Part shown: in pieces, positions 1 through 35,735 of the stretch
Layout of the letters: each line of letters opens with the position of its first letter
How positions within the stretch are numbered: the first letter of the stretch is position 1
Assembly: GCF_022808855.1 (NCBI RefSeq)
Contig: NZ_JAKZLF010000043.1
Coordinates: 1-35,735 of the forward strand
From: Anaeromyxobacter soli
Lineage (GTDB): Bacteria > Myxococcota > Myxococcia > Myxococcales > Anaeromyxobacteraceae
DNA: 35,735 nucleotides
Reading direction: 5' to 3'
Program-made: the position numbers and the translations under genes
The notes under the pieces: generated by a model
What the model saw: only the letters and a program-made list of their open reading frames with translations
Databases searched by the model: none
Told to the model about the DNA's origin: nothing

Positions 1-122
1 CCGCGCCGGGCCCCGCCAGGGCGGCCGCGCCGCGCGCGAGGCCGGCCCCCGCGCTCCCGGCCGTCACCGCGGCCGCCGTCGCGGCGGCGTCGCCGCGCGA
101 CGACGAGTACCGGCGCTTCTGA
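1..122 (+). CDS. 3' end of an unidentified Ala/Pro-rich protein (partial)
   Basis: An open frame enters from the left edge and stops at TGA 120-122. The visible 39 residues are Ala/Pro/Arg-rich and end in DDEYRRF, like a disordered linker or tail. No domain is visible and no function can be given. In DNA this G+C-rich an open frame of 120 bases is weak evidence. The support is that the stop lies just before a hairpin and a convergent gene end, which is a sensible 3' boundary. Confidence 0.35.
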   Translation, partial: APGPARAAAPRARPAPALPAVTAAAVAAASPRDDEYRRF

Positions 123-135
123 CTCATGAAAAGGA

Positions 136-171
136 CCGCGGCCGGCGCCCGGGAAGGCGCGCCGGCCGCGG
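136..171 (-). terminator. Intrinsic terminator of the actP operon
   Basis: A perfect 13-bp inverted repeat (136-148 pairs with 159-171, 10-nt loop) sits 20 bases beyond the actP stop. Read on the minus strand the stem is followed by TCCTTTTC, a U-rich tract, so it looks like a rho-independent terminator for the DUF485-actP transcript. It could also slow transcription of the convergent gene that ends at 122. Confidence 0.6.
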
Positions 172-191
172 CGTGGATCACGGGCTCGCGG

Positions 192-1805
192 CTACTCGGC
201 GCCGACGCCGAGGTAGGTGCGGAGCTTCTCGTCCTCGAACATCTCCTGCGCCTCGCGCTCGGGCGTGAGGAGCGAGGCGATGATGCCGACCGCGAACGCC
301 GCCGTCATCGAGAAGATCGCCGGGTTCTTCATCGGGAAGATGGCGTGCTCGAACTTGAACACGTCGACCCAGACCGTCTTCGAGAGCACGATCATCGCGC
401 ACGAGCTGATCGCGCCGACGAGGATCGACCAGACCGCGCCCCAGGTCGTGAAGCGCTTCCACACGATCGACATGAGGAGGGCGGGGAAGTTCGCGCTGGC
501 GGCGATCGCGAAGGCGAGGCCCACCATGAACGCGACGTTCTGGCCCTTGAAGAGGATGCCGAGGCCGACCGCCACCACGCCGAAGACGATGGTCGCGATC
601 TTCGCGGCCTTCACCTGCTCCTCCTCCGTCGCCTTCCCGCCCTTGATCACGTTCACGTAGATGTCGTGGGAGTAGGCGGAGGCGCCGGCGAGGGTGAGGC
701 CGGCCACGACGGCGAGGATGGTCGCGAAGGCGACCGCGGCGATGAAGCCGAGGAACGCCGTGCCGCCGAGGAGCTCGGCGACGAGCGGCGCGGCCATGTT
801 GCCGCCGCCGTCGATGCCGGAGATGAACTTGCGGCCGCCCGGCGTGAGCACCGCGGCGCCGAAGCCGACGATCGGGATGATCACGTAGAAGTAGCCGATG
901 AGGCCGGTGGCGTAGAGCACCGACTTCCGGGCGGCCTTCGCGTCCGGCACCGTGTAGAAGCGCATCAGGATGTGCGGCAGGCCGAGGAGGCCGAACATCA
1001 GCGCGAGGCCGAGCGAGACGGCCTCGATCGGGCTCGCCACGATGCCGCCCGGCTCGAGCGCGGTCTGGCCGTACTTCTCGACGACCGCGGCGTAGAGGTT
1101 GCCCGGGTTGAAGTTGAACTTCGCGAGCACGAGGACGGTCAGGAGCGACACGCCGAAGAGCAGCAGGCCGGCCTTGATGATCTGCACCCAGGTCGTCGCG
1201 AGCATGCCGCCGAAGAGCACGTAGGCGAGCATCACCACGCCGACGATGAGCTCGGCGTACTCGTACTTGAGCCCGAACATGAGCTGGATGAGCGCGCCGG
1301 AGCCGACCATCTGGGCGATGGTGTAGAAGAGCACCGTCAGGATGCCGCCGATCGCCGCGGCGATGCGGACCGGCTTCTGCTTCAGCCGGAACGCCACCAC
1401 GTCGGCGAAGGTGAACTTGCCGAGGTTCCGGAGCGGCTCGGCGACGAGGAACATGAGCGCGGGCCAGCCGACGAGCCAGCCGGTCGCGTAGATCATGCCG
1501 TCGTAGCCCTTCAGCGCCACCATGCCGGAGATGCCGAGGAACGACGCGGCGGACATGTAGTCGCCCGCGAGCGCGAACCCGTTCTGCAGCGCGGAGACGC
1601 TGCGGCCGGCGGCGTAGAACTCGGAGGAGGTCTTCGTCTTGCGGGCCGCCCAGTAGGTGATGACGAGCGTCACCGCGACGATCATGAAGAAGAAGAGGAT
1701 GGACATCATCGACGGGGAGCCGAGCGACGTCTGCATCGACTCACCGGCGGCCGCGGGGGCGGCCTGCGTGAGGAGGAGGGCCTGGATCGCGCCGATCGAG
1801 GTCAT
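192..1805 (-). CDS. actP: Acetate permease ActP, sodium:solute symporter family
   Basis: A 537-residue integral membrane protein of the sodium/solute symporter (SSS) family, close to the length of E. coli ActP (549). It should import acetate and similar short carboxylates with a cation across the inner membrane. A hydrophobic N-terminal stretch is followed by the usual series of about 13 membrane helices. The FAxAGDYMSAASFLGISG segment near residue 78 and GLPHILMRFYTVPDAKAAR near 276 are typical of the acetate/VC_2705-like branch. The start ATG at 1805 follows AGGA at a good distance. A DUF485 gene lies 24 bp upstream on the same strand, the standard yjcH-actP arrangement, and a hairpin terminator follows. 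Substrate is inferred from family; propionate or glycolate are possible. Confidence 0.9.
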   Translation of the reverse strand: MTSIGAIQALLLTQAAPAAAGESMQTSLGSPSMMSILFFFMIVAVTLVITYWAARKTKTSSEFYAAGRSVSALQNGFALAGDYMSAASFLGISGMVALKGYDGMIYATGWLVGWPALMFLVAEPLRNLGKFTFADVVAFRLKQKPVRIAAAIGGILTVLFYTIAQMVGSGALIQLMFGLKYEYAELIVGVVMLAYVLFGGMLATTWVQIIKAGLLLFGVSLLTVLVLAKFNFNPGNLYAAVVEKYGQTALEPGGIVASPIEAVSLGLALMFGLLGLPHILMRFYTVPDAKAARKSVLYATGLIGYFYVIIPIVGFGAAVLTPGGRKFISGIDGGGNMAAPLVAELLGGTAFLGFIAAVAFATILAVVAGLTLAGASAYSHDIYVNVIKGGKATEEEQVKAAKIATIVFGVVAVGLGILFKGQNVAFMVGLAFAIAASANFPALLMSIVWKRFTTWGAVWSILVGAISSCAMIVLSKTVWVDVFKFEHAIFPMKNPAIFSMTAAFAVGIIASLLTPEREAQEMFEDEKLRTYLGVGAE

Positions 1806-1829
1806 TGGTATTCCTGTCGGTGAAGGGGG

Positions 1830-2165
1830 CTACCGGAGCTGCGAGCGGATCCGCTCGACTTCGGGGTCGTAGGACTTGTTGGCCCACGCCACGTAGAAGG
1901 CGGTGAGCACGAAGGCGATCACGATCGCCGCCAGGCCGAGCGGGATCGCGAGGGTCGTGACCTCGCCGATCTTGGTGTTGACGAGCGTCTTGTTCGTCGC
2001 GACGAGCAGGATGAAGCCGTAGTAGCTCACGAACAGCAGCGTGAGCAGGACGAGGCTGACCTTCCAGCGCTTGGACACGAGCGCCTTGAACTCGGGCGAC
2101 GCGATCACCTCGTGCGCGGAACGGGTGCTGCGATCCTTCAGCGGGCTGACCGCGGGTTTCGACAT
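1830..2165 (-). CDS. DUF485 small membrane protein (YjcH-like)
   Basis: A 111-residue protein with two membrane helices (about 36-57 and 68-93), a basic N-terminus and a charged C-terminus. The conserved patch SPEFKALVSKRW leads into helix 1 and the tail YDPEVERIR follows helix 2, the pattern of DUF485/YjcH proteins encoded before actP in many Proteobacteria. Its exact role is not established; a helper subunit or membrane partner of ActP is the usual suggestion. The frame stays open upstream to 2432, but the start was placed at ATG 2165 because GGAGGAG stands just before it and similarity begins there. It is the first gene of the actP transcript. Confidence 0.9.
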   Translation of the reverse strand: MSKPAVSPLKDRSTRSAHEVIASPEFKALVSKRWKVSLVLLTLLFVSYYGFILLVATNKTLVNTKIGEVTTLAIPLGLAAIVIAFVLTAFYVAWANKSYDPEVERIRSQLR

Positions 2166-2210
2166 GAACGCTCTCCTCCGGGATACGTGAAATTTGAGGC
2201 GTGGGATGTG

Positions 2211-2238
2211 GTCATAGCAGATCGATTTGCGCGGTGAA
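2211..2238 (-). promoter_or_regulatory. Candidate sigma-70 promoter of the DUF485-actP operon
   Basis: Read on the minus strand, TTCACC (-35, 4 of 6) and TATGAC (-10, preceded by TGC as in an extended -10) are 16 bp apart, about 45 bp upstream of the DUF485 start. The match is moderate and has not been scored against background. Confidence 0.35.
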
Positions 2239-2255
2239 CAGCCGCACGCGCCAAA

Positions 2256-2265
2256 GTTGCGCAAC
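2256..2265. promoter_or_regulatory. Palindrome GTTGCGCAAC in the actP/antiporter divergent region
   Basis: A perfect 10-bp palindrome lies just upstream of the candidate actP promoter, where an activator or repressor site would be expected. Its GCGCAA half-site recurs in the 18-bp repeats at 2322 and 2370 and in a palindrome at 8218 in front of another transporter. Function is inferred only. Confidence 0.3.
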
Positions 2266-2321
2266 AAATTGCCCCGGAGCGGTCCAATACCCGCTCCCGG
2301 AGCCCGCACGAATCGCTGGAT

Positions 2322-2387
2322 GCAATCAATGCGCGCAAGACATGCGCAAGAACGAAAAGAGAGCGTAACGCAATCAATGCGCGCAAG
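2322..2387. repeat. Two identical 18-bp direct repeats in the 330-bp divergent intergenic region
   Basis: GCAATCAATGCGCGCAAG occurs at 2322-2339 and again, unchanged, at 2370-2387 (48 bp start to start). A shorter relative, ATGCGCAAG, lies between them near 2342. The region 2166-2495 otherwise holds the actP promoter candidate, the palindrome at 2256 and the antiporter promoter; no gene is seen in it. Paired identical sites between divergent transporter genes suggest binding sites for a shared regulator. Confidence 0.6.
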
Positions 2388-2460
2388 CGCTGCGCTCGGC
2401 GGGTCCGGAGCGCCAAGGGCTGCGAACATCATCAGGGTGGCGCAAGGCCGCAGGGCGGCG

Positions 2461-2489
2461 TTGCCTGCCGAGCGGCGCCCCGTTAGCGT
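2461..2489 (+). promoter_or_regulatory. Start-proximal promoter of the antiporter gene (leaderless type)
   Basis: TTGCCT (2461-2466) and TAGCGT (2484-2489) are 17 bp apart. The -10-like hexamer ends only 6 nt before the GTG start at 2496, and there is no Shine-Dalgarno sequence. This placement would start the mRNA at or within a few bases of the start codon. Confidence 0.45.
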
Positions 2490-2495
2490 CGGCGG

Positions 2496-3815
2496 GTGGA
2501 TCCCATCGTCCGTGCGAGCGAGCTACCCCTCGGCCACCTGCTTCCCGTCTGGAGCGTCGCCCCGTTCGCGCTCGTGCTCGCCGGGATCGCGATCCTGCCG
2601 CTCGCGGCGGGGCGCTTCTGGGAGCACAACCGCAACAAGCTGCTCTTCAGCGCGCTCCTCGGCGTACCCGTCGTCGCGCTGGTCGCGCGCCTCGACGGCG
2701 GCGCCGTCGCGCACGCGGCGCACGAGTACGTCGCGTTCATGGCGCTGCTCGGCGCCCTCTACGTGATCTCGGGCGGGATCGTGGTGCGCGGCACGCTCTC
2801 GGGGACCCCCGGGCTCAACGCCGCGCTGCTCGGCGCGGGCGCGGCGCTCGCCTCGCTCGTCGGCACGACCGGCGCGTCGATGCTGCTCGTGCGGCCCCTG
2901 CTGCGCGCGAACTCGGTGCGGCGCGGCAAGGCCCACGTCTTCGTGTTCTTCATCTTCATCGTCGCGAACGCGGGCGGGCTGCTCACGCCGCTCGGCGATC
3001 CGCCCCTCTTCCTCGGGTTCCTCCGCGGCGTCCCGTTCACGTGGACCCTGCGCCTGTGGCGCGAGTGGGCGTTCGTCGTCGGCGCGCTGCTCCTCGTGTT
3101 CTACGTGGTCGACTCCACCCTCTTCCGGCGCGAGGACCTCGCCACCCCCGGCGACCTCGACGAGCTCGCCGAGGCCCACCGCGTGCCGCTGCACGTCGCC
3201 GGGGCGCACAACGCGCTCTGGCTCGCCGCCATCGTGGGGGTGCTGGTCGTGGCGGGCACGCTCGCGCCGCCGCCCGGGGTCGCGGAGGCCGCGCTCGCCG
3301 GCGTCGCCGCGCTCGCGTGGGTCACGACGCCGGCCGCGCTCCGCCGGGAGAACCGCTTCTCGTGGGGGCCCATCCTCGAGGTGGCGGCGCTCTTCGCGGG
3401 CATCTTCGCCACCATGATCCCGGCGCTCGCGATCCTGAACGCCCGCGGCGCCGAGCTCGGCCTCGCGGAGCCCTGGCAGTACTTCTGGGCCACGGGCGCG
3501 CTCTCCTCGGTCCTCGACAACGCGCCGACCTACCTCACCTTCGCCTCCGCGGCGAGCGCGGTCGTCGGGACCGACGCCGGCGATCTCTCGCAGCTCGTGG
3601 CGCACGCGCGCGGGGCCGGGCTGCTCCGCGCCGTCTCGCTCGGCGCCGTGCTCATGGGCGCCGCCACGTACATCGGCAACGGCCCCAACTTCATGGTGAA
3701 GACCATCGCGGAGGAGGGGGGCGTGCGCATGCCGAGCTTCTTCGGGTACCTCGCCTGGAGCGCCGCGGTCCTGCTGCCCATCCTCGCGGCGATGAGCTGG
3801 CTGTTCCTCATGTGA
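2496..3815 (+). CDS. ArsB/NhaD-like sodium:proton antiporter (CitMHS superfamily)
   Basis: A 439-residue membrane protein with about 11-12 hydrophobic helices. The segments VGTTGASMLLVRPLLRAN (near 120) and SVLDNAPTYLTFAS (near 350) are the two pseudo-symmetric motifs of the ion-transporter superfamily that includes ArsB, NhaD and CitMHS; GNGPNFMVK near 405 also fits. Proteins like this are usually annotated as sodium:proton antiporters, although the transported ion cannot be read from sequence and a carboxylate is possible. The start is GTG 2496, with no ribosome-binding site but a -10-like TAGCGT 6 nt upstream. It diverges from the actP operon across a regulatory region with paired repeats. 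Confidence 0.8.
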   Translation: MDPIVRASELPLGHLLPVWSVAPFALVLAGIAILPLAAGRFWEHNRNKLLFSALLGVPVVALVARLDGGAVAHAAHEYVAFMALLGALYVISGGIVVRGTLSGTPGLNAALLGAGAALASLVGTTGASMLLVRPLLRANSVRRGKAHVFVFFIFIVANAGGLLTPLGDPPLFLGFLRGVPFTWTLRLWREWAFVVGALLLVFYVVDSTLFRREDLATPGDLDELAEAHRVPLHVAGAHNALWLAAIVGVLVVAGTLAPPPGVAEAALAGVAALAWVTTPAALRRENRFSWGPILEVAALFAGIFATMIPALAILNARGAELGLAEPWQYFWATGALSSVLDNAPTYLTFASAASAVVGTDAGDLSQLVAHARGAGLLRAVSLGAVLMGAATYIGNGPNFMVKTIAEEGGVRMPSFFGYLAWSAAVLLPILAAMSWLFLM

Positions 3816-3891
3816 CGGCCGACCGGCCCGGAGGGAGATAAGCTCTCCTCGGAGGGACCCCGCGCCGCCCCCGGCGCCGGGCGGCCGCGCG

Positions 3892-4635
3892 ATGAAGCTC
3901 GCCATCCTCGCCGATGTCCACGCGAACCTCGAGGCGCTCACCGCCTGCCTCGACCACGCGCGCGCGGCGGGCGCCGAGGCGTTCGCCTTCGTGGGCGATC
4001 TCGTGGGGTACGGGGCGGACCCGGCGGCGGTCCTCGACGTCGTCCGGTCCCACGCGGAGTCGGGCGCGGTGGTGGTGCGCGGCAACCACGACGCCGCGGT
4101 GGTCTCGCCCGGGGCCGAGACGATGCACCGCGTCGCGGAGGAGGCGATCGCGTGGACCCGCACCCGGCTCGACGAGCGCCACCAGGCGTTCCTCGCGAGC
4201 CTGCCGCTCCTCGTCCGCCGCGGCGACCTCGTGTTCGTGCACGCGAGCGCCGATCGCCCCGCGGACTGGACCTACGTGACGGACCCGCTGCACGCCGCCG
4301 CGAGCCTGCGCGCGGCGGGCACGCACTACGTCTTCTCCGGGCACGTCCACGAGCCGGTCCTCTACTACACCGCCCTCGCCGAGCGCCCGATCGCGTTCCA
4401 GCCGGTCCCGGGCGTGGCCATCCCCGTCCCACCCCGGCGCCAGTGGCTCGCGATCGTCGGGTCGTGCGGTCAGCCACGCGACGGGAACACCGCGGCGTGC
4501 TATGCGCTCCTCGACCTGGAGCGCGAGCGGCTCGCGTTCCAGCGCGTGCCGTACGACTGGGCGACGGCCGCCGCGAAGATCCGCGCGGCGGGCCTGCCGG
4601 AGCGGCTCGCGGCGCGGCTCGAGCGGGGAGAGTGA
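3892..4635 (+). CDS. Calcineurin-like metallophosphoesterase
   Basis: A 247-residue cytoplasmic metallophosphoesterase. The dinuclear-metal motifs appear in order: DVH at 8-10, GDLVGYG near 35, RGNHD at 79-83, VHAS near 116 and SGHVH near 148. This matches the bacterial PP2A/diadenosine-tetraphosphatase-like group (YfcE/PrpE type), so a protein or nucleotide phosphatase is likely but the substrate is unknown. No convincing ribosome-binding site precedes ATG 3892. Its TGA lies 2 bases before the preferred start of the kinase-USP gene, so the two are almost certainly one operon and translationally coupled. That pairing hints at opposing kinase and phosphatase activities. Confidence 0.85.
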   Translation: MKLAILADVHANLEALTACLDHARAAGAEAFAFVGDLVGYGADPAAVLDVVRSHAESGAVVVRGNHDAAVVSPGAETMHRVAEEAIAWTRTRLDERHQAFLASLPLLVRRGDLVFVHASADRPADWTYVTDPLHAAASLRAAGTHYVFSGHVHEPVLYYTALAERPIAFQPVPGVAIPVPPRRQWLAIVGSCGQPRDGNTAACYALLDLERERLAFQRVPYDWATAAAKIRAAGLPERLAARLERGE

Positions 4636-4637
4636 AC

Positions 4638-6107
4638 GTGGGCGCGCTCCTCGATCGCGGGACGGAGATCGACGGCTTCCGCGTGGAGGAGCAGGTCCAC
4701 GCGGGCGGGATGGCGGTGCTATACCGGGTCACCAGCCCGGGCGCCGAGTTCCCGCTCCTCATGAAGGTCCCCCGGCTGGGGCCGGGGGAGCCTGCCTCGA
4801 GCGTCATCTCCTTCGAGGTCGAGCAGACTGTGCTCGCGGCGCTCAAGGGGCCCCACGTGCCGCGCTTCGTCGCGGCGCGGGACGACGCCGAGCGGCCGTT
4901 CCTCGTCATGGAGCGGATCGAGGGGCGCTCCCTCGCGGAGTGGGCGGAGCGCGCGCCGCTCCCGCCGGAGGAGGTGGCGCAGCTCGGGGCGGCCGTCGCG
5001 ACCGCGCTCCACGCGCTGCACCTCCAGGACGCCATCCACCTCGACCTGAAGCCTTCGAACGTGATGATCCGGCCGGGCGGCGAGGCGGTCCTCATCGACT
5101 TCGGGCTCGCGCACCACGGGCACTACCCGGACCTCCTCGCCGAGGAGTACCGGCGGCCGATCGGCTCGGCGCCGTACATCGCGCCCGAGCAGGTGCTCGG
5201 GGTCCGCTGCGATCCGCGCAGCGACGTGTTCGCCCTCGGCGCGGTGCTGTACGAGCTCGCCACGGGGGAGACGCCGTTCGGCTCCCCGACCACCCCCGCC
5301 ACGCTCCGCAAGCGGCTCTGGCGCGATCCGGTGCCGCCGCGCGCCCTCGTGCCGGCGGTCCCCGAGTGGCTCCAGGAGGTGATCCTCCACTGCCTCGAGC
5401 CGGACGCGTCGGCCCGCTACCCGACGGCCGCGCAGGTCGCGTTCGACCTCGCGCACCCCGCCGACGTCGCGGTGGGCGAGCGCGGCCTCCGGCGCCGCCG
5501 GGCGGGCACCGGACAGGTCGTGCGCCGCTGGTTCAAGGCGATCGGCTTCGAGCCGCCGCCCTGCCCCCAGCCCTCGGCGTACGCCGCCGGCGGCTCGATC
5601 GTGCTCGCCGCCCTCGCGACCGCGCGCGCGGACCCGGCGCAGACGGACGCGATCCGCGAGGCGGTCCGCCGCGTGCTCGCGGCGGGGGACCACACGCGCC
5701 TCGCGGTCGTGACGGTGATCCCGCCCACGCCCGACCTCGGCGGCACGGCGCCTGAGGACACCGCGACCGCCCAGCGGCTCAAGCACCGGGTCCTGCTCCG
5801 CCACTGGGCCGAGCCGCTCAAGCTCCCGGGGACGCAGCTCTCCTTCCACGTGCTCGAGGCGAGCGACGCGGCGGCGGCGCTGCTCGAGTACGCTCGCGTG
5901 AACGCCGTGGATCACATCGTGATCGGCGCACCGCCGCGCGACGTCCCCCTGCGCGGGATGCTGGGCGCGGTCGCGACGCGGGTGGCGCCGGACGCGGCGC
6001 CGGAGCCGCTGCAGCTCCTGCGGCTCCTCGGGACGGTCTCGACGAAGGTCGCGGCCGAGGCGCCCTGCACGGTGACGCTGGTCCGGCCGCGCGCGCCCGG
6101 GGCGTGA
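4638..6107 (+). CDS. Ser/Thr protein kinase with C-terminal universal stress protein domain
   Basis: A 489-residue protein with a Hanks-type kinase domain (about 14-275) and a universal stress protein (UspA) domain (about 318-486). Kinase features are a glycine-rich loop HAGGMAVLYR (21-30), Lys43 in LLMKVP, catalytic HLDLKPSN (Asp136, Asn141), DFG 154-156 and APE 182-184. HLD replaces HRD, so it is a non-RD kinase. The Usp part carries VIGAPP and ends in TVSTKVAAEAPCTVTLVRP, the usual UspA C-terminal strand. There is no membrane segment. The start was set at GTG 4638 because GGGGAG lies 7 nt before it; GTG 4632, overlapping the previous stop, is possible. A role in stress or nucleotide-dependent phosphorylation is inferred from the fusion. 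Confidence 0.88.
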   Translation: MGALLDRGTEIDGFRVEEQVHAGGMAVLYRVTSPGAEFPLLMKVPRLGPGEPASSVISFEVEQTVLAALKGPHVPRFVAARDDAERPFLVMERIEGRSLAEWAERAPLPPEEVAQLGAAVATALHALHLQDAIHLDLKPSNVMIRPGGEAVLIDFGLAHHGHYPDLLAEEYRRPIGSAPYIAPEQVLGVRCDPRSDVFALGAVLYELATGETPFGSPTTPATLRKRLWRDPVPPRALVPAVPEWLQEVILHCLEPDASARYPTAAQVAFDLAHPADVAVGERGLRRRRAGTGQVVRRWFKAIGFEPPPCPQPSAYAAGGSIVLAALATARADPAQTDAIREAVRRVLAAGDHTRLAVVTVIPPTPDLGGTAPEDTATAQRLKHRVLLRHWAEPLKLPGTQLSFHVLEASDAAAALLEYARVNAVDHIVIGAPPRDVPLRGMLGAVATRVAPDAAPEPLQLLRLLGTVSTKVAAEAPCTVTLVRPRAPGA

Positions 6108-6117
6108 CGGGCTTCGT

Positions 6118-6315
6118 CTATCTAGACACGACCTTCGAGACCAGCCAGACCACGACGCCGAGGCCGACGAGCGCGGCGACCATGAGCGCGAGCGTCGAGC
6201 CGGACACCTGCATCTGGCCGACCGCCTCCGTGCCGGTGGCCTCGTTGGCGCGGGCGAGCGCGGAGACGGAGAGGGCGACGGCGGCCGCGCTGCGGAGCGG
6301 GGTGGCGGAGTTCAT
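6118..6315 (-). CDS. Small membrane protein with signal peptide, 65 residues, pVIII-like layout
   Basis: A 65-residue unrecognised protein. It has an N-terminal signal-like segment (about 1-23, possible cleavage after ALARA), a short polar acidic stretch (NEATGTEAVGQ), one membrane helix (about 42-60) and a basic end (SKVVSR). This order resembles small membrane subunits of transporters and also the processed major coat protein of filamentous phages, but no other phage gene is near. It ends 10 bp from the convergent kinase gene. A strong hairpin separates it from the MFS gene upstream, so it may have its own promoter; none is obvious and no clear ribosome-binding site is seen. Confidence 0.6.
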   Translation of the reverse strand: MNSATPLRSAAAVALSVSALARANEATGTEAVGQMQVSGSTLALMVAALVGLGVVVWLVSKVVSR

Positions 6316-6393
6316 TGCGGTCCCGGGCGCGCGACGCCGCGCGCGAGGGCGCGCGGGCGCACGAAGTGAGTGGAAGGGGAGGGGAGAGAGGAA

Positions 6394-6424
6394 CGCCCCC
6401 GCGCCGCGGCGCGGCGCGGGGGCG
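6394..6424 (-). terminator. Hairpin terminator after the MHS transporter gene
   Basis: A perfect 14-bp stem (6394-6407 with 6411-6424) with a 3-nt loop lies 10 bases past the transporter stop. On the minus strand it is followed by a pyrimidine-rich stretch (TTCCTCTCTCCCC) rather than a pure U run. It is probably an intrinsic terminator, with some leak into the small gene beyond. Confidence 0.55.
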
Positions 6425-6433
6425 CGGGGGACG

Positions 6434-8119
6434 TCAGGTGTGATGGATGTCGCGGTCCTTCGTCTCCGGCATGAAGAGCGAGCCGAGGACGGCGGTCATG
6501 AGCGCTGCGATGATCGGGTACCAGAGGCCGTAGTAGATGTCGCCCGTGGCGGCCACCATCGCGAACGCGATGGTCGGCAGGAAGCCGCCGAACCAGCCGT
6601 TGCCGATGTGGTACGGCAGCGACATCGAGGTGTAGCGGATGCGCGCCGGGAAGAGCTCGACGAGCCAGGCCGCGATCGGCGCGTACACCATCGTCACGTA
6701 CAGCGCGAGGAGGAAGAGCAGGAACACGACCATCGGCGTGTTCACCTTGCTCATGTCGGCCTTGGCCGGATAGCCGGCGGCCTTCACCGCGTCGCCCAGC
6801 TGCTTGTCGAAGGCCGCCGCCTGGGTCTTGAACTCGGCGGGAGGCAGGGTCCGCCCGTCGAAGCTCTTGATCTCCGTGCCGCCGATCTTGACGGACGCGG
6901 GCGTGCCCGGCGCCGCCTGCTCGTTGCGGTAGGGGATGTACTTCTTCGCGAGCCAGCTCTTCGCGATGTCGCAGGACGTGTTGAACTTCGCCTTGCCGAT
7001 CGGGTCGAACTGGAAGCTGCAGTCGGCGGGGTCGGAGACGACCGTGATCGGGTTCGCCTCGGCGGCCTGGAAGATGGCGGGGTTCGCGGCCTTGGTGAGC
7101 CCCTTGAAGATCGGGAAGTAGGTCGCGGCGGCGATGACGCAGCCCGCCATGATGATCCACTTGCGGCCGATCTTGTCGGAGAGCGCGCCGAAGACGATGA
7201 AGAACGGCGTGGCGAGGATGAGGGCGCCGGCGACCATGAGGTTCGCCGCCATCGCCTCGACCTTCAGCGTCTGGGTGAGGAAGAACAGCTCGTAGAACAT
7301 GCCCGTGTACCAGACCACCGCCTGGCCCACGACGCCGCCGAACAACACCATCAGCACGATCTTGAGGTTGTTCCAGCGGAAGAACGACTCGGTGATCGGC
7401 GCCTTCGAGCCCTTGCCCTCAGCCTTCATCCGCTTGAACACCGGCGACTCCTGCAGCTGGAGCCGGATGTACACGGAGATGGCGAGCAGGAGGGCGGAGA
7501 GGATGAACGGGATGCGCCAGCCCCACTCCTCGAACTTCGGGCCCATCGAGGCGCGCGTGCCGAGGATCACGAGCAGGGACAGGAAGAGGCCCACCGTGGC
7601 GGTCGTCTGGATCCAGCTCGTGAACAGGCCGCGCTTGCCCTTGGGAGCGTGCTCCGCCACGTAGGTCGCCGCGCCGCCGTACTCGCCGCCGAGCGCGAGG
7701 CCCTGCATGAGGCGCAGGCCGATGAGGATGGTCGGCGCTGCCATGCCGATCGTCGCGTAGGACGGCAGGAGACCCACGATCGTGGTCGAGAGGCCCATGA
7801 TCAGGATCGTGATGAGGAAGGTGTACTTGCGGCCGATCAGGTCGCCGAGGCGCCCGAACACGATGGCGCCGAACGGGCGGACGGCGAAGCCCGCGGCGAA
7901 GGCGAGGAGGGCGAAGATGAAGGCGCTCGTCTCGTTGAGCGCGCCGAAGAACTGCTTGGAGATGATCGCCGCGAGAGAGCCGTAAAGATAGAAGTCGTAC
8001 CACTCGAAGACGGTGCCGAGCGACGACGCGAAGATGACTCTCTTCTCGTCGCGAGTGATGCCGACAGCCTTGGGAGGTTCGCTCGGCGGCTGTGGGGCGG
8101 TGACCGGTGCGATCGCCAT
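6434..8119 (-). CDS. MFS transporter, metabolite:H+ symporter (MHS) family, with periplasmic insert
   Basis: A 561-residue MFS protein of the MHS branch (ProP/KgtP/ShiA-like), predicted to take up a small organic acid or osmolyte with protons. MFS motif A occurs twice, GRLGDLIGRK (about 89-98) and GALSDKIGRK (311-320); FEWYDFYLYG near 38-47 is the MHS N-terminal signature. Between helices 9 and 10 an extra soluble segment of about 120 residues (342-462) contains two cysteines (367, 383) that could form a disulfide. The frame is open to 8227, but ATG 8119 follows GAGGAG and matches the family start. It diverges from the DUF4212/SSS operon, suggesting a related substrate. The substrate is not determinable here. 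Confidence 0.85.
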   Translation of the reverse strand: MAIAPVTAPQPPSEPPKAVGITRDEKRVIFASSLGTVFEWYDFYLYGSLAAIISKQFFGALNETSAFIFALLAFAAGFAVRPFGAIVFGRLGDLIGRKYTFLITILIMGLSTTIVGLLPSYATIGMAAPTILIGLRLMQGLALGGEYGGAATYVAEHAPKGKRGLFTSWIQTTATVGLFLSLLVILGTRASMGPKFEEWGWRIPFILSALLLAISVYIRLQLQESPVFKRMKAEGKGSKAPITESFFRWNNLKIVLMVLFGGVVGQAVVWYTGMFYELFFLTQTLKVEAMAANLMVAGALILATPFFIVFGALSDKIGRKWIIMAGCVIAAATYFPIFKGLTKAANPAIFQAAEANPITVVSDPADCSFQFDPIGKAKFNTSCDIAKSWLAKKYIPYRNEQAAPGTPASVKIGGTEIKSFDGRTLPPAEFKTQAAAFDKQLGDAVKAAGYPAKADMSKVNTPMVVFLLFLLALYVTMVYAPIAAWLVELFPARIRYTSMSLPYHIGNGWFGGFLPTIAFAMVAATGDIYYGLWYPIIAALMTAVLGSLFMPETKDRDIHHT

Positions 8120-8217
8120 GGGTACTCCTCTACGCGCGGTTAAGAATGGTGAATGGCCGGGCAGCGTGTTCAGGCGTACCACACGCAGATCGTGCATGGC
8201 AATGGGCAACGCACGTA

Positions 8218-8227
8218 TTGCGCGCAA
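8218..8227. promoter_or_regulatory. Palindrome TTGCGCGCAA between divergent transporter genes
   Basis: A 10-bp palindrome lies midway in the 240-bp gap between the MHS transporter and the DUF4212 operon. It shares TTGCGCGCA with the complement of the 18-bp repeats in front of actP (2322, 2370), so it may be a site for the same regulator. This is inference from motif recurrence. Confidence 0.3.
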
Positions 8228-8349
8228 AAAGTCGACCTAAGCGCACAACCCGCGTCGGGCCTGTTCTGTCGAGTAATTCAGCGGACTTGGACCCGTCGGG
8301 GCTCGCGGTGGTTGCGCGCTGCGTCGTAGGATGGAACCTAACGCGGGGT

Positions 8350-8361
8350 ATTTCGCGAAAT
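8350..8361. promoter_or_regulatory. 12-bp perfect palindrome overlapping the DUF4212 start codon
   Basis: ATTTCGCGAAAT reads the same on both strands and includes the first two bases of the ATG at 8360. It could be an operator or an RNA hairpin that hides the start. It also contains TATTTC-like sequence 5 nt before the ATG. Function is unknown. Confidence 0.35.
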
Positions 8362-8617
8362 GACGCAAGACAAGCGCGAGGCCTACTGGAGGGCGAACCT
8401 GCGCTCAATCGCCGGAGTGCTCGCGATCTGGGCGGCCGCGTCCTTCGGGGCCGGGATCCTCCTCGCGGATCGGCTCGACGCGTTCCGGCTGTTCGGGTTC
8501 CCGCTCGGCTTCTGGTTCGCGACCCAGGGCGCGATGCTCGTATTCGTGGCGCTCGTATTCGTCTACGTTCGGTGGATGAACGCGCTCGACCGGCGGTTCG
8601 GCGTGTACGAGGAGTGA
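8360..8617 (+). CDS. DUF4212 protein, small subunit of sodium/solute symporter
   Basis: An 85-residue protein with two membrane helices (about 15-37 and 48-71) and the DUF4212 features: a charged N-terminus with EAYWRANLR, a GFPLGFWFATQGAM turn between the helices, and VYVRWMNALDRRFGV at the end. The family is encoded directly before VC_2705-type sodium/solute symporters, as here (24 bp gap), and is thought to be a partner subunit, parallel to DUF485 with ActP. The ribosome-binding site is poor and a palindrome covers the start. It is the first gene of a three-gene operon with the symporter and a cNMP/CBS/DUF294 protein. Confidence 0.88.
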   Translation: MTQDKREAYWRANLRSIAGVLAIWAAASFGAGILLADRLDAFRLFGFPLGFWFATQGAMLVFVALVFVYVRWMNALDRRFGVYEE

Positions 8618-8641
8618 CCCCGCCGTCGCTGGGAGGATGGG

Positions 8642-10378
8642 ATGGGCCCGATCGGCTGGACGTGGGTGCTCGTCGCCGCCTCGTTCGGCCTCTATGCGGG
8701 CATCGCCCTCTACACGCGGGCGCGCTCCCTCGCCGACTACTACGTCGCGGATCGCGCCGTTCACCCGGTGGTGAGCGGGATGGCCACCGGCGCGGACTGG
8801 ATGTCCGCCGCGTCGTTCATGTCGATGGCGGGCATCCTCGCCTTCACCGGCCGCGACGGCTCCGCCTACCTGATGGGCTGGACGGGCGGGTACGTCCTGC
8901 TCGCGGTGCTGCTCGCGCCGTACCTCCGCAAGTACGGCAAGTACACGGTCCCGCAGTTCGTGGGCGACCGTTACTACTCGCGCTCCGCGCGCGCGGTGGC
9001 CACGGTCTGCGCGCTCGTCGTGTCGTTCACCTACGTGGCCGCGCAGGTGCGCGGGGTCGGCATCGTGCTGGCGCGCTTCCTCGAGCTCCCCATCGGCGCC
9101 GGCGTCGTGATCGCCCTCGCGATCGTGTTCTTCTACGCGGTGCTCGGCGGGATGAAGGGCATCACCTACGTCCAGGTGGCGCAGTACCTCGTGCTCATCG
9201 TCGCCTTCCTCGTGCCGGCGGTGCTCGTGTCGCGGCTGCTCACCGGGAACCCGATCCCGGCGCTCGGGCTGGGCGGCCGCCTCACGGAGGGCGGCGCTGC
9301 GCTCCTCGGCGTCACGCCCGGGCGCCACCTGCTCGACGCGCTCGACGCGGTCGGCGCCGACCTCGGCCTCGGGCGGTTCACGGCGGGCGCGCGGCCACGC
9401 CTCGACGTCGTCGCGACCACGGCGGCCCTCATGATCGGCACCGCCGGCCTGCCGCACATCATCATCCGCTTCTTCACCGTCCCGAAGATCCGCGACGCGC
9501 GCGCGTCGGCCGGCTGGGCGCTCCTGTTCATCGCGGTCCTCTACACGGCCGCGCCCGCGGTGGCCGCCTTCGGCCGCGGCCTCCTCGTCGCGACCGTGGA
9601 GGGCGTGCCGCACACGGAGGCGCCGAGCTGGTTCCGCGCCTGGGAGCAGACCGGGCTCGTCGCCTGGACGGATCGGAACGGCGACGGCCGCATGCAGCTC
9701 TCGGGGGATCCGGCCCGGAACGAGGTGCGCGTCGACGGCGACGTGATCGTGCTCGCGCACCCGGAGATGGCGCGCCTCCCGGCCTGGGTGGTCGGCCTCG
9801 TCGCCGCCGGCGCGCTCGCGGCCGGCCTCTCCACCGCCGCCGGGCTGCTGCTCGTGATCGCGGCGGGGTTCTCGCACGATCTCGTCCGCGGCGTCGCCGC
9901 GCCGCGCCTCTCGGATCGCGCCGAGCTCGGGTGGGCGCGCGGGGCCGCCGCCGCCGCTGCGCTCGGGGCGGGCTACTTCGCGCTCAGGCCGCCGGGCTCG
10001 GTCGCGGAGGTGGTCGCGATCGCCTTCGGCCTCGCCGCGTCGTCCTTCTTCCCGGTCCTCGTGCTCGGGATCTTCTGGCGCCGGGCCACGCGCGAGGGCG
10101 CGATCGCCGGGATGGCCGCGGGGCTCCTCGTGACTTCCGCGTACGTCCTGTGGTTCCGGCACCTGCACCCGGAGCTCAACGGGCCCGAGCACTGGTGGCT
10201 CGGGATCTCGCCGGAGGGGATCGGCGCGCTCGGGACGCTCGTGAACGCGGCGGTCCTCACCGTCGTCTCGCTCGCGACGCCGGCCCCGCCGCGCGAGGTC
10301 CAGGAGCTCGTCGCCTCGCTGCGCTACCCCCGCGAGCCCGCGCCGGCCCGCGCGGCCGCGTCCTCCCGGGCGCGCTGA
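8642..10378 (+). CDS. Sodium:solute symporter, VC_2705 subfamily
   Basis: A 578-residue SSS-family permease with about 13 membrane helices. GADWMSAASFMSMAG (50-64) and GLPHIIIRFFTVP (269-281) match ActP-type symporters. The loop at about 318-366 contains DRNGDGRMQL (344-353), with the spacing of an EF-hand-like calcium loop. VC_2705-type proteins are expected to import acetate or similar acids with sodium. ATG 8642 is preceded by GGAGG at 5 nt. The small DUF4212 gene is just upstream and a cNMP/CBS/DUF294 regulator follows after 11 bp. This gives the organism a second carboxylate symporter beside ActP 7 kb away. The exact substrate is inferred, not shown. Confidence 0.88.
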   Translation: MGPIGWTWVLVAASFGLYAGIALYTRARSLADYYVADRAVHPVVSGMATGADWMSAASFMSMAGILAFTGRDGSAYLMGWTGGYVLLAVLLAPYLRKYGKYTVPQFVGDRYYSRSARAVATVCALVVSFTYVAAQVRGVGIVLARFLELPIGAGVVIALAIVFFYAVLGGMKGITYVQVAQYLVLIVAFLVPAVLVSRLLTGNPIPALGLGGRLTEGGAALLGVTPGRHLLDALDAVGADLGLGRFTAGARPRLDVVATTAALMIGTAGLPHIIIRFFTVPKIRDARASAGWALLFIAVLYTAAPAVAAFGRGLLVATVEGVPHTEAPSWFRAWEQTGLVAWTDRNGDGRMQLSGDPARNEVRVDGDVIVLAHPEMARLPAWVVGLVAAGALAAGLSTAAGLLLVIAAGFSHDLVRGVAAPRLSDRAELGWARGAAAAAALGAGYFALRPPGSVAEVVAIAFGLAASSFFPVLVLGIFWRRATREGAIAGMAAGLLVTSAYVLWFRHLHPELNGPEHWWLGISPEGIGALGTLVNAAVLTVVSLATPAPPREVQELVASLRYPREPAPARAAASSRAR

Positions 10379-10389
10379 CGGAGCCAAGC

Positions 10390-12189
10390 GTGCCGGTCGA
10401 TCCCGCCGCCTTCCTGCGCGCGACCCCGCCCTTCGACGGCCTGCCAGCGCCGCTCCTCGCCGCGGCGACCGCCGCGCTCGACGAGGTCTCCCGGCCCGCC
10501 GGTACGCGGCTCGTCCGCGCCGGCGGCACGCCGTTCGAGCACCTCTGGATCATCCGCGCCGGCGTCGTGCGGCTCGAGCGCGACGGGCGGACGATGCAGG
10601 TCCTCGAGGAGGGCGAGGTGTTCGGGTACACCTCGCTCCTCACCGGCACGGCGCCGCTCGACGTCGTGGTCGAGGAGGACCTCGTCGCCTACCGGCTGCC
10701 CGCCGCGGAGTTCCGGCGCCTGCTCGCCGACGCCCGCTTCGCGGGCCACTTCGCCACGGGGCTGGGGGAGCGGCTCCGGCGCAGCCTCGAGCTCGCGCCC
10801 GCGCACGAGGGGCCGCCGGAGCTCGCCCAGCCGGTCGAGCAGCTCGTCTCCGGCCCGGCCGCCTGGGTGAGCGAGGACGCCACCGTCGGCGACGCGGCGC
10901 GGGTGATGCGCGCGCGGGGGATCTCCTCGGTCCTCGTGCGCGGAGCTCCGCCCGGCATCGTGACCGATCGCGACTTCCGCGGCCGCGTGCTCGCCGAGGG
11001 GCTCGGGCCGGAGACGCCCGTCGCCGGGGTGGCGACCCGTCCGCTGCGCGAGATCGCCGCCGGCACGCCGGTGCACGCCGCCTGGACGGCGCTCCTCGAC
11101 GCAGGCGTCCACCACCTGCCGGTCGTCCGCGACGGCGACGTCATCGGGGTCGTCACCTCGACGGACCTCCTGCGCTGCGCCGCGCCCGGCCCCATGGCGG
11201 TCCTCCGCCGGGTCGAGGGGCTCGCCTCGCGCGCCGCCTTGCCGGGCTACGCCGCGATGGTCGCGCGCATGGCGGCCTCGCTCCATGCGGGTGGGCTGGA
11301 CGCGCTCGCCATCGCCGCGCTCGTCGCCCGGCTCAACGACGCGCTCGTGCGCCGCATCCTCGCCTGGGGCGAGCACGATCTCGGGCCCGCGCCCGCTCCC
11401 TACGCCTGGCTCGCGCTCGGGTCGGAGGGGCGGCGCGAGCAGACGCTCCTCACCGACCAGGACAACGCCATCGTCTTCGCCGACGCGGGCGCCGAGGAGC
11501 GCGCCTGGTTCGTGAACCTCGCGGAGCGCGCCAACGCGGACCTCGAGGCGGCCGGGTTCCCGCGCTGCCGCGGCGACGTGATGGCGCGGAGCTGGAACGG
11601 GACGCTCTCCGAGTGGCGGTCGCGCGTGGCGGGCTGGCTCGACGCCCCCACTCCGCGCGCGCTGCTCGACGCGGCGACGTTCGCGGATCACCGCGCGGTG
11701 GCGGGCGCGCTCGACGTGGCGCCGCTCGGGGACGCTGTCCTCGCGGCCGTCGATCGGCCGCCGTTCCTGCGCTTCCTCGCGCGCGCCGCGCTGGACTTCC
11801 ACCCGCCCGCGGCGCTCACGCTTCGCCTGCGAGCGGCCGCCGCCATCGATCTCAAGAAGGCCGGCATCGCGCCGGTGGTCTTCCTCGCCCGGGCCTACGG
11901 CCTCGAGGCGCGCGCGCCGGCCCGCGCGACCGTGGACCGGCTCGACGCGGCGGTCCGCGCGGGGCTCGTCGACGAGCGCGTGGGCGTGGCCGCCGCGGAG
12001 GCCTTCCGCGTCCTGCTCGGGCTCCGCCTGCGCGAGCAGCTCCGCGCGGCCGGGGAGCGCCGCGAGCCGGAGGACACGCTCCAGCTCGCGACGCTCTCCG
12101 CGGTGGAGCGCAGCCGGGTGAAGGACGCGTTCCGGGCGGTGCGCGCGCTGCAGGACGCGGGCGAGCACCACTTTCATACGAGGTTCTGA
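10390..12189 (+). CDS. cNMP-binding/CBS/DUF294 nucleotidyltransferase-like regulator
   Basis: A 599-residue cytoplasmic protein with four parts. There is a cyclic-nucleotide-binding fold (about 14-130), a CBS pair (about 150-265), a DUF294 nucleotidyltransferase-like domain with GSEGRREQTLLTDQDNA (344-360; GS and the D-x-D pair at 356 and 358), and a DUF294 C-terminal helical domain ending AGEHHFHTRF. This architecture, related to the GlnD-type fold, recurs beside acetate/sodium symporters and is believed to regulate uptake or acetyl-CoA metabolism in response to nucleotide ligands. Start GTG 10390 was chosen for GGAG 6 nt upstream and lies 11 bp after the symporter stop. Whether it transfers nucleotides is unknown. 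Confidence 0.85.
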   Translation: MPVDPAAFLRATPPFDGLPAPLLAAATAALDEVSRPAGTRLVRAGGTPFEHLWIIRAGVVRLERDGRTMQVLEEGEVFGYTSLLTGTAPLDVVVEEDLVAYRLPAAEFRRLLADARFAGHFATGLGERLRRSLELAPAHEGPPELAQPVEQLVSGPAAWVSEDATVGDAARVMRARGISSVLVRGAPPGIVTDRDFRGRVLAEGLGPETPVAGVATRPLREIAAGTPVHAAWTALLDAGVHHLPVVRDGDVIGVVTSTDLLRCAAPGPMAVLRRVEGLASRAALPGYAAMVARMAASLHAGGLDALAIAALVARLNDALVRRILAWGEHDLGPAPAPYAWLALGSEGRREQTLLTDQDNAIVFADAGAEERAWFVNLAERANADLEAAGFPRCRGDVMARSWNGTLSEWRSRVAGWLDAPTPRALLDAATFADHRAVAGALDVAPLGDAVLAAVDRPPFLRFLARAALDFHPPAALTLRLRAAAAIDLKKAGIAPVVFLARAYGLEARAPARATVDRLDAAVRAGLVDERVGVAAAEAFRVLLGLRLREQLRAAGERREPEDTLQLATLSAVERSRVKDAFRAVRALQDAGEHHFHTRF

Positions 12190-12194
12190 TCTCA

Positions 12195-12235
12195 CGGGGA
12201 CTGCGTCCCCGCCCCAGCGGCAGAGCCGCTGGGGC
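12195..12235. terminator. Two adjacent GC hairpins after the DUF294 gene
   Basis: Stem 12195-12211 (7 bp, TGC loop) is followed at once by stem 12211-12235 (11 bp, AGA loop), starting 6 bases after the stop at 12189. No U tract follows on the plus strand. They probably end or protect the operon transcript and belong to the hairpin array that continues to 12455. Confidence 0.4.
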
Positions 12236-12260
12236 CCCACCCCTGCTCGGCGGGGCCCGT

Positions 12261-12455
12261 GAACCTGCGCGCCCGCTGTCGCGGGTGCGCGCAGGTTCCC
12301 CGCCGGGAGGGGCTTCGCCCCTCCCCGCGCGTTGCGCGGGGCCCCTCCCGCGGTCGCGGGGCCCGTGACCCGTGCCCGCTGTCGCGGGTGCGCGCAGGTT
12401 CCCCGCCGGGAGGGGCTTCGCCCTCCCCGCGCGATGCGCGGGCTCCTCCCGCGGT
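12261..12455. repeat. Tandem hairpin repeat array between convergent genes
   Basis: The gene-free stretch 12190-12479 is almost entirely short GC stems. A unit of about 83 bp occurs twice (12271-12354 and 12374-12455) with few differences. Each copy contains nested hairpins: CCGC-tgtc-GCGG, a 9-bp stem with loop TTC (12305-12325 in copy 1), and CCCCGCGC-gtt-GCGCGGGG (12323-12341). Copy 1 also has an outer 12-bp stem, 12261-12272 with 12287-12298. This resembles REP-type extragenic palindromes, sits between the 3' ends of convergent genes, and may act as a bidirectional terminator or mRNA stabiliser. Confidence 0.7.
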
Positions 12456-12479
12456 GTCCACGAGTGAGCAGATCGGCGC

Positions 12480-13667
12480 TCAGGCGGGCCGCGCGGGCCC
12501 CGCCGCCGGCGCGGCGGCGCGCCGGCCGAGGAACAGGAGCGCGAAGGCGAGCGCCGCGATCTCGAGGGCCGCCGCCCAGACGAAGAGGGGCGCCGCGGAG
12601 CCGTAGCGGTCGTAGCCGGCGCCCGCGAGCTGGTAGCCGAAGGCGTTCCCCGCGCCGAACACGATCGCGGAGAAGAGCGCCTGGCCGGAGGCGCGGAGCC
12701 GCGGGGGCACGAGCTCCGCCATGGCGTCCATCGCCGCGCCCCAGAACAGGCCGAAGCTGAGCCCGTGCAGGAGCTGGAGCGCCACGATCGCGCCCGCCGA
12801 CTCCGCGCGCGAGACGAGCGCCCAGCGCACGGCGCTGCCGAGGAACGCCACCGCGAGGAGGCGCCGCAGCGAGTGGCGGCGCTCGAGCCGCGGGAAGACG
12901 AGCAGCGCCGCGATCTCCGCGACCACGCCGGCGGCCATGCCGAGCCCCGTCACGTCCGACGGCAGGCCGCGGTCGCGCACGAGCACGCCGAAGAGGAGGT
13001 GGTACGGCGCGCAGGCCGCCCAGTGGAGCGCGCAGGCGGCGAGGAAGAGCAGGAGCCGGCGGTCCCTGACGAGCTGCCCGAGGTCCGCGAGGCCGGGGCG
13101 GGCGCCGGGGTGGGGCGGCGCAGCCGGGACGGTGCGCGCCACGAGCGCGTAGCCGGCGACGCCGCAGGCGACGAGCGCCGGGACGAGCACGTCGCCCGGG
13201 CGATCGCCCCGGAGCGCGAGCGCGCGCCCCACGCCGAGCGCGAGGGCGACGAACCCGAGCGATCCGAAGAGGCGCAGGCCCGTGTAGGAGGTCCCGGGCC
13301 GCGCGCGCGTCCACTCGAGCGACACGGAGTCGACGAGCGGCACCACCGCGCGCTCGCCGAGCGCCTGCACGAGGAGCACCGCGCCGACGGCGAGCGGCGA
13401 GCGCACGAGGGGGAGCAGCACGGCGGCGGACACGGCGACGAGCGCCGCGCGGCGCAGGGCGCGCGCCGGCGATCCGCGCCGGTCTGCCCAGCTCGCCCAC
13501 GAGATCGCCACCGCGGGCGCCGCGAGCGAGGGGAGCATCTGGACCGTGCCGATCTGCTCGCCGGTGTAGCCGAGGCCGCGCAGATAGGCCGCGAAGTACG
13601 GCAGGTTCGTGCCGACCGTGCCGTAGTAGAGGAAGTAGAAGAGGCGAAGGCGCGCCGCGGGGACCAT
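12480..13667 (-). CDS. MFS transporter, MFS_1-like (HcaT/3-phenylpropionate type)
   Basis: A 395-residue, 12-helix MFS protein. Its N-terminus RLRLFYFLYYGTVGTNLPYF and the motif-A variant SWADRRG (59-65) are typical of the MFS_1-like group that includes HcaT and nucleoside permeases; LFGSLGFVA near 133 and LHGLSFGLFWGAAM near 298 also fit. The substrate is unknown; aromatic acids and nucleosides are known for the family. It ends in an Ala/Pro-rich tail against the hairpin array. Its start is only 20 bp from the divergent GAF gene and shows no strong ribosome-binding site, so its promoter must lie inside that neighbour or the start is misjudged. Confidence 0.8.
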   Translation of the reverse strand: MVPAARLRLFYFLYYGTVGTNLPYFAAYLRGLGYTGEQIGTVQMLPSLAAPAVAISWASWADRRGSPARALRRAALVAVSAAVLLPLVRSPLAVGAVLLVQALGERAVVPLVDSVSLEWTRARPGTSYTGLRLFGSLGFVALALGVGRALALRGDRPGDVLVPALVACGVAGYALVARTVPAAPPHPGARPGLADLGQLVRDRRLLLFLAACALHWAACAPYHLLFGVLVRDRGLPSDVTGLGMAAGVVAEIAALLVFPRLERRHSLRRLLAVAFLGSAVRWALVSRAESAGAIVALQLLHGLSFGLFWGAAMDAMAELVPPRLRASGQALFSAIVFGAGNAFGYQLAGAGYDRYGSAAPLFVWAAALEIAALAFALLFLGRRAAAPAAGPARPA

Positions 13668-13668
13668 C

Positions 13669-13677
13669 TGTTATCTT
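13669..13677 (+). promoter_or_regulatory. Extended -10 element of the GAF gene (leaderless type)
   Basis: TGT-TATCTT ends 10 nt before ATG 13688. No Shine-Dalgarno sequence is present, and transcription from this element would start 2-4 nt before the start codon. No good -35 is visible. Confidence 0.45.
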
Positions 13678-13687
13678 CGGCTTTACC

Positions 13688-14134
13688 ATGGACTCCGAAC
13701 GCGCTGGCGCCCTCGAAGCCCTCCGGGTCGCCGCCCGCCGCCCTTACCGGGAGGCGCTCCGCGAGGCCGCCGCGATCCTGCAGCGTCTCCCCCGCTACAC
13801 CGGCGTGTACCTCTACGTCCTGCGCGGCGGGGTGCTGGAGCTCGACGCGTTCGCCGGCCGCGACACGCCGCACGTCCGCATCCCGGTGGGCGAGGGGCTC
13901 TGCGGGCTGTCCGCGCGCACGAAGGACGTCGTGCTCGTGGACGACGTCGCCGCCGATCCGCGCTACCTCGCGTGCAACCTCGAGACGCGCTCCGAGATCG
14001 TGTTCCCCATCCTCCGCGGCGAGCGCTACCTCGCCCAGATCGACGTGGACTCGGATCACCCGGGTGCCTTCGGCGCCGAGGACCGGACGTTCCTCGCCGA
14101 GGTCGCCGCGATCCTCGAGCCGGTCTTCCCCTGA
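13688..14134 (+). CDS. GAF domain protein, similar to free methionine-R-sulfoxide reductase
   Basis: A 148-residue single GAF domain. IPVGEGLCGLSA (65-76) and ACNLETRSEIVFPI (95-108), then AQIDVDSD, are the core of the small GAF proteins related to free methionine-R-sulfoxide reductase (MsrC/YebR). Two cysteines, Cys72 and Cys96, match positions of two of the enzyme's redox cysteines by motif; the third cysteine is not evident. It may therefore be a reductase or a ligand-binding GAF protein derived from one. The gene is preceded by a -10-like element and no ribosome-binding site. Its stop overlaps the ribosome-binding site of the nucleotidyltransferase gene, so the two are one operon. Confidence 0.75.
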   Translation: MDSERAGALEALRVAARRPYREALREAAAILQRLPRYTGVYLYVLRGGVLELDAFAGRDTPHVRIPVGEGLCGLSARTKDVVLVDDVAADPRYLACNLETRSEIVFPILRGERYLAQIDVDSDHPGAFGAEDRTFLAEVAAILEPVFP

Positions 14135-14142
14135 GGCGCGCG

Positions 14143-15183
14143 ATGGGCGACGTCGTCGGCATGGTGCTGTGCGCCGGGCTGGGCACGCGGCTCCGGCCCC
14201 TCACCGCGCGGGTGGCGAAGCCGGGGGTGCCGGTGTGCGGCGTGCCGCTCGTGCGCTGGTCGCTCGCGCTCCTCGCCGGCGCCGGCGTGCGGCGCGCCGT
14301 CGTGAACGTCCACCACCTGCCGGACGGGATGGCGGCGGCGGCCGGGGAGGCGGCACGCGCGCTCGGCATGGCGCTCGCCGTCTCGCGCGAGCCGGTCATC
14401 GCCGGCACCGGCGGCGCGCTGCGCGAGGCGCGCGCTCACCTCGCCGGCGCGGACGCGATCGTGCTCGTGAACGGCGACGTGCTCTTCGACGTCGACGTCG
14501 CTGCGGCGCTCGCGGAGCACCGCGCCTCGGGCGCGCTCGCCACGATGGTGCTGCTCCCCATGCCCGCCGGCGCGCGCTACGCGTCGGTCGAGACGGACGC
14601 GGGCGGCGCAGTCCGGCGCATCGCGGGGGCGTTCGGGCCGGGCGGCGAGGGGCTCGCGCCCTGGCACTTCTCCGGCGTGCACGTGCTCTCTCCGGCGCTC
14701 CTCGACCGCGTCCCCGCCGCGCCGTTCGAGCGCGACATCAACCGGCACGTGTACCCGCCGCTCATGGCGTCGGGGGCGGTGCGCGGCCGCGTCGTCGCGG
14801 GGTACTGGAACGATCTCGGCACGCCGGCGCGCTACCTCGAGGCGACCTTGGACGTGCTCGCCGGGCGCGTGCCGCTCGCGCGCTTTCCGGGCGCGGACCC
14901 GTTCTCCGGGACGCGCGAGGTCGCGCCGGGGGTCCACGCGGCGGCGGGGGCGCGGCTCGACCCGCGCGCGCGGCTCGCGGGGCCGACGCTCGTCTGCGCG
15001 GGCGCCGCCGTCGGCGCGGGGGCGGAGGTGGGCCCTCGCGCGGTGATCGGTCCGGGCGCGTCGGTCCCGGGGGGCGCGACGGTCCGCGAGGGGATCGTGT
15101 GGGAGGGGACGGAGCTCGCCCCGGGCGAGCGGCTCGAGGGCGCGATCGCGGTGGGGAAGGATCGGGTCGGCACGCGGGAGTAG
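14143..15183 (+). CDS. Sugar-phosphate nucleotidyltransferase with C-terminal hexapeptide repeats
   Basis: A 346-residue nucleotidyltransferase. The signature LGTRLRPLT (13-21) and KPGVPVCGVP (26-35) bind NTP, VNGDVLFDVD (109-118) holds the metal-binding aspartate, and GYWNDLGTPARYLEA follows. Residues from about 265 form a left-handed beta-helix (degenerate hexapeptide repeats such as GAEVGPRAVIGPGASV). This matches mannose-1-phosphate guanylyltransferase/glucose-1-phosphate thymidylyltransferase-like enzymes that make NDP-sugars for cell-surface polysaccharide. The sugar and nucleotide cannot be fixed. ATG 14143 follows GAGG at 6 nt and lies 8 bp after the GAF stop; a second ATG at 14161 is possible but would cut into the first strand. 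Confidence 0.85.
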   Translation: MGDVVGMVLCAGLGTRLRPLTARVAKPGVPVCGVPLVRWSLALLAGAGVRRAVVNVHHLPDGMAAAAGEAARALGMALAVSREPVIAGTGGALREARAHLAGADAIVLVNGDVLFDVDVAAALAEHRASGALATMVLLPMPAGARYASVETDAGGAVRRIAGAFGPGGEGLAPWHFSGVHVLSPALLDRVPAAPFERDINRHVYPPLMASGAVRGRVVAGYWNDLGTPARYLEATLDVLAGRVPLARFPGADPFSGTREVAPGVHAAAGARLDPRARLAGPTLVCAGAAVGAGAEVGPRAVIGPGASVPGGATVREGIVWEGTELAPGERLEGAIAVGKDRVGTRE

Positions 15184-15201
15184 CCGGCCGGCCGCGGCGC
15201 G

Positions 15202-15972
15202 CTACCGGCTGACGGCCACGAGCACGCAGGTGATGTTGTCCACCCCGCCCGCCTGGTTCGCCGCGTCGACCAGCGTCTGCGCGGCGCGCTTCAGGTCGCC
15301 GTGGCTGGCGCGGATGATGTCGCCGATGTGCGGGTCGGGCACCATCCCGGAGAGCCCGTCGCAGCAGAGCAGCACCACGTCGCCGTCGCGCAGCTCCTCC
15401 CGGACGAGATCGACCTCGACGAGCGGCTTCATCCCGAGCGCCCGGACGATGACGTTCTTGTGCGGGAACGTCTCGGCCTCCGCGGGCGTGAGCTTGCGCT
15501 GGCGCAGGTAGTCGTTGAGGAGCGAGTGGTCCTCGGTGAGCTGGCGCACCTGCCCGGCGCGGTACAGGTAGGCGCGGCTGTCGCCGACGTGCCCGACGAG
15601 GAGCGTCTCGCCGCCCTTCGGGAAGCTCGCCGCCACGAGCGTCGTGCCCATCCCGTGGAGCTTCGCGTCGGTCTGGGCGCGCTCGTGGATCCGCACGTTC
15701 GCGAGCTTCACCGCGGTGAGGAGCCGGTTCTCGTCCTGGCTGCGCGCCGGGTCGAGCTTGAACGGCCAGGTCGCCTCGTCGTCGCGACCGGTCAGCCGGA
15801 AGAACTCGGCCATCTCCTCGACGGCGAGCCGCGCGGCGACCTCGCCCGAGGCGTGGCCCCCCATCCCGTCGGCGACGCAGTAGAGCTGCTCCTCCGGGAG
15901 GAGCAGGTAGGCGTCCTCGTTGTGGGCCCGCTTACGTCCGACGTCGGTGATGCCCGCGTGGCTGAGCCGCAT
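15202..15972 (-). CDS. PP2C-type protein phosphatase (Stp/PppA-like)
   Basis: A 256-residue PP2C Ser/Thr phosphatase. Metal and phosphate motifs are HNED (17-20), DGMGGHASGE (35-44), GMGTT (107-111), GDSR (130-133), CDGLSG (204-209) and GGVDNIT (242-248); all catalytic aspartates are present and there is no membrane segment. It would remove phosphate from proteins modified by Hanks-type kinases such as the kinase-USP protein of this window, though no direct link is shown. It lies 24 bp downstream of the diacylglycerol-kinase-like gene on the same strand, so the two are probably co-transcribed. It converges with the nucleotidyltransferase gene across 18 bp. Confidence 0.9.
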   Translation of the reverse strand: MRLSHAGITDVGRKRAHNEDAYLLLPEEQLYCVADGMGGHASGEVAARLAVEEMAEFFRLTGRDDEATWPFKLDPARSQDENRLLTAVKLANVRIHERAQTDAKLHGMGTTLVAASFPKGGETLLVGHVGDSRAYLYRAGQVRQLTEDHSLLNDYLRQRKLTPAEAETFPHKNVIVRALGMKPLVEVDLVREELRDGDVVLLCCDGLSGMVPDPHIGDIIRASHGDLKRAAQTLVDAANQAGGVDNITCVLVAVSR

Positions 15973-15996
15973 GGTGGAGGTCTCCGGCGCAGGGTA

Positions 15997-16938
15997 TCAC
16001 GGTACGACGAGGGCGATCCCGGGTCCCGTGGCCACCCGCACCCGCGCCCGCGCTTCGTACAGGTCGCCGTCCACCGTGAAGCGGATCCCGTCGCCCTCCG
16101 CGACGAGCTCGCGCGCGACCTCGTCCTGCGCCAGCGCGCGGCGCCAGGGCGCGCCGCGCCGGATGCGCGGGAGCGAGAGCGCGAGCGGGAGCAGCCCCGC
16201 GGTGAGCCCGATCGCGTGGAACGAGCCGGGCTGCTCGGCGCAGCGCGCGAAGGCCTTGAAGCCGAACCCGATGTCCGGCGTCGCGCCGGCCACGAGCGCG
16301 AGGTACGGCACGTCGGGCCACTCGTCGCCGTCGGTGACCACCCGCAGCCGCTGGCGCCGCACCAGCGCCTCGGCGAACGGGCCGCCCGCGATCGCGGAGC
16401 CGATGGCGCGCAGCACCAGGGCCGCGGCGGTCGCGGGCGAGGTGCGGCCGGTGGCGTAGTACGCCTCGAGGAAGGCCACCACCGCGCCCGTGCCGAAGAT
16501 GAACCCGTACATGGGCGGCCCGTCGTCGGCGGAGACGGCGAGGAGGTCCCGCTCGACCGTGCGCAGCGGGTGACCGGCGCGCCGCCTGACCAGCACCTCC
16601 CGCAGGATCCGCTCGGGGCGCCCGCGGATGTGGTGCCCGTGGGCGACGGTGTTCATCGAGCCGCCGCGCAGGGGCAGGAGCCGCGGGAGCGGCGCCCCGC
16701 CGTAGGCGCGCGCGAACGCGGTGAGCACCACGTGCGCCGTGCCGTCGCCCCCGTTCACGCCGAGGACGTCGATCCCGGCCGCGCGGAAGCGCGCGACGGC
16801 CCGGGCGAGCTCGGCGGGCGTGGAGGCGTCGATCACCTCGCCGTCGTCCCCGAGCAGCGCGCGAAGCCGGCCGGCGATGCGGGGGTCGCGCCGGTTGCGC
16901 CGCGACCGCGGGTTGTTCACGATCCCGATGCCGCCCAT
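15997..16938 (-). CDS. Diacylglycerol kinase-like lipid kinase (DAGK catalytic domain)
   Basis: A 313-residue protein of the DgkB/YegS family. IGIVNNPRSRRNR at the N-terminus, GVNGGDGTAHVV (near 60, the GGDGT ATP site) and PLRGGSMNTVAHG (near 92) are family hallmarks; the C-terminal beta domain with FTVDGDLYEA follows. It probably phosphorylates diacylglycerol or a related lipid at the inner membrane face. The frame is open upstream to 17013, but ATG 16938 follows GGAGGGCAGGG and fits the family start. That start codon overlaps the start of trmL on the other strand. The PP2C gene follows 24 bp downstream. Confidence 0.85.
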   Translation of the reverse strand: MGGIGIVNNPRSRRNRRDPRIAGRLRALLGDDGEVIDASTPAELARAVARFRAAGIDVLGVNGGDGTAHVVLTAFARAYGGAPLPRLLPLRGGSMNTVAHGHHIRGRPERILREVLVRRRAGHPLRTVERDLLAVSADDGPPMYGFIFGTGAVVAFLEAYYATGRTSPATAAALVLRAIGSAIAGGPFAEALVRRQRLRVVTDGDEWPDVPYLALVAGATPDIGFGFKAFARCAEQPGSFHAIGLTAGLLPLALSLPRIRRGAPWRRALAQDEVARELVAEGDGIRFTVDGDLYEARARVRVATGPGIALVVP

Positions 16939-17425
16939 GCCGACCCTGCCCTCCGTCGACCCGCCCTTCCAGATCGTCCTCGTGGCGCCGCAGATCCCGC
17001 CGAACACCGGCAACGTCGCGCGGACCTGCGCCGTGACCGGCGCGGCGCTCCACCTCGTCGGGCCGCTCGGGTTCTCGCTCGACGAGAAGCAGCTGCGCCG
17101 GGCCGGGCTCGACTACTGGCCGGAGGTCGCCCCTGCGATCTACCCGGACTGGAGCGACTTTGAGGCCCGGACGCTCCGCGGTCAAATCGAAAAGCTGCAC
17201 CTCTTCACGGCCCGCGCGGAGCGGGGCCTGTTCGAGGTGCGCTTCGCTCCGGGTGACTTCCTCGTCCTCGGCCAGGAGCAGCTCGGGCTCCCGCCGGCGC
17301 TGCTCGCCGCTTGGCCCGAGCGGCAGGTGGGGATCCCGATGCGCGAGGGCATGCGCAGCCTGAACCTCGCGGTGGCGGCGGGAGTGGCGCTGTACGCGGC
17401 GCTGGCGTCCGTTCGCGGAGCGTGA
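16937..17425 (+). CDS. trmL: tRNA (cytidine(34)-2'-O)-methyltransferase TrmL (SPOUT)
   Basis: A 162-residue SPOUT methyltransferase, close to E. coli TrmL (157). The three knot motifs are present: PQIPPNTGNVARTCA near 20, VLGQEQLGLP near 107 (Glu instead of the more usual FGxE spacing) and MREGMRSLNLAVAAG near 138. It should methylate the ribose of wobble position 34 in leucine tRNAs with SAM. ATG 16937 and ATG 16928 are both possible and neither has a ribosome-binding site. The start codon overlaps that of the divergent lipid kinase gene, so its promoter must lie inside that gene. The next gene begins 25 bp downstream. Confidence 0.88.
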   Translation: MPTLPSVDPPFQIVLVAPQIPPNTGNVARTCAVTGAALHLVGPLGFSLDEKQLRRAGLDYWPEVAPAIYPDWSDFEARTLRGQIEKLHLFTARAERGLFEVRFAPGDFLVLGQEQLGLPPALLAAWPERQVGIPMREGMRSLNLAVAAGVALYAALASVRGA

Positions 17426-17435
17426 CCCGCGGGTG

Positions 17436-17441
17436 TAACAT
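17436..17441 (+). promoter_or_regulatory. -10-like TAACAT before the PATAN-DnaJ gene (leaderless type)
   Basis: TAACAT ends 9 nt before ATG 17451, with no Shine-Dalgarno sequence between. It lies in the 25-bp gap after trmL, so the gene may have its own promoter and a leaderless transcript. Confidence 0.4.
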
Positions 17442-17450
17442 GCCCCGCCC

Positions 17451-19118
17451 ATGAGCTTGCTCGACGCGCCCGGCGATCTCTCGCGGACGCCGCTCGCCGC
17501 CGTGCTGGTCGAGGCGCGCGAGCGCCGCGCGAGCGGCGTGCTCGAGATCGCGCACGGAGGCGGCACCTCGCGGCTGTGGTTCCACGACGGGGCGCCGGTG
17601 GGCGCCCAGGTGTTCGTCGGCTTCCGGCCGCTCGGGCACATGCTCCTCGCCGCCGGCGTCATCGACATCGACGCGCTGTCGCTCAGCCTGGTGCGCATGG
17701 CCGAGACGCGCCGGCCGCACGGCGAGATCCTGGTGGCGATGGGCGCGGCCTCGCGGGAGCAGGTCGAGCACGCGCTCGAGGAGCAGCAGGCGGGGTACGT
17801 CGCCCAGCTCGCGGCGCTGCCCGCCGGGCCGTTCGCGTTCGAGGCGAGCGCCGCGGTGCCGGAGTGGACGCGCGCCGGCCTCCTCTCGCCGCTGCGCGTC
17901 CTCGCCGACGCGCTCGCGGCGCCGCAGGCGGCGGACCTCGTGAGCGTCACGCTGCGCGCCGCGGAGGCGGGCGCGAAGCTCGCGGACGTCTACGCGGACG
18001 CCGAGCCGGAGCTGGCGCGCGGGCTCGCCGCGGCCGAGCGCAGGCTCGTCGCGCGGCTCGCCGCGCCGCTCCCGCTCGACGCCTACCTCGCCGCGTCCGA
18101 GGTGCCGCCGGAGCGCGCCCTCGCGCTCCTCGCGGCGCTGCTCCTCCTCGACCTCGCGGCGCCGGCGACGGCGGGGGAGCGGACGGTGCCCACGCTCGTG
18201 CTCGAGTCGCCGCCCGGAGCCGACGGCGCGGGGGCCGCGGCCGCCCCGCCGGCGGCGCGAGCCCAGGCCACCGGCGAGCGCCGGAGCGATCCCGCGGAGG
18301 CGCGCGCGCGGCGCCAGCGTCTCCTCCAGCGCGGGATGCGGAACCTGGGCGTGGGGCCGTTCGGCGGACGGCCGGCGGGCGCCCCGGCGCAGCCCGCCCC
18401 GCCGTCGGGAGCGCTCCCGCCCGGCGTCACGGGTGCGTCGCCGCCGGACGCCGATGGAGCCCTGCGCGAGGCGCTGCGCGCGGCCGCCCCGCGCGCGAGG
18501 GAGAAGGATCTCTTCGCGCGGCTGGGGCTCCCGGACGGCGCCGGGAAGGACGAGGTGAAGCGCGCCTTCCTGGACCTCGCGCGGCGGTTCCACCCCGACC
18601 GGTTCGCGAGCCCGTCGATGGCGGACCTGGCCGGCACGGTGCGCGAGCTCTTCTCCGCGGTGAACGAGGCGTACGAGGTGCTCTCCCACCCGAAGAAGCG
18701 CGCCGAGTACCTCGCGCGGCGGGCCGGGGCGGCGTCGGCGCACGACGAGGCGGCGCGCGCCGACTTCGAGAAGGGCGAGGCGTGCCTGCGCACGCGCGAT
18801 CTCGCCCGGGCCCGGGCGTTCTACGAGGCGGCGGTCCGCGCCGATCCGAGGCCGGAGTACCAGGCGGCGCTCGCCTTCGCCTGCCTCTCCGACCCGCGCG
18901 CCCGGGATCGCGAGCGCGCTCGCGCGCTGCTCGAGGAGGCCACGAAGGACCCGGCCTGCGACCGCGCCTTCTACGTCGCCGGCCTCCTGGCGCGGGACGA
19001 GGGCGACGACGCGAGCGCCGAGCGGCTGCTCCGGGCCGCGCTCCGGACGAACCCGCGCCACGTCGACGCGGTGCGCGAGCTGCGCGCGCTCGCGACCCGC
19101 CGCGCCGACGGGCGCTGA
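17451..19118 (+). CDS. PATAN/DUF4388 - J-domain - TPR protein
   Basis: A 555-residue cytoplasmic protein. The N-terminus (about 8-130) has the DUF4388/PATAN pattern (LAAVLVEARERRASGVLEI, LWFHDGAPVGAQ). A long Ala-rich and Pro-rich segment follows (about 140-345). The J domain occupies about 353-420, with HPDRF at 381-385 carrying the HPD needed to stimulate DnaK. The rest (about 425-550) is TPR-like helical repeats. Such proteins are seen in myxobacteria and relatives and have no assigned role; a DnaK co-chaperone at a signalling complex is a fair guess. It is adjacent to a response regulator with the same PATAN domain. ATG 17451 has no ribosome-binding site. Confidence 0.75.
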   Translation: MSLLDAPGDLSRTPLAAVLVEARERRASGVLEIAHGGGTSRLWFHDGAPVGAQVFVGFRPLGHMLLAAGVIDIDALSLSLVRMAETRRPHGEILVAMGAASREQVEHALEEQQAGYVAQLAALPAGPFAFEASAAVPEWTRAGLLSPLRVLADALAAPQAADLVSVTLRAAEAGAKLADVYADAEPELARGLAAAERRLVARLAAPLPLDAYLAASEVPPERALALLAALLLLDLAAPATAGERTVPTLVLESPPGADGAGAAAAPPAARAQATGERRSDPAEARARRQRLLQRGMRNLGVGPFGGRPAGAPAQPAPPSGALPPGVTGASPPDADGALREALRAAAPRAREKDLFARLGLPDGAGKDEVKRAFLDLARRFHPDRFASPSMADLAGTVRELFSAVNEAYEVLSHPKKRAEYLARRAGAASAHDEAARADFEKGEACLRTRDLARARAFYEAAVRADPRPEYQAALAFACLSDPRARDRERARALLEEATKDPACDRAFYVAGLLARDEGDDASAERLLRAALRTNPRHVDAVRELRALATRRADGR

Positions 19119-19224
19119 GCCCGGATCGCACCGGCCGGCCGGGCGGTCGTCGCCTTGACTGACGCGCGAATCCCGGGCGAGATCAGCCGCGGCGGCGCCG
19201 GCGCGGCGCCGGAAAGGCGACACC

Positions 19225-21321
19225 TTGGCGAAGCAGCACCTGCTCCTCGTCGACGGCGATCCCAAGTCACTGCGCGTGATGGAGGTCTCGCTCAAGAAGG
19301 CGGGCTTCTCCGTCACGACCGCCGTGAACGGCCGCGACGCGCTCGAGAAGTGCGCCATCTCCCCGCCGGACCTCATCCTCTCGGACACCAAGATGCCCGA
19401 GATGGACGGGTTCGAGCTGTGCCGCCGGCTGAAGGAGGACGACCGCCACCGCGGGACGCCGTTCATCTTCCTGACCGGTCAGAAGTCGGTCGAGTTCAAG
19501 GTGAAGGGCCTCGAGCTGGGCGTCGAGGACTACCTGACGAAGCCCATCTACATCAAGGAGATCGTCACCCGCGTGAAGATCCTCCTCGAGAAGCGCGAGA
19601 AGGAGCGCCTCGAGAAGAAGGATCTCAAGGCGAGCTTCGCGGGGAACCTCTCCGACATGGGCGTCGTGGACCTCGTCCAGACGCTGGAGATGGGCAAGAA
19701 GTCGGGCGCGCTGCACGTGCGGAGCAAGCGGGGGGCGCTCGCCATCTGCTACTTCCGCGACGGCCGCATCGTCGACTGCGAGCTCGGCGGGAAGCTCTCC
19801 GGCGAGAACGCGTTCTACCGGCTGCTCAACTGGCAGGACGGGGACTTCGCGATCGAGTTCAAGCCCATCGATCGCGAGGAGCGCATCCCGGTGTCGACGC
19901 AGGGCCTCCTCATGGAGGGCATGCGCCGCATCGACGAGTGGGGGCGGATCGTCGAGCAGCTCCCCGCTCTCGACAAGGTGTTCGAGATCGACGACGCGCT
20001 CCTCGGCGAGCGGCTCGCGGAGATCCCGGACGACGTGAACGCGCTGCTCCGGCTCTTCGACGGCAGGCGGACCCTCGAGCACGTGGTGGAGGAGGCCGAC
20101 TACGACGATCTCGCCGCCGCGGGCGTGATCTCCAAGCTCTTCTTCGAGGGGATCCTCCGCGAGGTCGCGGCGCCGCCTCCGCCCGCGCCCGAGCCGGCCA
20201 CTGCGGCGCCCCGGGTCGCTCCCGCGGTCCGCGAGCTCCGCGCCGCGGAGGCCGCTCCTCCCGTCGCGCCGACCGCGGCGGAGCCCGACGGGGTGGACTG
20301 GTTCGCGGGTCCGGTCCCCCCGACGCCGCGCCCTGCGCGGCCGGAGCCGGCGGCCGCGGCCGAGCGCGCGGAGGCGGAGCGCTCCACCGAGCCTCACGCC
20401 CGTCCGCCCGAGCAGCCCGCCCCCACGCCGCCTCCGGGCGCGTTCCAGCCGGGGAAGTACTCGATGCCGCTGCCGCCGCCGGGCACCCTCCCGCTGCCGC
20501 CGTCGCTGGCCACGCCGAGGGCGAGCGCACCGCGGGCCCCGGCGTCACCCCCCACGCCCGCGCCCACCGATCCGCTGCGCGAGGCCGCTCGGAGCTCGCT
20601 CCCGCCCCGCCGCCCCCGCGCGCCGCTCGCGCTCGCCGCGGCCGCGGTCGTCGCCGTGGGGGGAGGGGCCTTCCTGGCGCTGCGCGGGGGGAGCACGGGC
20701 GCTGGGCCGACCGCGACCGCCGCCCCCACGCCGGCCACGACCCCGCCCCCGCAGACGGTGGCCGCGTCACCGACCCCGACCGCCGCACCGGCCGCGATCC
20801 CGACCCCGGCTCCGGCTCCGGCTTCGGCTCCGACCCCCGCCGCGCTCCCATCCTCCGAATCGAGCCCGCCCTCGACGGCTCGCGAGCCCGCCGCCGCGGA
20901 GCAGCTCCCGGAGGCGCCGCCGCCGCCCGCGCCGCCCGCTCCCGCAAGCGCCCGCTCCGAGGACGCCGACTACCGGCGGTTCCTCGCGAGCGCCGAGCGC
21001 AAGTACGATGCCGGCCGGTTCGTGGACGCGATCGCGGACTACCGGCGCGCGGTCGCGCTGCGGCCGACCGGCCCTGCGAACGTCGGCCTGGCGCGCGCGC
21101 TCTACGACGCGAACCGCTCGGCAGAGGCGCTGCACGCGATCGAGGACGCCATCGCGGTCGACGGCCGCTACGCTCCCGCCTGGCTCCTGCTCGGCGAGCT
21201 CAAGCAGGCGGAGGGGAAGGTCTCCCAGGCGCGCGCCGCCTACCAGCGATTCCTCCAGCTCTCGCCCAACGGAGAGCAGTCGCGCGCAGTGCGCGAGATC
21301 CTCGCGAAGCAGCTCAGGTAG
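19225..21321 (+). CDS. Response regulator with PATAN/DUF4388, one membrane helix and C-terminal TPR
   Basis: A 698-residue protein starting at TTG 19225, chosen because GGAAAGG lies 7 nt upstream. An intact receiver domain covers 1-125 (Asp10, Asp12, phospho-acceptor Asp54, Thr84, Lys106). DUF4388/PATAN covers about 135-315. A long Pro/Ala linker (316-465) follows, then a single hydrophobic helix (about 467-487), a second Pro/Ala/Thr-rich stretch, and TPR repeats (about 575-697). With the receiver in the cytoplasm, the TPR part would lie in the periplasm. No output DNA-binding domain is present, so signalling is probably by protein contact. The partner kinase is not in this window. Confidence 0.82.
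20804..20838 (+). repeat. Low-complexity GGCTCC repeats inside the response-regulator gene
   Basis: Imperfect tandem hexamers (GGCTCC) encode a Pro-Ala run in the second linker of the response regulator. It is the likely place for slippage-driven length change between strains. Confidence 0.5.
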
Positions 21322-21393
21322 TCCCGGCGCGTTCCGCGGCCGGCGAGCCGTCGAGTGGGGGCGAACCCGCTCGCGCCCGCCGCCCGGCCGGGT

Positions 21394-21399
21394 TAGGTT
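21394..21399 (+). promoter_or_regulatory. -10-like TAGGTT before tsaD (leaderless type)
   Basis: TAGGTT ends 9 nt before ATG 21409 in the 87-bp gap after the response-regulator gene. No Shine-Dalgarno sequence is present at the usual distance. A weak 7-bp stem (about 21353-21372) upstream may end the previous transcript. Confidence 0.4.
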
Positions 21400-21408
21400 C
21401 CGGCCGCG

Positions 21409-22410
21409 ATGAAGATCCTCGCCATCGAGACCTCCTGCGACGAGACCGCGGCCGCCGTGGTCGAGGATGGGCGGCGCGCGCTCGCCGACGTGGTCGCCAC
21501 GCAGATCGAGATCCACCGCCGCTGGGGCGGGGTCGTGCCGGAGCTGGCGAGCCGGAACCACGTCGTCCAGGTGATGCCCGTCGTCGACGAGGCGCTCTCG
21601 CGGGCGGGGGTGGGGCCGGACGGGATCGACGCGATCGCGGTCACGAGCGGGCCGGGCCTCGTGGGCGCGCTCCTCGTCGGCGTCCAGGCCGCCAAGGCGC
21701 TCGCGCTCGCCTGGCAGAAGCCGCTCGTGCGCGTGAACCACCTCGAGGGCCACCTCGTGGCGGCCTTCCTCTCCGAGACGGCGCCGGCGTTTCCGTACCT
21801 CGGCCTCGTGGTGTCGGGCGGCCACACGTCGCTCTACTCCGCGGAGCGCTTCGGAGCGTACCGGCTCCTCGGCCAGACCCGCGACGACGCCGCAGGCGAG
21901 GCGTTCGACAAGGGGGCGAAGCTGCTCGGCCTGCCGTACCCCGGCGGCATCGCGATCGACCGGCTCGCCAGGGAAGGCGACGCCCGCGCGATCCGCTTCC
22001 CGAAGGCGATCGTGAAGGGCTCGGAGCTCGACTTCAGCTTCTCGGGCCTCAAGACCTCGCTCCTGCACCACGTGAAGAAGCACGGGGTGCCGGAGGGCAG
22101 GGGGCTCGCGGACCTGTGCGCGAGCTACCAGGAGGCCATCGTCCGCGCGCTCGTCGAGAAGGCGTTCCGCGCGGCGCGCCGCCTCCAGTTCGACCGGCTC
22201 GTCCTCGCCGGCGGCGTCGCCGCGAACAGCCGGCTGCGCGCGGCGGTGTCGGAGAAGGCGGCCGAGTACGAGGGCATGGAGGTGTTCCTGCCCGCCCCCA
22301 GGCTCTGCACGGACAACGCGGCGATGATCGCCGTCGCCGGCACGCACGCGTTCCTCCGCGGCGAGCGCGCGGGCTCGGACCTCAACGCGGACCCCGCATG
22401 GCGCCTGTGA
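21409..22410 (+). CDS. tsaD: tRNA N6-threonylcarbamoyladenosine transferase TsaD
   Basis: A 333-residue TsaD/Kae1 protein of usual length. It transfers the threonylcarbamoyl group to A37 of ANN-decoding tRNAs, working with TsaB and TsaE, which are not in this window. Visible motifs are the ASKHA start LAIETSCDETAAAVV (4-18), HLEGH (111-115) holding the metal-binding histidines, VVSGGHTSLY near 135, DKGAKLLGLPYPGG near 172, and LAGGVAANSRLR near 265. ATG 21409 lacks a ribosome-binding site but has a -10-like element at 9 nt. Its 3' end overlaps rsmA by 13 bp, so the two are co-translated. Confidence 0.95.
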   Translation: MKILAIETSCDETAAAVVEDGRRALADVVATQIEIHRRWGGVVPELASRNHVVQVMPVVDEALSRAGVGPDGIDAIAVTSGPGLVGALLVGVQAAKALALAWQKPLVRVNHLEGHLVAAFLSETAPAFPYLGLVVSGGHTSLYSAERFGAYRLLGQTRDDAAGEAFDKGAKLLGLPYPGGIAIDRLAREGDARAIRFPKAIVKGSELDFSFSGLKTSLLHHVKKHGVPEGRGLADLCASYQEAIVRALVEKAFRAARRLQFDRLVLAGGVAANSRLRAAVSEKAAEYEGMEVFLPAPRLCTDNAAMIAVAGTHAFLRGERAGSDLNADPAWRL

Positions 22411-23294
22411 CGAGCGCACCTCCCGCCGCCGCGGCCCGCTACCCGAGCCCCCGCGCGCTCCTCGAGAAGTACGGGCTCCGCGCGAAGAAGAGCTGGGGCC
22501 AGAACTTCCTCGGCGACGAGGCGATCCTGGACGACATCGCCCGCCTCGCCGCGCCGCGCGCCGGCGATCGCGTGGTCGAGCTCGGCGCCGGCCTCGGCCA
22601 CCTCACCGCCCGGCTCCTCGCCCGCGGCGCGGAGGTGATCGCCGTCGAGCGCGACCGGGACATGGCCCGCGTCCTGCGCGGGGAGCTCGGCCAGCGCGTC
22701 CGGCTCCTGGAGGCCGACGCCGCGCGGATCGACTACGGGGAGGTCGCGCGGGCCTTCGAGGCGCCGGCCGCGCCCGCGGGCTCCGCTCGGCGCCTCGCGG
22801 TCGTCGGCAACCTGCCGTACCACCTCACGAGCCCGATCCTCTTCTCGCTGCTCGACCAGCTCGACCACGTCTCCCGCGCGGTCTTCCTGCTGCAGCGCGA
22901 GGTGGCCGAGCGGCTCGCGGCGGCGCCGGGGACCCGCGACTGGGGGCTCGCGTCGGTGCTCCTGCAGCGGGAGGCCGACGTCTCCGTCGAGCGGATCGTC
23001 CCGCCGGGCGCGTTCCTGCCGCCGCCCAACGTGGAGAGCGCCGTGCTCTGCGCGCTCTTCCGCCCGCCCGGCGACGCGCTCCGCGTGGCGGATCCGGCCC
23101 GCTTCCGCCGGCTCGTGAAGGCCGGCTTCGCCCAGCGCCGGAAGACGCTCGCCAACGCGCTGCGCGCCGGTCGCGTGGTGCCGGACGACGCGCTCGCTCG
23201 CGCGCTGGAGGCCGCGGGCATCGACCCCTCCCGCCGCGGCGAGACCCTCACCGTCGCCGAGTGGGCCGCCCTGGACCGCGCTCTGGGGACCTAG
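22398..23294 (+). CDS. rsmA: 16S rRNA (adenine1518/1519-N6)-dimethyltransferase RsmA/KsgA
   Basis: A 298-residue KsgA-family enzyme that dimethylates two adenines in the 3' hairpin of 16S rRNA during late 30S assembly. KKSWGQNFL (30-38) is the N-terminal signature, VELGAGLGHLT (60-70) the SAM site, and NLPYHLTSPI (138-147) the catalytic motif; FLPPPNVESAV and FAQRRKTLAN follow. ATG 22398 lies inside the end of tsaD; a GTG at 22407, overlapping the tsaD stop as GTGA, is an alternative start. Coupling to tsaD groups two RNA-modification functions. The gene is followed by a 386-bp stretch of repeats. Confidence 0.94.
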   Translation: MAPVTSAPPAAAARYPSPRALLEKYGLRAKKSWGQNFLGDEAILDDIARLAAPRAGDRVVELGAGLGHLTARLLARGAEVIAVERDRDMARVLRGELGQRVRLLEADAARIDYGEVARAFEAPAAPAGSARRLAVVGNLPYHLTSPILFSLLDQLDHVSRAVFLLQREVAERLAAAPGTRDWGLASVLLQREADVSVERIVPPGAFLPPPNVESAVLCALFRPPGDALRVADPARFRRLVKAGFAQRRKTLANALRAGRVVPDDALARALEAAGIDPSRRGETLTVAEWAALDRALGT

Positions 23295-23317
23295 ACCTCA
23301 AATCGGACCGAACACCC

Positions 23318-23584
23318 GCGAGGCGCACGAGACGGGAGCCGAGACGGCACCCGCAGCGAGGCGCGCCGAGGCGCTCCTTCGACGGGAGCCGCGCCCAGCG
23401 GCGCCTGGCAGTGCGCCGCAGGCGCAACGAGCGAGGACGCCCGTCGCAGGCCCGCGCTCGAGATCGAACGCGGCGCGAGGCGCACGAGACGGGAGCCGAG
23501 GCGGGCAACCGCAGCGACGCGCGCCGAGGCGTACTGCTTCCGTACGCCGCAGGCGCAAGGAGCGAGGACGCCCGCCGCAGGCCC
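23318..23584. repeat. Two degenerate copies of an intergenic repeat with internal hairpins
   Basis: Copy 1 (23318-23453) and copy 2 (23475-23584) share GCGAGGCGCACGAGACGGGAG at their left ends (one 20-base identity plus), CGCGCCGAGGCG in the middle and GAGCGAGGACGCCCG near the right ends, with internal length differences. Copy 2 contains a hairpin, about 23529-23558, whose arms include GTACGCC/GGCGTAC-type pairing. The gap 23295-23680 has no supportable gene; apparent frames in it change between copies. It looks like a dispersed extragenic repeat element, present here as a tandem pair. Confidence 0.65.
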
Positions 23585-23604
23585 CGTATCGTGCGCCGTA
23601 GCAG

Positions 23605-23668
23605 TTCACGGGCGCCCACCCGCTATCTCCGCCCGCCCTACCCCTTCAGTCGGGAGGGCGCCCGTGAA
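23605..23668. terminator. 13-bp perfect inverted repeat with 38-bp spacer
   Basis: TTCACGGGCGCCC at 23605-23617 is exactly reversed at 23656-23668. It lies 13-78 bases past the stop of the small gene on the minus strand, so a long terminator or RNA stem for that transcript is the simplest reading. There is no U tract, and a role as an element end or attachment site is not excluded. Confidence 0.4.
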
Positions 23669-23680
23669 ACTCGACGGCCG

Positions 23681-23947
23681 CTAGGGGCCGAACGTCGTGC
23701 GCGCGGTGGCGAGGAGCAGGCTCATGCCGCGAGCGCCGTTCTCGCCGAGGTAGTGCTGGAAGGCGACCGGGTCGAGCCGCATGGACTCGACCGTCCTCGC
23801 GACGATCGCGTCGTAGCTCGGCGCGTTCGGCTTCTTGAGCTCGAGCGCGATCTTGAGGATGGCGCGATGGAAGGCCGGGTCGACCCGGGCCTCCACCGTC
23901 TCCCGCACCGTCACGGACCGCTCCCGCGTCGCGACTCGGCTGGCCAT
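23681..23947 (-). CDS. Hypothetical 88-residue protein (orphan, strongly promoted)
   Basis: An unrecognised 88-residue soluble protein, basic at the start (MASRVATRERSVTVR) with helical character after that, including AILKIALELKKP and SYDAIVARTVESMRLD. No signal peptide, membrane helix, zinc motif or clear helix-turn-helix is visible. ATG 23947 is preferred because GGGGAGG lies 9 nt upstream; ATG 23965 would add six residues. Support for reality is the strong ribosome-binding site, a near-consensus promoter at 23994-24022 and a dyad just upstream of it. The gene stands alone, diverging from dNK and followed by repeats. It may be a small regulator of itself or of the divergent operon; this is conjecture. 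Confidence 0.65.
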   Translation of the reverse strand: MASRVATRERSVTVRETVEARVDPAFHRAILKIALELKKPNAPSYDAIVARTVESMRLDPVAFQHYLGENGARGMSLLLATARTTFGP

Positions 23948-23993
23948 CTCGCGCTGCCTCCCCATCCCTCGTCCGCACTGCAAAAGTGCTGCG

Positions 23994-24022
23994 ACGATAC
24001 GTGACGTGACATCGCCTGTCAA
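23994..24022 (-). promoter_or_regulatory. Near-consensus sigma-70 promoter of the 88-residue gene
   Basis: On the minus strand a perfect TTGACA (24022-24017) and TATCGT (23999-23994) are separated by exactly 17 bp, about 46 bp before ATG 23947. This is the best promoter match in the window. The spacer contains GTCACGTCACG, a repeated half-site that a repressor could use. Confidence 0.7.
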
Positions 24023-24031
24023 CGGACACCC

Positions 24032-24045
24032 TGATCCCAGGATCA
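24032..24045. promoter_or_regulatory. Operator-like dyad TGATCC-CA-GGATCA
   Basis: A 6-bp inverted repeat with a 2-bp centre lies 9 bp upstream of the -35 box, and another GGATC half-site follows at about 24048. The position suits an activator or autoregulator of the 88-residue gene or of the divergent dNK operon. Function is inferred. Confidence 0.35.
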
Positions 24046-24132
24046 CGGGATCCACGATCATTTTGTCACGGTCTCGGTCGAACGGCGCGCCCCGCGTCCA
24101 GTCGCCGCGCTGCCTTGCGACCCCCGCCCCGC

Positions 24133-24149
24133 CGTGGCAAGCTGCCACG
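24133..24149. promoter_or_regulatory. Inverted repeat CGTGGCA-AGC-TGCCACG upstream of dNK
   Basis: A perfect 7-bp inverted repeat with a 3-bp centre ends 16 bp before the dNK start, in a stretch with no clear promoter. It could be an operator or a small RNA stem in the leader. Confidence 0.35.
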
Positions 24150-24165
24150 CTTTCGCGCATCCGGA

Positions 24166-24813
24166 ATGGAACGACCCAGGTACATCGCGGTCGAGGGGCC
24201 CATCGGCGTCGGCAAGACGACGCTCGCGCAGGTGCTCTCCGAGCGGCTCGGGGCGCGCCTCGTGCTCGAGCACGCCGAGGAGAACCCGTTCCTCGCGAGC
24301 TTCTACGGCGACCGGCGCAAGCACGCGTTCCAGGCCCAGCTCTTCTTCCTGCTCTCGCGCTTCCAGCAGCAGCAGGCCCTCTTCCAGCAGGACCTGTTCA
24401 CCCAGTCCACGATCGCGGACTACCTGTTCGCGAAGGACCGGATCTTCGCCGCGCTCACCCTGTCGCCCGACGAGCTGGCGCTGTACGATCGCGTGTACGA
24501 GCTGCTCGGGCCCCGCATCGTGAAGCCCGATCTGGTCGTGTACCTGCAGGCGCGGACCGACGTGCTCGTCTCCCGTGTCCGCAGGCGCGGCCGGGATTTC
24601 GAGCGATCCGTCGATTCGTCCTACCTCGAGACGCTCGCCAAGGCGTACGGTGACTTCTTCTTCCACTACGACGAATCGCCGCTCCTCGTCGTCAACACGA
24701 GCGACATCGATCTCGAGCAGAACCCGCAGGATCTCGAGGCGCTCCTGGCCGTGATCCGGCGGCACCGCAAGGGAACCCAGCATTACGTGCCCATGGGCAC
24801 GCCAACGTATTAA
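24166..24813 (+). CDS. Deoxynucleoside kinase family protein
   Basis: A 215-residue P-loop kinase of the dNK/dGK/dCK family. GPIGVGKTT (11-19) is the Walker A loop, LEHAEENPFL (34-43) fits the family ERP/E-N-PFL region, DRVYELL (108-114) follows, and RRRGRDFERS (139-148) is the arginine-rich lid. It should phosphorylate a deoxynucleoside, probably a purine type, in the cytoplasm. Upstream frame extends to 24115 but similarity starts at ATG 24166; the ribosome-binding site is weak. It heads the run dNK-panB-panC-smpB, with 63 bp to panB. Confidence 0.85.
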   Translation: MERPRYIAVEGPIGVGKTTLAQVLSERLGARLVLEHAEENPFLASFYGDRRKHAFQAQLFFLLSRFQQQQALFQQDLFTQSTIADYLFAKDRIFAALTLSPDELALYDRVYELLGPRIVKPDLVVYLQARTDVLVSRVRRRGRDFERSVDSSYLETLAKAYGDFFFHYDESPLLVVNTSDIDLEQNPQDLEALLAVIRRHRKGTQHYVPMGTPTY

Positions 24814-24876
24814 GGATAACGAACCTCGCCAATGGGCAGGACCCCGCCACGGGGCCTACACCGGAGGAAGCGAGCC

Positions 24877-25797
24877 ATGTCCAGCCAGACCGCGCCGCGA
24901 AAGCGGGTCACCGTCCACGAGCTTCGCAGGATGAAGGACGCCGGCGAGAAGATCGCCGTCGTCACCGCCTACGACGCGACCGCCGCCCGCCTCGCCGACG
25001 CCGCCGGCGTCGACGCCGTGCTCGTCGGCGACTCGCTCGGCATGGTGGTGCAGGGCCAGGACTCGACCCTGCCCGTCACGCTCGAGCACATGATCTACCA
25101 CTCGGCCGCCGTGCGCCGCGGCCTCGCCCGCGGGGCCGGCCGGGCCCACCTCGTCGGCGACCTGCCCTTCGGCAGCTACCAGGCGAGCGCCGACGACGCG
25201 GTGAAGGCGGCGGTGCGCCTCGTCGCGGAGGGCGGGGTCGAGGCGGTGAAGCTCGAGGGCGGCGCCGAGTTCGTCGAGGTGATCCGCCGCATCGTCCGCG
25301 CCGGCGTGCCGGTGATGGGGCACATCGGGCTCACCCCGCAGTCGGTCCACCGCATGGGCGGCTACGTGGTGCAGGGGAAGGACTCGGAGAAGGCGCAGCA
25401 GCTCCTCCGGGACGCGCGCGCGCTCGAGCTCGCGGGCTGCTACGCGGTCGTGCTGGAGTGCATCCCCACCGAGCTGGCGCGCATCATCTCGAGCCAGCTC
25501 CGCATCCCGACCATCGGCATCGGCGCAGGCCCGCACTGCGACGGGCAGGTGCTCGTCCTGAACGACCTCCTCGGCATGGACGACGCGTTCACGCCCAAGT
25601 TCGTGAAGCGCTTCGGCGAGATCGGGCAGGCGGTCACCGCCGCCCTGGGCGCGTACGTCGGCGAGGTGAAGCGCCGCGCGTTCCCCGACGACGCGCACAG
25701 CTTCCACTCCTCGTCGGTGCGGCTCGTCCCGGTCGCGGCGGAGCAGGACGAGGACGACTCCGAGCCCTCCGGCGGCGTCATGGGCGCACCGGTGTAG
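24877..25797 (+). CDS. panB: 3-methyl-2-oxobutanoate hydroxymethyltransferase PanB
   Basis: A 306-residue ketopantoate hydroxymethyltransferase, first committed step of pantothenate and CoA synthesis, using 5,10-methylene-THF. Mg-binding GDS (51-53), VKLEGG (124-129; Lys125, Glu127), MGHIGLTPQ (147-155; His149) and VLECIP (192-197; catalytic Glu194) are all present. Typical PanB is about 265-285 residues; the extra length is an acidic C-terminal tail after [10 protein letters not shown]. Start ATG 24877 follows GGAGG at 9 nt, although the frame is open from 24832. panC follows after 51 bp. Confidence 0.94.
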
Positions 25798-25848
25798 CCT
25801 CCCCGCGCGCCGCGCCCGGCGCCACGAAAGCCAGCCAGCCCTCCCGAG

Positions 25849-26718
25849 ATGAAAGCACCCGAGCTCATCACCGATCCCGCCGTCTGGCAGGCGCGCTGCT
25901 CCGCGGCGCGCGACGGCGGCGCCCGCCTCGCGCTCGTCACGACGATGGGGTTCCTCCACGACGGCCACCTCTCGCTCATGCGTGAGGCGCGCGCGCGCGC
26001 GGACGCCGGCGGGCGGCGCGGCCTCGTGCTCGCGTCGATCTTCGTGAACCCCACGCAGTTCGGGCCGAACGAGGATCTCTCCCGCTACCCCCGCGATCTC
26101 GAGGGGGATCTCGCCAAGTGCGCGTCGGCCGGCGTCGACTGGGTCCTCGCGCCGACCGACCCGAGCGCGATGTTCCCTCCCGATCACCAGACCTGGGTGA
26201 CGGTCGAGCGCGCGTCGCAGGGGCTGTGCGGCGCCTCGCGGCCGGGCCACTTCCGAGGCGTCGCGACGGTGGTCGCGAAGCTGCTCAACCTGTCCCGGCC
26301 GCACGTCGCGCTCTTCGGGGAGAAGGACTTCCAGCAGCTGGCGGTGATCCGCGCGATGACGCACGACCTCGCGATGGGGGTCGAGATCGTGGGGATGCCC
26401 ATCGTGCGCGAGCCGGACGGGCTCGCCCGCTCCTCGCGGAACGCCTACCTGTCGAGGGAGGAGCGGGAGCGGGCGCTCTCGCTCTCCCGCACCCTGCGCG
26501 AGGCGGCGGACGCCGCGCTCCGCGGCGAGCGGGACGCGGCGGCGCTCGTGGCGCGGGCCCGGGCGCGCCTCGACGCCGCGGGCCTCCGCGTGGACTACGT
26601 GGAGATCGTCCACCCCGACTCGCTCGCGCCGGTCGCGCGGGCGGAGCGCGGGAGCGTGATGCTGGTCGCGGCCTACGCCGGGGCGACGCGCCTCATCGAC
26701 AACCTCCGGCTGCCATGA
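25849..26718 (+). CDS. panC: Pantothenate synthetase PanC
   Basis: A 289-residue ATP-dependent ligase joining pantoate and beta-alanine, the last step of pantothenate synthesis. It belongs to the class I nucleotidyltransferase fold: TTMGFLHDGHLSL (31-43) is the HxGH site (His37, His40), FVNPTQFGPNEDLSRYPR follows near 65, LFGEKDFQQL near 158 and SSRNAYLS near 193 is the KMSKS-like loop. Length is normal. No good ribosome-binding site is seen, so it probably depends on translation from panB. Its stop overlaps the smpB start as ATGA. Aspartate decarboxylase (PanD) is not in this window. Confidence 0.94.
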   Translation: MKAPELITDPAVWQARCSAARDGGARLALVTTMGFLHDGHLSLMREARARADAGGRRGLVLASIFVNPTQFGPNEDLSRYPRDLEGDLAKCASAGVDWVLAPTDPSAMFPPDHQTWVTVERASQGLCGASRPGHFRGVATVVAKLLNLSRPHVALFGEKDFQQLAVIRAMTHDLAMGVEIVGMPIVREPDGLARSSRNAYLSREERERALSLSRTLREAADAALRGERDAAALVARARARLDAAGLRVDYVEIVHPDSLAPVARAERGSVMLVAAYAGATRLIDNLRLP

Positions 26719-27206
26719 GCGCGAAGGCCACCGGCGGCGCGCGAGGCGCGGAGGGCGAGAAGATCGTCGCGACGAATCGTCGCGCCCGCTTCGACTTCTC
26801 CATCGAGGACTCGTGGGAGGCGGGGCTCGTCCTCACCGGCAGCGAGGTGAAGTCGCTCCGGGAGGGGAACGTGAACCTCTCCGACGCCTACGCGCTGCCC
26901 AGGGGCGACGAGCTCTTCCTCGTGAACTGCCGGATCGGCGAGTACAAGCAGGCGGCGCACTTCGGCCACGAGCCGCTGCGCGACCGGAAACTCCTCATGA
27001 GCCGGGCCGAGCTCGACCGCGTCCGCGGCAAGGTCGAGCAGCGCGGCTACACGCTCGTCCCGCTCAGCCTCTACTTCAAGGGCGGGTGGGCCAAGGTCGA
27101 GCTCGGTCTCGCGAAGGGGCGCGCCCACGAGGACCGGCGCCACGCCATCGCGGAGCGCGAGACGAAGCGCGAGATGGACCGCGCGCTCTCCCGCCGACGG
27201 CGCTGA
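26715..27206 (+). CDS. smpB: SsrA-binding protein SmpB
   Basis: A 163-residue SmpB, the partner of tmRNA in rescuing stalled ribosomes. IVATNRRARFDFSIEDSWEAG near 17-37, LTGSEVKSLREGNVNLSDAY near 40-59 and the basic tail DRRHAIAERETKREMDRAL are family hallmarks. The first 15 residues are a variable extension. It starts inside the panC stop (ATGA overlap), so its translation is coupled to panC, an unusual partner for this gene. No tmRNA gene (ssrA) is visible in the 136 bp downstream. Confidence 0.94.
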   Translation: MSAKATGGARGAEGEKIVATNRRARFDFSIEDSWEAGLVLTGSEVKSLREGNVNLSDAYALPRGDELFLVNCRIGEYKQAAHFGHEPLRDRKLLMSRAELDRVRGKVEQRGYTLVPLSLYFKGGWAKVELGLAKGRAHEDRRHAIAERETKREMDRALSRRRR

Positions 27207-27321
27207 CGTCGCGCTCCGCCGGGTCCCGGCTCACCGGGCGCTCGCAGGCCCTGCCGCTCCCTCCACCGGGTGGTACCCGCGCCTCTCGTTGGGGCGCGCG
27301 CTCCGGGGAGCGGCTCTGCTC

Positions 27322-27330
27322 TGCTAGCTT
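27322..27330 (+). promoter_or_regulatory. Extended -10 TGC-TAGCTT before the HD gene
   Basis: TGC-TAGCTT ends 12 nt before ATG 27343 and no Shine-Dalgarno sequence is present. It is the widest spacing of the start-proximal -10 set in this window and would leave a leader of only about 5 nt. Confidence 0.35.
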
Positions 27331-27342
27331 GGACCGGGCGAC

Positions 27343-28248
27343 ATGTTCGATCGCCTGACGCTCACCCACGACATCGTCGACATTCGCGGCGCGCTCGTCG
27401 CGCGGCGCGGGACGGTGATCTCTCCCGAGTCGATCGCGGACGCGGCCCACCGCGCGCCGGCGCTGCCCCGCCGCAGGCTCGCCGAGACCGAGCTCGCGCG
27501 GGACGTCGACGCGCCGCTCGGGGCGGCGGAGTACCGGCACCTCTTCCACGGCGACGCGGTGCGCGAGGCCGTGGCGCGCGCCCTGGGCAACGCCCTCTTG
27601 CCGGACGTGCTCGTCGAGGAGCTCGTCGCGGCGCGGCGGGAGGCCGCCGCGGTGCACGCGCACGCCTTCGCCGCCGCCGCCGCCGCGGTGCGGATGCTCC
27701 TGTCGGCGGTGGGCACGGCGCGCGGCGTCCCCGACCTCGCCGCCGCGGCCCTGCTCCACGATCTCGGCATGCGACACCTCCCGCCGCGGCTCCTCGCGCC
27801 GGCCGAGCGGCTCTCGCGAGAGGACGCGCTGCGTGTGGCGGCGCACCCGCTCACGGGGGCGTATCACCTCGCGACCGTGCTCGGCGCTCACCCCGCGGTC
27901 GCCGCGGCGCGCAGCCACCACTGGCGCTGCGGGCAGGGCTACCCCGCGCTCGGCGTGGCGCCCTCGCGCTCCATCGAGGTGGTCTCGGTCGCGAGCGCCT
28001 TCGCGGCGCTCACCCAGCCGCGCGCCTTCCGCTCCGCCGCCTACAGCGCGCGCGGCGCGGCGGACGTGCTCGTCTCGGAGGCCGCCCTCGGGCACGCCGA
28101 CACGAACACCGTCCGGCTGCTCGTGCACGCGCTCCGCGGCGGCCGGGGCGACCCGCGCGCGGTGAGGTTCGGGCACGTGCGCGAGGGGCACGCGCCGGAG
28201 CACAATCGATACGCACCGGTCGAGGTGCCGGCGCGGGCGTATGTCTGA
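27343..28248 (+). CDS. Degenerate HD-GYP-like domain protein
   Basis: A 301-residue protein with an HD-GYP-like core. LLHDLGMRHLPPRLL (137-151) carries the HD pair, HPLTGAYHL starts at 168, and HHWRCGQGYP (192-201) replaces the standard HHExxDGxGYP: Glu is Trp and the Asp of DG is Cys. The GYP is kept. HD-GYP proteins are cyclic-di-GMP phosphodiesterases; loss of two metal-site residues suggests reduced or no activity, or use as a c-di-GMP-related binding protein. The N-terminal about 100 residues resemble the leader region of DUF3391-type HD-GYP proteins only loosely. It is monocistronic and converges with the DUF971 gene across 27 bp. Confidence 0.72.
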   Translation: MFDRLTLTHDIVDIRGALVARRGTVISPESIADAAHRAPALPRRRLAETELARDVDAPLGAAEYRHLFHGDAVREAVARALGNALLPDVLVEELVAARREAAAVHAHAFAAAAAAVRMLLSAVGTARGVPDLAAAALLHDLGMRHLPPRLLAPAERLSREDALRVAAHPLTGAYHLATVLGAHPAVAAARSHHWRCGQGYPALGVAPSRSIEVVSVASAFAALTQPRAFRSAAYSARGAADVLVSEAALGHADTNTVRLLVHALRGGRGDPRAVRFGHVREGHAPEHNRYAPVEVPARAYV

Positions 28249-28275
28249 TTGAGCGCCGCTCGGCGACCCTCCGCG

Positions 28276-28614
28276 TCAGTCCTTCCAGAGCCCCGACGCG
28301 CGGCGGAGCGTCTCCCACGAGTAGATGCCGGTGTCGTGGCCGTCCGACCAGCGGATCCGGAGCGCGTAGTTGCCCACCGCCTCGAGGCCGAGCGGGCGGA
28401 TGTCGGAGGGGATCGTGGTGGGGTCGAGGAGCTTCCGGCCCGTGCCCTCCTCGACGCAGCCTGCGCAGGGGCAGAAGTCGCGGAGCAGGTGGTTCGGGAG
28501 CGTCACCTCCGGCCCGCCCCGCCAGAGGATGCGGACGCCGCCGTCGACGAGGTCGATCGCCTCGGGCGGTTCGACGTCCTGCTTCTTGAACGACACGCGA
28601 TCGAGGAGGCCCAT
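28276..28614 (-). CDS. DUF971 (GBBH-like N-terminal) protein
   Basis: A 112-residue protein of the DUF971 family (gamma-butyrobetaine hydroxylase-like N-terminal domain). LPNHLLRDFCPCAGCVEEGTG (39-59) contains Cys48, Cys50 and Cys53, a metal-binding pattern, and ALRIRWSDGHDTGIYSW near 83 is the typical second motif. Stand-alone members often occur near Fe-S assembly or Mrp/ApbC genes and are thought to have an Fe-S or zinc role; no such gene is near here. It follows the NRDE gene by 34 bp on the same strand, so the pair is likely one operon. The ribosome-binding site is weak. Confidence 0.85.
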   Translation of the reverse strand: MGLLDRVSFKKQDVEPPEAIDLVDGGVRILWRGGPEVTLPNHLLRDFCPCAGCVEEGTGRKLLDPTTIPSDIRPLGLEAVGNYALRIRWSDGHDTGIYSWETLRRASGLWKD

Positions 28615-28648
28615 GCGCCGCTCTACATGGCGCGGCGGTGGCGGCGCG

Positions 28649-29419
28649 TCAAGCCGTCCGCGCCAGCGCCACCGCGAGCGAGGAGCGGTCCTCGAGCGGC
28701 CCGAGGCAGGGGCGGGCGTCGGCGGTCCAGAGCTCCGAGGTCGCGAGCTCCCGGGTCAGCCGCAGCACCGTCGAGGAGCGCGTCCCGTACGCGGGGTCCA
28801 TGTGGATGCAGGTCGCGGCGCCGGAGGCCGCGGCGCCGCGCGGGGGCACGGGGTCGCCCTCCGGGGCGTGGACGGTGAGCACCTCGCGCAGCCGCTCGAC
28901 GCCGGGGTCGAGCGGCCAGCGCGCCCGCACGAGCGCCGCGCGCGGGCAGCGCCCGTCCCAGGCGTTCTCGGTCACGACGTGCAGGCCGGGGCCGAGCGCC
29001 TCGACGCCCGCGCGCTCGCCGTCGTACCACCACAGGAAGGCGGAGCGTGCGTCGGCGACGACGAGGTGGAAGGGGTTCCAGGCGTCCGGCCGGACGGCGC
29101 CGAACGCGGCGCGCGCGCCCTCCGCCGACCCGGCCGCGAGGGCGAGGGGCACGAGCTCGCCGCGCGAGCGGCGCGCGAGGTCGGGGTACCAGTCGAGGGG
29201 GGCGTGGTAGTTCGTGAGCGCGGCGACGACGCCCGTCCGCGAGAGGCCGATCCAGGTGCCGCCGCCGAGCGCGTCGAGCGGCGCGGCGTAGCGCTCGCCG
29301 CCCGGGAGCGCACGGAGCGCCCAGCCTTCCGACGGCCGCCCGAGCCGCTCGTCGCGGTTCGCCGCCACCACCACCGGCCAGCGGCGATCCGTCCCCAGGG
29401 CGACTGCGAGGGTGCACAT
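28649..29419 (-). CDS. NRDE/TANGO2 family protein
   Basis: A 256-residue member of the NRDE (TANGO2) family. It begins MCTLAVAL, with Cys2 in the position of an Ntn-hydrolase nucleophile, and has AANRDERLGRPS (19-30) with the defining Asn-Arg-Asp-Glu; TWIGLSRTGVVAALTNY near 55 and a C-terminal GTRSSTVL follow. Bacterial members have no firmly assigned substrate; human TANGO2 is linked to lipid and haem handling. ATG 29419 has no ribosome-binding site but TAAGCT lies 9 nt upstream, so it may be leaderless. DUF971 follows 34 bp downstream. Confidence 0.85.
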   Translation of the reverse strand: MCTLAVALGTDRRWPVVVAANRDERLGRPSEGWALRALPGGERYAAPLDALGGGTWIGLSRTGVVAALTNYHAPLDWYPDLARRSRGELVPLALAAGSAEGARAAFGAVRPDAWNPFHLVVADARSAFLWWYDGERAGVEALGPGLHVVTENAWDGRCPRAALVRARWPLDPGVERLREVLTVHAPEGDPVPPRGAAASGAATCIHMDPAYGTRSSTVLRLTRELATSELWTADARPCLGPLEDRSSLAVALARTA

Positions 29420-29428
29420 TCGACGACG

Positions 29429-29434
29429 AGCTTA
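29429..29434 (-). promoter_or_regulatory. -10-like TAAGCT before the NRDE gene (leaderless type)
   Basis: On the minus strand TAAGCT is followed by 9 nt and then ATG 29419. No Shine-Dalgarno sequence is present. No clear -35 is seen. Confidence 0.4.
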
Positions 29435-29477
29435 ACGGCCCGAGCAGGGAAGCGCCCGTCGGGAAACGGCGGGGAGG

Positions 29478-29504
29478 GGGCCCGGCCGCCGAGCGGCCGG
29501 GCCC
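29478..29504 (-). terminator. Terminator hairpin after pckG
   Basis: A perfect 12-bp stem (29478-29489 with 29493-29504) with a CGA loop lies 20 bases past the pckG stop. On the minus strand it is followed by CCCCCTCCCCGCCGTTTCCC, only partly U-rich. It probably insulates the NRDE promoter, about 45 bp further on. Confidence 0.55.
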
Positions 29505-29523
29505 GCTGGGCCGTGTGATCTCG

Positions 29524-31311
29524 CTACTGCACCTTCCGCGCGGAGCGGACGCGCTCGAGCAGGATCTCGCGCTGGAGCGCGATCGGCCGCGGCAGCGTCT
29601 TGCCGAGCTTGTCGAACCACTCCTCCTGCGACTCGAGCTCCTTCTCCCACTCGCCCAGATCGATCCGGGTGGCGGCGGCGACGGCCTCGGGCTTCGCGTC
29701 GATGCCGGAGAGGTCGAGGTCGCCCGCCTTCGGCGTGTAGCCGAGCAGGGTCTCCTGCGCGCCCACGCGGCCAGCGGCGCGATCGAGCATCCACTTCAGC
29801 ACGCGCATGTTGTCGCCGTAGCCCGGCCAGAGGAACTTGCCGTCGGCGCTCTTCCGGAACCAGTTCACCATGTAGACCTTCGGCGGGTTCGGGATGCGCG
29901 ACTGCATGTCGAGCCAGTGCTGGAAGTACGAGCCGGCGTCGTAGCCGCAGAACGGCAGCATCGCCATCGGATCGCGGCGGACGACGCCGACCGCGCCGGT
30001 GGCGGCGGCGGTGGTCTCGGAGCCCATCGTCGCGCCGAGGTAGACGCCGTGCGTCCAGTTGAAGGCCTCGAGGACGAGCGGCACGGTGGTGGAGCGGCGG
30101 CCACCGAAGATCAGCGCCGAGATGGGCACGCCCTTGGGATCGTCGACGAAGGGCGAGAGCGCCGGGTTGTTCCGCGCCGGCGCCGTGAAGCGGCTGTTCG
30201 GGTGCGCCGCCTTCTCGGTCGAGCCCTTCTTCCAGGGCTGTCCCTTCCAGTCGATGAGCTCGGCGGGCGGCTCGGTGTCCCAGCCCTCCCACCAGATGTC
30301 GCCGTCGGCGGTGCGCGCGACGTTCGTGAACAGCGTGTCCTTGCGGACCGAGTCCATCGCGTTCGGGTTCGTCTTGCGGTTCGTGCCCGGCGCGACGCCG
30401 AAGTAGCCGTTCTCCGGGTTCACCGCCCAGAGCCGCCCGTCCTCGCCGACGCGCATCCACGCGATGTCGTCACCGACGGTGCGGATCTTCCAGCCCTTGT
30501 ACGCGGCCGGCGGGATCATCATGGCGAAGTTGGTCTTGCCGCAGGCCGACGGGAACGCGGCGGCGACGTACTGCTTCTCGCCCTGCGGGCTCTCCGCCTC
30601 GAGGATGAGCATGTGCTCGGCGAGCCAGCCCTCGTTCTTCGCGAGGTAGCTCGCGATGCGGAGCGCGAGGCACTTCTTGCCGAGGAGGGCGTTGCCGCCG
30701 TAGCCCGAGCCGATCGACCAGATCGTGTTGTCCTGCGGGAAGTGGCAGATGAAGCGCCTGTCGGGGTTGCAGTCGGCCACGGAGTGGAGGCCGCGGTTGA
30801 ACTCGTCCGACTGGCCGAGCCGGTCGAGCGCGACCTTCCCCATGCGCGTCATGATCCCCATGTTCAGCGCGACGTAGACGGAGTCGGTGAGCTCGAACCC
30901 GACCTTCGAGAACGGCGACGCCGCCGGGCCCATGATGTACGGGACGACGTACATCGTGCGGCCCTTCATCGAGCCTTCGAACAGCTGGCCGAGCTTGTGG
31001 TAGGCCTCCTTCGGCGCCATCCAGTTGTTGGTGGGCCCGGCCTCCTCGCGCGTCGGCGTGCAGATGAACGTGAGGTGCTCGACCCGCGCGACGTCGTTCG
31101 GGTTCGAGTGGTGGTAGTAGCAGCCCGGCCACTTCTTCTGGTCCAGCGGGATGAGGACCTTGGCGGCGACGGCTTCCTCCGTGAGGCGCTTCTTCTCGGC
31201 CTCGGAGCCGTCGCACCAGTACACGCGGTCGGGCTTGCAGAGCTTCGCCATCTCGTCGACCCAGCCGAGGAGATGAGGGTTCGTCGTGGGGCGATCGGAA
31301 GAGGTAGCCAT
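29524..31311 (-). CDS. pckG: Phosphoenolpyruvate carboxykinase (GTP)
   Basis: A 595-residue GTP-dependent PEPCK, converting oxaloacetate to phosphoenolpyruvate with GTP and Mn. Length is normal. The kinase loop FPSACGKTN (253-261) includes the reactive cysteine; [15 protein letters not shown] (200-214), the metal ligands around GDDIAWM (280-286) and [20 protein letters not shown] further on are conserved family stretches. The frame is open to 31389, but ATG 31311 is preceded by AAGGA at 9-10 nt and begins the conserved sequence. In an organism that takes up acetate and other acids, as this window suggests, it is the gateway to gluconeogenesis. It has its own terminator and a 234-bp divergent region shared with treZ. 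Confidence 0.95.
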
Positions 31312-31533
31312 CCCGTGGTTTCCTTTTTGGGGTTGGGTCGGAAAGTGGTCGAGTATCGCCGAGGTCCGAGCTGGGCGGGGGCGGGCCAAGCTAGCGCACG
31401 GAGGGAGCTACGTCGACCCCCGCCTTCCGATCCGGGGCTCCATAATCTCGGCCGGACGAGTCGGCGGGTAAATCCCGGATGGCCCGGCCGGATGGGCCGT
31501 TTCGCGGGGGTTCCGCGACCCTCTCCTGCCCCG

Positions 31534-31539
31534 TAGCTT
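31534..31539 (+). promoter_or_regulatory. -10-like TAGCTT before treZ (leaderless type)
   Basis: TAGCTT ends 6 nt before ATG 31546, without a Shine-Dalgarno sequence. TTCCGC (31511-31516) is 17 bp upstream as a weak -35. The rest of the divergent gap 31312-31533 holds a GGCCC/GGGCC stem and no clear pckG promoter. Confidence 0.4.
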
Positions 31540-31545
31540 CCCGGA

Positions 31546-33336
31546 ATGACGCGCCATGCGCACGGGCCCACGATCCTGCCGGACGGGCGGGTTCGCTTCG
31601 AGGTCTGGGCCCCGAAGATGAGGAGTATCTCGGTCCGCATCGACGGCCTGGAGCACCCGCTGCGCGCCGAGCCGGGCGGCTGGTTCGCCGGGGACCTCGC
31701 GGCCGGAGACGGGACGCGCTACGCGCTGGTCCTCGAGGACGGGCGCGTCCGGCCCGATCCCGCCACCCGCCGCCAGCCGGACGGGGTGCACGGCGCGTCG
31801 GAGGTGTTCGATCCGCGCCGGCACGCGTGGCAGGACGCAGGCTGGCGGGGGCTCCCGCAGGACGCGCTCGTGCTCTACGAGCTGCACGTCGGGACGTTCA
31901 CGGCCGAGGGGACGCTCGACGCGGCGGGGGAGCGGCTCGGGGAGCTCCTCGACCTGGGCGTGAGCTGCGTCGAGCTCATGCCCGTCCAGCCTTTCCCGGG
32001 AGCCCGGAACTGGGGCTACGACGGCGTCGAGCTCTACGCGGTCCACGAGGCGTACGGCGGCCCCGCGGCGCTGCAGCGCTTCGTCGACCGCGCCCACGGC
32101 CTCGGCCTCGCGGTGTGCCTCGACGTCGTCTACAACCACCTCGGTCCCGAGGGGAACTACCTCGCGGAGCTCGGCCCCTACTTCACGAACCGTCATCGAA
32201 CGCTCTGGGGCGACGCGCTCGACCTCGACGGCGACGGCTCAGGGCCGGTGCGCGGGTTCATGATCGGCGCGGCGGTGCAGTGGATCCGCGACTTCCACGT
32301 GGACGCGCTGCGCCTCGACGCGACGCACGCCATCCTGGACGACTCGCCCGTGCACCTCGTCGCGGAGCTCGGCGAGGCGGTCCGGGCGGCCGGCCGCGAC
32401 GCGGGGCGCGAGGTGCACGTCATCGCGGAGAACGACGAGAACGACCGCGAGGTGCTCGACCCGCCGCCAGGCGGCTGGGGGGCCTCGGCGGTCTGGGCGG
32501 ACGACCTCCACCACGCGCTCCACGCCCTCGTCACGGGGGAGCGGAAGGGCTTCCTCGGCGACTTCGGCGGCCCAGACGACGTCCGCCGGGCGCTCGCGGA
32601 GGGGTTCGTCTACCAGGGCCAGTGGTCCGGCTACCGGAAGCGGCCGCACGGCACCGACGTCGCCGGCCTCGCGCCCGTCCGGTTCGTCACCTGCGTTCAG
32701 AATCACGATCAGGTGGGCAACCGGCCTCACGGCGAGCGGATCTCCGCCCTCGTCCCCTTCGACGCCCTCTACCCGCTCTCCACGCTCGTCGTGCTGGGCT
32801 CGGGGTTGCCGCTCCTCTTCATGGGCGAGGAGTACGGGGAGGACCGGCCGTTCCCGTACTTCACGAGCCACACGGATCCCGCGCTCGCCGCGGCGGTCTC
32901 GGAGGGGCGCAAGAACGAGTTCATCGCCGAAGGAGCCGGGGAGATCCCCGACCCGCAGGCGGAGGAGACCTTCCTGCGCGCGAAGCTCTCGCACCGCCGG
33001 GACGGTCGGCACGGCGCGCTCCGCGGGCACTACCAGCGGCTCCTCGCGCTCCGGCGGGCGCACCGCGTCGAGATCGCGCGCGCCTGGCCGCGCGTCGAGC
33101 GCGAGGGGACCGCCTACACGCTCCACCGGCCGGGGCTCGTGGTGCGCGCCAACCTCGGACCCGAGCCCGCGGGAGGCCTCGCGCCCTGGGGCGTCGCGAT
33201 CGAGCAGCCGGGTGCGCCCCGAGCGCAGGGCGGCGAGGGAGGGGAGGGCGAGCTCCGCGCGCAGGCCGCGGCGAGCGGGGATCCTCCGCACGCCTTCGAG
33301 ACGGAGCCGGGGGAGGGGCTCGCTCCGCGCGGCTGA
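31546..33336 (+). CDS. treZ: Malto-oligosyltrehalose trehalohydrolase TreZ (GH13)
   Basis: A 596-residue GH13 enzyme that releases trehalose from the ends of malto-oligosyltrehalose made by TreY. An N-terminal beta domain (FEVWAPKMRSISVRIDG) precedes the barrel. Catalytic residues are Asp258 in LRLDATHA, Glu295 in VIAENDEND, and Asp388 in VQNHDQVGNR; DVVYNHLGPEGNYL (193-206) is the first GH13 region. The last about 60 residues are Gly/Glu/Pro-rich and do not resemble the usual C-terminal domain. TreY is not in this window. The gene diverges from pckG and has a -10-like element 6 nt before ATG. Glycogen-branching enzyme is a less likely alternative. Confidence 0.9.
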   Translation: MTRHAHGPTILPDGRVRFEVWAPKMRSISVRIDGLEHPLRAEPGGWFAGDLAAGDGTRYALVLEDGRVRPDPATRRQPDGVHGASEVFDPRRHAWQDAGWRGLPQDALVLYELHVGTFTAEGTLDAAGERLGELLDLGVSCVELMPVQPFPGARNWGYDGVELYAVHEAYGGPAALQRFVDRAHGLGLAVCLDVVYNHLGPEGNYLAELGPYFTNRHRTLWGDALDLDGDGSGPVRGFMIGAAVQWIRDFHVDALRLDATHAILDDSPVHLVAELGEAVRAAGRDAGREVHVIAENDENDREVLDPPPGGWGASAVWADDLHHALHALVTGERKGFLGDFGGPDDVRRALAEGFVYQGQWSGYRKRPHGTDVAGLAPVRFVTCVQNHDQVGNRPHGERISALVPFDALYPLSTLVVLGSGLPLLFMGEEYGEDRPFPYFTSHTDPALAAAVSEGRKNEFIAEGAGEIPDPQAEETFLRAKLSHRRDGRHGALRGHYQRLLALRRAHRVEIARAWPRVEREGTAYTLHRPGLVVRANLGPEPAGGLAPWGVAIEQPGAPRAQGGEGGEGELRAQAAASGDPPHAFETEPGEGLAPRG

Positions 33337-33428
33337 GAGGACGCCGAGGGGCCCTGCTCGCGCTCCGCGCCCGACCCCGAGCGCGGGCCCGCCTGCGGTC
33401 GGCCAGGACCCTCGCGCCCGAAGCGACC

Positions 33429-33466
33429 GCGCCCGCTCCCCCGGCGAGGCCGGGACGAGCGGGCGC
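33429..33466. terminator. Long composite hairpin between treZ and the S1 gene
   Basis: A 10-bp outer stem (33429-33438 with 33457-33466) and a 6-bp inner stem (33440-33445 with 33449-33454, GAG loop) are separated by a small mismatch. It stands between convergent genes, 25 bases past the S1 stop. There is no U tract on either side, so termination is plausible but not certain. Confidence 0.45.
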
Positions 33467-33490
33467 GCAGGGCGGCGGCGAGGAACGCCG

Positions 33491-35056
33491 CTACTTCTTC
33501 TCGAGCTTCTGCCGGAGCAGATCGCCGAGCGTGCCGAAGCCCTTGCCCGACGGGCGGGGGACGGACCTCTGGTACTCGGCCGCCTCGGCGCGCTCCGCGG
33601 CATCCTCCGCGCCGGTCTTGGACAGGCGGATGCGGTGCTGCTCGTCGATCGCGAGCACGAGCGCGCGGAAGCCGTCGCCCACCTTGAACGACTTGCGGAG
33701 ATCGGACCCGCGCGGCGTGCCGCTCTCGCTCGCGGGCACGAGGCCGCGGCCGCCGGCGAAGCGGACGAACACGCCGAAGCTCTCGATCTTGTCGACCGTG
33801 ACCTCGACCACGTCGCCCGCCTTCGGGGGCGGCGGCGGCGCGGGGCGAGCCGGCCGCTCGCCCGCGGGCGCCGCGACCGGCTCCGGCCTCGGCGCGAGCG
33901 ACTTCACCGAGAGGCCGATGCGCTCGCCCTTCTTCGGATCCTCGTCGATGCGGAGCACCTGCACCTGCACGGCGTCGCCCGACTTGAGGAGGTCCTGCGG
34001 CTTCGAGACGCGATCCCAGGACAGCTCGGAGACGTGGACGAGCCCCTCGACCCCGCCGATGTCCACGAACGCGCCGTAGTCCTGCACGCTCGTGACGACG
34101 CCCTCGAAGACGGCCCCCGGGGCGAGCCGCTCGCGCGTGGCGCGCGCCTTCTCGGCGCGCTCCTCCTCGAGGAGGGCCCGGCGGGAGAGCACGCAGTCGC
34201 GCGCGTCGGCGCGCTGCACCCTGAACAGGAGCTTCTGGCCGACGAAGGTCGCCGGGTCGCCCACGAAGCGCACGTCGATCTGCGACATCGGGCAGAAGGC
34301 GCGGACGCCGTGGACCTCGACCTCGAGGCCGCCCTTGTTCGCCGCCTTGACGAGCCCCTCCACGGGCAGGCCGGTCTGGGCCGCCTCGATGACCGCCTCG
34401 CGCGCGTGATCCCGCGTGGCGCGCGCGTGGCCCTTCGAGACGATGACGCCCCGGTCGTCGGCGTGGATCACCACCGCGTCGAGGATGTCGCCCTCGCGCG
34501 CGGTGACGTTCCCCTCCGCGTCCTTGAGCTCGGCGACCTCGATCATCGCCTCGGCGACCCCCGAGCCGAGCTCCAGGAACGCCACGTCGTGGCCGAGCTG
34601 GATGATCTTGCCCGCGACCTTCTCGCCCACCTGGAAGCGGCGGCGGGGCGCCGCGCCCTCGGAGGCGAGCATGTCCGCGAAGGAGCCCTCGTCCGGCATC
34701 GCCAGCTCGGGGGCCGGCGGCGGCTCGGGCGCGGTCGGCGGCGGGCCGGCGCGCTCGGCCCCGGGCGCGCGCGGCTCGCGGGGCCGCTCGCCGCGATCGC
34801 GCCGCTCGCCCCCGCGCTGCGGGCGATCGCCGCGCGGCGGTCCGCGGCGCGGGCCGGGGCCGGAGGACGGCGCACCGCGGCCGCCGCCGGACTTCTCCTC
34901 GGCCACGCGCTGCCAGAGCGGGCGCGCGTCGCGCTGTGGCGCTGGCGCGAGCCGCTCCTCCTGCGGCGCCTCGATCTTCTCGCCGGGCTGCGGAGGCTTC
35001 ACGTGGCCCTTGCGGATCACCACCGGGCCAGATTCGGGCTTCTTCTCCTCGGACAT
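33491..35056 (-). CDS. S1 RNA-binding domain protein with four S1 repeats and Arg/Pro-rich N-terminus
   Basis: A 521-residue cytoplasmic protein. Residues 40-125 are a disordered Arg/Gly/Pro-rich region. Four S1 OB-fold repeats follow at about 141-210, 225-293, 312-387 and 412-482. The third is the clearest (GVVTSVQDYGAFVDIGGVEGL, then HVSEL). The tail ends KGFGTLGDLLRQKLEKK. It resembles ribosomal protein S1 but is not the housekeeping form: it has four repeats and a basic N-terminal extension instead of the two ribosome-binding repeats. RNA binding in translation or RNA decay is likely. The frame extends to 35197, but ATG 35056 starts a plausible N-terminus and has TATAAG 9 nt upstream. Confidence 0.85.
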   Translation of the reverse strand: MSEEKKPESGPVVIRKGHVKPPQPGEKIEAPQEERLAPAPQRDARPLWQRVAEEKSGGGRGAPSSGPGPRRGPPRGDRPQRGGERRDRGERPREPRAPGAERAGPPPTAPEPPPAPELAMPDEGSFADMLASEGAAPRRRFQVGEKVAGKIIQLGHDVAFLELGSGVAEAMIEVAELKDAEGNVTAREGDILDAVVIHADDRGVIVSKGHARATRDHAREAVIEAAQTGLPVEGLVKAANKGGLEVEVHGVRAFCPMSQIDVRFVGDPATFVGQKLLFRVQRADARDCVLSRRALLEEERAEKARATRERLAPGAVFEGVVTSVQDYGAFVDIGGVEGLVHVSELSWDRVSKPQDLLKSGDAVQVQVLRIDEDPKKGERIGLSVKSLAPRPEPVAAPAGERPARPAPPPPPKAGDVVEVTVDKIESFGVFVRFAGGRGLVPASESGTPRGSDLRKSFKVGDGFRALVLAIDEQHRIRLSKTGAEDAAERAEAAEYQRSVPRPSGKGFGTLGDLLRQKLEKK

Positions 35057-35065
35057 GGCGGGCGT

Positions 35066-35074
35066 CTTATAGCA
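35066..35074 (-). promoter_or_regulatory. Extended -10 TGC-TATAAG before the S1 gene (leaderless type)
   Basis: On the minus strand TGC-TATAAG (5 of 6 to TATAAT) ends 9 nt before ATG 35056, in the 49-bp gap to the divergent DsrE-like gene. There is no Shine-Dalgarno sequence. This is the best -10 match of the start-proximal set. Confidence 0.5.
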
Positions 35075-35105
35075 GAGCCCCCGTGATCCGCGTATGAGTG
35101 GCCGG

Positions 35106-35456
35106 ATGCCCGATCGCCGCGTGGCCGTCTTCCTCTCGCACGCCGACCCTGGCGCCCTCCGCCTCGCCGGCTCCTGCGCCCTCGCCGTCGCGTCCATGGG
35201 GGATCGGGTGGACGTCTACCTGTTCGGGCAGGCGGTCCCGGCGGTCGTGGCCGCGCACGACGCCGAGCCCGACGAGCCGGGGGCGCTCCTCCACCAGGCG
35301 CGTGCTGCGGGCGCGTGCCGCCTCGTCGCCTGCAGCGCGAGCGTGGTCGAGGAGAAGGTGCCGCTCGACGCCGCCGAGCAGGCGCTCGACGCGGTGGTGG
35401 GCTGGCCGACCGTCATCGAGTGGAGTCGCGGGGTCGTCGATCGCTTCTTCTTCTAG
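35106..35456 (+). CDS. DsrE-like family protein
   Basis: A 116-residue soluble protein of the DsrE/DsrF (YchN-like) fold: strand VAVFLSHADPG (6-16), helix, VDVYLFGQAVPAVV (about 35-48), LLHQARAAGACRLVACSASV (about 61-80) and an end in VVGWPTVIEWSRG. Family members act in sulfur relay or bind small thiols; here one or two cysteines (in GACRLVACS) sit where the active cysteine of DsrE proteins lies, but function is not clear. ATG 35106 is preferred because similarity starts there and TATGAG lies 7 nt upstream; ATG 35094 is an alternative. It diverges from the S1 gene. Confidence 0.65.
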   Translation: MPDRRVAVFLSHADPGALRLAGSCALAVASMGDRVDVYLFGQAVPAVVAAHDAEPDEPGALLHQARAAGACRLVACSASVVEEKVPLDAAEQALDAVVGWPTVIEWSRGVVDRFFF

Positions 35457-35509
35457 CCCGTGGGAGGGGGGCGAGCGGGGAACCCCTCAGGTGCCGCGCA
35501 GGACCCCGG

Positions 35510-35544
35510 AAGAGAGCGCCACTCCTGCGCGTTCGTCTCTTTTG
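35510..35544 (+). terminator. Weak terminator-like stem with U run
   Basis: AAGAGA-GCGC pairs with GCGC-TCTCTT across a 5-nt bulge, followed by TTT. It lies about 53 bases after the DsrE-like gene. The bulge makes it a poor stem, so the call is tentative. Confidence 0.3.
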
Positions 35545-35574
35545 CTTCCCCCTCCGGAGTCCCCATGGTCAGCC

Positions 35575-35735
35575 TGTCGATCGATCCGCCGCCGTCGCGC
35601 CCGCCCCGTTCCTCGCGGGGAGGCCTCCTGGCCGTCCTCCTCGGTATCTCCCTCCTCCTCGCGCTCGCGGGCGGATTCTGGCTCGGCCGGGCGACCGCGC
35701 CGGGGGGGAGCCTCTCCTCGGTCCCGGCGGTGGCC
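35575..35735 (+). CDS. N-terminus of a membrane-anchored protein (truncated at the window edge)
   Basis: ATG 35575 follows GGAG at 5 nt. The 53 visible codons give a short Pro/Arg-rich cytoplasmic start (SIDPPPSRPPRSSRGG) and a single hydrophobic helix (about 20-43), then a Gly/Ser-rich beginning of an exported region. It is a type II membrane protein or uncleaved-signal protein. The function cannot be told from this fragment. Confidence 0.6.

Follow-up and report, generated by a model that had tools for sequence, protein, structure and literature searches.

A conserved, unnamed small-protein gene of Myxococcota with nearly private promoter elements that may serve its own control

The window analysed here, by which we mean the whole stretch of 35,735 nucleotides, is carried as one contig of a 5.3-Mb genome. 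It contains a short gene, a member of what we call family A, that is preceded by its own promoter and lies between a convergent gene for a KsgA/RsmA 16S rRNA dimethyltransferase and a divergent gene for a deoxynucleoside kinase (dNK) (Table 1). The 88-codon reading frame, the ribosome-binding site and the promoter that a preliminary description had given for this gene were all borne out by direct reading of the sequence. An alternative in-frame ATG is found six codons upstream of 23947; the ATG at 23947 is the start that aligns across relatives, and in most of the 23 genomes of the bacterial family a GGAGG-like stretch, read from the upstream sequences, comes before the start codon.

Table 1. 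Coordinates of the features discussed, in window positions except for paralogue B
Feature	Position	Strand	Basis or remark
KsgA/RsmA 16S rRNA dimethyltransferase gene, convergent neighbour	22413..23294	+	PF00398, E 1.2e-47; start codon not fixed
Family A gene, 88 aa + stop	23681..23947	-	sequence, homologues, structure model, dN<dS
Ribosome-binding site GGGGAGG	23957..23963	-	9 nt before ATG; read from sequence
Candidate operator: tandem repeats TGTCA-CGTCA-CGTAT-CGTCG spanning spacer and -10	23992..24011	-	self-similarity at lags 5 and 10
Sigma-70-type promoter TTGACA-17-TATCGT	23994..24022	-	-35 TTGACA at 24022-24017, -10 TATCGT at 23999-23994, spacer 17 nt; consensus scan and conservation
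Dyad TGATCCCAGGATCA, candidate second operator	24032..24045	.	ends 9 bp upstream of -35
Possible divergent dNK promoter TTGCGA-17-CAAGCT	24115..24143	+	by eye, conserved blocks in 9-genome alignment
Deoxynucleoside kinase (dNK) gene, divergent neighbour	24166..24813	+	PF01712, E 2.6e-39
Paralogue B in the window's genome	L170:6031-6240 (G000:C6:57030-57239)		unnamed family, wide in phylum

The gene is not the orphan that the preliminary description made of it. A single-sequence search returned homologues in 34 of 60 genomes, namely the window's own (which is also counted in the order, phylum, B-profile and dyad tallies below), every one of the genus's 8 other genomes, 14 of the 15 remaining ones of the bacterial family and 11 beyond. 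Therefore 22 of the 23 other genomes of the bacterial family carry the gene, the one without a match being G016. Among the named relatives with a homologue are Anaeromyxobacter terrae SG22, whose protein is 97% identical, Anaeromyxobacter sp. PSR-1 and A. oryzae. The possibility, raised at the outset, of no homologue anywhere is contradicted by the profile search, which found homologues phylum-wide. A profile of 19 rows, to which the window protein matches at E 8.4e-36 (being itself one of the rows), gave matches in 123/145 genomes at the order level and 137/195 at the phylum level; both tallies include two genomes matched solely via a B-type paralogue (G030 and G028, loci L085 and L107), the phylum tally includes one doubtful genome (G167), and the scoring of the best 26-36 candidates per genome makes misses possible. 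Judging from these matches, the majority of the myxobacterial genomes covered have a family A gene, as a rule in a constant chromosomal place. Within the genus dN was lower than dS in 12/12 pairs compared, indicating that the gene is under protein-level constraint. In this analysis the small-protein family, with its paralogues A2 and B, was seen in Myxococcota only, other phyla being covered by one close-relative scan. A viral origin was considered and rejected, since viral contigs scanned with a diverse A profile yielded no relative among 92 candidate stretches. Our literature search, with subscription papers largely outside its scope, found no description of family A.

The gene had also been regarded as an isolated accessory unit, a view at odds with its conserved place. 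The usual position is between tsaD-ksgA and dNK-panB-panC-smpB, and in 43 loci chosen from the family A matches ksgA was found within 6 kb of the gene in 36, on the opposite strand in 35 of these (L068 is the sole locus where both run in the same direction). Genes for dNK, panB or panC lie within 6 kb in 40/43 loci and are divergent in all 40. One or other neighbour is near the gene in 42/43 loci, the exception being L074, which has neither. We assigned genes to family A by a profile match together with a place between ksgA and dNK/panB/panC, and both were found for the window gene. The stretch from ksgA to the gene, 23300-23630, is a mosaic of dispersed repeats. It has 33 matches in the window's own genome, itself counted, and the best of the other copies are 90-95% identical over ~125-141 bases. 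On the other side, a perfect inverted repeat, GTGGCA-AGC-TGCCAC (24134-24148), overlaps the -10 of the possible dNK promoter, and among nine aligned genomes both of its halves are present in L001-L003 only.

Two sets of paralogues were found. A2, the closer one, is present in G149, G150 and G152. Family B, with proteins of ~70 aa, was found by following weak second matches of family A, and profile-profile comparison joins the two families over 65 columns (probability 98, E 1.7e-13). The B profile matches 151/195 genomes of the phylum, a tally in which some weak matches probably represent A genes. In all of the 13 B loci compared a YidC-like ORF was found near B, and in 8 of the 13 there was an MnmE-like one. 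The B gene of the window's own genome begins roughly where a jag-like ORF stops, and an rsmG-like ORF follows it, in a region that also holds dnaN-, dnaA-, rnpA-, yidD- and yidC-like ORFs; these names, like those of the other neighbours of B, are ones that we presume from the look of the sequences.

The preliminary description spoke of a small protein of unknown family. This stands in so far as the named libraries are concerned, and fails in that a conserved family was found by profile. Searches of Pfam with the window protein, 19 A members, 8 further and 11 B members gave a best E of 0.077, below the cut-off; NCBIfam gave no significant match for the window protein and five others, nor did PHROGs for the window protein. 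Two candidates, GatC in NCBIfam (E 0.21) and a RexA-like PHROG (E 0.23), were set aside as chance-level matches. Neither the window protein nor any of the 19 A members matched a MerR-type winged helix-turn-helix (HTH) of Pfam, and three profiles searched against PDB sequences gave chance matches only (best E 0.15). Scanning all of the window against Rfam with gathering scores gave no match.

Structure prediction, which the preliminary description had proposed as a check, yielded three helices and weak structural matches. From six alignment rows AlphaFold2 places helices at residues 24-37, 45-55 and 60-85, the last being of low confidence from about residue 80, with a mean pLDDT of 68 for the whole protein and 79.6 for the core alone. 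The models are all helix and contain no strands, as read from six alignment rows and with an N-terminus of low confidence. This N-terminus (residues 1-20) is basic and, judging from the model, probably disordered. Foldseek returned nothing below E 2.7 for either model, and the structural lists from VIA reached Z <=4.3 for one model and Z <=5.9 for the core, a range that the tool calls common and that speaks neither for nor against a family. At the top of the list for the core are a phage protein, one annotated as a putative DNA-binding protein, a chain of an RNA-polymerase complex, AldR and TnpE (Z 4.5-5.9); going by their titles most of these bind DNA or take part in transcription, and we take them to be mostly helix-turn-helix proteins. 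AldR (of the Lrp kind), the Rrf2-family protein BC1842 and TnpE have a three-helix core arranged like that of family A (Z 4.5-4.8 to the core model), but no sequence similarity was found and the arrangement is a common one. The models thus weakly suggest a three-helix core domain that is HTH-like in shape.

For the consensus used, the promoter is indeed the strongest in the window, as had been claimed, there being no other promoter-like site in the scan. One site was returned from 16000-35735, this one (shuffle mean 0.4), and none from 1-16000; the possible dNK promoter was not returned. Taken alone, a lone promoter-like site in the window is no more than chance allows. The promoter goes beyond chance because it is conserved across the upstream regions of relatives: TTGAC-17/18-TA-N-N-GT is present upstream of the gene in 23/23 genomes of the bacterial family (the window and 22 others), against a mononucleotide-shuffle expectation of 0.0004 per sequence, the 23 sequences being related. 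The strict pattern was also found in 12/12 distant loci (L065-L076) and in 16/46 elsewhere, made up of 10/26 in L085-L110, a tally that includes two B loci, and 6/20 in L130-L149. Many of the remaining loci, of Myxococcus type, carry the variant TTGCGC-17-TACGGT. The promoter is kept from Polyangia-like loci to Anaeromyxobacter, and the window's own genome has one further place with TTGAC and TATCGTC at promoter spacing. Six loci from other genera (L089, L100, L102, L103, L105 and L109) have the ATG ~six bases after a -10-like hexamer, an arrangement that suggests leaderless messages there.

The spacer and -10 carry a further feature that is absent from the preliminary description. In many lineages they consist of tandem repeats with a 5- and 10-bp period, in which the letters vary and the period stays; the array of a Polyangia-like relative, for example, reads TGTAT-GGCAT-TGTAT-TGTAA. 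At Myxococcus-type loci the gene and the promoter variant are kept, with little or no array. The periodicity was measured by base identity at fixed lags, starting from 29 sequences and requiring a 17-nt spacer, which dropped L090, L095 and L096. Among the resulting 26 related sequences from 25 genera (two from one genus), identity was 0.54 at lag 5 and 0.55 at lag 10 vs 0.28 and 0.27 in shuffles that ignore relatedness, and 0/2000 shuffles reached as high. Lags 8 and 12 were at background, and lag 15 was slightly up (0.34 vs 0.26, 0/2000).

As the array patterns were drawn from these same promoters, their rarity elsewhere is the sole real test. A 17-mer from Polyangia-like promoters, allowed up to one mismatch, was found at 29 places in 15 genomes (15 places for the backward control), and 11 of the 29 immediately precede family genes (8 A and 3 A2). 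All 7 exact matches are so placed (6 A, 1 A2), and the remaining 18 places, checked for adjacent family genes only, are about as many as in the backward control. A stricter 20-mer gave 7 places in 13 genomes, against 0 for the backward control; by their coordinates, 6 of the 7 are family A promoters. The 17-mer found the A promoter in 8/15 genomes and missed it in 7/15, and the 20-mer found it in 6/13; both missed the window's own. A third pattern, scanned against the window's own genome alone, gave zero matches, the last base of the array in the window being a different one. The window's genome matches none of the three patterns because its copy has diverged, and what the array test shows is therefore rarity elsewhere in relatives rather than a match in the window. 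Across the scanned genomes the array is nearly private to family genes. The three A2 loci (L180, L190 and L202, in three distant genomes) have the array upstream and were found by DNA pattern alone; this array could be promoter homology left over from duplication. Moreover, the array pattern spans the -10, so that part of its conservation is promoter conservation. We also considered a basic C-terminal tail that co-varies with the array, and rejected it: KRGY/RRRY tails accompany arrays outside the Anaeromyxobacter family, and that family has arrays without such tails.

The second candidate operator is the TGATCC/GGATCA dyad that the preliminary description had noticed upstream of the -35. TGATC-N4-GATCA is found exactly upstream of 19/23 genes of the bacterial family, for which the shuffle expectation, with one mismatch allowed and the sequences being related, is 0.003. 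It is absent in one genus (L015, L016, L020 and L023) and, even with one mismatch, from all 58 loci tested outside the bacterial family. A scan of 24 genomes gave 25 places with the dyad, 19 of which are at this gene, against 2 places for a backward control, and the copy at the gene is the sole one in 16 of the 19 genomes that carry it there; some of these genomes are incomplete (lowest 66%), so that a sole copy means one within the sequenced part. Both extra dyads of the window's own genome are elsewhere, one just after an ORF and one inside a kinase-like ORF, and four further extra copies fall in other genomes. The dyad ends 8-10 bp before the -35 in 12/19 genomes and lies 57-80 bp away in 7/19, where it may therefore serve dNK instead; from its position it may serve A, dNK or both. 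In L010, L011, L012, L013, L021 and L022 there is a second GATC dyad with one mismatch, 22-23 bp or ~two helical turns from the exact one.

Operator-like elements nearly restricted to family promoters are thus present, the array in relatives and the dyad in a set that includes the window, and pattern scans of genomes with array and dyad gave no convincing further targets of a regulon. The gene is real, conserved, without a name and probably regulated. It is the nearly private cis elements that suggest regulation, and such rare promoter signals may mean that the protein controls its own gene.

We consider it close to an even bet that the family A protein is a small autoregulating DNA-binding protein. 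It would be made from the sigma-70-type promoter as a predicted compact, three-helix, HTH-like domain with a basic N-terminal tail. Several copies would bind side by side on the tandem repeats over the spacer and -10, and the bound copies would block RNA polymerase and thereby keep the amount of the protein constant. The upstream GATC dyad would, in the Anaeromyxobacter lineage, be a second gene-specific control site. What we infer here is that DNA is bound at all, that this protein is what binds it, that binding represses and does not activate, and whatever wider role there may be. The array lies on the -10, tracks the gene and A2 and is rare elsewhere, and the simplest account is therefore that the gene product binds it.

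Alternatively, a separate regulator might read the near-private operators, the small protein being a mere target that works elsewhere in the cell. This seems to us rather unlikely. Gene-specific operators alone do not name their binder, and the isoelectric points of two B proteins (6.3 and 8.1) and of one Polyangia A protein (6.6, i.e. not basic) are unusual for DNA binders, but a regulator with about one target per genome, tracking the gene and A2, is less economical than self-binding.

Somewhat further down we would place a housekeeping role for the small protein, in translation or in the maturation of ribosomes, with a conserved promoter that simply secures expression. The vicinity of A to ksgA and tsaD would fit such a role, as would the position of B after yidC and near ORFs that presumably are jag-, rsmG- or mnmE-like. 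However, A converges on ksgA and diverges from dNK and thus has no operon link to them, and no ribosomal or RNA-binding relative was found in the Pfam, NCBIfam and PDB-sequence searches. Moreover, a housekeeping role leaves the periodic array and the rare dyad unexplained.

It is improbable that the protein is a protein-protein module acting on another regulator, whether through an antirepressor-like helical hook of the SinI kind or a UBA-like three-helix domain. SinI is a short helical hook with a pattern similar to that of the family, and the 11 B members gave one match each to SinI (E 0.14), UBA_9 (E 0.16) and SAM_SMF (E 0.077). Such E-values are at chance level, though: no match to SinI (PF08671) was above the cut-off for the window protein, the 19 A or the 11 B members, and 0/19 A members matched any of the three at E up to 1. 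To a lineage-specific accessory orphan we give almost no weight, as the window protein lacks a named Pfam, NCBIfam or PHROGs family but its gene is phylum-wide, syntenic and constrained at the protein level.

For the autoregulatory reading, two known systems offer comparison. BldC of Streptomyces is a 68-residue MerR-like regulator that is reported to bind direct repeats in DNA as cooperative multimers (PMC5859096). It is thus about the same size as the family A protein and binds in the mode that we propose for the array, and a small three-helix protein on repeats spaced by half and whole turns makes cooperative side-by-side binding of the BldC kind a fair model. BldC is MerR-related and from another phylum, whereas the family A model has no strands and its DNA binding is a proposal. 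Closer to home, CdbA and CdbB of Myxococcus xanthus are reported to be small paralogous nucleoid proteins, of which CdbA is essential, binds DNA at a direct-repeat motif at many genomic sites and has a ribbon-helix-helix fold with an N-terminal strand (PMC7156744). CdbA/CdbB resemble families A and B in being small paralogous myxobacterial proteins; they differ in that CdbA has an N-terminal strand, whereas the A models (six rows, low-confidence N-terminus) are all helix, and in that CdbA occupies many genomic sites, whereas the candidate operator of family A is nearly private. CdbA did not come up among the PDB sequences searched by profile with E allowed up to 10.

A broader version of autoregulation, which we regard as doubtful, would make A and B a new DNA-binding family of Myxococcota whose copies form a short filament on 5-bp repeats spaced half a helical turn apart. 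In this version A, at ksgA-dNK, would control its own promoter, and together with B, at yidC-jag and near dnaA, would be a nucleoid or growth regulator missed by the family libraries. The Myxococcota are a phylum noted for predation and multicellular life, and a small unnamed gene that is found in the same place across much of this phylum and is missing from the family libraries searched is likely a core component. Elsewhere in the window, 17451-21321 holds two adjacent DUF4388 genes, one of which combines a DnaJ domain with TPRs and the other a response-regulator receiver with TPRs.
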